Shown here: piece after piece, positions 1 to 64,000 of the stretch
Layout of the letters: each line of letters begins with the position of its first letter
Position numbering within the stretch: the first letter of the stretch is position 1
Assembly (NCBI GenBank): GCA_004764695.1
Contig: SMSO01000033.1
Span: 1,317,001 to 1,381,000 of the forward strand
From: Schizochytrium sp. TIO01
Taxonomy: Eukaryota > Sar > Bigyra > Thraustochytrida > Thraustochytriidae
DNA: 64,000 nt
Direction: 5' to 3'
Notes under the pieces: generated by a model
The model's database searches: none
What the model was told of the DNA's origin: nothing
The model's input: only the letters and a program-made list of their open reading frames with translations
Made by a program: the position numbers and the translations under genes

Positions 1-2427
1 CTGGCTATGATGAGGCACCTGACATGACAGGCAATGACAGGCAGAGATGGCGCAGGAAAGTTCACGACGAAATATTCGACGAGAGACCACGTACGCCTCT
101 TGCTGCGACGAGCTAGGTTCTTTGAGGTCTAGGCACTGCTTTCATTCCTTTGCCTGTGTTCGGAGTTACCAGTAGTACCGAGCTAGGCTTCTTCTGTTTG
201 TAAAGAAAGTAAGTAAGTAAAAGTCCAAAGAAAGACGAAGGAAGGGTAAATAAAAACAGAGCAAAGAGGCGTTAGTGAAGATGGACGCCGCTGGTGCTCT
301 CATGTTGTTGTTGACGATGATGACTCCTCCTCCTCCTCCTCCTTTGCATGGCGTGATCGACTGAGGACCCAGCGAGACGGAGCAACCTTCGTACCGTTGT
401 GAATGGCAAAGAACGCTCTTATTGCTCGCCTTGAAGCAATCAGGGCAGGCCAGGAGGAGGATGGATCTCTTCTTCGCTAATCTATCTCGAACTGGAGGTC
501 GCAGTTTTTGCTCTCTTACTTACTTTACTATCCATCCAACCGTAGCTAGCTCTGCTCTAGCTAGCTAGCTAGAGGTAGTGGTTAGCCAGGTACTAAGTAC
601 GTCTAAGACTCCCTCTACAGCTCTGCCTGCCAGCCCTTTGTTGATACCTTTGTCTTCCCACGTGAACATCGACAAAGATGCGGAGAGCCAAAGAAAGCAA
701 AGACCGTCGAGACGCTTTCGGCGTCCTCGTCCGAAGAGCTTTGCCAGGAGCCATGGGACGCTCCCCGAGTAGCTCTTGCTTGGCTGGCCCGGCGACCAAC
801 GAACGAATGGCGCCTTGGGACCAAGAAGCAGGCACCTGGAACTCAGTTTCTTCTTTCCTTCGTGATCGATCTGCTCTTCTTCTTCTTCTTCTTCTTCTTC
901 TTCGCACACTGTCAATCAATTTCTCTCTCTCACACCAATCTCTCAATGACATGCCAAAAGAAAGTGATGAAAACCCGAGCGAGGCCAGCACCAGCACATT
1001 TATTTGCCTGCCTGCCTGCTGCCTATGCAGACAAGGATAACAACAGGGTTACAACAGTCAGTGCGAGGCGAAAGGAGGGGAATGGGAAGGGCCCTCGATT
1101 GCAGACGGCTGCGATTCAAGCGAAAGAGAGACGGATACGTTTGGTTTCTTCATCTTCGTCACTTGCCTCCCTCCAAATCAGTCAGTCAGTCAGTCAGTCA
1201 GACAGTAGTTAATTAAGTAGATGGCTAGCTAGGTAGAGTACAGGTACTTATATTAGTTAGCTGGTCTGTTAGTTAACCTCAGAAAGAAAGAAAGAATGCA
1301 CTCTTTTCTAGCGCTTTCTTTAACGACGTCAGGGTGAAGAATAGGAAAGTCTAACTCAGCTCACCGAAGTTGGGAATGCGCATTCGACGTGAGGTTCGTA
1401 CATGTATCCATCCATCCATTCATTCGTCCGTCCAATTGCGAGAGGTCAGCCAGCCAGCCAGCTGCCTCGTGCGAAGAAACCCAGAAGCAGAAGAAGAAGA
1501 AGAAGCACAAGCTCGAGAGAGGCGAAATGAATTCTTTCGCTAGTCTTTGAGTGTTCTTAGAGGTATACAATATGCCTTGGTACTTACTTACTTCCTTCCT
1601 TCCTCTCTATGTTTCTTCTTAATAATAATAATAGTAGTAGCAGTAGCAGTAGTATATTGCAAGCGAGTCGTCTTTGGAGTTCACTGGAATGAACTTTGAC
1701 TCATATTCGCCAATCACATCCCACGCACACCTTATTATTTGCGTATTGCACGATCATCACGAAGGTCCTCTCCAGCAAAGCTTTGCTTGTGAAGGGTGAA
1801 AAGCGAATGTTGGGCTTTAATAGAGCAGGAGTGCTTTATTATTATTATTCACCCCCTCGCTCGCTCACTCACTCACTCCTCACTTACTCAGTGAAATTTT
1901 GAAGGAGCACCATCACAGATTTGCCAATCGCTCACGATGTAGTATATTTCAAGAATAATAACACCTGTGACCTCCTGAGCGTGCGTGGCCGCCGTGGCTT
2001 AGTAGTGCTTCCGCGTGGAGCGGCGAGGGAAACCTCGACCGACCGCAGAGTCTCTACCAGCTCACGGGATGGCGAAAGAAAGAATTCGACGATCCTATAT
2101 GTCAAACAAAGCATATCAGTAATAATAGCAGCACCTACTATTAATCGATTAGGTGCCCCATACTTTCATGCATACATATTATATACATCTCCAACTCTAA
2201 TCTCATTGAACACATCCTTTTTACATTACATTTCAATCCTCGCATTCGCATCCCCAAAAGTCCACGACTGTCGCAATCCATCCCATCGCCGCCATCGACT
2301 CTTCATTTCGCGCCCCTTGTGCTCTTGGCTGCCCTGGTTCGGCCCTTGTCTTTCCCATGTACCGTAAATTAAATGGAATGGAATGTAATTGATCAACAGA
2401 TCGAATTGAAGATGGAGCACCTCCTGA

Positions 2428-2475
2428 ACATACATACATACATACATACATACATACATACATACATACATACAT
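2428..2475. repeat. (ATAC)n microsatellite
   Basis: About twelve uninterrupted tandem copies of the tetranucleotide ATAC. On the minus strand this gives a spurious Met-Tyr-Val-Cys repeat frame. Confidence 0.95.
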
Positions 2476-4579
2476 CCCTCTCTTCGGAGCAAAGACCACC
2501 TAAGTCTCACCTGCGACGACGGCCTTAACGTGCAGAAGATTGAAAATCACCCATTCGGCATCCCTGAGCGGCTGATACATACCTCTTCCGCAGCTCCGTT
2601 GCGCATTAGCTAAGTTTGCACAAGCAATCTGCCTGTCCCTTTGTCTCTTTTAGGCTGTCTGTCTGTCTTTTTGTCTGTCTGTCTGTCTATCAAAGCACAC
2701 GCTCAGACAGCTTTGAGAAGCTTCGAACCTGGACTGGAAGGGATTGCGAAGCGGCCTAGGCCCCCCTAAGGCCCTGCTAGGAGTCTGGTAATTCCACTTC
2801 TTCTGCTTCTTCCTTCTTCCTTCTGCTGGTAGGAGTCCTAGCCATTCCGGTAGCGCTGCTGCTACCATAACTGCTACCAGAAAGGACAGAAACTTGGTTC
2901 TTAAAGTTCCCTCTTCCTTGAGGACTTCTTTTGGGTTCGAATTGATCTTCTGCGCTCTCTCTCTCTTTCTGCTTTCTGTGTCTGTTCTGGTCTCTCTGAT
3001 CTTGTCTCTCTCTCTCTCTCTCTCTGTGTCTCTTTCGCTGCCCCCGGTGAACGGTGGGAACAGCTTTCGCAGAGCTCGCGTCGGCGTGGATTTGAACATG
3101 GATTCGCTCGAACTTTGGCGCTTCGAAGCGAGAGATGAACGACAACCGCAGTCGAAGAATGAATGAATGAAGGAACGAATGAATGAATGAAGGAAGGAAG
3201 GAATGTGCCTGAAAGCTTTAGTTAGCGCTGTTTCTCCTCCTTATAGAAGAAGAAGAATACATAGAACACAATAAAGTTATAAAATTAGCTGGTTTAGTTA
3301 GTTAGCTAGCGACTACTAACTACGGTTGGTAGTGGGTACCTGTACCTACTACTTACTTACCTAGCTAGCTAGCTAGCTAGTAACGAAGTACCCACCCACC
3401 AATGAGTGAGTTAGAAGCAAGCACTCTTTCCTTCTATGCTACCATTGCTGCCATTTCTGGTCTACGAGGGCAGTCTGAAAACGCTCCATTTCATTCTTCA
3501 CAGTGGCCACCGCCAACCGATCAGCCGTCGTTTTTATTGGCTACTTATCGAGGGTCTTTTCGCCGTCTTCCTCTAAAGGCCTCTCTGACGCCGACCTCTT
3601 AGCCATATCATTTCATTAGTTTCCTTTCATTTCACTTCATTTTTCATTGATTTGGTCTTTCTTGTCTTGAGTACTTCATTTCTCGCAGCGAGTCGCGGAG
3701 GGAGAGTCGAGGCACTAGGTAGCGAGCTGTGTGATTGCTGCGGCGTGCACCTTGGCTTGCTTCGTGGCCTGCTTGGATGGAATATTGGCTGCTTTCTTCG
3801 TGGCGAAGGCCCGTGTTTCGTCAACTCATCTTTGCCTTCGTGGAGTTTATAATTCCGCTTCTTTTTTTTGTTATAAATCTAGTGTTTGTTTCTTTTTGTT
3901 TCTTTGTTTCTTTGTTCTTGATTATTATCTTCTTTATTCGTAAACAAAAGTCTATCCAGCTACCACACTACCCGCCTGAGTACTACTGACTCGCAGACTG
4001 CTGACTGTCTGTGTTTACTTTCCTTTTCTTTTTCTTTTTCTTTTTCTTTTTCTTTTGTTTTTTCTGTTGCTAATTGTCTTTTCTGTTGCTAATTTGTCTT
4101 TTGAAGTAAATGTGGATCGAGCGAGAGTTATAGCCATCGGCCGAGCGACTAAAGCCCAGCACCCAAGCGTTGTTGCCTGCCTTATGTTCGTTACCCCCCG
4201 CTTCGGCTTTTCTCTACGATGCCTGATCTGTGCGGTTTGGAACTAGCGCTTCATCCTTTAAAATAAATTTTAATAAAAATACTTTTAAAAGTCTCGAATG
4301 CTTTCGTTTTGTAGCAAGCAAACACTTTGTCTATTTTTTTATTTATTTTTTTTAAAGTTTTGTTTATTTCGCGCCTCTTTTCTTTTCTCCTCTCTTCTTC
4401 CCTTCACAAATAAAACTAAACTTACTTTCCGAAGTCCAATGAAATTGTACAATTGTATAATTGTATACGTACGTATGCAGAGAGTGACTTCGTAAGGCTG
4501 CCGTTCTCTCCTTTCGTTCCTTCATGCCCTCGAGTCTGCTCTCTTTCCCTCTTGAGTCCGTGTGTTAGTTAGCTAACTG

Positions 4580-4621
4580 ATCTCTCTCTCTCTCACTCTC
4601 TCTCTCTCTCTCTCTCTCTCT
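4580..4621. repeat. (CT)n microsatellite
   Basis: About twenty CT dinucleotides with a single CA interruption. It is one of the few long dinucleotide tracts in a window dominated by tetranucleotide repeats. Confidence 0.95.
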
Positions 4622-4724
4622 TGGCTTTCCATCATTTCAATGGAGCCAAGGTTAGACAATGGTGCGTCGTGTACGATCTACAGCGGAGATTGGCCCTCCT
4701 GGGGCACGCGAGCAGACAGACAAG

Positions 4725-4778
4725 CAAACAAACCAACAAACAAACAAACAAACAAACATACAAACAAACAAACAAACA
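4725..4778. repeat. (AAAC)n microsatellite
   Basis: Tandem AAAC with one AT substitution. It is the reverse complement of the GTTT family that forms the long tracts at about 48.06 and 51.34 kb. Confidence 0.95.
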
Positions 4779-4886
4779 GCCTTAGGGCAGAAGAGGACCC
4801 GCTGGCCATCGCAACAGCAGGAAAAAGCGCTCCATGATGCGTCCCAGACGATGACAAGCAGCAGATATCTCGAGGGAAGAAGCACG

Positions 4887-4914
4887 AGCTAGCTAGCTAG
4901 CTAGCTAGCTAGCT
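4887..4914. repeat. (AGCT)n self-complementary microsatellite
   Basis: Seven tandem AGCT units. The unit is its own reverse complement, so the whole tract is a perfect palindrome able to form a hairpin or cruciform. Shorter copies of the same family lie at about 558-572, 3361-3380, 9998-10018, 12751-12776, 32806-32822 and 51842-51860. Confidence 0.95.
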
Positions 4915-5163
4915 GAGAAAGGGGAGGAAGGCTTGGTCCACAGGCGCGCGCATGGAGAGAGGCAGTGAAAGAGAGAGATAGAGGCCTTTTCTTTTCGCAT
5001 TCCTCGCTCTACTGCCGTCGAGTAGGCACCCAGATAAAGTTTGTGATGGGCTGTAATTTCTATGTTTTTATTCCGCGTTGTTATTTATTTGTAAACTTAC
5101 TTGCGATTCCATGCGACGTGTGGCCCGGACAAAAGCGAATGACTGACTCTGCGCTTTCTTTCT

Positions 5164-5238
<75 letters not shown>
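5164..5238. repeat. (TTGC)n microsatellite
   Basis: About 19 uninterrupted copies of TTGC over 75 bp. It produces an apparent ACLL repeat peptide that is not a gene. Confidence 0.95.
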
Positions 5239-5350
5239 GGCACGGCTTCGGAATGCGACGAGAACTCGGCGGCGTTCCTGACTCTCGCCCTCGCAGTCGC
5301 CTTCTAGTGATTGTGCACGTCAGAAATTGATGGCTTGAGATCTAGCGGCT

Positions 5351-7110
5351 TCGAGTACGCAGGGAACGTTTCGGAATGGGGGTTAGAAAGCAACTAACCA
5401 CAAAATATATTACTGTGTTGCTTCGGTCAGCTTCCTGTAAACTAATTATGGGCTAACTCTAGAGTCTCAAATATGCTACGTTGAAGGGGAAACGGGAGAG
5501 TGAGGCAATGCATGAAGAAGTCACTCGAACTTGATCTGTCAACACATCATTCGAGTTCTTTTAATAAGAATTTCAGATAATTTGCTCTTTGACAGCTTCC
5601 ATTTCAATAAAATGCAAAAATCTATGGAAGCTTGAATAGACATATGAACTACATCAGGGTGTTGCCGTGACCCATGTGACAAAAATGGGTGAAGCAGTGA
5701 AGGCTTCTGATTTACTATAGGCAAACATTTATTCATTATTTATGATTTTTAGAAAATAATTTTAAAAGTTGGGTTGAATCAATGAGAACGAGACGGGAAT
5801 CTTACTTGTATGAAAAGAACTGGTTTAACTAAATTCCATGGCAAGGAAATTTCAAAACTGCTGGTGGCGGAATTCTATGGACAATACTTATCTTGTAGAA
5901 AGTCTTTTTTAGGACTTGCATGTAGAACCCTAACACTCCAGCACATTTAATTATTACATATATTGCCTTTCTTCGAGGTCATACTATATGCAGAAATACA
6001 ATCTAAAAATAGTAAATTTGAGTTTGCAGAACTTTACAAATTGCTGTGACGATATATTCCCCTGCACCAGATTCTGCAAAAGCAGAAATTCTCGAAAATT
6101 TTGAATGCGGAATTTTCACATACCAAAATTCTTTAACTTTCTGGTACCTAATCAGCAATATCGAAAAGAGTAGCTAGATTTAAACATCACGGGTATCTCT
6201 GAAAGTAAGAATAGCATGCTTTAGTCGTGGTATCGAATAAGAAAGACAAAAGATATTTCAATTGCTCAATAGTTTTACTTATAATATGAAAGAGTCGTTA
6301 ACCCCACAGTATATCTTTATAGTAATAATATGAATGGTCACTTTTGACCACCAGGTAATGTGTCTCTTGTAAAACATTTATTACATTGTAGGAATTGTTG
6401 CTAACCTTCGCAGCATTGATGAAAACTTGATTAGACAATGTGATAGTTAGAGAGAAATTATCGCCCGCTCAACTCCAAGCTCATGTACCAGCTTAGTATG
6501 ATTTGGATATAATTTGATTGGAGAACAAACTTGTTCCTCAATTTGTTTTTTTAAAGAATGCATTCGGTACAGACAAGATTTAAGAAAGAATTTGTCTTCT
6601 TTAATTTATAAAATACTGTTCTTCATTTTAATGGTTGTTTTTCTTTTGCAGCAGGCTAAAGCATGTTAGTCAATGCGCTCTGTAATAATCTGTCCTTTCA
6701 TATGTACTCCTGGAGAGTTCTTTTAAGCACCAAAATTGACGATAGTGATCGATGAATAAAGTAAATAGAATAACATGTATCCTATCGAGTCAACCCAGAA
6801 CGTATTAAATGATTCTGCTTAGTTTTCTGTTGCGGAACTATGCGATGCAGATTAGTGCAGCAGTAAAGAAAGAGAATAAACGCTCGTACTACTGACTTTG
6901 TTGATTTTAAAGTACTGTTTGAATACTTGTAAATGATGCGCATGTGAAGTGTCAAGAGGAATTCTTCATGATTCGTGCACAAAACCCCGACCCTTTCATA
7001 CCTTTATTTACCGCCAAAACTAATCCTGAGGAGGTGTATATCCTCTGCTAACCCGGTCTACTAAACAATTTCTCGAAAGGTATTTTACATGTACCACGAC
7101 GCCAGAAATA
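5351..7110. other. AT-richer intergenic DNA without simple repeats
   Basis: The texture changes sharply from the flanking DNA: no microsatellites, visibly AT-rich, and no frame over about 70 codons. Similar plain AT-rich segments occur at about 17.0-19.9, 21.6-23.9 and 54.8-56.2 kb. I see no RNA gene or mobile-element ends in it. Confidence 0.5.
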
Positions 7111-8583
7111 CTGTAGCTTCAGGAATTGTGAAGCTCATGGCTCCCGAGTAATTTTCTGAGGAAGCCAGACAACAAACAATGTCCAAGAACGTTGAGCACA
7201 TTAAGAACATTGAGAACACGTTCTTGAAAAGCTTTCTGTTTCGGCTCCAGCCTTGGTTTATGCGCGAAAAGGACCCACTCCTGCTGGAAGCGGCAGTTTA
7301 CTATGGTGCTCGCCGCTCTGCTCAGGCCAAGCTCGTCACTGTTTGCCATTGAGCTTAATCTACAGAAAGCTTGAAATAGCAGGTCCTGTTGAACTTTAAG
7401 AAACATCCAATATCGTATGTTTACACAAAAAGTGCAGCAGCACCTTCTGCACCTTCTTCTTTGAAGTGGAAATAAATAACCGGCGCCGAGAAGAGCCCCC
7501 GCCACAGGTTCTTTCTTTACAGCGTAGCTATTTACAACTAGCTTGGCCGACTAGCCTGCCTCAGTCCCGGAGCTTCAAAGTTTCCGCAACGCTTCATCAC
7601 CGGTCAGTCGCTTCTTCAGCAAAGAGTGATTGCATTTCACCGTCAGAATGAGGCAAGGATGTCGGTGGAGAGGAAGGCCCAGCAAGTTTCACGGGCAACT
7701 TTAGGAGGTGCCGAGGTACTTGATACGTAGGAGGTACCTCCCTCTTTCTCTTTTATTTTATCTTTTAATTATTTTTTAAAAATTTAATTTTAAAAATGAA
7801 CGAGCTCGGCGGGAACGGAAAAGGAACGCTGCGTTCCTTTTGTGCGGAAGAGAACACATGCGTTGGGTCGGTACCTGTGTTCAGGCTCTTTTGCAAAGTA
7901 GACTAGTAGACTAGGCTGCTTTCTTCCTCACCCGGCTTCTTTCTTATGAAGCTAATGAGGACGACAATGCAATCTACGTGAGAAGGTTTACGCAGGCGTG
8001 TGGAGACGCAGACGCTTGCGAACCTGAGTCCTGAGCGATGCAGCCAAATACAGCTCAATCAATAGCTTCTGTTTCGCGCTCTGAGGTTCTTCGAAGCTAC
8101 GTTTGCTACTGAATTACACTTACCTACTAAAACATCGCTTCAAGAATAATAGTGTCGGGTCCACAAAACTTTTATTTTTTAACTCAGTTTTAATTTTAAA
8201 CAGAAATGAAATGCTGAAAGGAATCCTTAGTATTTTTATAAATTAAAATTGTTTTATTTTAGTTTTAAAGCCAAAAAATGGTTTTTAAGCACGTGGTTAT
8301 TATTTTACTTTCTTTTGTTTTGTTTTAATTGAAAAATAGTAACAAACGTTCACAGAAGAAGTTTTAAATAAAATCACTTCAACCTGTTTTCCTAGGACAA
8401 AGGATAGGAGTAATTGCTTTCGCTACTCTGCTTTTCGGCTCAGCTCGAAAGTGACAACAAAACGAAAGGAAGAACTTGAAAGGAAAGAAAGAAGAAACCC
8501 AAAAGGAATACGTCACAGACCTCCCTTAACTTTGCTTGCTTTTCTGCGCGCTTGCTTGCTGCTCTCCCTTCTGAACTCAATAC

Positions 8584-8631
8584 TCAATCAATCAATCGGT
8601 CGATCGATCGATCAATCAATCAATCAATCAA
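8584..8631. repeat. CAAT/GATC composite tetranucleotide repeat
   Basis: CAAT copies, then CGAT/GATC copies, then CAAT copies again. A closely similar AATC-to-GATC composite occurs at 53781-53823. Confidence 0.9.
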
Positions 8632-11600
8632 CCATTCAATGAATTAATGAATTAATCATTCACTCGAATCGCTGCTTTTCACAATCTCCTATGGAGATGG
8701 CCCTCTTAGAGATAAGAATAAGCAAACGAGCTGGTAGCACCCACCCATAATAAAAATACAGCCGCCCAAATCACTCGCAGACAAGACGGGCAGAGCTCGA
8801 GTCCGCCTCCGTAAAACAAAGCGAAAGCCGCTTGCCGAAGTTATCTTATATTCATTCACACGGTCTTTGGCAAAGGAAAAATTGCCCTCGGTCAACTTTT
8901 TTCTTGCCCTTCTTGGTACTAGGTAGATAGATGAATAGATAGACAGCTAGTTTTTAAATTGTAAAATTGAATAGTACAAGAAATCCATCAACATTCGACC
9001 TCCCTTCTCGCACTGGAAGGGGGCTGTGCTGCTCTAGAGAATTACTTAGTGCGAAACAGTCAGTACCTAGGCGTCGGCCTACATTATGTTATCTTACAGC
9101 GGGAAATAGAAACAATAGAAGTGCAGCAAGTTTACGCATGTGGATTCAGAGGAGCGTCACCCTGGAAGCTTGAGCGGAGCTTGAGCTAATAGTTGTGCAT
9201 TTCTTTTCAAAAGATATTGACAGACGCTCAATTCACCAGCAATAGCACAGGAGATGAACTCGAAGCATCGCATGTACGATACAATCGCTTGGAAACCTAG
9301 CTGACGGAGGTTGTGCAATTTGTTTCAAGGTCGGTGACATGAGAAACTGATTTGAGGCCTAATGTAGCTACAATGGCGTTATGATCGATCTTGAAATGTG
9401 AGGAATAGAGAAAATGGATGTAAACTATTCTTACCTTTTTTCTTTGTTGAAACATTTTACCTCTAGTTTCAAGTATCGTTAACATATAATGTATGGATAT
9501 ATAGCTCTTGACAAAGCTAGGAGTCTACTTGGGATAGGATGCTTGTGATGCTTTTGCAAGCCCTTCCACATCGTTACTTATCCACCTCGACGTGCAGAAA
9601 CGCAGGCGCCACTTCAACACAACATTATTCCTGTAAATATGTATTGTAATTAAGTAAGATCTTTAAAAAAACAAAAGAATTAATTCCGCAAATGCGGCTC
9701 GTGAAGCAACCAACCCCCAAGAGGTCTAGCCCTATGAAGCCATGCCATCCATGCTAAGTTTCATGCCTCATAGCTTTTGCACTTCTTCCTCCAAAATTAA
9801 ATCGCAAGAATTGGACTCTTGCTCGTTACCACTCTTCGTCCCTGGCGCTCCTCGCCAACTCCGTCACCCAGCGAACGCTCAAACATGACGGCGACGACGA
9901 TCCTGATACGGTTCCCTCATTCTTCATTTCCTTCATTGCACTCATTCCGAATGTCTCTCCGCGACTCTCTAGCTAGAGAGCGTACGATGAGCTACCGTAG
10001 CTAGCTAGCTAGCTAGCTGTCTCTAGCAGGGTCACTAACCCTGCAATCCCTCACTCAGCGCCTCTAATACGAGTAGTGGGTACTTACTTATTAGGCAGAG
10101 CGATGGCGATTGTTCCGCTAAGTAAGCAGCGGCCTGGTTCTTTCTAGCTAGCTAGCTAAGCCACGCGCTAGGAGGTTCCTAGGCCTGCTGTTGGCCCTAT
10201 GCGGCGCATCTCAGGCCGGCGCTAGTGCGGCTGTAGCTTCTCTTAACCCAACAGAGGGGAGGAAGAAGCGCCCTTAGTGGAAGCAGCGCAGGGAGCAAGG
10301 AAGCAGCGCATGGGAAAACTAGAGGATGGTGAACAATCTACTATGTCTACTAGGCTCTTCGCTATCTGCTGACACTAACCTGCCTACCTACCTCTAGCTA
10401 GAGCTGGCTAGCTCTAGAGGCGGGAAAACGGAAGAACGGAAAGAACGAAAGAACGAAAGAACGGGCCTTTAACGCGCACCTCTGTGTGTGAGTACTCACT
10501 CACTCTTTCGCTCTCTCGCTCTCTCTCTCGTTCTCTCGCGCGACTCGTCTTTGTTGAAGGGACACGGACGTTCGCCTGGCGAGAAGGAAAACGAAATGAG
10601 AGACAAGCGTGTGCGTGTGCGTGTGCGTGAGCGTGCTTCGACGGATAAGCGCCCTCCATGCGAGATGCTACGGTGAGTGCGAAAGGTATTCGGCCTTTGG
10701 GGTCTTTAGAGCTCGGATTTCTAGCTTTCGGATGACTCCTTTGTTCAGCCTAACTAACTATAATCATGAAGAGAATTTCCCGAACGACGAGAAACCCAAA
10801 CGAACGTGAGGGATTCATCAAACTCAAACTCAAACAAAGCCTGAAGGATACATTGCGGGAATAACTGCTCTTACCCATTCGTTCATATATTGACCAGTTG
10901 ATTGATTGCTAAAGGGGCTTCAGTCCTCCGTCCGGTCTGCGGAGTTGCAAAAGAATGAGGGCTTAGAGCAGTTTGAGTGCTGCGTAACGTTATGCCTGTG
11001 AGTGTAGGTACGAAGGCTTGATTCTCTAATACTTCTAAGGACCTTATTTCTCTTGAAGTGGCTTGCTTTCGAAACGACCCCTCCTTTCATGGTCGTTCAC
11101 CTTCTTTTTACATTCCAGGGCGGTGAACCTCTGCAGAATTCGTTTGTTTGTTTGCTCTTATTGTTCAAGTTTGCCGTTCATCGGCTAACTGTCCTGAGTT
11201 TTATTTGCCTCTGTGTCATCTTTCATCCACTCCTTCTTGGATCAATTTAATTTTCTGCAGAGGGAAAGCGCTGCTAAGACCTGGACTAAGATTCGACTGA
11301 TTTCGTGGCTGTTGAAGCTCTTTTGCGGCACTCGACTTCAGGAACTAAGTAAGTAGGTAGCCAAGCAAGCAAGTAAGTAAGTAGGTATTTAGTAACTTGT
11401 ATGGCTCAAAAGATTCATGGTTTGCTTGCTTTTCGAAGACCATATCCCTTTAATCAGGCGCAACAATTCCGAAAACCTGGCCTCACTTCAAAAACTATTG
11501 TTTGCTTTCCTTTTTTTTCAAAAATATTCTGTTTGGCTCGCTTCCTTCTTTGTCGTTGTCTTTTTCCTTTTTTTGTTATTTGTTATTTGTTTTTATTCAT

Positions 11601-12540
11601 GTTCACCTTTTTCTATATTGATGAATTGAACGGTTGTTTTCTTGAGACACTTCTTCGAAAATAGAAAGTTGAAAGGAAGTGTTGTTTTTTATTCCTCAAC
11701 TTGTTTCCATTTGTATTCTATTCCTTAAATAGTGAACTTTTCTTCTCTCTTTTTTGTCTTCTTTTTACCACCATTAATAAATAATGTAGTTGATCGGTTT
11801 GTTTCTCTCTTCAAATAAACTAAACGGACGGGTGAATGAATGCTTAAATAAAGAAGTCAAGTATCGAGTAGGCGTGCTCATACTAAGCCTTCAACGCGTG
11901 ATCGCCCAACTCAAGGGACACCTAACCCCTCCCCGCTTCCCAAGTGCTCACGTTTGCAGACTGCATAACACGCAATTAATCAAACTCGTGATGACTCATT
12001 CTGTTCATCGAGCATTGTGAAGTATTGATGAAGCTTTTTTCTCTTTTCTCTTTTTTTTTTAATTTTAAATATGCATTACATTTCATTCTTTAAATAAAAT
12101 ATTATCACTAGTCCATCCCCCCCTTTTCAGACTTTGCTTATAAATAACAAGAATAAAACTAAAAGCTTTTGAAAGACACAAGCACCAGCCAAACAGAACA
12201 GAACGGGCCGACTATGCATGCAAGTGACCATTTTTTATTTCTTTTTTTCCCTTTTTTTTCTCCCTTTTTTCTCATCGCTCTTCGTACCATCACAAACCTC
12301 CTCATTTCCAAATCAATCAATCAGGTCCTTCCTCTTCATTGATTGCTTAATTGATTAATTGACTGACTGACTGACTGATCGATCGCCTCACTGCTTGAGT
12401 AGTACCCTGCGTCCTTATCGCCCACCACGGAGGCTTCCCAGCACCTCGCTCAGCCATGGCCCTCCTCGCAATCAGTGACTGCTCACAGAGCCAACCATCA
12501 ACATCTCCGTCAATCAACGGCAGCCCAACCATCGCAAGTC

Positions 12541-12588
12541 CTCTCTCTCTCTCTGTATCTATCTATCTATCTATCTATCTATCTCTCT
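12541..12588. repeat. (CT)n-(TATC)n compound microsatellite
   Basis: A CT tract leads into about seven TATC units and back into CT. It encodes no gene; the hydrophobic Leu-Ser-Ile-Tyr frames over it are artefacts. Confidence 0.9.
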
Positions 12589-12750
12589 GCCTTTCTACCT
12601 TCCATCCCCTCTTTGTCCTTTTGCTTTCGCCCGTGGCACACTTGGAAGCACGTTCTGGAAGTTGCCGCGCTCCGAAACAAGCCCTCAGACACCGCCAAGG
12701 AGTCTCCGCCACTTGATAAAGGGCGACGACGATCATTGCAGAAGGCACTG

Positions 12751-12776
12751 GCTAGCTAGCTAGCTAGCTAGCTAGC
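12751..12776. repeat. (AGCT)n self-complementary microsatellite
   Basis: More than six tandem AGCT units forming a perfect palindrome, of the same family as the tract at 4887-4914. Confidence 0.9.
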
Positions 12777-14851
12777 CCCTTATGCGTCTATCTATCTGCG
12801 TACCTGTGGCTGTAGGTGGCGGTACCGAAGCCTTTGTCGATTTTGATAGTGGACAGGCAAAGTAAGTCCGATTGGAGAATGAATCTGAGGTGAGCCAGTG
12901 AAGATACTGCGATGAAGCGGCAGCGTTCTCAAGCTCGAGGCTCGCGGAGCTCCCGGCCCTGCTCAGCAGCCTGCTTGGATGTGCTTGATTGAATGTGCAT
13001 AAACAAAGATGAACGTACGTACGTGTGAATGTACCTACCTACGCACTTGCACGAGAGAGAAGAAGGCAGCCTCGCTGCCTTTTCTCGTATCTAATTAATT
13101 CCCTCTTTACCTCTATTTTTTAAAGGTTTTGTTGTTTTCGCGTGAGAAGCACTCTTAGTCTTATTTGTTTCACTTTTTAATGTTCAAAAACAACAGTGAT
13201 CTAATAAAGGAAGAAAGTAATAATCTATTGCCTAGACCAGCATACACATATACTGCTGCAACTACTAATACTACTACTTATACTCCACGAAAAGCAAACG
13301 AATTGGCTATTATTTTCCTGTATCAATCCATCAATCAATCGACAAGACCTAATCATCGGACTCTTCTCTTCGCTCAGAGCAGCCATGAACAACCAGCCAA
13401 GCTGCCGCAGCAAGGCCCAGTAGCGAACCAGAGCCGACCAGGCAGAGAGAAGAAAGAAGCCTCCCGCCCATCACCAACGAACGAACCTCGATTGACGAGC
13501 AAATGGAGTGAGCTGGCCTAACTCTAAGTATCTATTTATTTAATTCTTTGTCTCTTTGTTTCTTTATTTGTATATCTATCTCTCTATCTCTCTATCTATA
13601 TATCAGCGCGGAGTCTCGAGGCGGGAAGTTTTTATTTATAATGGAACTGGTCAGCTAATAGGGATTAGAGAGAGACCAACCCACACATGAATGGATGGAT
13701 GTTCAGTTTCCAGGCCTTTTTCTGCTGTTTTGGAGACCGAGCGGAAGATAATGTTGAAGCAGGACGTGGGAAGAGCAAGAGAGCAGAGAAACAAAGTTTC
13801 ACACAGACAAACAGACAAACAAACAGAGAAAGAAAACAAACAGATAAACCGCGAGCAAGTTATCAACTTATGAGTGATCTTCTTCTTCTTCATCATCATA
13901 TTCTCGGCTAATTTCGAATGTTGTTGTTGTTTTTTGTTTTCTACTTTTTCTTTTAACTAAGACTCTTGATTCAGAAGATAGAGTTATTCTATCGTTCCTT
14001 TTCTTTTCTTTTTATAAAGCGGTCTCTGCAAAGTCCAAAGTCCGCCGTCCCGCGGAGGCACCTCGATCTCTCTATGAATTACAGCGCTGTAGACCCAAAG
14101 AACGGGGTGGAAGCGCCTTTATGCAGTCCCTTCAGCAGCACCGGCCTACTGATTAACGCATCCACTGGTACAAATAGGCAGAACAAGCGGAGCTTACTGC
14201 AAAAGTGGTGGTTTTTGAGAGCTCATTCCTTTCTTTCTTTCTTCCTCTTCTGTGCTACTTTTAAACATGTTTGTTACAATCTTGACAATGTTCTTTTCTT
14301 TCTGATAAGAGCATCAGAGGCAGTGAAAATAGAATGTGAGGCGAACAAAAGCACGCATTCAAGGTAGTAAGTAGTAAGGCAACAGCTACGATCTATCAGT
14401 GAAGAAATGGATTGGGCAACCACGAAGAAACCCATTCTGAGCGATGAAACACCATTCAACGAGCAGAAGATAGAGGGCGGATTCGATTGGCTACTTGATT
14501 ATCCGCGTTCTCGTTGTTTCATTCGCCAGTTAAGCATGGGTTCGTAGGCAACTTGCTACCACCACAGAGCCAACTCACCTCTTGCTCGCAAAAAATAAGC
14601 AATCAGCCCACAACTTAAATGTACAGACATCATCAGCGTTGCCATGTTGATAATGAATTGCCAAACCCAATTCCACTTTGACAGATATGCAAAAAAGGAG
14701 ACCTAATAGCTCTGCGAAGCCTCGAATGTCGTGCGAGACACACTGCAGAGCTAGGGATGAATGGAGGTATTAGTTCGAACATGAGTTGTGATGAAGATAG
14801 ATTAAGTCGAACAATTGCAAACCTATAACTATATCTGAATGCTCTAGAGTC

Positions 14852-14970
14852 TGAATGCAAATGCAAATGCAAACGCAAACGCAAACGCAAATGCGAATGC
14901 AAATTCAAATGCGTATGCGAATACGAATACGAATGCAAACGAAAAAGGTGAATGCAAATGCAAATATGCA
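14852..14970. repeat. Degenerate hexanucleotide repeat (AAATGC-like)
   Basis: About 18 imperfect six-base units that drift from AAATGC through AAACGC and GAATGC to GAATAC and back. The drift is gradual and mostly by single transitions, which suggests old slippage and unequal exchange. The minus strand shows an open Leu-His-rich frame that I regard as repeat-derived. Confidence 0.85.
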
Positions 14971-16091
14971 AACGAGATCTTATGCACCGGTTCACTCCCG
15001 CATTCAGACCACCTAGCTACCTCTAGTATATCAGTAGAAGCTCAAAACTAACCAACTCTGCAGAGGACCAATGCCAAACCAGTGAGACTGTGGCGGCCAG
15101 AATCGGCACCTGCCCCCCGGCAGTCTGACATATCTACGAAGTCCCCCTCTTTCTTCCTGCTTCCTCTCTTCCCTTTTCTTTATTTTTTTTCCCTCCTTTT
15201 CCCCCTCTTTTTTCCCGCCACTGTAGAGAATCTATAAGCAACCCATAGGCGGCCATTAAGAGCGACCAGGCAGATAATAATAACTGCCGCCATGCTACAG
15301 TGAGTAATTCACTAAGATAAATCACTATCGTCTCAGTAGACGGGACTGCTATGATAAACTTACGATGGGAGCATTGGTCCCCTTTTGTAGATTGGGTATC
15401 AGAATCGCCATAGAAATTGAGGACTGCGGATTTGAAGAAGGGGAGAGGGAGGAAAGGATGAGGGCAGCAGAAGATCGCTCTAATGACAGCGAAGGATTGA
15501 CGAAGGTGGCTCTTTTGAGTAATGGGCGGAGAACAAGGGGGCTGTGTACCTGCAAAAGGAAAACCTAATGGAGGGATCCACTTGCTCCGATGCAATTATG
15601 ATGGACATAGAATGGCTGGTTTCCTGCCCCTTTCTTCTTGGGGAAGAGTGAAAAGAGATAATCGCTTCTGATTTTTTAAAAGTTAAAAAAAGGTTACGAA
15701 AGCATAAATCAGACTACGTTTTACTTTTTTAATTACTTTTTCTTCTTTTCTTTTTTTAATGAGTTCATTTAATTATTTAAATCCTTTTCTTTTTAAAGTC
15801 TATGAGGACGTTTAATTAAAAAGCTTTAACTCAATACACAATTTTTAATTCTAATAAATAAATAATATCGTCCAGTTAGTTGTGCATACTTATAATGGTG
15901 TGCCCTGGCGGTAGAGTTGGAGAACACTTGAATACCGAATTTCCAAGCGCTAAAGCCCATCGCTCTGGTACTCAAATCAAGCCAACCCCTTCTCTCTCTT
16001 CCTCTCTCCCTCCCTCCCCGAAGCCAACCAGCTTCTGCAAGAAACAGCAGATCCCCGGTAATAGGCTTCTTCAGATAGGTATGTTTCTACC

Positions 16092-16134
16092 TACTCACTC
16101 ACTCATACACTCACTCACTCACTCACTCACTCAC
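16092..16134. repeat. (ACTC)n microsatellite
   Basis: About ten ACTC units with one ATAC interruption. Confidence 0.9.
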
Positions 16135-16900
16135 GCGCTCAATCACTTATTTTCACTGAGTTCAGGTACGTGGTACACACCCACTTGGCATTGCTTGCCT
16201 CTCTGTCACTACTATTCTCACACACGTGCACCCTCCTTTCGAAAGAACAGAAGAACGAGGCACATAACGACACCACTGCTGCATACACCCGCTCGAACCA
16301 GTGAACCCAGGACACGCGGAACAACACGCAGAGAAGCACGCGTATGAGCATACATCAAAGATATACTCGAAGCGACGCAAACAATCGCAGAAAATACTAA
16401 GTACCACTCCAATTTTATAATCTAGGGAGAAAGGGCAGTCGAGGGAAGGGACAGGTACCATAGGTCACCATGAACTGCCTGTTTTTTGGAAGGTTTGCTT
16501 TCTTTCTCCCAGAATGAAGCAATGAATTACAATGGATCAGTGAATGGACCCGTCGTCGGTGGCGCCGCGACGTTAGTTGAAGACTGAGATCTTTCGCATT
16601 TCTTCAGACCCTTGTCTTAAAGATGATTGCTATTGTTTCAAGCATTCTCCAGTACTGTCCTTACGCCATATATTATATCGTTTAGTTTCCTCGCCTTGTT
16701 CTGCGATACTTTTGTCATGGTGTCAAGGCCTAACTAGCAGTATTTACCTGCCCGGTAGCGCGAGTGAGTAGGAGATAGTGGTAGGCCTAGGTAGTAATGA
16801 ATTAAACAGTTGAACGTCCAGCGTTGTCATCATTTCTTTCCTCTTTCTTTGCTCGCTCATGTTTTTTAGTCTCCTGTTGGTACCTATCCTTATTCCCTCT

Positions 16901-19900
16901 CCTGAACTTACCGACCGTAACTTGCTCTGCCTATAAGTAGAGAACTACCTCAGAAAATTGAACGTCAGACAGGCTACGATATCTCCTGCGAATCGAAACG
17001 ATTGCAAGAACTCCATCATCAATTATTTGGTAATTTAGTGTCCTTGAGGACGCTGGTTCTTATCCAAATCAATCCGAACTCTAGAAATCCTACTTCAAAA
17101 GAGGATGTTAGAAGTGACGTGGTATAATACTGGCTTGAGAAGGGATTGTCGATCATAGCGATGAGCATAAATCTAATTTGTTTATAGGAATTGGATAAAG
17201 TCAAACAAGAATCGCGAGAAGCACCTGACCCGTTGACCAAAGATTCAATCTATTACTGGTGTATATTTAGATTTATTTAAAAAATCGGATAACTCCTAAA
17301 ATTCGATTGAATGCAACAATGTTCTCCCATGCATATTTACATTTTACATTGAATACTCGAATCATACATATCTACAATATTTTAACTATGTAGAACCTTG
17401 ATGCAGGTAGAGTATGTAACTCTGGGAGAGAGTGAAGAAAAAGTATAAAAGCTCGATAGAAAAGCTCTCCTGAGTGTCATCCTAGACTTGGTAGTTCGGT
17501 CTCGAAATGTAAGGGGCGAAAACGGGGTATCGCTTTATCTACTGAAGGACGAACGTGGTGGGCTGGAGATCGACTGTGAAGATGAAGGCATTAAATAACT
17601 TGATTTTAAATGGTTGCTTTTAAAAGTTAACGCAATGCTCCCCACGTGAAATGAATTTTAACGACACCTGATCTATGCAGTAATTAGGACGCTAACACAT
17701 TCTTGAACTGTGTTGGATAGAACTGACTGGCTTAGGTTAACTCAACCTCTTCAACCATCAATTTAAATTAAACCATACTTGGTTCTGGTAAACGTTTATT
17801 CATACTTTTTTGGTTTTTGGCTTATCAACCAAGTTAGCCTGGTTGTCTAGTTCCAGTCCAAATAAAGATAGTGTCTACTCTACTAACCTTTTCCCTTCCT
17901 TCCTTACTTCTATCTTCCTCACTAGCCGGTTTGTTTTTTCTCCGCTTTTTTATTATCAGTATTCAAGATGAAAATGTAACCTTTAACCAACTGTACTTAT
18001 CATCATCCTCTACAGTTCTTGTTGGAACATGGAAGAATGTGTTTCTGCTTAACGAGAAGGTTTTAGTAAACGGTTTAGAAGCATGTCCAATCCATGAATA
18101 TTATTGAGATCTCCAATCGAAGGAAATAGTAGAAAAGGCATCGCTATAGAGTTCTGGGTATCCCTTTCTAATGACTTCATAGATATAGGGTTTGCAATAG
18201 AGAGGGTTGAACGAAAAATCATGCCATCATGACTATTTGTCGGACCGGTTGATGGTAGTGATTTCTTACACTCCATGTATAGTCACTCTTAATGAAACGT
18301 GGTTATGATTACTTAGAGGTATTTGGAGAAATGTCTTAGATGATAGTAGATAATAAGCTGCTTCATGTTATTACCAATAACGTTGAGAGAATCGAAAAGG
18401 CGTGAGCTTCTTGTGACCATTGATGGTTCTGATTGAATCGTGTTTTGGGGGATGTTTTCTTTGGACACCATAGTACATTGATTGATAAAGTACTAAAGGC
18501 CGCAACTGGGTAAGAAGAAGAAAGTCTGAAAATAAACATGTTATCTGAATAAGTAATTCAGTATGATACAATTTTGGTTGTACCCTCCTGAATTGACTTT
18601 ATCTGTTTGTGTCAAGATGATATTCACTATGTAATATTATTATCTGTAGAATATTAGAATACAAAATTATATGTAAGAATTAATAAACAATGGAAGCAGT
18701 TTCCTAAATTCCATTTTCTACAATCTCAGACGTCAGAAAAATGTTTGAATTAAGTTTTTGCTCAGATTTGTCGTCTTAAGATACAGCCTCGCTAAACGAA
18801 AGATAAGAATTGCAAGCTATTTTCCTTCATTCAATGAATTGCAGTTCATACAATATATTTTCTCTGAGTTTGGTGTAGTATTGGTCGCATTTGAGTAAGA
18901 ACATTTCTACCAGATAATGAAAATCCTATTGTATTTTCTTGGGAAAACAATTATGACGTTAAGGCTAAGTTGAAAACAACATCTCAATTATAACCTCATG
19001 TGCACTCGTTTCCATGAATTGTATGATACTGTTGTCAAAAATAGTGTACATTCGTGAAAAGCAAATATCACATTGGTTTTTTAGATTTCAACTGACTGGT
19101 TGCAGCACATGCAGAAAGCTGCGAGTCCCACAAGGGTATCTTGCAGTAATAGTACTTCAACTGCAACAAGTACTACTACAATTGAAAGCAGTGTGAAACC
19201 CAACAACTCCAACTGGACGTTGTAGGTACTTGATAAGATATGTAGCCTCATAATTGCTGATGCTTCTCATGAGTAATCGAGACTGTCCCTTCAAGAGCAG
19301 GAAAATTTAAAGGAAAATTTAACAAGCCTTTAAGTTCGCATTTCTGGTGCTTAAATATAAAACCCACAATTACTAGCAAAGGGTATTTAGTTAAATTCTT
19401 TTATCTTCGGTGAAAACTCAAGCCAAGACAATTACTCATTACGTATGCTTGATTGTCTTGGCATCTGACCGACGACTTGAAGAGGTGAAAGTATACAGAA
19501 CGTGGCGCAAACGATCTGCACTCGGACTTCACGCTTGCCATGGTCCACACCACATGTCTTTTAGCAAACATCCACGGCAGTTCCAAAGTACTAGGTTGGT
19601 TTACCTAATTTGCCTGAGTGATAAAAGGACTTATTTCAAAGCAGCGTCCCTGAGTCGATGCCTTTTGCGTTTGTTAACTCTATTCGCGAAACTAAAAGGA
19701 GCTCATCTTGGGAGAAATTCAAAACTCGAAATGGAAAAACCCCATTCATAAATGGAACGGCTGGCGGTTCTATTGTTGTTCTGTACCTGTTCCTTCGGAT
19801 TTTTTTCATCATCCCAAAACTAGCGATGACTTTTGCAGTTCTAGTAATTATACGTAGTAGGATTCTTATGAGATAAAAACAAATCAGGACAGGATTTTCT

Positions 19901-20029
19901 CAAGAGCGATATCAAGAGAAACAACAACAACGACAACGATAACAGCAACAAGATTCACCATCTTCTGCTTGCAGTCTTAAAGAACAATCTTGTTTAAGAA
20001 GAGCACAGCTGTGTGGTGAATTAGCTCAC
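16901..20029. other. AT-rich intergenic DNA upstream of the first gene
   Basis: Plain AT-rich sequence with almost no microsatellites and no frame over about 115 codons. Its last 120 bases are rich in CAA/ACA triplets, which would suit an unstructured 5' leader for the gene that starts at 20030. Confidence 0.45.
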
Positions 20030-21526
20030 ATGCCTGAGGAGCAAGATGGCCTCGAGGAGCGCCAGACGCTTCTGCAGGAGGACCAACAACAACGCCCGAC
20101 AGGGCGGAAGGGACTCTACAGGATGTTGACCATGGCAACTCTCGCCTTGGTTTCCGTTGTTTTCTGTGTTGGATTCCTTACAACGAGACAGCACCACATA
20201 TTACCGCAACGAAAAGCAGCCCTCGTAAAATTGCAAGAGCAGCATATGTTTGTAAACATGCATCGTGCAGTGCCTTCCGAAGAGGATCGTGTGCCAACAC
20301 AGGCCTGGTCCCAAGAAGAGGCCTTTGTGGAAACTCAACTGCAAGCACTCGGCAATACACTCCTCACAGCTGTGTATGAGAACTATAGCGTCTCGTCCTC
20401 ATCACAATCCACGAAGAAGGACGCAGACTGCTCTACATGCGACCCCACGCCTTTCTATATCAACCCTTCATGCGCCACCGTTTGCAAAGACCCGCATGGA
20501 CACGCCGCCAAATTATATTGCTGGCACTGCCGACACTGGGCGATCAACCTGAAGAGTGAAGCAGGACCGACTCCACGTTTAGCGCAGAGTATCCTAGATC
20601 TGCCTATTTTAGTTCATGTAGTCACGCTGGCGTCTAACCTTCTCCACGCAAATGGCCAGGAGCTTCATGATATGTTTGACAAACACAACCCAGGCTTTGC
20701 TTCTCTCGGAAAACTTGAAGTTGCTGACATTGCCCAGCGCCTTGGGGACATCGGAGTCCCTCTGTCCCAAGTCAACAGTTCAGGTGGTGGAGGAGGTATG
20801 GGTTTTCAGATTTATTGTAATAGCTCGCTTCTAGTTTCCCTAGGAGGTGGCGGAGGACAAGGATTTGCTCAAGATGCTAACGAGACTTCCTTTGGTGGTG
20901 GACGTGGCGCTGGTCTTCAAATTTACAGCAACAAGTCACAAATCGTGCCTCTGATCTCCTACGGAGGAGGGGCTGGAGGCGGAGTTAAACTCTCTCACAA
21001 CCAATCCGGCACCCACCTCACCAGTTCTGCTGGATCCTCTCCAGACGCGAAGAACCAAACCATACCTCAGGCAATTATTGATGAATTGCATTCGCACATG
21101 CGCGAGTGCTGGCAGCATGGGAATTTTACAGTTGTTGGTGGTGGTGGGCTTGGTGGTGGAGCACGAGGAACGCACGGCCTATCTTCTAGCGGGAGTGTCG
21201 CGTTTCGTTTCCAGGCTTTCCAGAACCCGTGTGCAGCGTCTTGCTTACCTGGAAACTTCCAATCACTAAACCAACCTCAGCAACTGCAAGAGCATGAGAA
21301 AACGAAACCAGCCAATCAGACAGTGCCTCACGCAAAATCTGTCGACCCTTTCCAAAACACCTGCGACACACGGAAACTTGCAAATGTAACAATCGCATGT
21401 GCAGAAGCATGTGACGACAAACCGTATGATACGTGCATGTGTCCATGCTTCCAGGAAGGTTTTCTCTATGAAACAGAATGCGAATGGGCGAAGCGAATTC
21501 ATTGCCAACCACCACCTCCTCAGTAG
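20030..21526 (+). CDS. Type II membrane protein with Gly-rich repeats and Cys-rich ends
   Basis: I do not recognise the family. The 498-residue frame starts at an ATG. A polar, acidic N-terminus of about 28 residues with an Arg/Lys cluster precedes one hydrophobic segment at about 31-51, so a type II signal-anchor with a lumenal or extracellular C-terminus is likely. The lumenal part has paired cysteines near 135-170 (CSTC, CATVC, CWHC) and a Cys-rich tail (CAASC, CAEAC, CMCPC). Between them lie runs of 4-5 glycines; two are followed by the similar motif GxQIYxNxS, giving an internal repeat of about 60-80 residues. Many N-x-S/T sequons (NYS, NSS, NET, NKS, NQS, NQT, NFT, NVT) sit in this half, which agrees with secretory-pathway exposure. 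A surface or Golgi role is inference. It is a clear single-exon gene with AT-rich flanks. Confidence 0.8.
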   Translation: MPEEQDGLEERQTLLQEDQQQRPTGRKGLYRMLTMATLALVSVVFCVGFLTTRQHHILPQRKAALVKLQEQHMFVNMHRAVPSEEDRVPTQAWSQEEAFVETQLQALGNTLLTAVYENYSVSSSSQSTKKDADCSTCDPTPFYINPSCATVCKDPHGHAAKLYCWHCRHWAINLKSEAGPTPRLAQSILDLPILVHVVTLASNLLHANGQELHDMFDKHNPGFASLGKLEVADIAQRLGDIGVPLSQVNSSGGGGGMGFQIYCNSSLLVSLGGGGGQGFAQDANETSFGGGRGAGLQIYSNKSQIVPLISYGGGAGGGVKLSHNQSGTHLTSSAGSSPDAKNQTIPQAIIDELHSHMRECWQHGNFTVVGGGGLGGGARGTHGLSSSGSVAFRFQAFQNPCAASCLPGNFQSLNQPQQLQEHEKTKPANQTVPHAKSVDPFQNTCDTRKLANVTIACAEACDDKPYDTCMCPCFQEGFLYETECEWAKRIHCQPPPPQ

Positions 21527-23943
21527 GACGCCCATCCACACCGTAAATTTTTTAATGTACCCTTTTTGTCTTCTCTAATCAAATCCGCCCATGCATTAAC
21601 CAACTTCAAATTACCTCACATTGCGTTAAGTTCGCACTCTTCCCATGTACCTCTTCATTACCCAAAACTTAGCTTTGCAAGGGTGACTAATCAGCGACCC
21701 TTTTCTCCATGGTTGCTAGAGACCTCGTCTCAATATATATAAACAGGAATTTCCACTGAAAGCTTGTAAAACTAAAGATATAGATTAGGAGCCCTTGGCA
21801 AAGCACAATCTTACAAATGATACAAAGTTAATCATAAGATTGCTTCTACGTAAGCAACCATAACCAAAAGTAATCTGAACTTTGAGATTAATGTATTGAT
21901 CGCGCAATTACACTTAATGCAGCCTTCACAGAAATCGCAAATCCCAAGGCTTCTTTTGTTCGGGATGAACTGAACGGCAGTTTACCTCGGTGGACTAGGT
22001 ACTCGCTTACTTATCCTTTATACGGGTCCAGATACGAATATGGTCTGCTAGAGGCTTGAAGAAGACTTGAAGAATGCTTCGTACGTGTCGGCCTTTAGAG
22101 TTAACATCCTACCATCCCTGCAATCGAACTCTTCAGTATACTGATTCATATTATCGTTTGTTAACATTTTTAAAAGATTCAAGATATGAAATGTAAGTGA
22201 AGAAGTTAGGTTCATTCGTCTCTTCGACTATCCTTTTAGATTCCACCATATTTGTTCTTTTCAACATTTATGTACATGTTCAGTTTATTTAAGTCCTTAG
22301 CTTTACCACCTCGCATTCAGTTGTTAGGTTTTAATGCTATGCAAAACTTAGTCATTTAGACTTACAATGGTACGCCAGCAACTCTAGCAATCCATTGCTA
22401 ATATTTCTTCTCGATATATTATTTTAGCAGTGGATCTAGGATCCTGAGATTATCAATCGAAGGGTTTTGTGGACAGTCCTTAGAACATTATTAGAAGTCC
22501 CAAACTAAAACGACGTGTATATGATGAGAATATGACTATCAGATACTACTGAAGTAATATACAGCTACTGCCTAACCTCACCTAACCTAACTCTTCTGTC
22601 CGACATCTTCTGTGTATTGTACTGACATGATACATTCATCCTTGCCTGTATCCAGACCCGAAACCCCAATAACTCATATATCATCCTCTTTCCCTTTCTC
22701 CTGAGTTCGCCATCCTTGTCAGACTATATCTGCACACGCTTCATACCAAAAGCTACTCTGCAATAGATGCAAAGATGTGAGACTAGGGAAACTAACAAGT
22801 GAAAGGATATCACACAATCAAGGAATTATGCAAGGACAATTTAACATGGTGGACGAGGAAACCTAACCTAACGCCTTGAGTTCTGCGTAAGAACGATGAA
22901 GCCTAACTTAGTTTGACTCTCCTATTAAACTATGATGCAGCCCACCTAGGCGTTTATTCCCAAGGCCAGCAGATCCCTATCTCTATACGCCTAAGTACAC
23001 TATGCGTTCTTAAGTTTTATCCTGTTTTCCAAGCTTGCCTAGTCAACCTCTAGCTGTTCAGGGATTAGCCTTTACCACAGCATCAACTAAGTGAGCATTG
23101 CGTGATCATCTCTTGAATAAATCTATACTTAGTATGCACACATGAAGTTTATACTGGGAAGTTTGGGGTTGTGAGTTCGAAAGAAAGATAAGTTTGAGAA
23201 ACGGCAATTGGAGTAGCAAGGAGATGTAACACTGGTAGGACCATAGGTAATCCATTATAAGCCTAATACTGGTTTTTTGAATATCACGATATTCTAATCT
23301 GCGGCTTCTCAAGCCACGGACTAAGAAGTTTGACTCAATCCTCAAGCACTTTCTTAATTGTAACAAAACGAGAAAATATCAATGATCTAGTATCAGTTGG
23401 AAATTCTAACTTTCTGATAAGTCCTTAGGTTGCCTCCCATATACTGGCTGTAATGGCTAGCTGTAAGACCTTGAATGCGTTCCCTAGGTAGGCTGGTCTT
23501 TGTCTCATATATTCAAACTCTTGATATACTCGATCTCTACATCTTGGCCATGCAATATACTCGATTGATATTCTTAAACTCCCAGCAAGTCACTTAAAGG
23601 GCTTAATGAGACAAAGGATCAGCGACTATGGAAAATTGAGCTGCTGGTGATTAAATTCATCTCTTCTTATTGACTATAATCAAAAAATAATCTACCCTCC
23701 AAGTTCGCCACATTTGCATTTCTTGCATTTGCATTTATGCCTTCCACAATTAATAATTATTTTTTTTTTATATATCTTCTTTTCTTTTTTTAAAAGTTAA
23801 ATTAAACTAGGAGGTAAGAAACGGTCAACCACCACAATGTATGCAGTGAGATGAATAATGAGAGCGCGGGAGTCAATTCCGCAAGGATTTCTTGAGCTCA
23901 CGGGCAGATAATTTGCTCGTAGGCTCTGTGTTTGCCAAATAAC
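21527..23943. other. Intergenic region, no gene seen
   Basis: About 2.4 kb of AT-rich DNA between two plus-strand genes. No frame exceeds 90 codons. Short CCTAACC runs near 22,575-22,592 and 22,860 are too few to be telomeric. A T-rich then A-rich stretch at 23,755-23,815 lies about 130 bases before the next ATG. Confidence 0.5.
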
Positions 23944-26016
23944 ATGCCGTTGGAGCCACCCTCTTCGACTGGTGCTGCTACAAGCCCAAGCGGGCTCCAG
24001 CATCTCGGAGTGCGCCAAGACTCGGCTGGTTTCCTGCGCCGCACGAGACCGGGGTCTGCGCAGTCACCAACAACGCCACGGGTGGCATCCGCAAGTGGAG
24101 AGCGAACGTCAGTAGTCACATCGCCAACTGGATACCGCAAATTTGACGAAGAAGATATCTCTCGGAGTGATCCCCGCGTGGAATCATCTTCCTTAGCTCA
24201 TTTGGCACTGGCACCTGCATCATCAAACAACCGCGAAGAAAACCATGGATTGGCCAATCCTTCTCCCCAAACCTCTGCAACGATCCTTCATGACAATAAT
24301 GACAAAACTAATTGCACACCTCGCATGAAGGAACTGTCAATCCGCGGAGCTCCGCCTTGGCTTCGTAGAGAACGAGATTTAGAACAGGAGTCACATCGCC
24401 CATGGCTTACCAGCGGCGAACTCTTCTATAGAGGAGGCTTTGAAGGCAGCCTATATTGCAAGGAGTGGTATGAAACGTTTGCAAACCAAGAGTTCCAGAA
24501 TTTCCTGAAAGATGGTCTTACTGACGTTGATGCCACAAGGCGCCATGATGCCACGGACGATGACCTTCGTACTGTACAAGACAGTGTAAAACGTCTTCAC
24601 GAACAGCGTATGCGAAAGCTCGCAGCGCGCCTTCGACATGTTGAAGGCTCTATAGAAGCAGCGCTCGGAAAATTCGAGACTCTTCATGATATTTCGCGAG
24701 CTCGCACGGAGGACCACCTAGCTATTGTTGATCAAAAGCTTCTTTCGCTTTGCGCTCTCTACGCTGCAAATATTGAGAAGGAGTGCGCTATTATCTCCTC
24801 TAATATGGCCTGGAAAGATAGAGAACACAAGCAACTTCTGGAGGAGCGTCAGCATACGCTTGCCCTGGAGGAATTTGGTCTGCACTTGTCGCATGAGACT
24901 GAAGGAAGAATCAATATGCGACGTCTTCCTCCGGACAACCCTCAGTATCAGAGGTGTAAACGAGCCACTTCGGAAAATATCAAAGGTGACTTTTTTGGAA
25001 AATCGTCAAACTATTCGGGCATAAAAGTGCTAGAAGTATTTAAAATTGAAAACAGACCAATGCTGCGCGAATTTCAGCATCACGCATCCAGTTTTAAGCC
25101 GGGTTCCGTCAAGGGGCTCTTCTGTGCTGTACCCCAAAACTGTCTTCCCAGACTGGCTGTAGAGGGCATGGGACGGGCTCAAACCTCAGAAGATGTTGAA
25201 GAGGTGTTAGCATCAACATTTCTACGAGCTCACACGGTAGCACTTGAGCCTGGAAGTGCCTCCATACCTGGAATTGCAGAGTCGCAGTACCTAGACAGCC
25301 TATCCGTCGAGTTTCCCAAACAATTTTCGCGTTATTCCACGATGGAAGAGTTTCGCAGCATGATGTCCGAGAAGATCCAACCAGAGAGCTTACAGTCGTC
25401 TGATGAAACCAACGGGCCGAGTAATGGTGGGAACCAGGCGCGCTATCTTGCACTTTGTCGTGTCATCATTGGCAACGCCTTCATGACAAGCGGAGAGTAC
25501 GAGGGCTTTCCGAAGGTCGATAAATCCACTGGCAATAAATTTGATTCGATTTTCAGTCCGGCACTTGACGAGTATCTCATTCTTCATGGCACGCACGTCT
25601 TACCTGAATTTCTTATTCGTTATGAATTCAATCCGCGGTTTAAGCCGGAATCTCCGCAACTGCAAACAGAGACGCTGTCCTCCCTCGAACCTGACTTTTC
25701 CACTGCGCAGGTATCCCTACAGCTCAATGAAATTCTTCATATGGGTGAGGATCTATCCACTCTTTTTAGAGCCAATCTAATGCCGGTCATGCCGAAGAGT
25801 GTTGCCATGCCAAATTTCCAGAGCAGCGAACGGAATCATCCTTCTCGCTCCTCACAACGTAAGAAAGCTTCAAAATTCACTCATGCTGCAGAAGTGCAGG
25901 CTGGTCGTGAGACCCTTCATTTCAATGCAGCTCGCCAGCGCGACGAGATTTGGGCAGCTCTCAGTAATGTCTTGCGTCAAGAGGAACCAGACTCAGATGA
26001 AGAAGACCAGTATTAA
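23944..26016 (+). CDS. Protein with degenerate PARP-like (ADP-ribosyltransferase fold) domain
   Basis: The protein is 690 residues from the first ATG; the frame continues four codons upstream only to a TTG. Residues 1-130 are Ser/Pro-rich and look disordered. Residues 160-320 are mostly helical and charged, possibly coiled coil. Residues about 357-562 resemble a PARP catalytic domain: the strand-helix start GIKVLEVFKIENRPMLREF, the LF...P.N.L..L...GM segment, YLALCRVIIGNAF, and the end DEYLILHGTHVLPEFLIRY, which matches the PARP segment carrying the catalytic glutamate (here Glu543). The HGT motif that holds NAD is replaced by Cys-Ala-Val (about 394-396), and the glycine-rich GxYF strand is not recognisable. 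The tail is basic, then acidic. I infer a pseudo-enzyme or a strongly altered transferase. The same-strand neighbour starts 523 bases downstream. Family assignment is moderate, from motif order only. Confidence 0.6.
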   Translation: MPLEPPSSTGAATSPSGLQHLGVRQDSAGFLRRTRPGSAQSPTTPRVASASGERTSVVTSPTGYRKFDEEDISRSDPRVESSSLAHLALAPASSNNREENHGLANPSPQTSATILHDNNDKTNCTPRMKELSIRGAPPWLRRERDLEQESHRPWLTSGELFYRGGFEGSLYCKEWYETFANQEFQNFLKDGLTDVDATRRHDATDDDLRTVQDSVKRLHEQRMRKLAARLRHVEGSIEAALGKFETLHDISRARTEDHLAIVDQKLLSLCALYAANIEKECAIISSNMAWKDREHKQLLEERQHTLALEEFGLHLSHETEGRINMRRLPPDNPQYQRCKRATSENIKGDFFGKSSNYSGIKVLEVFKIENRPMLREFQHHASSFKPGSVKGLFCAVPQNCLPRLAVEGMGRAQTSEDVEEVLASTFLRAHTVALEPGSASIPGIAESQYLDSLSVEFPKQFSRYSTMEEFRSMMSEKIQPESLQSSDETNGPSNGGNQARYLALCRVIIGNAFMTSGEYEGFPKVDKSTGNKFDSIFSPALDEYLILHGTHVLPEFLIRYEFNPRFKPESPQLQTETLSSLEPDFSTAQVSLQLNEILHMGEDLSTLFRANLMPVMPKSVAMPNFQSSERNHPSRSSQRKKASKFTHAAEVQAGRETLHFNAARQRDEIWAALSNVLRQEEPDSDEEDQY

Positions 26017-26539
26017 GTATCCTCTTCATTTATGAAACTTGCTTGTTTTGATTTTATTCTAATAAATTATGTACACATGTGCTTTTCGTTTCAATTAAAT
26101 CTTGGATTCCTCTTTTGAAAAGTATCACAAAAGCATCTTCGATACGATGTACGCTTATTCGAAAAAAAGAAAAGAAAAAAAATGACTTTCCATAATTATT
26201 TGTATTTCATCATAGCAATGAAACCTTCGTCTGACTGGACAACCGTCATTACCTGCTACCATTACATACTTCTTCATTTCAGTCTATCACACTCAACCAA
26301 GTCCCAAAGAAGTCAGTTCTCCTAAATACATTTGTCTGATGTTAAGACTGTCTAAGGTAATCAATAGTAGTAATACTAGTCTCCCTGATGTGGTATAAAG
26401 TGACCACCCCTTGACGGTTGCACGCCGAGCAACCTCCAAAACATCTTAAATCAGTAAACTTTCACTATCGCTCGATCAGACATCAAATCAATTTTTGCAA
26501 GTCAGCTCAGAACTGGCAATCACAGCAACTCACTCTGCA
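26017..26539. other. Intergenic region / promoter of the KNL1-like gene
   Basis: About 520 bases between two plus-strand genes. It holds the 3' flank of the PARP-like gene, with AATAAATTATG-type AT-rich sequence that could serve polyadenylation, and the promoter of the next gene. No frame of note. Confidence 0.4.
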
Positions 26540-27904
26540 ATGGCAGCGACGGCGCTAAGCAGTGACGGCCTACGGCAGTTTGCGGAGGATCTGTCACCTC
26601 TGGAATCGCCCTTCAGTAACCGGTCTGTGCAATGTACAGACATAGTGAGCGCCTTCGAGGTATCTCGCGAAGCGTGGTCCGGAGGAGACGTTGGCGAGGA
26701 AAACCGCATACGTTCACGACGTGATGAGCTTCGCAAAACAATGATTGAGCTGGAGGCGCAGCAGCTTTTGGTGGAGAAACTCTTTGAGTTTCAGGCCCAA
26801 GGCCACGTCCATGAAGGTGCTCTTGAGGTTTTGCAGGACGGAGAACGTGCAGCTGTGGCTAAAGTAGCCGAAGCTCGTGAAAAATTCACTGCGCTGCAAA
26901 ACAAGGTTCAAGATGCCTCGACGAATTTGACCGAGCTCATCGGAACGTACGAAGATCGCCGCCATGAACTGGTTGCCAAACTCAAGGGCCTACGGCAAAC
27001 TCTGGCGGACGAGATGCCAGAAGGTCTCAATGATCTCAGCGCAGAGGCATGTGAAGAGCTGATTGAGAAAGAAGTTGCAGAGATGCAGAGCTTAAACGAG
27101 CGACGCAAAACCTTGCAAGATACCTCCGCATCCGCAGAAGCTCGTGTTGCAGACCTGCAAACAGAGACTGAAAAACTCACGGAACAAGCACAGGCTGTGG
27201 AAGCTGCACTTCAAGCTGCCGAGGAGCAAAGCCCAGATGATCAGATGTCGCAAGTTCAAGAAAAGCTTGCGTGGGTTAACGAGGTCCGGAGCATGCTTGA
27301 TAGCATCACTGGGGTTACTGTGAGTGATTTTCAAGAAACCTCGTTTGTTGTACAGGCTTCGGGCGAGAATTTGCGCGTTCAACTTTTTTTCGACCCAGAA
27401 ACATCTCTTCTCACTGATGCAAAGGTTTCATCTCTCTCAGGTAATGATGCTGATGATCCTAAAGCCCTTTATGCTCGTCGCAGAGACCTGCACGCTCGTG
27501 TACTAGAAGAGGCAGTTCGTAGGAATGACATCCGCTTCCTTGTACGTGAACTCCGTGAAAGCGTTCGATGTGGTCGCGCTTTGGATAAAGAGCTAACAGT
27601 ACTCCGGCAAACTTGTCCTGTCAGTGTTGCAGACACGGAAGTCATAGTTACATTGCCTGAAGGTATTGTTGCTACCTTTGAAGTTGGTCTTTCCTACCCA
27701 CGTCCGTATGCCGCTGCTCGTCTCACATCAATGGAAGCTTTCAATGGCTGGAAGAAGAGTCTTATGACGGAAACCGTGGAGTTTGTGCAAAAAGAGCAAT
27801 GTAAACGCCGTCACGACCTTTACACGTTGAGTGCGCTAACACAGCTAATCCGTGATCGGATCGAAGCTGTTCAAGCTGAACAGACAAAGGATGCCGCCAA
27901 ATAA
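26540..27904 (+). CDS. KNL1/Spc105-like kinetochore protein (coiled coil plus tandem RWD-like domain)
   Basis: The protein is 454 residues from the first ATG; the longer frame begins at TTG, which is unlikely in a nuclear gene. Residues about 55-255 form a long heptad-like coiled coil rich in Glu, Ala, Leu and Gln. Residues about 256-395 follow the layout of the tandem RWD domain at the C-terminus of KNL1: a first beta unit (SFVVQASGENLRVQLFFDPE), long helices (ALYARRRDLHARVLEEAVRR and FLVRELRESVRC), then a second beta unit (EVIVTLPEGIVATFEVGLSYP) and a helical tail. In the KMN network KNL1 uses this part to bind Mis12 and the checkpoint scaffold. The long N-terminal part with MELT repeats and a PP1-docking motif, typical of animal and fungal KNL1, is absent here; I see no MELT-like repeat. 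Another RWD kinetochore protein is the main alternative. Confidence 0.5.
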   Translation: MAATALSSDGLRQFAEDLSPLESPFSNRSVQCTDIVSAFEVSREAWSGGDVGEENRIRSRRDELRKTMIELEAQQLLVEKLFEFQAQGHVHEGALEVLQDGERAAVAKVAEAREKFTALQNKVQDASTNLTELIGTYEDRRHELVAKLKGLRQTLADEMPEGLNDLSAEACEELIEKEVAEMQSLNERRKTLQDTSASAEARVADLQTETEKLTEQAQAVEAALQAAEEQSPDDQMSQVQEKLAWVNEVRSMLDSITGVTVSDFQETSFVVQASGENLRVQLFFDPETSLLTDAKVSSLSGNDADDPKALYARRRDLHARVLEEAVRRNDIRFLVRELRESVRCGRALDKELTVLRQTCPVSVADTEVIVTLPEGIVATFEVGLSYPRPYAAARLTSMEAFNGWKKSLMTETVEFVQKEQCKRRHDLYTLSALTQLIRDRIEAVQAEQTKDAAK

Positions 27905-29276
27905 TTGCGCACAATTTTTTTTGGATAAGATTTGCATCCTGCCTTCTCAAATCTTGAAAGAACTCCCTGACAACAGAACAGTTTTTTATTAAATTAGAAA
28001 GCTGCATTGAATTCCATCAACCAGAACAACCCACCGCCAACCCTAATATGTACGCTGCTATCTTCGTTGTTTGTTCTCAGATGCATGCAAATGCCGCACT
28101 GTAACAAATTGTAGAATAGGCGTCAATTTGGTAATTCAAGCTGATACCATTAAGTAGCAAAAGTGCTAGTTGCACTCTTTACTTCTATACATTAAACTTG
28201 AAAACATAATTTACTGCCTTTATGAACCTAAAACCAATCCACTCCTTTTTATATTAGCTAGGTGCTTCTACCATTGAAGTGTGATATATTGTTCCAACTA
28301 ATTAACGAATGGGACTACCCCTATGAGAAAACTTCAACAAACTTATCCTAGCAACATCATCATTTCTAACTAGAGGTTTGGGTCAACTCATATGCTGTAG
28401 AACCAGGGCAGCCTTTTAATAATTGTCTTGTCTATTCTACAGGCCCAAGCCATACTACCAACCCATGCGAGATCATTCTCTCTAAACTCATGCCAAGCCT
28501 CCAAGCTGTTAATCAAGGGCGGCGTTGCAATAACTGTTCTAGCTTCTTGTTATTATTAAGGCTCAAGCGACGTGGAACATTGGCTTGCTAGACTTATGAT
28601 TTTGTTTGCTTAAGTCATCACAATAGCGTGTCCGTTCGAGATGAAGAAGAAATCAAGCCAAACTATGAGCGCAACAAGAGAGAAGGCCGAGTACAAATAG
28701 AAGAGAAGAAATAGATTTGTCTATAATCCTACGAGGATAATACACGAGGTAAGATTCCAATTGCAGAAGAACGCAGAATTAGCCACAGCAGGAAAACCAA
28801 ATCTCTGCTTGGTGTGAAAGACGATTGAAAACTGCAGAAGTTAAAAGGACTGGGTAGTGGGAGAAAGCGAGCCTGTTGCCGTGCTGTAGACACGAGTACT
28901 CAGAGGATCAGAAGGAGTAAGGTTAGGGTGATCACATCTCTTGTCTTGTTTACGGATGTATAGCGTGCAGAACAAGAGATGATTTCTTTTTTAATATTTC
29001 GCTTTTTTGTTTTTGTTTTTGAGAAAAGGCTGCATGAAGGTTCTTTGGAGAAAAACAGTATCTGCGCGGAAACCTTAATGTGGAGAAACAAAGAAAAGAA
29101 AGAAACGATGAAAGCGAAGTAATACACATGGTGGGTCTCCTTGTTGTTGTTATACTTTTTGAAGATGTTATGCTGCGCAAAGTGTGTTTGTTGGTTGCTT
29201 TGTGTAGTGAAATGAACGATGGACGAACGAGCAGAAGAAGCGATAAATGTGTGTGTGCAAGTACCTTTATCAAAGC
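27905..29276. other. Convergent intergenic region
   Basis: About 1.4 kb between the converging 3' ends of the KNL1-like gene and the PRPP synthetase gene. It must contain both 3' UTRs. No coding frame is convincing; the 126-codon minus-strand frame at 28900-29280 is hydrophobic and Lys-rich low-complexity sequence just downstream of the synthetase stop. Confidence 0.45.
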
Positions 29277-30674
29277 TCATTTGGTCTCATAGTGCATCTT
29301 GCGGATGAGATCTGCGACCATGGGCGCAACAGAGATGACATGAAGCTTGTCACCAAGAATTTCCTTATCCTCCTTGCTGACGGGCACCGTGTTAAGCACC
29401 ACAATCTTAAGAATTGGCGAGTCAGCAAGACGCTGTGCAGCGCCTTTGTTGAAAAGAGCATGACTACAGTAAACAGTGACGTCCTTGGCGCCAGCCTCAA
29501 TGAGAGCATCGACGGCAGCACATGTGGTGCTTCCAGACTCCATGATATCCTCCACAATGAGTACAGATTTATCCTTGACGTTACCAACAAGGTCCACGCT
29601 ACGCGGCTGAGGAGATCCATCCATGGAGGGTGGCGGAGGGGTGCGAATGATGGTAGCAAGGCCGATAGGCAGGTCAAGTGCCTCAGACAGACCAACCTTG
29701 AAGTGCTTTGCCTTGGTAAGGCAAGATGCATGGGGTGAGACCACAACAAGTCCCTGTTCACTTGCAGACTGGCGGATTGTAGATGCAAGCTCCTGAGGCA
29801 CAAAGTCTGCTGCGCGGAGTGTCTCAATGGGTGTTTCCTGAAAGAATCCTTCAGCCATGCCTTGACCAGGCGGGTGAATGTCGATTGCGATAACGCTCTG
29901 AGCTCCAGCAACCTCCATCATTCGCGCAACATCAGCTGCAGCAAGGTTTGATCGGGCGTAGTTCCAGTCCGTGCGACTCTTTGTGGGCGCAGAGTGTGCC
30001 AAAGATCTCATGTATCCAAAGTACGGCACGACGACAGTGACTTTCTTCGCGCTGGCGTGCCTAGCGGCACTGACCATGAGCAGGAGCTCCATAAGGTTCT
30101 CGTTCACCGGGGGCGACGTAGACTGCACGATGTAGACATCTTTACCACGAACACTCTCGTCAATTTTAACGGAGACCTCTCCGTCAGCAAAGCGAGATGC
30201 CTTGGACTTTCCAAGTGTCACTCCAAGGCGCCCAGAGATCTCCTCGGCAAGAGCACGGTTACTGTTGCCAGCGAAAACCTTGAGCTCTCCACAACCGGGA
30301 GTGAAGTCATTGTTCACGGAACACAGATGAGGGTCCTTTGAGCCTGAGACAACCTTAGTGCGAGAAGCACGAGACAGAAGGCTTCCCTTTTCATCACTCT
30401 CAGAAGATTCGTCGACGACGACGCTGCTATCGCTCTGGTCGTTGTTAGTCTTGCTGCTGCCGCTCTCGGTGCTACTCTTGCTAGCCTCGCAAAGAGCGTT
30501 GGTCCGTGAGAACAGTGAAAAGAGAGAAGCAGAGGTCTGGGTGCGGGCCTGCTCTTCGCCACGGAATCCGGTATCGAGGGCCTCAAAGGCAGCTACGGAC
30601 CCGCAGGCGGCCACGGCAGTGGCTGCCGCGAGGCCTGCAGCGCCATGGCGACCGTGAAGCAAACGACTGAACAT
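29277..30674 (-). CDS. Ribose-phosphate pyrophosphokinase (PRPP synthetase), divergent, probably organelle-targeted
   Basis: PRPP synthetase makes phosphoribosyl pyrophosphate from ribose 5-phosphate and ATP for nucleotide, His and Trp synthesis. The 465-residue protein starts at the first ATG (upstream extension reaches only a TTG). Residues 1-30 are Arg-, Ala- and hydrophobic-rich like a mitochondrial presequence, followed by an acidic Ser-rich linker to about 125. The synthetase domain spans about 129-460: ELKVFAGNSN, SRFADGEVSVKI, STSPPVNENLMELLLM and VVPYFGYMR are family hallmarks. Key sites are altered: RQD after PYFGY is replaced and followed by a roughly 17-residue insertion; the DLHAxQIQGFF motif reads DIHPPGQGMAEGFF; the Asp-Asp of the PRPP loop reads Glu-Asp (VLIVEDIMESGST). 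It is therefore either a divergent active enzyme or a regulatory PRPP synthetase-associated type. Fold assignment is firm; activity is not. Confidence 0.88.
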   Translation of the reverse strand: MFSRLLHGRHGAAGLAAATAVAACGSVAAFEALDTGFRGEEQARTQTSASLFSLFSRTNALCEASKSSTESGSSKTNNDQSDSSVVVDESSESDEKGSLLSRASRTKVVSGSKDPHLCSVNNDFTPGCGELKVFAGNSNRALAEEISGRLGVTLGKSKASRFADGEVSVKIDESVRGKDVYIVQSTSPPVNENLMELLLMVSAARHASAKKVTVVVPYFGYMRSLAHSAPTKSRTDWNYARSNLAAADVARMMEVAGAQSVIAIDIHPPGQGMAEGFFQETPIETLRAADFVPQELASTIRQSASEQGLVVVSPHASCLTKAKHFKVGLSEALDLPIGLATIIRTPPPPSMDGSPQPRSVDLVGNVKDKSVLIVEDIMESGSTTCAAVDALIEAGAKDVTVYCSHALFNKGAAQRLADSPILKIVVLNTVPVSKEDKEILGDKLHVISVAPMVADLIRKMHYETK

Positions 30675-30823
30675 GACGGTAAAATTGAGAAGATTAAAGG
30701 GATCTTCGAGATGATCTCCGTGCTCTGCAGACACCAGCCGTCGCGGGCGCCGACAAGGTTGAAGGACTGACAAGGAGCGCGGCGACCAGGAAAGCGATAG
30801 ACGAAGGGATTGACTCTGTAGGA

Positions 30824-30833
30824 TATTTATATA
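30824..30833 (-). promoter_or_regulatory. Possible TATA box of the PRPP synthetase gene
   Basis: On the minus strand TATATAAATA lies about 150 bases before the chosen ATG at 30674, in an otherwise mixed-composition promoter. Position and sequence fit a TATA element, but such strings are common by chance. Confidence 0.25.
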
Positions 30834-30840
30834 TAATACT

Positions 30841-32893
30841 ATAGGACTTACGCAGTCAAACTAGGCACACCTTTAAAAAAAAACAGGCACTCATACTATG
30901 TATTTTATTCATTTTAGGACAATAGCAATGACTAGTGGAGCTTCAACGTATTTTAATCCAATACCGGCTGAGGGTAACACTGAGAATGAGAAGCAAATGC
31001 GGTGTCGGAGTGAATTACTGAGAAATGACTGATTAACCTAAATCACAAGCCTCAAGCGGGCTGATAATGGGAGGGAGCTGCATTTGAATTGCAGGTTGAG
31101 GTGCATGTATCAGGGGAAATTAGCCTGATCTTTTTTTTAATAAGAAAGTAATGTTTTCAACTGGTGTGAACGAAAAGAAAATGTTCCACCCTTCGCTTGA
31201 CTGGAAAAGGGGGATCGACTTAATACATCTTAACACACGCACGTGACAAACAATTTAGGACTTACGTAAACAACATACTTATTTGACCAAACGTTTGCTG
31301 CTTGCACATCTAAAAACCTTGATCGCACGAGCATTACTCGTGAGCAAAGTATGGTGTCATCACTCTATTTTTTTGCTTGTGACCACGCCAGTCCCATGTA
31401 GCCTCTGATATTATGAACCTACCGAATCGTCTAAGGTAGGTAGGTACTTGCAAGATGGTATCGTGCAAAGTTATTTTCCTATGCTGCTTCCATTCTCCAT
31501 CTCTTATGTCAATTCTGCGAGACGTGAACTAATTAATACCTGGGTCCAGCGTTTCACTGAATTGAAATTCCCTCCTCTTTTATTAAAAAACAAACTTCTG
31601 AGATCCTGCAAACCTGATAACTTAATTCTAATTTATACTGATTGCTTCAAGTTCTGCAATATTTGACACACGAGACCTTCGGATTCACCATCTTGGTTGA
31701 ATGTTGAATAAACTACAGGTGTGGTTATCATATCACCTTAAACTACGCTCTTATTCTCTCCTTCTCACGGTCGCCTTCCCAACTCAATACTCCATTGACA
31801 TCCACCTTATCCTGAGTACTATTAGGGTTCACCGTCGATGAACCAGGTTGGTTGGCCGCGGTCTTCGTCTTCTACTTTCTCAAGACCAACGCGGCTCTCC
31901 TCAACTTTACCCAATACGGACAAGCTTTCATGTACTATCGATGAGCCACCATGCTCTACGACGCTTTCACCCGAGTTTGAGTTCGTGAATTGTGCAAAAT
32001 GCGTCAGTCAACTTGAAGCAAAAGCAATGGACTCAAGGTGTCTTTAATGTGCTTTTAAAATACCATATTTTACTCCTCTGAAGGGAAATAAAATACGTCT
32101 GTAGCACCTCTTATAGTTCCTTATAGTCACCGCGGAATTGGAGGCACTAATTGAGTGGTTGGCTACGCCGTCCTCTCTCTATGTGTAGCACTGTGTCTGT
32201 CAATTGCTGAGAACTAGATCCAAGGCTGCTAGCTTCTTCTTTGATATAATGTTTGACAAGGAGGTTTCCATCATCCAGCCCGTCCTCAGCCTGATATCGA
32301 AGCACTCTTTATCCCGACGCTGCTCGCTCTTCGCGTATTCAGATGGTCGCTTCCGTGTTTTATTTGCTTTGTATGCTCCACTTGCTCCCGCCGCAAAGTA
32401 CGCTATAGCACACTCCAGAATACAATTTGCTCTATAGTATTCAAAGTAGGTTATTTCGCATTCTCTACTGTACGGTCGGTGGTCCCATTGCCATTGCTTG
32501 AGAAACAGTGGACGATAGATAGGCAGGTATGTACTATGGAAATAAACAAACAATAGCTCGATCCTAAATAAACTAAAGGTCTCGTCAATAGACCAACTAA
32601 GCAAGTCACTATAGTATACTATGGTAGTATAGCTAGTTTAGCGAGAGAATGGGTGAGTAAGTGAATGGCAACAAAGAGATTGAGTTCAAATTAAAGGGAT
32701 TTGAAAGGACCTGCGTGAGGCAAGTCAAATTCGAATCGATTGACCCTTCGCTCGGTCTCTCGGTCGCTCTTCGGGCTCTATCCTTCCTCCTTTACGGTAG
32801 GCAGGTAGCTAGCTAGCTAGCTCGCAGTCTCGCGGCGTCTCGCTCGCGTCGTTCCTTTTCATTAGTAACCACTTGCATCCAAGCACCAGCATC
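30841..32893. other. Divergent intergenic region between PRPP synthetase and GAR1
   Basis: About 2 kb between divergently transcribed genes. No convincing gene: the 134-codon minus-strand frame at 32200-32604 and the 69-codon plus-strand frame at 31838-32047 match nothing I know. An AGCT repeat at 32806-32822 followed by a CG-rich TCGC-repeat stretch lies directly before the GAR1 ATG. Confidence 0.45.
32806..32822. repeat. Short AGCT repeat in the GAR1 promoter/leader
   Basis: About four TAGC units end 72 bases before the GAR1 start codon. This is the only AGCT copy placed directly at a recognised gene, so it may be part of the promoter or leader rather than neutral repeat. Confidence 0.7.
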
Positions 32894-33514
32894 ATGCAGC
32901 GTGGAGGACGCGGAGGTGGCCGTGGCGGTGGCCGCGGCGGGTTTGGTGGCCGTGGTGGCGGTCGCGGTGGTGGCCGTGGTGGATTTGGCGGTCGCCGCTT
33001 TGAGGAGGGACCCCCCGACAGTGTGATCGAGGCTGGCAAGTACCTCCATGCTGCGGAGAACGAGCTCGTCTTCGACTGCATCCTCCCGGATCAGCTGCCG
33101 CACTTCAATGCTGCTGCCTACCTCGAGAACAAGAACAAGATTGGCAAGGTTGAGGAGGTCTTTGGCCCCGTCAACAAGATCATGTTCACCGTCAAACTCG
33201 ACGATGGCTTCCAGGCATCCTCCTTCAAGGTGGACGACAAGGTCTACCTCAGCCCTGACAAAACCCTTCCCGTGTCTCGCTTCACTGATACCAAATCTGG
33301 CGGCGGTGGTCGTGGAGGCCGCGGTGGTGCTCGCGGTGGCCGCGGTGGTGCTCGCGGTGGCATGCGTGGAGGCCGCGGTGGTGCTCGTGGAGGCTTTGGC
33401 GGCGGTCGTGGTGGCGGTCGCGGTGGTGCTCGTGGCGGCTTTGGCGGCGGTCGTGGTGGTGGCCGCGGTGGCGGCAGCGGCACCCCCCGTGGACGTGGAC
33501 GTGGACGCTGGTAA
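32894..33514 (+). CDS. GAR1: H/ACA ribonucleoprotein subunit GAR1
   Basis: GAR1 is a core protein of H/ACA snoRNPs, which pseudouridylate rRNA and snRNA in the nucleolus with dyskerin/Cbf5, Nhp2 and Nop10. The 206-residue protein starts at the ATG coding MQRGGRG; a longer frame starts at TTG. It has the classic layout: an N-terminal glycine/arginine-rich segment (1-35), the conserved core (about 38-132) with the signature [20 protein letters not shown] and the end [10 protein letters not shown], and a long C-terminal RGG/GAR segment (135-206). RGG repeats are usual sites of arginine methylation. Length is close to fungal and animal GAR1. It is single-exon and GC-rich compared with its surroundings because of the Gly codons. 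Confidence 0.97.
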
Positions 33515-35201
33515 ATTAGCAGGCGAGGATATGAAAGAGAGGTGAGCTAGAGAAAGGGAATCAAATGAATGGGAGAACGACTGAAGATGTGATATGCTAG
33601 TGTCGTTTCCCTGAAACCTGGACTCAGCCCGAAAGACCAACCTCTTTAGGATCCTATCAAATCTGAAACTGTCATTTTGTTTCAGGTCAACTCTGCTTCA
33701 CTTTCTTTTTTCAACGGGCTCTGAGGCCTCGCAAAGACCGCAGAAAACTCGAATGAAAGAAAGAAAAGATCAAACAATCCACCCACTCCTACTCAACTAC
33801 CTTACCTTATCAAGACTCACTCACATTTACTCATTTACTTACCTACCTACGTAACTACCTACCTACTGCGCAGCCGCGCAACAAACCAGCCTCGATCAGA
33901 GTCCATGCACCTCGCAACCACGCCTCGCTGACCTACGCCTTTAGACCAATAGCATGGCGCCTTCATCATCTGCAATTGCACGCTTTGATTGCTTGAATGT
34001 AGACGGCTTTTTTCTCGGAAGACAAAGAGTCTATTTTGAGAAAAGCTGGGAGCTAGTTCTGCTTAACGATGCTGACTTAGCCTCGCTGGCAACATATAAA
34101 ACCCACCAGAAAACAATCAATCAAACAATCCTTATGGCCCTCATTAATCATACCCACAAGATAAAAGATCCTTCCAGAGACTGATTAGCAAAAACCACAC
34201 ACAGCCTTGCTTCCAGTCAACACTTCTTTGCTTTGCCTGTTTCTGAGTTGCCTGCTCACCCAAACTAAACCCCCAAACCCAAACGAATGATGTTTTATCT
34301 TTCTGCTTAGAAATGTCCAACCTTCTCTCGCTCTTCTTCCCTTTCCTTTATGGTTGCCTCGCTTCTCTTTAAATCTTTCCATTGGTGTTACGAGACTTTT
34401 GAGATGCAGAAAATGACTCATGATTCCTGTGTGTATTGATACAGACTTAAAGCAAAGTTAGATTATTATATCTCGTTGTTACAATACACATTGGCGATAG
34501 GAGTATACTTAGCAAGTTCATTCTAACTTCTGATTATGTATTTTCGGTTTATCAATCTTTACTAAACGGGTAATTGAGGTGAGTGGAAATTCCTCAGACA
34601 TCCACAAGATTGTTTTTTGTTTTGTTTTTTTAAATAAAGCTGATAAGATAAATTCCATCTTACCTTGCTTCGGAAGGAGAATTGCTACAACCTGAAGTTT
34701 GAGTGCTTCATATCCTTTTCCAAGAGTAATTGCGACTTTTACAAGGTGTCAGATGTATAAAATCAACTTGTGAATCTTACCCGTTGCGAAATTGAATTTG
34801 TATCATTCGTATGGCTTGTCAAATTTTATTAGAGGTTTCTAGTTCTTGATTGCATGTTTAACTTTCTTCCCAAAAGGAATTTCGCCATTGTTCAAAACAG
34901 ACCTTACAATATAGTAAAAAATACAAGACTTTGTGAGTATAATTGTCACTTAACCTTGTTGACATGCAACTATCACAAAAGAGCTTGCCCCAAATGGTTA
35001 TCATATCTTTATCCTACCATACTGGTACTAGTAGGTAGGATATACTTTGGAAACAAATGATAAACCAAAACATTAATTCTAATAGTTTGCAGCCCACAAT
35101 GATGGCATACATTTATTGTTTTATTTGAATTTTAATTTCCAAAGAAATGATCGTATAGCTGAGCTCTATACTTACTTTTTTTTTTTGGCAGTAAAAAAGG
35201 A
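33515..35201. other. Intergenic region between GAR1 and the tRNA array
   Basis: About 1.7 kb. The first 400 bases are the GAR1 3' flank with ACTC/TACC-like short repeats near 33,800-33,870. The rest is AT-rich. The 76-codon plus-strand frame at 33954-34184 is not recognised and probably spurious. Confidence 0.45.
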
Positions 35202-35272
35202 AGCGTCAGCCGGGAATCGAACCCGGGGCAGCCGCATGGCAAACAGCTATTTTACCACTAAACCACTAACGC
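35202..35272 (-). tRNA. tRNA-Gly (GCC), array copy 1
   Basis: A full cloverleaf on the minus strand: acceptor GCGTTAG/CTGACGC with one G-U pair, an A box of the form TGGTTTAGTGG, an anticodon loop TTGCCAT with anticodon GCC, a B box GGTTCGATTCC, and discriminator T. It is 71 bases with the discriminator and no intron. The 3' flank gives TTCC then a T5-T6 run, a Pol III terminator. Upstream lies a hairpin AACTCA/TGAGTT (35278-35297). Confidence 0.97.
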
Positions 35273-35380
35273 AAATTAACTCAACTATCGCTGAGTTGGG
35301 AGACCGGTATCCTACAGTTCCATATACTGTAAACTATACAGGAGCTCACAAACAAAAAGTTATATCAAAGTTAAAAAGGA

Positions 35381-35451
35381 AGCGTCAGCCGGGAATCGAA
35401 CCCGGGGCAGCCGCATGGCAAACAGCTATTTTACCACTAAACCACTAACGC
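35381..35451 (-). tRNA. tRNA-Gly (GCC), array copy 2
   Basis: Identical body to copy 1, placed 179 bases from it. It has GCC anticodon, discriminator T and a T-run terminator after TTCC. Its 5' flank carries the conserved ACTCAGTTATTACCGAG element. Confidence 0.97.
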
Positions 35452-35556
35452 AGATACTCAGTTATTACCGAGTTGGAGTACCAAGGCCCAAAGTTCAATA
35501 TACGTTTCCCTTTACGTGAGCTTACAAACAAAAAGTTATATCAAAGTACAAAAGGA

Positions 35557-35627
35557 AGCGTCAGCCGGGAATCGAACCCGGGGCAGCCGCATGGCAAACA
35601 GCTATTTTACCACTAAACCACTGACGC
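35557..35627 (-). tRNA. tRNA-Gly (GCC), array copy 3
   Basis: Same tRNA body, except the acceptor 5' strand reads GCGTCAG, giving a fully Watson-Crick acceptor with CTGACGC. It is 176 bases from copy 2. This copy ends the first array and lacks the conserved hairpin element upstream. Confidence 0.97.
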
Positions 35628-35764
35628 AGATTTTAGCTCATTTAAGAACCTGTTAAAGAATTTTGGTTAGTACAATTTAGAGTGTTAGTATAAAAAAAGA
35701 TTAAAAAATATATATTGAATATATATAAAAATCATGTATCGACTAATGTGAGCATTGATTTAAT

Positions 35765-36403
35765 ATGGTAAACGGGAGTGACCTACAACTTGATAACCGG
35801 GTGATAAAGACGTTAGACTTGTTGGCTTCAATCCTCTTTCTTTGTATCCAAGTTTATTCACGCCGGAGCTGTAAAGAAGCAGTTGCATCTTGCAGTGGTA
35901 GGCGTTTGAGAATCATTTTGATTTTAATAAAATTGATTGCACTAATTCTTTGTATGCTACATGTCAATACTACAATTACGGAAAAAGCTTCTGATTCTGC
36001 ATCACTCGCGGTTGTATGTGCATTGAATATACTCTATTTTCATAGCCAAAAACAGAGTGCAATTAATGCGTTCCGTGACACTCTTGGCTCCCTGGTCGAT
36101 GAGATAGAACTCGTTGCAAGTTTTGTTGGATTGACTCAAATAAACCCTCTACATATGGTGTTGCAATCGATCGTTGTATTTTTAATTCTAGTAGAGATCA
36201 TGCTGACTTGGAAGGAAATGGATCGCTCAAGCTTGATCGAACTCATGCTACGAATTTGTAAGTGCCTGGTGTACAAATACGAGAAAGTCTCTTTACTTAT
36301 AAACATGGCAATCTCGTTCGTTGAAATACTTAAGAATGCGGGCTTCCTTCCTCTAGTTGATACTCAAGACTCTGATGCACAGAAGCCTGGTCAAGTTGTT
36401 TAA
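35765..36403 (+). CDS. Small multi-pass membrane protein, possibly PEX11-like
   Basis: The protein is 212 residues, starts at ATG and has no recognised paralogue here. Hydrophobic segments lie at about 17-35, 50-67, 80-92, 130-150 and 182-200, separated by short Arg/Lys stretches, so it is probably integral to an organelle membrane. Size, an N-terminal amphipathic helix, a central loop and a C-terminal KYEKVSLLINMAISFVEIL-type segment loosely recall PEX11 peroxisome-division proteins, but I see no diagnostic motif, so this is a suggestion only. It is lower in GC than the other genes and is embedded between the two tRNA-Gly arrays, on the opposite strand to most of them. A lineage-specific membrane protein is equally possible. 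Confidence 0.6.
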   Translation: MVNGSDLQLDNRVIKTLDLLASILFLCIQVYSRRSCKEAVASCSGRRLRIILILIKLIALILCMLHVNTTITEKASDSASLAVVCALNILYFHSQKQSAINAFRDTLGSLVDEIELVASFVGLTQINPLHMVLQSIVVFLILVEIMLTWKEMDRSSLIELMLRICKCLVYKYEKVSLLINMAISFVEILKNAGFLPLVDTQDSDAQKPGQVV

Positions 36404-36916
36404 TCTTTTTGCCATATCTGCATGTGATTATTTAAATAAATTTAAAATTTAAAATCATTCTGCCTCGTAGGAAAGCGAGCTTATTTTTATATTATAATGA
36501 TATAGTATTACTTTGCTTTCTACTTCCATTCATATTGTGCCTCATAAAAATGAGCTCAACTGGTTCCTATCTTTTATCCTCCCCACGCAAATTTGTAAAC
36601 AGGCAAGAACGCGAAATGCGCAGAACAGCAGTACTTACGTCTTCGAAAGTATGTGCCTGCTGCTTGCTACTACTAGGATCGTTTTAGCTTGCCTTAACCT
36701 TGGTGGGGAAGATTTCTTGGTATGTTTCCATTGCAAGTTCGCTAAAACCAAATAGCATAAACAAAAGCAAAGAGTGAACAGGATAGTATTCCTTGATTGG
36801 ACTTCCCCACACAGATTATGTAGGTGTCTTAAAGTCATCATTGACTTACAATTAGTCAATAATTGTTATACGTTGTTGGAAAATGAAATGTCGTAACGTC
36901 GTAATCTGACTTCGAT
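36404..36916. other. Intergenic region before the plus-strand tRNA-Gly
   Basis: About 500 bases of AT-rich 3' flank of the membrane-protein gene. The 80-codon frame at 36513-36755 is not convincing. No array-type hairpin element lies upstream of the following tRNA. Confidence 0.4.
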
Positions 36917-36987
36917 GCGTCAGTGGTTTAGTGGTAAAATAGCTGTTTGCCATGCGGCTGCCCCGGGTTCGATTCCCGGCTGACGCT
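36917..36987 (+). tRNA. tRNA-Gly (GCC), only plus-strand copy
   Basis: A full tRNA-Gly with anticodon GCC, a perfect GCGTCAG/CTGACGC acceptor and discriminator T. It is followed by TCTCTTTTT as Pol III terminator. It is inverted relative to the eight other copies and shares their body but not their flanks, so it seems to have arisen separately from the tandem amplification. Confidence 0.97.
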
Positions 36988-37344
36988 TCTCTTTTTGCAA
37001 TCAGATGCGCTTTATACCATTACACTTTGTAGTATAAGCGATGGGGCTTGGAAGCTACATGTTTTTACTTTTGGTATTTTTTTCAATCGCTAGGTATCAT
37101 CAACACATCTTCTTTATTATTCAAAGAAGTAAAGAAAAACCTGGATTCTCACAGCGGTCAGCTTTAATTTCGCACTCAACATCATTTAAATATTAAAGTA
37201 ATTCCTCTTGGTTTCAACGTTTTGCAAATGTTTTAATTCTCCAACCTACTTCTGTTTTAAAACGGAATCAATGAAAAGAAAAAAAAAAAGAATGGCACCA
37301 AAATTGAGTATTTAGCAATGGCCTAGCTCAGCAACAAAAAGATA
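36988..37344. other. Spacer between inverted tRNA-Gly copies
   Basis: About 360 AT-rich bases with an A-run near 37,275-37,290. No gene is seen. It is flanked by tRNA-Gly genes in opposite orientation, so their 3' ends face each other. Confidence 0.4.
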
Positions 37345-37415
37345 AGCGTCAGCCGGGAATCGAACCCGGGGCAGCCGCATGGCAAACAGCTATTTTACCA
37401 CTAAACCACTAACGC
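37345..37415 (-). tRNA. tRNA-Gly (GCC), array copy 5
   Basis: Same body as copy 1, with the first-array type acceptor GCGTTAG. Downstream flank TATCTTTTT is the terminator. The upstream element reads ACTCAGATATTAACGAG. It begins the second tandem array. Confidence 0.97.
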
Positions 37416-37523
37416 TGAGGTACTCAGATATTAACGAGTCTGGAGACCAGAATCCTTTAGTGCTATATAATTTTAATGTACGTGAGCTCACAAATAGAAA
37501 AGTTATAAAAAGGTCAAAAAGGA

Positions 37524-37594
37524 AGCGTCAGCCGGGAATCGAACCCGGGGCAGCCGCATGGCAAACAGCTATTTTACCACTAAACCACTAACGC
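37524..37594 (-). tRNA. tRNA-Gly (GCC), array copy 6
   Basis: Same body, 179 bases from copy 5. It has terminator TTCC plus a T5 run, and the upstream ACTCAGATATTAACGAG element shared with copy 5. Confidence 0.97.
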
Positions 37595-37699
37595 AGGTAC
37601 TCAGATATTAACGAGCTGGGGTTGCGAGTTCTGCAGTGCAATATATTGTTCGTTTTACGTAAGCTCACAAACAAAAAGTTATATCAAAGTTAAAAAGGA

Positions 37700-37770
37700 A
37701 GCGTCAGCCGGGAATCGAACCCGGGGCAGCCGCATGGCAAACAGCTATTTTACCACTAAACCACTAACGC
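37700..37770 (-). tRNA. tRNA-Gly (GCC), array copy 7
   Basis: Same body, 176 bases from copy 6. Its downstream flank is nearly the same as that of copy 2 in the first array, which suggests that the two arrays derive from one unit. Confidence 0.97.
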
Positions 37771-37876
37771 AAATGCACTCAGTTATTACCGAGTTGGAGT
37801 AATAAGTTCTGCAGTTCAATATAACTTTCGATTTACGTTAGCTTACAAACAAAAATCCATATAAAAGATAAAAAGA

Positions 37877-37947
37877 AGCGTCAGCCGGGAATCGAACCCG
37901 GGGCAGCCGCATGGCAAACAGCTATTTTACCACTAAACCACTAACGC
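37877..37947 (-). tRNA. tRNA-Gly (GCC), array copy 8
   Basis: Same body, 177 bases from copy 7. The upstream element here forms a perfect 6-bp hairpin, ACTCAG/CTGAGT with a 6-base loop (37954-37971). Confidence 0.97.
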
Positions 37948-38056
37948 AGATGCACTCAGTTATTACTGAGTTGGAATAAGAAGTTCTGCAGGTCTATATA
38001 ATTGTCGCTTGAAGGAAGCTTACAAACAAAAATCCATATTAAAAATAAAAAAAAGA

Positions 38057-38127
38057 AGCGTCAGCCGGGAATCGAACCCGGGGCAGCCGCATGGCAAACA
38101 GCTATTTTACCACTAAACCACTAACGC
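38057..38127 (-). tRNA. tRNA-Gly (GCC), array copy 9
   Basis: Same body, 180 bases from copy 8, last of the second array. The terminator is TTC then a long T run. The upstream element reads ACTCGGACATTACCGAG, with a CTCGG/CCGAG stem. Confidence 0.97.
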
Positions 38128-38160
38128 AGATAAACTCGGACATTACCGAGATGGGGCTTC

Positions 38161-38791
38161 GCAGTGTAAAGGCAAACATATATTTAGTGTTGACCCTTTG
38201 ACAAGTTGCCGCTCGAGCTACTCTTGTTGAAATGCATCATTTTCAATTCAAATTCCATATACTATTTGCTTAATGCATTTATTCTCTCTGCAAATCTATT
38301 GTAAGACAGGTAATTTCGGTAGATTCAATTTGACAAAGGAATTCTTATTTGCAACGTCATTCATTGCCGCAAGGACACATCTTTCTTTGTTGAGCAAGGT
38401 CTAACATCCCAAGCCATGTATATCGCGAATGCTTTGCAACGCGCTGTCCTTCCGGACACAAAACTATTGCTGCAATGCTCACAGTTGACCTTTGCATGCA
38501 ACGACGTGGTCATCGTACATGATGTAAATTTGTACTTTGGCACCTAAGATAGTTTCCAGCAATTTGATACTTTGAATAAAGTAAAATAAAATAAGATAAA
38601 ATAATAGACAATTGAGGAAATCGTCAAACGTTGGAAAAAGGAGCAGTAGTTAGGTTCAGGTTTCTTTCATCTGCGCTCCAGAGACACTCTGCAGTCTCTG
38701 TTGGGGGCTTGGCGGTGCTGTATCGTGCGAAGAGCTCTTTGTGTGAGTATCTTGCACGGCTCGCGGTCCTCCGTCTGCCCCGCGAGACAGT
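38161..38791. other. Intergenic region upstream of the coiled-coil gene
   Basis: About 630 bases. It holds an AAATA/AAGATAAA-rich stretch near 38,580-38,605 and then a more mixed leader directly before the ATG at 38792. A 60-codon minus-strand frame at 38361-38543 with several Cys starts only at GTG and is not supported. Confidence 0.4.
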
Positions 38792-40849
38792 ATGGTTAGG
38801 GAACGAAATGTGGGAGGCGATGGACTAGCAGGAGAGGACTCCAGCCCGGCTACTAATGCAGTTAGTGCAGTAGTGGGAAAGGGCACACGTATGAGACGCA
38901 GGATGGCAGCTAATACGGCGAACAGCAAGGTACCTGCGAATGATCAGTCGAGGAACCAAGGGTCTGGCAAAAGTCGTGCCAAAAAATCGACCCGAAAGAA
39001 ATCGCCACAACAATCAGAGAGCGCGAATTCGGGGGCGAAAATAAGTCCTGGAAGAAATTCTTTGGAGTACAGCGAGGATAATTTAGATGAAGGGGTAGAG
39101 TCTCAGAGATCACCACATCGCAGAAATGAACAACGACAAAGACCCTCTACATCGGCAGGATATGGTGAGATCAGGTCACACATTTATGGACCAGCAACCC
39201 GTATGTCCTCACAGAATATACACGATGACTACGTGGCAGCTACGATTGCCTCAGCTCAGGCATCAAGCGCAAGGAAAGGTGGTGATCGAGGCTTCATTAG
39301 TGCAAGGCCCATGACAGCTGACGACAGTAACTTTCTAGCAGAGGAATCAAAATCACCCATTCCTACAACAGGATTATTGGCACGAGCAAACCGTGCAAGA
39401 GAAACTATCCCAAGCCCAGGCCACGCAGTAGAACAAGTATCCAGTGAGCTTGAGGAAGTACAACGATCTGTTGCGCGTTTACGTGAACAGCGCCTAATTG
39501 TAGAACGTATTAAGCGAGAAGCAGAATCAAAAGATAGGCGAATTAATGAATTAGACTTGTTAGTGCGTCGTTTGCGATCGCAAAGTTCGCAGGCATCCCT
39601 TCAAGCACTAGAGCGCGAGAGGACGCTTCGCTCCAAGATTCTGTCTCTGGAACAACAGGTATCACACAAACGTGACAATGACGTCACTGTGGCGCTAGAA
39701 CTGAAGAGTCTTTTACAAGAAGCACAGAAAACAGAAAACGGCCTTCGGTGCGAGTTGGCCCGCTCTCAGGCAGAACTTGAGGAATCACGAACTCATAGTG
39801 AATCTTCACTTAAAGAGCTTCGTGACATCAATGCTCGCCTTCTTGCAGATAAAGAGACTCTTGAGGATCGGGCTGGCCAGCTGCAACGCGACCTTGAAGA
39901 TAAAACTAGGGATCTAGAGCGCGCCTATTCGCGTCAAACTACAGCCGTGGCATCAGTTGAGAAACGTTGTGAGGAGCTGGATCGTTTGCTGACAACGAAG
40001 AAACATCAACTTGCTGAATGGAAAGACAAGGTAGACTCTCTAACACTCGTTAATACGAAACAACGGGAGCAACTAGAAGCCAAGACAACAGCACTTGAAG
40101 AGGCCGAACGCCGAGAGCATCTTCTTCAGGGCACAATTGATGAGCTCGATGAGAACTTGAACGTGCTACGGGAGCACGTTGAAGTCACTGAAGGTGCTGA
40201 CCAAGACCTCCGTCAGGAACTCAAGAGAGCAAATCAACGTCTTGAGCAAGCTGACGAGGTCATGGAGCAGTTACGCAATGAACTCATCCAAGCGAAGCTG
40301 GACTCGCAAATAACGGAAGACCAGTCGAAAAGGCAAAAATCTAATTTTACAGAGTATGAGGCCAGCCTCCAACGTGCGGGCGCACACCGAAAACGAATGG
40401 AACTACAACTTAGGAATCTCGCTGCCAAGGTGCAGGAGCTACAGGCACAACTTGTTGAAGAAATGAGAACCAATGCGGCATTGTCGCGTCAACTCGAAGA
40501 GGAACGTAGCTCACGATCAAAAGTTTCGCGAGAGCGTCTGCGGATTCTTGAGGAGTTCTATGATGAAGAAAACAAACTCAAAGAGACCTTAGAGCACCCA
40601 TTCTTCGAAAAGGCTCGTGAACGAGCGCTCCAGAACACTAGTCTTTCTGTGAGTGAAGATTATGGAGTTGATGATACCTCTCCTGCTGCGTTAACGGGTT
40701 CGCGCTTAGTAGAGTCTATGCAACGCGAGAAGAAGCATGGTCAAATCAAGCAGGAAATGTATGATGGTACAAATGAAAATTTCATGTTTACACATGAAAT
40801 GACTGATGATGAGTTACTCTATGGTTCGGACTTTCCAGGGGGGCACTGA
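38792..40849 (+). CDS. Long coiled-coil protein, function unknown
   Basis: The protein is 685 residues from an ATG. Residues 1-210 are low in hydrophobics and rich in Ser, Arg, Gly and Asn, with basic clusters (KKSTRKKSPQQ), and are probably disordered. From about 213 to 600 the sequence is almost continuous heptad-type coiled coil rich in Glu, Leu, Arg and Gln (for example SSELEEVQRSVARLREQRL and DLERAYSRQ). The C-terminal 80 residues are acidic and end in DFPGGH. This is the architecture of centrosomal, basal-body or Golgi scaffold proteins, but I recognise no specific family and homology through coiled coil would be misleading. Its last 31 bases overlap the coding end of the opposite-strand pICln gene. 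Confidence 0.85.
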   Translation: MVRERNVGGDGLAGEDSSPATNAVSAVVGKGTRMRRRMAANTANSKVPANDQSRNQGSGKSRAKKSTRKKSPQQSESANSGAKISPGRNSLEYSEDNLDEGVESQRSPHRRNEQRQRPSTSAGYGEIRSHIYGPATRMSSQNIHDDYVAATIASAQASSARKGGDRGFISARPMTADDSNFLAEESKSPIPTTGLLARANRARETIPSPGHAVEQVSSELEEVQRSVARLREQRLIVERIKREAESKDRRINELDLLVRRLRSQSSQASLQALERERTLRSKILSLEQQVSHKRDNDVTVALELKSLLQEAQKTENGLRCELARSQAELEESRTHSESSLKELRDINARLLADKETLEDRAGQLQRDLEDKTRDLERAYSRQTTAVASVEKRCEELDRLLTTKKHQLAEWKDKVDSLTLVNTKQREQLEAKTTALEEAERREHLLQGTIDELDENLNVLREHVEVTEGADQDLRQELKRANQRLEQADEVMEQLRNELIQAKLDSQITEDQSKRQKSNFTEYEASLQRAGAHRKRMELQLRNLAAKVQELQAQLVEEMRTNAALSRQLEEERSSRSKVSRERLRILEEFYDEENKLKETLEHPFFEKARERALQNTSLSVSEDYGVDDTSPAALTGSRLVESMQREKKHGQIKQEMYDGTNENFMFTHEMTDDELLYGSDFPGGH

Positions 40850-41111
40850 GGTTCCAGGGCGTCATCAAACTGTCCTGGCTCTGTCACCAAAAGTGAGTCC
40901 CAATGTGCTAACTTGGCGTGCAAAGCCTCTGCATCGATATTGTTTAACTCATCTGCGTTTTCTAGTGTAATCCAGCCAGCTCCTAAACCGCCTTGAAGGA
41001 GCTGAATGCCGCCATCGCCGTTCTCTTCATCAAACTCATTATCGTAGTCTTCCTCCTCTTCATCGGGAAATAACGCAGCGCCTTGGGACAGTGCCTTAAA
41101 CAGCTCGGATA
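40819..41111 (-). CDS. CLNS1A: pICln (methylosome subunit), exon 2
   Basis: This is the second coding exon of the pICln gene, joined to 41323-42052. It starts in phase inside a Leu codon and reads SELFKALSQGAALFPDEEEEDYD, which matches the conserved pICln helix and acidic tail that follow the PH-like domain. The exon ends at a TAG at 40819-40821, inside the 3' coding end of the convergent coiled-coil gene. An open frame continues upstream of the splice site into the intron, but that part (hydrophobic, Leu/Ile/Thr-rich) is intron sequence. Confidence 0.85.
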
Positions 41112-41322
41112 CTGTGTTGCGGGTTCGTGTGATTAAATAAATGTGTGTTAGTATAATAAGTGAGTAACCAAGTACGAATATTAAAGTCGTCAAATCGGTA
41201 TCCAAAGAAATCTTCCATCTTATATCGAATTTCTGCAGAGTCAAATATTGCCAAGACTCCACAGAAATGCGTCAATTGCATCATCTTTCGCGCCATGTAT
41301 ATATAATAATGATAATACTTAC
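41112..41322 (-). other. Spliceosomal intron in the pICln gene
   Basis: A 211-base intron with donor GTAAGT (minus strand, from 41322) and acceptor ...CACAG ending at 41112. Joining the exons gives 1,023 coding bases (340 codons plus stop) in one frame and brings together FVPENQTS and SELFKAL exactly where the family continues. An alternative acceptor, CTCTGCAG near 41234, would include sequence unlike the family. This is the only intron I can place with confidence in the window. Confidence 0.85.
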
Positions 41323-42052
41323 AGGAAGTTTGATTTTCAGGAACGAAGCGCACTTCGATCAATTCGTCAGTTTCTTCAATGTCTTCTTCTCCATATGCGT
41401 TGCCATCTTCATCGTCGTCATCTTCATCGTTCTCGTTGTTTGCAGAAACCTTTGGAGATGATCCATGCTCTTCTGCGTCTTGAAACTGCGATGATACTTC
41501 TTCCTCGAGGCTCTCCTGAGCAGAAAAAATAACCTGCACTGTACCGTCCTCCTCTTCTTCACCCTTTGCTGAGTATTGAACGAGCTTCGGTAAAAGTTGG
41601 CAGTAAATGCACGACCTTTCCTGAACAGTACTGTCTTGGGAGCACACAGCGTGCATATTAAGCGCTCGGTAGTCGATTTGCACAGCTCCCTTGCTGCTTT
41701 CTAAAGGATTTACTGTCTTTTCTCTATCGTAGTCTTCCGAAATCCACGCCACTCGTTGATTTGTCACCAACAGTGTTCCGATGTACGGCTTTCCTTCGTT
41801 CAGGTTATTTTCACCTTTATCACCGGAGCTAACGATAATCTCCGTGCAGATCTGTCTGGCAAAAATCAGTTCATTAAGCAAATCACCTTCACCATTGTCT
41901 TTGGTTCCTGCAGCAGCATTGCTTTCTTCAGCTTCCCCGCTCTTGCTGGTTCCAGTTAGACTTTGATCTCGACGGCGCTGGCGCAGCTCCCAAGCCACAA
42001 GCGCATCATTCGCATCAATACTCTCTAGCGCACCTAACGCAAGAGAGTCCAT
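41323..42052 (-). CDS. CLNS1A: pICln (methylosome subunit), exon 1
   Basis: pICln binds Sm proteins and presents them to PRMT5 for arginine methylation and snRNP assembly in the cytosol. Exon 1 starts at the ATG at 42052 (the upstream extension reaches only a TTG) and encodes about 243 residues. It has the PH-like core with GTLLVTNQRVAWIS (the typical GTLYI...LSW strand), IDYRALNMHAVCSQ, and CIYCQLLP, then a very acidic loop (about 190-225) and ELIEVRFVPENQTS, which equals the family's EFRFVP strand. The protein is 340 residues after splicing, longer than the animal form of about 240, mainly through the N-terminus and the acidic loop. The identification rests on the order of these motifs across the splice junction. 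Confidence 0.88.
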
Positions 42053-43007
42053 TATTGCGTTGGAACTGCAATGCCGGGTTAGCCAGATTGACTTCGCTTG
42101 ACGAGCTCGGGCTTTCAAAGCTACGACGCAGACACGTGAAGGCGGTTTAGAGCGCTCTTTGGCCTTTTTCTATGATACTGTGATGGTAGGCAGATAGGTT
42201 AGGTAGGTATAGGTATACTTAGGTTTTAAATGTGTTTTTCGTGGCGGCCGCCATCATCAAACATCGGATCAGACTGCACCTTCTTGCAGGTGCATGCATA
42301 CACGTCGGCGTCTTTGGTAGAAAACTTGAGAGATTTATAGAAGTCGATCGACTTTGCGGGTCAGAATGTGTCCCTCGTGAGAACTACCTGGTGAAGTATT
42401 GTAACTACGTACTCAAAGAATCGCGAGCGCACACAGTTTGCAAAAGTTGCACGACCTAATAAACGAAGTAGGTACAGACAAGGAACAACGCTTCGGGTTA
42501 ATGAAATCATTTTTGATGGAATAGAAACAATTGAGGAAGATCAATTTCGAAGATACGTACGGATTTTAAGGCCGGTCACATAGACGAAGTAGTATGCACG
42601 TATGCACTCGATACTGTGATAGCATCCTTCTAGTAGAACGTTAATTATTGAGACTAGGTAATAACTTTTTTCTTCTTTTTTCATTGTAACTTTTTTCTTC
42701 TTTTTTCATTGTTTACAATTAGAAAGAGTAGAAGGAGGAGGAGTAGAAGTGTTTTGACTTTGAGAGGGTTCAAAGGCAAAACTACAACTCGAGTTGACAA
42801 GACACCTGAACAGACTGCCCTGGGCATCCTTGGAGCAGCACTCGCAAGCTATCATTTGATCCACTGGCTTGGAGGTACTTAAGATAAGCTTCAGGCGAAG
42901 CAGGTACTAGTATCAGCGCCCCGCCCTCGGAGGAGAGTCGAGCTGTAGGGCTCACCCCTCATCAGACTTTCGGAGTGAGGTATTTACTTACTACTTTCCC
43001 CTGTACA
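42053..43007. other. Divergent promoter region between pICln and the small membrane protein
   Basis: About 950 bases between divergent genes. It contains a perfect 25-bp tandem duplication of a pyrimidine-rich sequence at 42662-42711, followed by ACAATTAG, which looks like a 3' splice site, and then an open frame without an ATG (42724-42882) ending in TAA. That frame may be an exon of a small unannotated gene; see the findings. Confidence 0.4.
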
Positions 43008-43559
43008 ATGTCGGACCTTGAGGAATTGACAGATGAACAAAAACGAATGATTGCGGTTGGTACAGGCCTACTGGCAGTAGTTGTGGCGGCTAAAGCATTT
43101 CCAGCGCAGTTTATTGCACTCTGTGCAAGTGCAGCTGTATATTTGACGCTGCAAAAGCCAGAACCCGAAACCTTTCGACCCTTCTTTGAACAATGGTTTA
43201 AGAGTGTTTTTTATCCCATGTTTTCAGCTCAACTCGATAAGGAACTCCGGGAAAGAGCACGCCGGCATGCGCACCAAGGTCATATTCTCCAGAGTTTGGG
43301 AAACTCTGCAATGAGTATGCTAGCAAGGTCAACCACAAATTTCCAATCTTCTGTCCTGCTAGAAGCCATTCTTCAGCAAAACCCGATGGTTATTCAAGAC
43401 CGAGGTCCGTATTTGAGTGTCACCGTTAATCTAGGATCTTCAGAACACCCAAATAGGGTAACCTTCTGGGGAGTTCATGGTCAGTGGATGCTTGCTCCAT
43501 ACATTGTGATTGATACAAGCGCTCGAATTTTAGGAGAGAATGCAGCTCATTCGATGTGA
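43008..43559 (+). CDS. Small membrane-anchored protein, function unknown
   Basis: The protein is 183 residues from the ATG at 43008; the longer frame begins at GTG. An acidic N-terminus (SDLEELTDEQKR) is followed by a hydrophobic stretch at about 15-48 that could span a membrane once or form a hairpin, then a soluble domain with FRPFFEQWFKSVFYPMF, a basic helix (KELRERARRHAHQGH) and a beta-rich C-terminus (YLSVTVNLGS, NRVTFWGVHGQWMLAPYIVID). The regular alternation and even codon use make it a convincing gene. I recognise no family. A small organelle-membrane protein is the natural inference from the N-terminal anchor. Confidence 0.75.
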   Translation: MSDLEELTDEQKRMIAVGTGLLAVVVAAKAFPAQFIALCASAAVYLTLQKPEPETFRPFFEQWFKSVFYPMFSAQLDKELRERARRHAHQGHILQSLGNSAMSMLARSTTNFQSSVLLEAILQQNPMVIQDRGPYLSVTVNLGSSEHPNRVTFWGVHGQWMLAPYIVIDTSARILGENAAHSM

Positions 43560-44211
43560 TCTTAAACAAACGGAAACGCAACATATTTGTATATCATGTT
43601 TAGAGAATGCAGACACTTCTTTTGCAAGATCAAGAATTCCAGAAGATGACCAAAATCACAGAAAGCTTCTCTTCAACTCTTGAAGACAATCATAATAGGA
43701 AAATGTAAGACAATATAAAGAGACTAACTACTATCAGTATTGCTGACAACCCCATACAATACAAACCTAATGGTTTTGCGTCTGCGTGGAAATGTTCAAA
43801 ATTCACAATTATTTGAACCACGCTTGCCAAGCTAAACATCTTAAGTTGGTATACACATTTACCTTTGCAAAGATGGGCTGCGGTTGTCGAGCATTAAACA
43901 AAACGGAGACGAGAGAAAATTGAGTGATAGAACACGTTTGCGGACACGGTGGCCAGGTAGACTCAAAACAACACGCGTCTTTTGAAATAACCATATTTCC
44001 TATAATAAAAAATCTTGGGTTGGTACTCAAAAGTATTTTATGCGTGTGTAGAATGCTGTCTTGGGATACCTTGATGTGGCATCGTACATGAGTGTCGCAA
44101 TTTTTAATCTGAAATGTGGGGAGGAGGACGGTGTACATGTTGCTGCCAAAGTCGTAGTGATCCTAGCAAGCGCAAACAACACGGGAATGGTACATGGGGT
44201 ATGTTCATTGT
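43560..44211. other. Convergent intergenic region
   Basis: About 650 bases between the 3' ends of the small membrane protein gene (plus) and the SPX gene (minus). It has AT-rich 3' flanks and no supported gene. The 109-codon minus-strand frame at 43809-44138 starts close to the SPX stop and is probably spurious. Confidence 0.4.
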
Positions 44212-45384
44212 TCACGCAGTCTTGGACTCTAGCTTGGAGGACTGAGTGTCAAGCTTGGCATGCATCTCTGCAGCTTGCATCAGTGATGAGAGTGGGTCAA
44301 GCGGTCGGTATTGCTCACCGCAGTGGTTCAGCAAAGTACGTGGACGCTTCATAGGGCGCGTATTGACTACGTTCTTGAACTGTGGCTGAGACTGAAGGCC
44401 AAGCTTGTTCGTAGTGGCACCAAGTTGCTCCTTACGGTCTCCCTTGTATTCAATGGTGTGTTGAATACCCTTTCGGCTATGCATACTTGTCGGTGAGACA
44501 GTCGGTGAGACCTGAGGCTTGGCAAAGCGATGACGCTTGTTCAGGGAAGACTGGTTGGCAGCAGAAATATTGACACTGTTGGCCATCCCTTTGTTTTTTT
44601 GGTTGTTGTTGATGTTCGTGTTGTAGCGTCCACGAACAGCGTTTGAAATATGCGGCTTGAGGTTGTTTTTCTTCAGCTGAGGATATTGAGTAATACCACT
44701 GTTATCTTCTTCGTCATTGAGTTGTTTGGCTTGGGAGGCCCTAATAGACTCTGCAAACTCGTCAACGGCGTGTCTACGTGAGGCGATGGAGACAGTGCCA
44801 GACTTGAGTGCTTCGTACTCCTCAGCCAAAATCTCAAGCGCCTTCTTGAGCGTAGTGTGGTATGCAAAGGGTTGTTCATTAACCATTTTGAGCATATACT
44901 TGTCCCGCGTTTGAAAGCCAGTGACCTTGTCATGCTTCTTAAGAATCTTGGTGAACCCGCAATAGTTTAGCACAGCAAAATTCCGCAAGAGCACAAGGTG
45001 CCGGTGAACAACTGTGAGACGTTGAACAATGGAGTTGAGGTGTTGGTCAACGAGAGATTTGCGTTCAATACGAGCTGCTTCAATGACGTGTAGCATTTGA
45101 AGGAACTGGGTGAGCGCTCTACGCTCGAGCTCCGCGAAGATGTTGGATACTTTGGTGAGCTCTTTGCGGAGAAAGAGGAAGAAGTTTTTCTCATCCTGGT
45201 TCTTCATGATCTCCGAGACAGCCACGTTGGTCTTGGGCTCTGACGATTTTCCGTCCGAGACATCTCGTGAGGCCTCGAACGTTTTCAAGAGCTTCTTAAG
45301 CTGCTTGTAGTCTAGCCAACATTCTGCTTTGCAGAGCGATGTGGATGTTGAAGCAGCATGTGCAATCTTTTTGCCAAACTTCAT
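44212..45384 (-). CDS. SPX-domain protein (inositol pyrophosphate / phosphate sensing)
   Basis: SPX domains bind inositol pyrophosphates and report cellular phosphate status. The 390-residue protein starts with MKFGKKI, the usual SPX N-terminus, at an ATG. The domain fills residues 1 to about 190: WLDYKQLKKLLK (22-34) carries the Tyr and Lys residues of the ligand-binding surface, EKNFFLFLRKELTKVSNIFAE is the long helix, and NYCGFTKILKKHDK (140-153) is the conserved Lys-rich helix. The remaining 200 residues are Gln-, Asn-, Ser- and Lys-rich and show no second domain: no EXS, RING, MFS or VTC catalytic region. It is therefore an SPX-only type, likely a regulator of phosphate response. The key lysines are present, so ligand binding is expected. 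Confidence 0.92.
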   Translation of the reverse strand: MKFGKKIAHAASTSTSLCKAECWLDYKQLKKLLKTFEASRDVSDGKSSEPKTNVAVSEIMKNQDEKNFFLFLRKELTKVSNIFAELERRALTQFLQMLHVIEAARIERKSLVDQHLNSIVQRLTVVHRHLVLLRNFAVLNYCGFTKILKKHDKVTGFQTRDKYMLKMVNEQPFAYHTTLKKALEILAEEYEALKSGTVSIASRRHAVDEFAESIRASQAKQLNDEEDNSGITQYPQLKKNNLKPHISNAVRGRYNTNINNNQKNKGMANSVNISAANQSSLNKRHRFAKPQVSPTVSPTSMHSRKGIQHTIEYKGDRKEQLGATTNKLGLQSQPQFKNVVNTRPMKRPRTLLNHCGEQYRPLDPLSSLMQAAEMHAKLDTQSSKLESKTA

Positions 45385-47600
45385 CTTGTGCCTTCTCTAT
45401 AGTCTGTAGATGAGAACTTCGATTCTTCGGCGGGCCTCACGAAACCGAGTCTGCCTGCTTTCCTGATGGACCTAATCTGGTTGGACACGAGAAAGAACGT
45501 TGTGGATCGAAGACAGCACCTTTAACTCTCCTTTGCTACTCTACCAAATGTGACTCGCAAGTCTGTTTGGGTCCTGCGCCGCGAGAAAGGTATGGTGTAC
45601 AGGTAACCTCGTCTTTTCTCTGTCTTTCTTTCCTCCTCCGTGGGCACAGCACAAGCTATTTTAGGAAAGGGAGGGTCTACTCAGCCAGAAACTGCTGAAT
45701 TCGTTGGGAACCACAGAAGCAGAAGATCGCACAGAGAAAGTTACTTTGAGATGATCTATGCACCTCCAGCAATCTAAGACCAGGGCGCAACCAGGCCTCT
45801 CCGCCGCCTGATTAGAGTTTTAATCGACCCGCAACTCGTGAAGATCCGCAGATGCTCCTTCGGCCAACCGCGCAGTTGGTCCAAGAGTAAAATATAAATG
45901 AATAGAACGACGGATGTTGGAATCAACAGGGAATAAACTGAGATTGCTTGCTTCCCAACAATAAAACAAATGACCGGCTTACCACGGACAAAGATATGCC
46001 CACTTTCGCCAAGGCCACGAAGCTTTGTGCGTAGTCGTCCTTGAATATTTATATGGTGCGTTGAATTCCACCAAGAACAAGCGGGGCAGACAGGGGAGCA
46101 ATCAAGTGATCGCGGCAAGTTGTCTTCTAGCTGCACCTACTTTCCTGCTGTGCTTGCTGTGTCTCGACTTTCCCTTTTACTTACTTCCCGTTGACTCTCT
46201 CAAAACTTTGTGCCGAGTAATGAGGACCTCAAGAAATATAGAAACAAAGAACCGCCGCCAGCGTTTCAAAGCTACTCTGCGCAAACGCCCTCCTTCTCTC
46301 CACCACGCGTCCACAGCACCTCGGTCCTCAGGAGCGACCAGGTAGAGCCTCCGAATATGAGCACGACGACCCGAGCGAAACACAGGCCACGACCTAACGC
46401 AACGCAGCGAAGCGTACAAAGCAGGCAGCCAAATGAGGGTTTGCTGGTCCTTCCTTTCTCCCTCTTCTCTCCCTTCCTTTTCCCTCTTGTTTTCATAAAA
46501 ACGTTTTACTCTCTTTCTACAAAAAAGAGAAAAGGTCTTCTTCTCTCTTTCTCTTTCTCTTTCTCTTTCGATTGAAATCCTTTTAATTCCCCAGAAAGTG
46601 GTAACCAAAGTAATCACACCGCCCGGGAGTAGCAAGCCTCTTGGTCGAGGACTGGAGAGAGGCGGCGGCTGAAAGCTAATGAGGGCCTTCTCCTTTTCGC
46701 GAGACGGCCTCTCTTGAGGATCGTAGGCTTAGTACTTACAGGTTGCTCTGCGGTCTCGAAGTCCAGAACGTTTGCTGTTCATTTGCTTCAATTCGCTCAC
46801 TCGAGCTTTTCTTTTACTTTCTTTAAATCGTTGAAAGTTTACTTGCTTTCTTACTTACTTCCCTTTTTTCCCACTTTTTTTTTTTTTTTAAATAATATTA
46901 GTATTTAATTTTAAATAATAAAAAAAAAACTTCTGAAATTTAGAAAAACAATTATATATAATAATATATGTAGCATATTCATAAAAGAAGCTTGTTTATT
47001 CTCTCGCTCACTCCGGGAGTCTCTCAAAGCGCTCACTGTCTGCAAATATAATATAGCAGGCTTAGTTTTTAATCTAATCACTGTTGTGGGGAGAAGGCAA
47101 AGTGAAGTATCCTTTAGTTGCTTTCTTTCCTGAGTCGCTCGTTTTCGCCCTTTTCTTCCATGATGGTCTGTTTATTTGCACGCCTGGCTTTCTCCACTGA
47201 GATAGACAATCTGGAAGCAAGCCTCCTAGTATTTCTACTGTATTGAATCTGTAGCCCAGACCTTATCCGTACTAAGATAAACAACATACACTATAAATCC
47301 GGCGTCTATATATCGAATCTTGTAGCTTTCTACTGTGGGATGCTTTCGACCACTATACCACTGAGCATCTGAGTCGCAGAGGCACATCGAGGAGCTGTGG
47401 AGAAAAAGTAATGGGAGATTCGAAAAGACGCCGACCCTGCCCTTGCGTTGGACTGAGATTCTCTTCAGTGGGCCGCAGAGGAAAGGCAGCACCTTCAGGA
47501 GGTTATTCCACTGGCTTTTACGCAGACCCTGCGTGCTAAAAATCTGACCTGCCCTGCATCTTAGGCCCTCATACCTCAATTCAGATCGGTCTTTCCATAA
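45385..47600. other. Intergenic region upstream of the SPX gene
   Basis: About 2.2 kb with no supported gene. It includes a CTTTCT repeat near 46,543-46,570 and AT-rich DNA around 46,860-46,990. The frames of 100-150 codons here are Arg-, Glu- or Ser-rich shadows of purine/pyrimidine tracts. A tRNA-like segment lies near 47,310-47,373. Confidence 0.45.
47310..47373 (-). other. Degenerate tRNA-like segment (possible tRNA-derived repeat)
   Basis: On the minus strand a segment begins GATGCTCAGTGGTATAGTGG, with a good Pol III A box (TGGTATAGTGG), and about 30 bases later has ATTCGAT like a T loop. The acceptor and T stems do not pair, so it is not an intact tRNA. It may be a tRNA pseudogene or the head of a SINE. 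Only one copy is seen in the window. Confidence 0.3.
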
Positions 47601-47845
47601 TCCCCGCAGCAGAACTCTCCTTCTTCCCCAACCTGATGAAGACTATGGCTTCCTTATCTGATCTGTCCCCTCTAAGATGCAGACTCCACTGTCAACGGCG
47701 GGACGAAGCCGAGCTGTCAGAGGCCGCGTGGCGACATGGCCAAGATTCGAAAGCTTGGTACTTTCTGACCATGGACCAGCGGTGTCTTCCACTTTCGCCT
47801 CTCTGTCTCTGTTGCTCTTGGCGCTTCCTTTTAAAATCAGAGCTG

Positions 47846-47895
47846 CAGAAGAAGAAGAAGAAGAAGAAGAAGAAGAAGAAGAAGAAGAAGAAGAA
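47846..47895. repeat. (GAA)n microsatellite
   Basis: About 16 GAA triplets, followed by AAAAG. GAA/TTC tracts of this kind can form triplex DNA. They give poly-Lys, poly-Glu or poly-Ser artefact frames. Confidence 0.95.
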
Positions 47896-48057
47896 AAGCA
47901 TATGCAGTTGGACAGAGTTCGCAGGGCGACCAACATTCTTCTGTTTCCTCAGAGCCCGGTGCGCCCAAAAGCGAGCGCTCTTGCAAAGGCAGGCCTACCG
48001 CTGTTCGGTTTACTCGCTTGCTTGCTTCTCACGGGCCAAAGCTCTCCCGCCACACCC

Positions 48058-48390
48058 TTTGTTTGTTTGTTTGTTTGTTTGTTTGTTTGTTTGTTTGCTT
48101 ATTTGTTTGTTTATTCAAAGTTTGTTTATTTGTTTATTTGATTGTTTGTTTGTTCAAAGTTTGTTTGTCTGCTTGTTCAAAGTTTGTTTGTCTGTTTGTT
48201 CAAAGTTTGTTTGTTTGTCTGCTTGTTCAAAGTTTGTCTGCTTGTTCAAAGTTTGTTTGTTTGTTCAAAGTTTGTTTATTTGTTCAAAGTTTGTCTGTTT
48301 GTTCAATCTTTGTTTGTTTGTTTGTTTGTTCAGAATTTGTTCAGAGTTTCTTTGTTTCCTTGTGTATTCAAACTTTCTTTGTTTCTTTGT
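48058..48390. repeat. (GTTT)n and GTTCAAAGTTT minisatellite mixture
   Basis: About ten pure GTTT units pass into about 14 irregular repeats built from GTTTGT plus TCAAA. The units are 16-28 bases long and share TTGTTCAAAGTTTGT. All frames over it are repeat-derived. Confidence 0.9.
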
Positions 48391-49085
48391 CTGTCGGGTA
48401 TCGTGCCAACCTTCTTGAGCGCTGACTTATACTTCATCCTCCTTGGCATTCATTGAATTCTGCAAGATCCAGCACCCTCATCTATCATGCCGTTTGTTCC
48501 CCATCCACCATCCTCTTTTCCATCTAGCCAGTTTTCAGAACCTGCACTCTCCCTCTCTCTCTCCGTCACGAGTGCTAAAGATACATTCATTCATTCATAT
48601 ATTCATACATTCATACATTCATTCATACATCCACGGATTCCAGTCTTCCGGAGTCCTTCACGGCGCCAATTCGAGCCCGCTCGGCGAACGAACAAGCGTG
48701 CTCTCGATTCCATCTCAGTTTCTACACGCAAGCCACCACGCAAGCAAGCACCAGCCAGGCCTCCATAGCTCGTAGCCGGCCAGGCGAGCTTGCTCGCGAG
48801 CAGAACTTGAAACCAGCTGGGCTTGGAGCACGGCATTAGCGGCACTGGCGGCGTTAGCGGCGTTAGCGGCGTTAGCGGCAGCGACGCCTTACAGCGCAGC
48901 AGAGACGGGAGAAGCCCCTCAGGCTGCCTGCCTGGCGCTGCGCGGGTCGAGGGATGCGAAGGACGTGCGTGTCTTCTTCAGGAGAGGGCGCTCGAGACAG
49001 ACGGCTTTCTTTGGCAGGCTGAGGCGAGCGCCCCTTCGATTTGGGAATGAATGCCCAACGAACGGAGGAGCAGCGGCGATATGAA

Positions 49086-49113
49086 CGACGATTCGAATCG
49101 ATTCGAATCGTCG
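49086..49113. repeat. 28-bp perfect palindrome
   Basis: The sequence reads CGACGATTCGAATC then GATTCGAATCGTCG, exactly equal to its reverse complement over 28 bases with no spacer. The match stops at both flanks. Confidence 0.95.
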
Positions 49114-51337
49114 ATCGTTTCCAATCGTCGATGGAATCAGCCGTCTCAGACGGAGGCCGCAGATCCGCGCGAGCAGCGGCTGGCCCAGGCTGGCTGGCTG
49201 GAGAGCTTGACGCGAGAGATGGCCACGCGACGCAAGGAAACAAAGCAAGCAAGCAAGCAAGCAAGAAGCAAGAGGCTTCTTGGATTTTAGGATGAAAAAC
49301 TCCATTTCGTGAAATCGATGACCTTTGCCTTTGCACGCAGTCCACGATCGCAGAGACGACTGAAGAAGATGGACTTCGATCGAATGAAGCAGACGCTGCG
49401 AGTTTATCTTGAACGATTCATGATTCAATGATTCAATGAATGAATGAATGAATCGATCGATCAATGGAATGGAATGGCTCAATGAATCGATGGATGGATG
49501 GATGAATGGATGAATAGATGAACCGTGATGCCACGACGGTCATCGTGACCGACTGTGCAGCCACTGCTTCACTGCTTCACTGGTTGCTGTTGGTCAGTAA
49601 GTCAATCGTCCCTGTCGTGGACCCGACCCATCCATCGCCCGCTCAGTCAGGGAGAACCCCTTTGCGTTCCTGCCTGCTGTTCACTTCATTGGCTTCCCAC
49701 TCCTATGCTACGGAGAGTCTCAGGTTCTTGTGAGACAAACTCTTTTCTTCTCGCTCCTCCAAGCGACGACGAGCGAAACAGCATAACAGCAAACAGCATA
49801 ACAGCAAACAGCATAACAGCAAAAGCCCGCGTAAGCGACAGCTTCCCTCGCGCAACCGTTGTCGCACATTTCCTTATGTATTCCCATTACTAAGAGAAAA
49901 AGAAAGGAAACTCGCTTTTCTCTCTCTCCTTTCCTCCTCAGTCCCATGAAAACCAAAACCGTGCCTGTCTGTCTGTCTGTCTGTCCGTGTGTAAGAACCA
50001 TGAAAGTGATAAATGAGTTAGCTAGCAGCTACCTGCTACCATGTGAGAAGGCGGAGCACGAGCTTTGGACAAGTTTGTTGGAACGAGGGTGCTGCTGCTC
50101 TACTTACTATCCGATGATAACGCACCCGATCTTCAAACTTGCGCTTGCCACGTCCCTGAGGGCCTTCTTCCTCCTCTGCTCTCTCTGCTCGAAAGACGTG
50201 TTCCAAAGCCTGAGGAAGCGCGACAACGTAGCACCTCTTCACCGGCCTGCGGAGAGAATGAATGAATATTGTGGAATCATATTCGAAGATCAATTCTTTC
50301 TTTCACTTTTCTTTCAAACCGCCTTAAAACGAAAACATTTATTCTATTTTATTCTTTAATATTTTAAACATGTGTGTTTTTACTGTTAAAATAATAAAAG
50401 GGCTCCAGGGAAAGAAAAGAACCGTAAGAGGGGGAAGAAGGGCAGGATTCGAGGTATGGTCAAGACTTTATCACTTCAAACGAAAATACTTCTTCTTCTT
50501 CTTCTTCTTCTTTTCTTTTCTTTTATGTAGAAAATATATGCATATGATATAACTAAAATGGTAAGTTAATAATAGAAAAGACCTCCGCACGACAATAGAA
50601 TAAATAAAATAGTATGTATGCGTGAATGTATGTATGTATTCATCCAGCTAATCGGTGTTCTGGGGTTTCTGTTTATGTTTTGGTCGATAGGCCGGTGCAA
50701 ATTAGTAATTTTGTTAAAGTATCCTCTGCCCACCTACGAGTAGATAGCTAGCTAGGTAGGTAGATAATTGACACGGATCAGATCTGCATTTAGGTTTGCA
50801 ATGAATGAATGAATGAATGAATGAATGAATGAGATCGATCGATTGATTGAAACTAGCTCGCTCGCTCGCTCGCTCGGTAGTTCTTGCTGCTGTTCTCCGA
50901 ATCTCCTTCGCTTCGCGCCTCCAAGTCGTCCTGAGGACCATCTCGGCGAGGACCATCTCCGCCTCAAACAGCGACAGATGGCGGCGGCGCAATCAATACG
51001 TGAAGGCCTCCCTCCGCGAGCGAGACCAATCGAAATTGAGCGACGCCCAAACGTGAATTCATTCATGAATTGAAGGAATGAATTGAAGGAATGAATCAGA
51101 ATGAATGAATCAGAATGAATGAATCAGAATGAATGAACCATCGAATGAAATCTGTGCAGTCGTCGGAATCCAAGCTCGACTTGAATGCGAAGAGCTCGCA
51201 CACGCTGGGCAGGAAGGCGGCCTCCCTCGCAGAGGCCAGCGAGCGATGCCCGGTGAATGAATGAGCTGAGCGAGAGTGATCTCGGGCGACAGTGCTCAGC
51301 GAAAGAGAGCAGGCGGAGCAGAGTCTGTCTGTCTGTG

Positions 51338-51585
51338 TGTTTGTTTGTTTGTTTGTTTGTTTGTTATTGTTTGTTTGTTTGTTTGTTTGTTTGTTTGTTT
51401 GTTTGTTTGTTTGTTTGTTTGTTTGTTTGTTTGTTTGTTTGTTTGTTTGTTTGTTTGTTTGTTTGTTTGTTTGTTTGTTTGTTTGTTTGTTTGTTTGTTT
51501 GTTTGTTTGTTTGTTTGTTTGTTTGTTTGTTTGTTTGTTTGTAATTGTTTGTTTGTCTGTTTGTTTGTTTGTTTGTTTGAGTGTG
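51338..51585. repeat. Very long (GTTT)n tract
   Basis: About 60 tandem GTTT units over almost 250 bp, with interruptions GTTATT near 51,362 and GTAATT near 51,541. It is the longest microsatellite in the window. Both strands are open in several frames (Phe-Val-Cys-Leu one way, Asn-Lys-Gln-Thr the other), none of them a gene. Confidence 0.97.
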
Positions 51586-51906
51586 TGCGAACGGTACCAA
51601 AGCAGCGCGATCAATCTTCTATCTTTCCGAGAGCGATCGTGAGAGTATCTTTCTGAAGGTTGCGACACTGAGGCGCTTCGACTTCAGGCCGGCGCCCACG
51701 AGTGCGGCTTTGCCTGTCATTGGGGCTCCGTCACCAAGATGGTCCTGGAATGCAGGAGGAGGAGTTACGCGGGAGCGGCGAAGCGGCGAAGCGGCGAAGC
51801 CTTCCTTCAGAAGAGATGCGGACTCCCGAATCGTGGACTGCGTAGCTAGCTAGCTAGCTAATGCTGCAGGTCGGGCGGAAGCCAAACAATAACAATCGAT
51901 CACTCG

Positions 51907-51960
51907 CTCATTCATTCATTCATTCATTCATTCATTCATTCTCATTCATTCATTCATTCA
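51907..51960. repeat. (CATT)n microsatellite
   Basis: About 13 CATT units with one CTCATT interruption. An AGCT repeat lies just upstream at about 51,842-51,860. Confidence 0.95.
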
Positions 51961-52585
51961 TGATGTCTGTCCTAATTAATTAGATAATAAGCCTGCGAAG
52001 CGTCTCTTCGACTTGAAAGAAGTTAGTTAGTTGTTCCCTGAGTTCTTTCATTTTGTTTTCTTTCTTTCTTTTAACAGAACCCTCACTTTCCCTGTGTTTT
52101 ACTTTTACTTTTACTTTTTCTTTTTTAAATAAATAGTGTTTTTTCTTTCTACTTTTTCTTTTTTAATTGCTTAAATTTTCAGTTTAAAAGAAATACTAAT
52201 CACGAATATTTTTTTTTTAATTTTTTTTTTTTCACTGATGATAGTTGGAACAACCCAACTTTCTCTGCTCTTTCCACTCCTCCTCTGATTTCAGGCGCGC
52301 TTTCGAAGGTTTACTCGAATCTTCTGTTGACGTGGTTCCTGTCGAATCGATCGAGTGAATGGACGGCCTTTGCATCTTGGACCAGCGTGATAGTTTCCAC
52401 TGCCTCGGAGGCAGAGGAGTCACTCGCGCTCGCCTCGACCCTGCGGCGCCACGAAAGCTCAAATGGCGCCCGCGCTTCAAGCAAGGCCTCACTCAACAAA
52501 CAAACGGGTGGGACGACATGCGACAAGTCCAACTTGCACTAGCCGAAGGTAGGCGCGAACGAGCGAATGAAGCAAAGTTGTGCTT

Positions 52586-52800
52586 CGAAGTTTGCTTCGA
52601 AGTTTGCTTGGATTTGCTTGGATTTGCTTGGATTTGCTCTAATTCGCTCTGATTTGATTTGATCTGATCTGATCTAATTTAATTTGATTCGATTTAATTT
52701 GATCTAATCTAATGTGATCTGCTTTGCTCTAATTTGATCCGCTTTGCTCTTATTTGATCTGCTTTGCTCTTATTTGATCTGCTTTGCTCTTATCCAATTT
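52586..52800. repeat. Drifting short-repeat block (GCTTCGAA to GATTT to GATCTGCTTTGCTCTTATTT)
   Basis: Successive blocks of different but related repeats: GAAGTTTGCTTC, then GGATTTGCTT, then GATTT/GATCT pentamers, then at least three nearly exact copies of a 20-base unit containing GATCTGCTTTGCTCTT. Each block shares words with the next. Confidence 0.8.
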
Positions 52801-53220
52801 ACTTTGCTTGGATTGCTTTGCTTTGCTCGCTTGGTCACTCGCGATGGTGATGGCGGTCGCCGCTGTATTCCTGTTTCCCTGGTCCCAACAACGGAGACCG
52901 CATCGAGGTCGGTCTCGCATCAAGGCTTAGTTAGTTACCCGCACAGCCCGAAAGGTGCTGCTTCCCGGCGCAGAGGGACTTGGTCCGCGCCCTTCTCCAC
53001 AGAGTCGCCACGACGACGCGAGGCAACAAGTCAATGCTGGCCAGCAACAGTACAGTACAGTCTTCTCTTCGCAGGCCCTCGGCAATGAATAATGCGGCGC
53101 TGGCTGCCCTCCCTGGGAATTCAAATCCATCGCCTTTTCAAATCCATCGCTTCGACGTCTCCCTCGGCGCCTTCCTCGACCAGCTTCAAAGAGCCAACGC
53201 GAGGGGCCTCGCCGCGCTCC

Positions 53221-53273
53221 GCTCCACTCCACTCCACTCCACTCCACTCCACTCCACTCCGCTCCGCTCCACT
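53221..53273. repeat. (CCACT)n pentanucleotide repeat
   Basis: About ten CCACT/CCGCT units. It is unusual here in being a pentamer, as is the (GATGC)n tract at 53461-53484. Confidence 0.9.
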
Positions 53274-54800
53274 CGAGGCAGGCCTCGCTGTGCTGTGCTG
53301 TGCTGTGCGGAAGACAAGTTTCGCAGCACGTTGGAAAGCATGCAAGCTCGAAGGCTCTCGCGTGGACCTCGCGTGCCTTGACGCTCGTGCGGCAGCTCTT
53401 GCGTGCCTTGCGTAGCTCCAGCCACGTCGTTGCGACGTGGCGGATCTCGCGACGGCGAGTGATGCGATGCGATGCGATGCGATGTGCGGCATCTGGGAAC
53501 TGACTGCAACGAGGAGGAGTTTACAGGTGCAGCACTCATTGGGAGATCGCATGCCTCTGCTTGCACGCACGCACGGTCAGCCGCACCCTTTGTCTCGCAG
53601 GAGACATGAGCAGGCTCACAGCCAGAAACGACGGGAGCCCACGCACTCAGGCCCACTCGCCATCCAAGCTATCGCACGCATGCGTGGCGCACATTGCCCA
53701 ACTCGAACTCGTAACTCCTCAAGATCTCTCTCTCTCTCTTCTGCGAGGTCAAAAAAGCAGTCAATCATACCAAAAACAAGTCAATCAATCAATCAATCAA
53801 TCAATCGATCGATCGATCGATCGTCGAGATTGAGTTCTCTGCCGTGATATACCTAAACCCCCAGTTTCATTCATAGCACGTACGCATCGTCGTCTGAAAT
53901 TTGAAGAGTTCTGCGTATTGTTTTTGTAGTATTTTAGGCCGCCTTTGCTTTAAATTGCTGATTTTTCAACTATTCTCTGAGAGTGAGATGAATACTTTTA
54001 TTTTATTTTATCTTTCCTTCTATCCATCACGAGGATGGATGTATGTATTTCAAGTTGTTTTTACTTTTTCTTTTTTTTAATATTCATTTTAACATGAAAA
54101 TTAAGTGTTAGAAGATCGAGAGCACGTTTGGGAAATGGGAAAATGGAAGTGTGTGGATTCCGCATCTTCGGTGGGTTCCGTAAAATACCAGAACAGGGGC
54201 GATGCTTGCTTGCTTGCTTGCTTAAAGAAAAGAGGGTCTCTCTCTTTGGGGCTCTTGAACTTGGAGGGTCTGTCTGTCATAAGAGTGTGCAACGTACATA
54301 GGTTGGACCTCCTTTGATGGGGTGCTGATGACGTGAGTGAAGAAGTGCAAGCCCCTCACAGCCACAGGATAGGATGAGAGGTTCTTGTCGTGCGAACCCA
54401 AGCAAGCATAAATAAATAAACTTGAGGAACTCATGGCAGTGAGAACTAACTCGTTAGGTCCTATGATCAGTCAGCAAGCAAGCATCATGGTTGGTGGTGT
54501 GTGGGTGTGCGTGTGTGCAGGACGATGAGTGGTTGCAGAGACAGCGAGCATCTCGATTGAGCCCCTACCTACTACTGCATGCTGCGCGACGCCAAATAAG
54601 TCGCTCCCAGTTGGTGAAAATTCGATGCGTTGTAGAGATCGAACTAATACACTCCTCGTCGACGGGCAAGGGAAATAAAGGGCTGAGAATTGCGGGCGAA
54701 TGTGCGCGTAGAATAAGTACAGGCGTCGCGTGCTCTCGGCAGGAAATGTGATGAATTACTACTGCCTACATACTGGCATCATGGTATCGCAACAGTTGTC

Positions 54801-56315
54801 GATGGAGGGCATCTTCAAGGAAACGACACCATTTTGGGGATGAGTTGCAAACCTTTTATGATAAATCGCTTCTTTTCTCTTTTTAACTTCACAACGACGT
54901 GAGGATGTTGAAATGTAAAGAAGACCTGCACATCACGTACACGCACTATACGAGTGCAGCGGATTCGGAGTCTAGCTTTGAGAATTGACGACGTCCTCCT
55001 GAAACTTGAGACTTTCAATAATTAGCACAAACCCATTGAATGATGTAGGTTTCGCTAAAAAGACTTCTTTTCTTCCATCAGCAGGATTCGTCCCAGTCTA
55101 TATACTCGGTAGGTAGAGATTTTTCCAAGGGTGCTTGATTTACGGCAAAAGAAGAAAGGTCTCTCCCTGTAAATAAAATCTCATATCATAAGACTTTACA
55201 GCATGGTTTCGCGCGATCGCTCTAGCTAGTAAGGTGGTGCTTGCAATACAGTCTGCACAGCGAGATAGAATCCTTCGCCTTACACATAGATTTTAGCCTC
55301 AGCCTCACTCGCGAATTAGAGCATGGGAATCATAATCCTGGAGCTGCTCGAAAACCATTCCTGTGATTCACATTGCCAAATACTGAACTTTTAGAGTTCA
55401 AAACAATTGTATTATCGAGTAGAAAACTACAATACAAAAGGCATGTTATCGAATGCTTCCATAATATGAAGGAAAGGGCGTTTAAAAGCAGTATGTAGAA
55501 GGTCTCCCACCAGGCCATATGAGATTCGATTTCGATGAGGTCCAACTTGATTTAAATTACAAAAACGCCAGCACGGTCCCTTTGGGGGACGGGAATCTGT
55601 GCGGTAGTAAACCACACGAACGAGTTGTAGCAGCCTCCTCCTTTCAGAGCATTGCATCGAACTCCGGCAAGCCACTCATTTTCAATGCCTAAGCCACTCA
55701 TTTATAAACCCAGCTAGCATGAACTGTTTGCTTCGCTATTGATTGAACGACAACCAAGATTCACCAGACTAATAAAACATGAGGTTCGGGATCGGGGATG
55801 TGATGATTGCCCACAGTCGACCTCACTTAAAACTTAGTAATAAGCATGAAGGCTTTTTTAATGTTGGGACTCTGCTCCACTCAATAAAAGAACGAAATTT
55901 GACATAGGTCTGGCGAGGAATAAGGAGAATGAGACCGCAAGCTGGTTGGGTTTAAAACATGTTCTCATGAGGAGACAGAGTGCGCAAGAATATTAACAAT
56001 AATAATAAACTCTTGCATATGAAAGTTAAAAGTTTGGAAGGTTTCGATATTCTTCCCTTCGCCTGTCCCAGGGCATATCTAGTTAAGAACAAGAGTGTGC
56101 GCGCTTGCTCACGTAATCGCTTGCCACACAAACGCAGAACACACGTCGATGAGAATTCCAACTATGCAAAGTTGAGGTCTTTAATATGTTGTAAAGTTCT
56201 GCTTTCATTTTGAGGTTTTATTTCTAATGTATCAAATATGTAGTTAGACTTTGACTTTTTATTACGTGAATAACTCATTGATTTTAAGATATCGCCTTGA
56301 ACGCTTGCTTTTTAA
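54801..56315. other. AT-richer intergenic region downstream of POLE
   Basis: About 1.5 kb free of microsatellites, similar in texture to 5.4-7.1 kb. No frame over about 82 codons. The part next to 56316 must contain the POLE 3' UTR. Confidence 0.45.
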
Positions 56316-59300
56316 TTACTTTGTACCTTTACGACCATTGCGATGACGGAGGTCCTGAATAGCACAGCCAACGGTCTCGAGCAGCCATTCAAACTTGTAG
56401 AATTTCGCGACATTATGGTAAGGTCGTAGAACCATCTCCTGATCCTTCGGAGGCAATGTCATGATCCACTCGCCTGAGCAAGCACAGGAGGAGCTCAAGA
56501 CGCTTGCCCGAACTTGACCGCACTTAATGCACTCCATGTCTTGCAGTTCATAGGCTTGAACAAGATCCTCCACGGAACGAATTAAGCGGTGTTCAATGCC
56601 AGCCATATCAAACATCTGAGAACACTCAGGGCAATGCCATGGCACAGTAACATTGGGGTCCTCCGCTGACAATTGACCCTGGACTAATGCAGAATCTCTG
56701 CACAGGTCAAAATCAACAGCGGCATTACAATGAGCACAAACAACATCACGCAAATAAAGCATCACAGACGGGTTATGAAACTTAGCCTCTGGTGAAAACT
56801 CACGCACATGAAGTAAGCGAAACAATTGTTTCTTGGAGTTTTGGACTTGATGGTGAACTTGGCCATCTAAGCTTAGCACAACAACCAAGGTTTTCACAAA
56901 CTCTAACGCCGGATTTCGGTATAAAAGATGAGATCCTGCCAGCTTGGGGAAGCTCTCGGGGCCAAGGCCTGACATGGTGATTCGTGGTACAAGTCTCAGT
57001 AGCTCTGAAACAACCTCTTCTCGAAGCATCTTGGAGATGAATTCCTTTTCAAGAGCCTCAAGCTCTCCTTCATTTACCCGAAGCAAAGCCATTTCGTCCA
57101 GGTCTTGTGCATCGTCATCGAGGCCTCCATTCATCTTCTTGTCCGGATCTGCACCCATTTCATCTTTGAGTTTGCGGATTTGAGCTTCAAACCATTCTTC
57201 GCGCATTTCAACTGGTTTGAGAAGAAACGCGCCAATGTAGAGCTCAAAGTACTTTTGCAACTCCTCGGGAAGGTACTTTGCCACGTCCCACTCAAGAATC
57301 AGACTGTGCTTATAAGGAGGACGTGCGGCCTCCATGAGGGCCTCTTCATCCTCATCACGACCTTGATGACCAAAGAATGAATCGCCATCATCGTCAACAA
57401 TGAAGTCATCCAAGTCTTCTGCCTCGTTAAGTTCGACTTCGCGAGATAGTTCGTCACGACCTTTGCCACGGGAACGCTTGGGACCACGGGACATCATGAT
57501 ACGCTTCTTAAGCTTGGTCACGCTTTCCTCCAAATCATCGTCATCAGAATCATCGTCGTTAGAATCACTCTCCTCAACATAATTCTTGACCTCATCCGCA
57601 GATTCCTCGTCTTTTTCAAAATCAGAATTGACCCCGCCATCATCGCTCTGAGCCCTCTTCTCTTCCTCGACGATCTTCTTGTTGTGTCCAGTAATTACGT
57701 TGTTGTTCTCATCAGATTCACTATCATTTTCTTCTTCGTCATCACTTGACTCTCCATGGCCTGCGCCCTTACGCAAAAGGCGACGTTTGTGGCCTGAGGT
57801 AGAGGCCACCTTCTTTTCCTTCTCCTTGTTTTTCTTCTCGATAGCTGCGGAAGAACTGGTATTCTTGGCTGCCGCACGATCTTTTGATGCTTGCAGTCGT
57901 GTTTCTTCACGTTCTTTGCGACGAGCCTGTCGACGCTCGTAGACTTCAAGTTCTTCTGCATATGTAGGATTGTCTTGAACAGCGCCGTAATTAGCATCAT
58001 CCATGAAGATCAGAGACTTCCAAGTGTCTGACGTTTCCAGCTCAATATCCTCAAACAAGGATTTTGAACGGACCGTGTTGATGACATGCTCGATATATGC
58101 TGATGCGGATTCAGCATCCCGCTTGCCAGTGCAAATAATGATTCGCTGGAAGTTTGCAGATACGATTTTGGCGCCCAGGCGACGAAGTTCCGCCACAAGT
58201 TGAAGAAAGACTTTAACCATCAGCTGCTGAATAAATCGAAGCAAGGCTGGGTCATACATCAAACTCTTGGGCGAACAAATCCAGCGATAAAAGTTCGCCA
58301 ATAACGCCCAAGAGTAATCTTCATTTGTTTGCAAGGCCTCACGGAAAATGCGCCGTACTAATCCACGCAATATGTTAAAGGCATTAAGACATTCAGCTGC
58401 TGACCCTAAGACCCCAGTAGCAGCATGTACTTTAGCTTGCACAACAGCACCTGCAGCGTCAAGACGTTGGGTGCCACCATCAGGAGCAAGAGCACCGATG
58501 GAGTGCTGCTCCAGAGCCATAGATCCTTCTGCGCACTCAATATCGTGCACTTCGTTTGCGTGAATCATAGTATTCACTGCAAGATGTTTGATTGAAAATA
58601 CAGCACAGTAGGAACGGTACGCGCCGGGTGAAGAAATGTTTGGAAGCTCTTCTGCAGCAAGCAAGGCGTTGTCCGCGGAGTCAGACTCCATACCTCCAAG
58701 ATCAGGTGTGCACGCAGGAGAGGCCCATGAAACATGAAGATTACGGGCCAAATTTCGCATATACATGACATCCATCATGGTGACAGCGTAATCATCATTC
58801 AAATGCGCAACTGGAATTTGCGCGTAGTGAGCACAGCGCATGCGCTCAAAGAGCCATAGCGAGTGTGAAAAATACTGTTTCACAGCTTCATCCACAAGAT
58901 AGTGCTGCCACTGCAACGAAGGGAGAACAGCAGCGTCTGGTCGTGCAAACATCCAAATACATGGGCATCGTCCAAGAGGACGCGAGAGATTGAGCAGTTC
59001 GCGTTTGGGAAGAGAACTATGTACCACCGCAGTAAGAGCACCGCTCACTTCATCAAATAACGTTGTCAGCTGATTGTTCACACTTCGCCAAAGAGCAGCC
59101 TCATTGGCAACCGTAAGAACCTCAGCATGCGCAACGCAAGAACGAAGCGCAGCTGCATAAAATGTGCCTGACTCCTTCTCACAGGAAAGCAGGAAGTCTT
59201 TCACAGCCTTACGAAGACTTGGCCGCTCCACACTTCCTTCACGACCCTCGAGCCATGCATGCATTCGCATGGATGTAGGAGCTAAACTGAGCAAGTGATC

Positions 59301-60017
59301 AACATAATCGGTGCTGTTCTCCTTGTGCATGGCCTTCCATGCAACCTTTGCTAGTTCGTTAGATGTTTGATCAATTGTAAATAAAATGACAGCTCGGCGA
59401 CGTGGAGCGCCACCAACGTAAAGAAAGAACCGTTTAAATGATGCACCAGAGCCGAGGAGGTAAGGAGTTACGACTCGTGGTACTCGTTGAATCTCGGACA
59501 TTGTGAACGGCTTGTTGGCAGTACCATCACCCGAAAGGTTTTTCCCGTTGACAGAAATCACACAGCCAAGATCATTCAGAATGCGGGTCTCCATCGGTAT
59601 TTGCATCTCATAAACTCCTGCAACATTTGGCTGCTCTAGGATATCAGCCATAGCTTTGGCGTGCTTACGCAAGTATGCTTCAGGCGCTTCCAACATGTAG
59701 AGATTCTCAGGAGTATGAGAATGAGGAAGCTTCCACCGTGCAGCACCCTTGACATCAAGCCACGCTGGTGCTTCTGCTGGATTACAAGGTTCACGAGAAT
59801 TCAGAAAGAAGGTGCGACTGACACTCATGTATAACACGCGAATCTCATCTTTCTTTTCTGGAATAACGTACAGCTTGTAGTTGCCAGGTTTCTCCATAGC
59901 TCGAACCTCCAGCACTTGAAGATAGTTAAAAGAAGTAAGATCTTCGCGTCTCTGTACAAATCCTTCTAGTCCATTGCGAAGATTAAACGTTTGCTCAGCG
60001 GTTCCATTGGCAACAGC
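56316..60017 (-). CDS. POLE: DNA polymerase epsilon catalytic subunit, C-terminal part (second frame)
   Basis: This frame continues POLE after a one-base offset. It is open with no stop from before 60017 (GCT GTT GCC) down to the stop at 56316, about 1,233 residues. It reads NLRNGLEGFVQRREDL and NYLQVLEVRAMEKPGNYKLY, which align with the family's linker after the catalytic core, then the inactive B-family polymerase module that holds the holoenzyme together. Near the end come the two zinc-binding modules: CysA (CAHC ... CPEC) and CysB (CIKCG ... SCACSGEW), and the family's last helix. A long acidic and basic low-complexity insertion (about 57,310-57,960, roughly 215 residues) interrupts the inactive module. 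No ATG opens this frame near its start, so it is not a separate gene. Confidence 0.9.
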   Translation of the reverse strand, partial: AVANGTAEQTFNLRNGLEGFVQRREDLTSFNYLQVLEVRAMEKPGNYKLYVIPEKKDEIRVLYMSVSRTFFLNSREPCNPAEAPAWLDVKGAARWKLPHSHTPENLYMLEAPEAYLRKHAKAMADILEQPNVAGVYEMQIPMETRILNDLGCVISVNGKNLSGDGTANKPFTMSEIQRVPRVVTPYLLGSGASFKRFFLYVGGAPRRRAVILFTIDQTSNELAKVAWKAMHKENSTDYVDHLLSLAPTSMRMHAWLEGREGSVERPSLRKAVKDFLLSCEKESGTFYAAALRSCVAHAEVLTVANEAALWRSVNNQLTTLFDEVSGALTAVVHSSLPKRELLNLSRPLGRCPCIWMFARPDAAVLPSLQWQHYLVDEAVKQYFSHSLWLFERMRCAHYAQIPVAHLNDDYAVTMMDVMYMRNLARNLHVSWASPACTPDLGGMESDSADNALLAAEELPNISSPGAYRSYCAVFSIKHLAVNTMIHANEVHDIECAEGSMALEQHSIGALAPDGGTQRLDAAGAVVQAKVHAATGVLGSAAECLNAFNILRGLVRRIFREALQTNEDYSWALLANFYRWICSPKSLMYDPALLRFIQQLMVKVFLQLVAELRRLGAKIVSANFQRIIICTGKRDAESASAYIEHVINTVRSKSLFEDIELETSDTWKSLIFMDDANYGAVQDNPTYAEELEVYERRQARRKEREETRLQASKDRAAAKNTSSSAAIEKKNKEKEKKVASTSGHKRRLLRKGAGHGESSDDEEENDSESDENNNVITGHNKKIVEEEKRAQSDDGGVNSDFEKDEESADEVKNYVEESDSNDDDSDDDDLEESVTKLKKRIMMSRGPKRSRGKGRDELSREVELNEAEDLDDFIVDDDGDSFFGHQGRDEDEEALMEAARPPYKHSLILEWDVAKYLPEELQKYFELYIGAFLLKPVEMREEWFEAQIRKLKDEMGADPDKKMNGGLDDDAQDLDEMALLRVNEGELEALEKEFISKMLREEVVSELLRLVPRITMSGLGPESFPKLAGSHLLYRNPALEFVKTLVVVLSLDGQVHHQVQNSKKQLFRLLHVREFSPEAKFHNPSVMLYLRDVVCAHCNAAVDFDLCRDSALVQGQLSAEDPNVTVPWHCPECSQMFDMAGIEHRLIRSVEDLVQAYELQDMECIKCGQVRASVLSSSCACSGEWIMTLPPKDQEMVLRPYHNVAKFYKFEWLLETVGCAIQDLRHRNGRKGTK

Positions 60018-63000
60018 CTTCTTTCTGTGCCTTGTAGCGTTCCTGGCGTGTACGCCACATCTTCTTGCGACTTGCTAGCCAGCCGTCAAAGTCTTGAGGT
60101 TCTTTGTCATTTCTTTCATCTTCTTCCTCATCGTCTTCATCCTCTTCGTGTCCTAACTCATGACCATCTGAAACAGCACCAGAGTCGCTGTTACTGCCAT
60201 CCTCAATGTCCATGGAATCATCCTCAATGGGCTTTGGCTTTGACTTTTTCTTCCCTTCCTTATCGCTTCCTGCATTGGACTCCAGTAAGTCCTCGATGTC
60301 AGCAACCTTAGGAGTTGTTGTATTCTTCAGCTTCGAGCCCGTCTTAAAGAGGTTTGTAAGCTTACTCTGCTTGAAGCGGTCGTTCTTCTCGCGCACATCT
60401 CGCAAGAGCCAATCAGGGTGTTCAATGCGTGGAACTGGGTTTGCAACATTTTGCAAGGCAGCTGGAATTGTAATAATCTTTTGCACGGCCTTGCCTAATC
60501 GTTCAATATAGTAATCCCAATCGACAATAGAGCGTACATCGAAGTCGGTGATAGAATTGTCGCGAAGCCAACGTCGGAGAGCCTGGCGCTTGACATCCTC
60601 GCTGAGTGAGAAAATAACAGCAGGAATGGCGCGCGAGGTGGTCATTTCACCGACTGGTTGACGTGCAATCAGCAACTTGCAATTCAGACCTGCATCACGG
60701 ATCATTTCAGCACCAAAGATTTCAGATAGGCGCAAAGCGGTGGTCATAGCCACAGACTTTTGGTCACCATAATCAGCAACTTTTCGACTCATGGAGCGAT
60801 TCTCACTAATCAGATCGATAAGCTCCTCATCACTCAAGTCTTTACCACGTGTGAAAAGCACGTCTAGCCAAAAGTTTGCAATTTCTGCCACAGCGTCATA
60901 ACATTCATTCAAAGATGAGCCAAGTAAGAACTTCTCAAATACTTGACTTTGGAAAATCTTGATGATTTTCAGCTCACCACGACGCTTCAGTTCAAAGCCT
61001 TTGAGCTCTGCTAGGGAGCCGTCATGGTTAAACACCGCATAACGTTTTTTCAGTAATTTACCTTCCTCCTGAGAGGCTGGCAGAACCATGCAACGGTACG
61101 GCCCATCAACTTCAAAGTAAATGCAACATTCACTACGAGTGTCATACTGAAGACGCTTCGGATCCACCAAGGTTTGATATTGGTCATTAGTAAAGTGAGC
61201 ATGAACATTAGCATTGAGCATGACACATGGGTATGAGATTGGGATTTTGCGACCAGATGCAGTCTTGAATGCGAAGTTCTCTGGGAAGCTTGCTGGTAAA
61301 ATACACCAAATACCATCAGTATCGAGCTCAAGTGGGCGGCCAATTCTTTCCACTAATTGGCGAGCTTGCTTAATGATGTTAGCTCCGGTATGTGTCACAA
61401 TACCAGCCATTTCCATAGAATGCCAACGGGCTCCTTTGCGCATCACATAACCATAGAATGAGTTAAGAATACACTTGTGGGCCAGCTGAAGGGAATCATA
61501 GAGCAACACTTTGTTACGCGCTTCGTCAAGAGCTAAAGGATCCACATTGGCAGATCCAGTCTCGAGCTGCTTTTCCACAGTAGCCTTTTGTTTCGACCAC
61601 TTCTTAGTTAGTGCTTTGTAATCGTAACGTCGATCACGGAAAGCCTTGATCGTGTCAACATAAAAGGAATTTTCGCGCTGACAAATAGTAGCTGTCTTCT
61701 TAGAGATTTCGGTATCTTTAACACGCTTGTATACTGTCTGCGAGTAGGTCTTAATACGTTGACGAAGTAGGCGGTTACGTTCGCCGCGAGGTAGCTCATG
61801 ATAGGGCACACCATCTACTTGCTCATACTCAAGCTGAGTTTTGATAGATTGAAACTCAGATTTTTTCGCAGGATAATATTCACCACGCCAGACCCAATCC
61901 ATGTTTCGTTTGCAAGTTGCGTTTGGCCCGGTATTGAATGAGCACGAGGCACAATCTGTCTCATTCACAATGGCACTTGGCTGCAAACGGTTTGTCAAAA
62001 TAATGTTTGGATACATAGCTGCCACATCTAAGTGATAGATAGTGGGTGTCTCTAAACGAACGGGTGTATCTCTCAACATTTCAAGAGCTTCTACAATCTC
62101 GCTTCGTACTTCATCGTAATTGATAACTTCACGACGGGGTGTACCAGTCTCAATTTCAACAGCAAATGTTAGATCTCGATCAATGTTAGCAATGAGTTCA
62201 TCGAAAGCCCCAGGATCTAATCTAAACTTTTCAGGCAAATCATCTCTATAAACTCCTGTCTCCAAACATTCAACGTGGCCACCCACATACGTATCCTGCT
62301 CAAGTAGCTGACCCTTGTCAGTGAACTTTTGAGCAGCTTCGACTTGCTTGTTAGGACAGAGGATATTTCCGTGACGTGCCTCAACCATGAGAAGCATCTC
62401 GCAGAGGGTACCCGAACCTTTACGGAGTACATCCTCCGCGTTGAGCGGAATAATTGTACACAGCGAAAAAATAAACAGGTTGATATACTTGTCGAAGAGA
62501 TAGTAAGTTGCGACAGCATCGGACACGGAATACGATGCCATATGGTGAGGTCTTTCGCGCGCAAACCGCACCATGTCTTCTGGATCTACCTCTACGGGGT
62601 CATAACCAAGCTTTGCTTTTGTAACAGCCTTCAGACCGCGTGAACCAGCTGGCAAGTAGGAATCACGGTTTACCCAGTACAGACAATCAATGTGCACTGA
62701 GCAGCGGCCACGGTACTCACCCTCACGGTTCGCACCTACACCAGTCTCATTACGCAAGTCCATGTCGTATGTAGCAGCACGTTTCTCAATGAATGGCCAA
62801 TCAAAAAAGTCACCGTTGTAGGTGACCCAAACGTTTGGACGCAACTCACGGCAGTGCTCAAAAAATCGTCGCAAGGTAGCCTCCTCGTCAGGTTCGTTCA
62901 TGACCTCAAAAGGTCCGGCATACTCGGGCTTTGGAGTATATTCAAAGTCCTCAATATCTTCAGTCACAACTTCGCGATTGATGATCAAATAGCCCTGGCC

Positions 63001-63990
63001 ATCAAACATATACGAAATCATGAACACTTGGTCAAATGATGCATCAGGGAACTTGTGTGGTTGTTTTGTACACTCAATATCGAAGGCAAGGATTCGTGGT
63101 TCAGCCTTTTCGACAAGGTCAAGTTTGCGCACATCGACACCAACTCCATCAGCACCAGAGCCGTCTGAAATGCGCATGTTTACCTCATACCAACTTCCGA
63201 CATTAATGTCCAAATCAATTGATACACGGGTTTGGTATTGTACATCGTATTCACGGAGATCAATAATGGCCTCCATCAAGTCATCGGGCAAGTCTGCGCC
63301 ACCATCTGCATCGTGACCTCGAAAGTCATAAGCTTCGGCAGCTTTGGAGCGCGACTTATTTACTTTGACAGCATCTTGAATCTCTGCGCGAACACTCATT
63401 AGATCACTCACGTTACGAAAGAATAGTTGAAGTAAAACGCGGTGTTTTCCTGCCAAGTGGTCAGCCATGTCGAGATCTTCGCGGTCCACAATTTCCAGCT
63501 CATCAAGCTCGCTGTTGAAGCGGCGCTCAAGCATTGCCTTGGTCTCTTTGATAAATTCATCTTTGACAAGGACATAGAAGTATGGGCGGTGCATGACCTT
63601 AGACTTGAAGGTGGTACCGTCCTGTTGCAAAAAGTAGAGCTCCAAGCCAGACAGCTCCACAGGTTTTTCCAGCGTAGGGTCGACAACACTGACGGTTGTT
63701 GGCAGCATGTTGAGTAGCCAGCCAACCCGCGCTGGTCCCTCTCGAAACTCATCGAATTGAAACATTTCGTCCACGCGCTCGCCCTGCTCTTTTAAGGCAT
63801 CGCGAAAGTCCTGTGTCGCCTTAGATTTTGGCCTCAAGCGTTGACCACCACCTCCAGCACCGCTTCCACGGTTATCTTCTTGCCTCGAGATGCCTCTGAG
63901 GCCACGTTTCTTAAAGCCTTGGCCACCTTGACGACGGCCCGACCACGCGACTTTCTTTGCGCCGCCTCGTCGACCATTTCCACGCATCAT
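59995..63990 (-). CDS. POLE: DNA polymerase epsilon catalytic subunit, N-terminal part (exonuclease and polymerase)
   Basis: Pol epsilon is the main leading-strand replicase. The frame starts at ATG (63990) and ends at TGA after 1,331 residues. Residues 1-55 are Gly/Arg-rich. Exonuclease motifs are intact: Exo I FDIE (Asp304, Glu306), Exo II VTYNGDFFDWPF (389-400), Exo III YSVSDA (487-492). Polymerase motif A is DVAAMYPNII (655-664), motif B KCILNSFYGYVMRKGARW (839-856), motif C LELDTDGIWC (887-896). The cysteines of the CysX iron-sulfur site lie near 680-693. Proofreading and synthesis should both be active. The last few residues (GCCQWNR) are unlike the family, while the +1 frame continues it, so the reading must shift between 60074 and 59998, most likely near 60020. 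The window ends ten bases upstream of the ATG. Confidence 0.96.
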   Translation of the reverse strand: MMRGNGRRGGAKKVAWSGRRQGGQGFKKRGLRGISRQEDNRGSGAGGGGQRLRPKSKATQDFRDALKEQGERVDEMFQFDEFREGPARVGWLLNMLPTTVSVVDPTLEKPVELSGLELYFLQQDGTTFKSKVMHRPYFYVLVKDEFIKETKAMLERRFNSELDELEIVDREDLDMADHLAGKHRVLLQLFFRNVSDLMSVRAEIQDAVKVNKSRSKAAEAYDFRGHDADGGADLPDDLMEAIIDLREYDVQYQTRVSIDLDINVGSWYEVNMRISDGSGADGVGVDVRKLDLVEKAEPRILAFDIECTKQPHKFPDASFDQVFMISYMFDGQGYLIINREVVTEDIEDFEYTPKPEYAGPFEVMNEPDEEATLRRFFEHCRELRPNVWVTYNGDFFDWPFIEKRAATYDMDLRNETGVGANREGEYRGRCSVHIDCLYWVNRDSYLPAGSRGLKAVTKAKLGYDPVEVDPEDMVRFARERPHHMASYSVSDAVATYYLFDKYINLFIFSLCTIIPLNAEDVLRKGSGTLCEMLLMVEARHGNILCPNKQVEAAQKFTDKGQLLEQDTYVGGHVECLETGVYRDDLPEKFRLDPGAFDELIANIDRDLTFAVEIETGTPRREVINYDEVRSEIVEALEMLRDTPVRLETPTIYHLDVAAMYPNIILTNRLQPSAIVNETDCASCSFNTGPNATCKRNMDWVWRGEYYPAKKSEFQSIKTQLEYEQVDGVPYHELPRGERNRLLRQRIKTYSQTVYKRVKDTEISKKTATICQRENSFYVDTIKAFRDRRYDYKALTKKWSKQKATVEKQLETGSANVDPLALDEARNKVLLYDSLQLAHKCILNSFYGYVMRKGARWHSMEMAGIVTHTGANIIKQARQLVERIGRPLELDTDGIWCILPASFPENFAFKTASGRKIPISYPCVMLNANVHAHFTNDQYQTLVDPKRLQYDTRSECCIYFEVDGPYRCMVLPASQEEGKLLKKRYAVFNHDGSLAELKGFELKRRGELKIIKIFQSQVFEKFLLGSSLNECYDAVAEIANFWLDVLFTRGKDLSDEELIDLISENRSMSRKVADYGDQKSVAMTTALRLSEIFGAEMIRDAGLNCKLLIARQPVGEMTTSRAIPAVIFSLSEDVKRQALRRWLRDNSITDFDVRSIVDWDYYIERLGKAVQKIITIPAALQNVANPVPRIEHPDWLLRDVREKNDRFKQSKLTNLFKTGSKLKNTTTPKVADIEDLLESNAGSDKEGKKKSKPKPIEDDSMDIEDGSNSDSGAVSDGHELGHEEDEDDEEEDERNDKEPQDFDGWLASRKKMWRTRQERYKAQKEGCCQWNR

Positions 63991-64000
63991 TTTGTACTTG

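Follow-up and report, generated by a model that had tools for sequence, protein, structure and literature searches.

A divergent, probably RCD1/SRO-type PARP-like protein, a candidate pseudo-ADP-ribosyltransferase, in Schizochytrium sp. TIO01

The locus and its surroundings

The window, a 64,000-nucleotide stretch of a Schizochytrium sp. TIO01 contig, contains an open reading frame at 23944..26016 on the plus strand, which encodes a PARP-like protein of 690 amino acids and starts at the first ATG behind an in-frame TAG at 23920. There is no internal stop in the 23944-26016 frame, while the other five frames contain 17–47 each, and the codon log-likelihood is highest in the ORF frame (0.043, versus −0.066 to −0.137 elsewhere; 14 further loci of the genome, each represented by its longest open frame, supplied the codon reference, and some of these loci overlap or are near copies). 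The segment located 5′ of the ORF (23700-23930) is partly AT-rich, and an exon may lie upstream of the ORF start.

The N-terminal segment of the protein, residues 1–130 (23944..24333, plus strand), is rich in Ser, Pro, Thr and Ala (20, 13, 12 and 12 per 130 residues, respectively) and, judged from this composition, is probably disordered. It is followed by a charged middle segment, residues 131–327 (24334..24924, plus strand), which has no family match, scans of these residues with Pfam and NCBIfam giving nothing significant, and which by inspection is probably helical. The PARP-like (ART) domain spans residues 328–565 (24925..25638, plus strand), and its second half is firm while its first half is tentative.

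Several other features are found in the window. The 498-aa ORF upstream of the PARP-like gene (20030-21526, plus strand) is without any Pfam match at E-values up to 1, while the next long ORF downstream (26495-27904, plus strand) is kinetochore KNL1-like, matching Knl1_RWD_C at E 2.2e-5 with 25.1 bits (Pfam cut-off 27.8). Nine tRNA-Gly(GCC) genes are clustered at 35202-38127. Eight lie on the minus strand and are grouped into two arrays, one of 3 genes and one of 5, in which the spacing is 176–180 bases, and the ninth is on the plus strand at 36917; a 277-base segment from one array recurs at 90% in the other. The catalytic subunit of DNA polymerase epsilon is encoded on the minus strand at 56316-63990 across two adjoining ORFs, one comprising the exonuclease, polymerase and thumb (59995-63990) and the other comprising DUF1744 and the zinc fingers (56316-59915), which are probably one gene with an intron. 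Elsewhere in the genome, which was searched as 64,063,054 bases on 37 contigs, the omega-3 PUFA synthase PfaA is matched over cut-off with its neighbours in frame, and the chlorophyll-binding family Chloroa_b-bind has no match. A synthase of this kind is a hallmark of thraustochytrids, and the two results agree with a non-photosynthetic thraustochytrid genome.

The C-terminal half of the domain and its affinity to RCD1

By sequence comparison, residues 497–563 are homologous to the C-terminal half of the PARP catalytic domain. A phmmer search of residues 322–575 against all PDB chains retrieves RCD1 (5ngo), an Arabidopsis stress regulator related to the ADP-ribosylating enzymes, at E 1.4e-5, and PARPs make up the whole list to E 10, 28 of 28 distinct sequences (one RCD1 and 27 tankyrase sequences); the best tankyrase has an E-value of 0.034, and only RCD1 falls below 0.03. 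With the full-length protein as query, 15 of 16 PDB matches are PARPs, all inside residues 497–577, and the single non-PARP is a designed helical protein matching residues 165–232. The Smith-Waterman score of the C-terminal half against RCD1 is 102, which is reached by none of 1000 shuffles, and hhalign aligns the same half to an 8-member PARP profile (RCD1 and Ta-sro1 being among the members) at E 7.7e-12, with none of 60 shuffles scoring as high. The earlier note had recognized the last third of PARP domains in the segments DEYLILHGTHVLPEFLIRY (residues 542–560) and YLALCRVIIGNAF (residues 501–513), and this match is borne out by phmmer, Smith-Waterman and hhalign, all of which score above chance.

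Specifically, the strand RYLALCRVIIGN (residues 500–511, 25441..25476, plus strand) is common to RCD1, where it reads RYMVLCRVIMGN. The last strands, LDEYLILHGTHVLPEFLIRYEF (residues 541–562, 25564..25629, plus strand), align with tankyrase-2 without a gap at 10 of 22 identical residues, a score reached by none of 10000 shuffles, and because of this gapless register Glu543 (25570-25572) is assigned to the catalytic Glu position. The sole HG[ST] sequence of the protein, a literal HGT at residues 548–550, belongs to this late part of the domain and stands opposite RGE in tankyrase-2; its position in the last strands rules it out as the NAD motif.

Among the PARPs compared, the domain is nearest to RCD1 in sequence. 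A search of the whole genome with RCD1 identifies a single place, this locus, at E 6.4e-5, with one candidate scored. When the reference is a profile built from RCD1 and wheat Ta-sro1, the hhalign score is 52.8 (E 9.9e-8), compared with 23.6 for the best of 100 shuffles and 26.5 for the best of five PARP domains from the same genome. Furthermore, the Smith-Waterman scores of the C-terminal half decrease from RCD1 (102) through tankyrase-2 (75) and PARP12 (48) to PARP10 and Ta-sro1 (44 each), and are 33 for each of three PARPs from the same genome, a value matched by 9–14 of 200 shuffles. Strict SRO membership is disfavoured, because Ta-sro1 scores only 44, the same as PARP10. An unrooted tree of nine rows splits the protein, RCD1 and Ta-sro1 from the six others with support of 100/98, a grouping that we take as a hint only, because the branches are few and long and may attract each other.

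PF00644 matches 12 places of the genome over cut-off (E <= 0.001); they are distributed over 11 open frames, all on contigs other than that of the window. Profiles built from these PARPs align over the C-terminal half in hhalign at E 0.011 (3 members) and 2e-4 (5 members). In HMMER they perform no better than 500 shuffles: shuffles take the first five rows with 3 members, and with 5 members the protein ranks first at 5.6 bits, the best shuffle having 5.4. The search of the genome for paralogues returns only the protein itself and an E 0.93 match to a locus that by inspection encodes phosphoglycerate kinase (L010), and no relatives were found in the viral and prokaryote genome collections scanned. 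Two of the PARP domains of the genome (L011 and L012) carry IHFA and IHFS in place of the usual Gly-x-Tyr-Phe-Ala, which places a His at the Tyr position; the best PDB match of L012 is PARP12.

Compared with the RCD1/SRO proteins (PARP Clade 2), the protist protein is most similar over residues 497–563 (RYxxLCRVIxGN ... THxxPEFxxRxxx), and His-Gly-Thr is replaced in both. It differs in its non-plant host and in its layout, in which neither the WWE domain that forms the N-terminus of type A SROs nor the C-terminal RST domain was found. In particular, a Pfam scan of the protein gives no WWE, and the genome contains three WWE matches up to E 1 (two pass the cut-off), distributed over contigs C34, C30 and C36, while the window is on C32; a single weak WWE_5 match is on C36. 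RST is likewise absent from the Pfam scan of the protein, and the genome search for it gave no match, as did its control. WWE is unusual in PARP1/2-type proteins, and one locus that by inspection is of this type (L004, G000:C34:1746419-1749979; PF00644 at 120.5 bits) has a WWE (E 1.1e-7) before the catalytic domain in an 841-aa frame. The tankyrases, which carry ankyrin repeats, are the second-best match and share the gapless catalytic-Glu strand. Unlike the protist protein, they are H-Y-E polymerases, as tabulated in PMC7955679.

The N-terminal half of the domain and the altered motif

The match of the N-terminal half of the domain is far weaker. Pfam PF00644 has no match to the domain up to E 10; in the control, the same profile gives 31.2 bits for RCD1 and 22.1 bits for Ta-sro1, at a cut-off of 26.7. 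No PARP is found when the N-terminal half alone is compared with the PDB, and in Smith-Waterman comparisons 580 of 1000 shuffles score at least as high against RCD1 and 488 of 1000 against Ta-sro1. The hhalign score against the 8-member PARP profile, 17.7, is marginal, 2 of 60 shuffles being as high. Two single-sequence AlphaFold2 predictions have mean pLDDT values of 36.5 and 33.9, too low to indicate any fold. The earlier note had named a PARP profile match over residues 357–562 as its check; PF00644 gives no match there, and more sensitive comparisons recover residues 497–563. By homology, a PARP (ART) domain is supported for the C-terminal half and stays tentative for the N-terminal half, where PF00644 is silent, Smith-Waterman remains at shuffle level and hhalign is equalled by 2 of 60 shuffles.

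A weak, collinear alignment of the N-terminal half to PARP domains is obtained with hhalign at a low confidence threshold and with MAFFT, and runs through LPPDN (328), KVLEVFKIEN (361), LFCAV (392) and IAESQYLDS. In this alignment the tentative donor segment is FCAVPQNCLPRLAVEGMG (residues 393–410, 25120..25173, plus strand), with Cys394-Ala395-Val396 at the position of His-Gly-Thr. Cys394 (codon TGT) is positioned under the motif His in both alignments to the 8-member profile (hhalign and MAFFT). The best ungapped placement of the RCD1 donor segment WLPAKREVLSAVMMQGLG in the protein is also FCAVPQNCLPRLAVEGMG, with a score of 17 and the next placement at 11; 260 of 5000 shuffles of the N-terminal half equal or pass this score. 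When MAFFT is run with RCD1 and Ta-sro1 only, prolines are aligned and the register shifts by two residues, so that Val396 falls under the motif His and Asp451 under the Tyr, and a global hhalign alignment to RCD1 places the N-terminal half out of order.

The Tyr of the triad can be assigned only tentatively. Both 8-member-profile alignments place Tyr449 (25288..25290, plus strand) there, at an alignment strength without statistical support; the alternatives are Asp451 (25294-25296, plus strand), from the MAFFT alignment with RCD1 and Ta-sro1 only, and His430 (25231-25233, plus strand), chosen by eye. On the two 8-member-profile alignments, the triad thus reads Cys394-Tyr449-Glu543. It is clear from the aligned sequences that no HGT or HGS stands at the expected place of the motif, and we tentatively suggest that the N-terminal half adopts the NAD-binding part of the fold and that Cys394-Ala395-Val396 replaces His-Gly-Thr in it. 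The three residues that the earlier note had read at the HGT position are indeed present; their placement there is plausible yet unproved, because the alignment with RCD1 and Ta-sro1 only puts Val396 at the His position. Its statement that the Gly-x-Tyr-Phe strand is gone is correct for the motif, but IAESQYLDS is aligned at that place, and the strand with Tyr449 is perhaps kept.

A probable pseudo-ADP-ribosyltransferase and its rivals

In the PARP triad, the two riboses of NAD are contacted by different residues, that of the adenine being gripped by the His and that of the nicotinamide being stacked on by the Tyr, while the Glu serves as general base (PMC9614482). According to the same source, neither RCD1 (Leu-His-Asn) nor Ta-sro1 (Leu-His-His) binds NAD+, and RCD1 still functions when its cleft is mutated. 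At the Glu position, occupied by Asn in RCD1 and by His in Ta-sro1, the protist protein has Glu543, and it probably has Cys-Ala where RCD1 has Leu-Pro. A parallel for the retained Glu is Arabidopsis PARP3 (AtPARP3), in which Cys replaces the triad His and Glu is kept (Cys-Val-Glu), and which is reported in PMC6701155 to be inactive and not to bind NAD+. AtPARP3 differs in being of PARP1 type, with BRCT, WGR and regulatory domains and Cys-Gly-Ser, and it belongs to another clade.

Given the precedents of AtPARP3, RCD1 and Ta-sro1, the Cys-Ala site together with the kept Glu therefore points to a pseudoenzyme. We consider it probable, at roughly 60%, that the protein is a divergent RCD1/SRO-type PARP-like protein acting as a pseudo-ADP-ribosyltransferase. 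Loss of the His that grips the adenine ribose would prevent normal NAD use, and an interaction module is favoured over an enzyme because this cofactor-gripping motif is altered. The domain would then act as a protein-interaction module, while motifs for partners or for targeting would reside in the disordered N-terminus and in the helical middle. The model for such a module is RCD1, whose PARP-like domain is required for localisation to nuclear bodies (PMC10115779) and for which transferase activity was not found; by analogy, the protein may serve as an interaction module in this organism too. A pseudo-ADP-ribosyltransferase with HGT replaced and the late Glu kept had already been suggested in the earlier note, and it is the best-supported reading; the suggestion overlooked both the RCD1/SRO proteins, known to be inactive and to have lost HGT, and AtPARP3. 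Its alternative of a re-engineered active site gains nothing positive from the analysis.

The retained Glu543 speaks against a dead site, since a long-dead site need not keep it, and it is in gapless register with tankyrase-2. Together with Tyr449, which falls at the Tyr position in both 8-member-profile alignments, it could belong to an active, unusual mono-ADP-ribosyltransferase in which Glu543, perhaps with Tyr449, is catalytic and the role of the His has passed to Cys394 or another residue. Such an enzyme would have company: Arabidopsis SRO2, in which Ala replaces the Gly and the His and Tyr have changed places, is reported in PMC9614482 to be an active mono-ADP-ribosyltransferase, and PARP9 (Q-Y-T, QQV) is tabulated with mono activity in PMC7955679. 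However, AtPARP3 with the same Cys and Glu is inactive, and changing H-Y to C-V in AtPARP1 (giving C-V-E) inactivates the enzyme, although NAD+ is still bound in the assay (PMC6701155). Furthermore, the His at this site is termed essential in PARP1 (PMC9614482), and the Tyr assignment is weak, as the MAFFT alignment with RCD1 and Ta-sro1 only differs. We therefore regard an active enzyme as quite unlikely.

A PARP C-terminal half joined to unrelated sequence is unlikely as well, if somewhat less so. Residues 497–563 would be homologous, the part preceding them would not be an NAD-binding half, and Cys-Ala-Val at HGT would be meaningless. This agrees with the confinement of the significant signal to residues 497–563, with the failure of the N-terminal half to find a PARP and with the silence of PF00644; against it, the weak match of the N-terminal half is collinear in hhalign and MAFFT (LPPDN, KVLEVFKIEN, LFCAV and GIAESQYLDS), and the C-terminal half would hardly be able to fold alone. 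A relation to TASOR, a chromatin-silencing factor, was also considered. Hydrophobic triplets stand at HGT in the human ARTs TASOR (LMV), TASOR2 (VVA) and TEX15, and TASOR2 retains the Glu (V-T-E), as tabulated in PMC7955679, which makes TASOR and TASOR2 pseudo-ART candidates for how such a protein may work. However, DUF3715 does not match the protist protein and gives a single weak match in the whole genome (E 0.098, contig C30), and the PDB search gives only RCD1 and tankyrases. TASOR identity was rejected on the DUF3715 results, and a TASOR-type pseudo-PARP is very improbable.

For the divergent RCD1/SRO-type pseudoenzyme that we favour, the unusual part is the presence of an RCD1-type domain outside plants; the lost motif has precedents, including C-x-E in AtPARP3. 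Clade 2 (RCD1/SRO) was described as restricted to land plants in papers from 2010–2014 (PMC2964712, PMC2848248 and PMC4245714), at a time when, according to PMC2964712, streptophyte algal genomes were lacking. In PMC11766942, PiPARP1 and PiPARP2 of Phytophthora are described and RCD1 and SRO are unmentioned. Our literature search, which covered few subscription papers, found no report on RCD1-type PARPs in stramenopiles and none on PARP domains in thraustochytrids, and among the papers on Aurantiochytrium and ADP-ribose none has PARPs in its title.

It is possible, though doubtful, that the RCD1-type domain is no invention of land plants. The protein would then represent an early or transferred stramenopile version, C-Y-E, between the tankyrase-like H-Y-E enzymes and the L-H-N pseudoenzymes of plants, and would be used in a different interaction hub, without WWE and RST. 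If its likeness to RCD1 is only the convergence of a rapidly evolving pseudo-PARP, the finding matters little. Why SROs retain a PARP domain is named as an open question in PMC9614482. If the lineage proposal is true, a non-plant relative with the Glu would provide an outgroup for this question and would test when, and in which order, the residues of the triad were lost.
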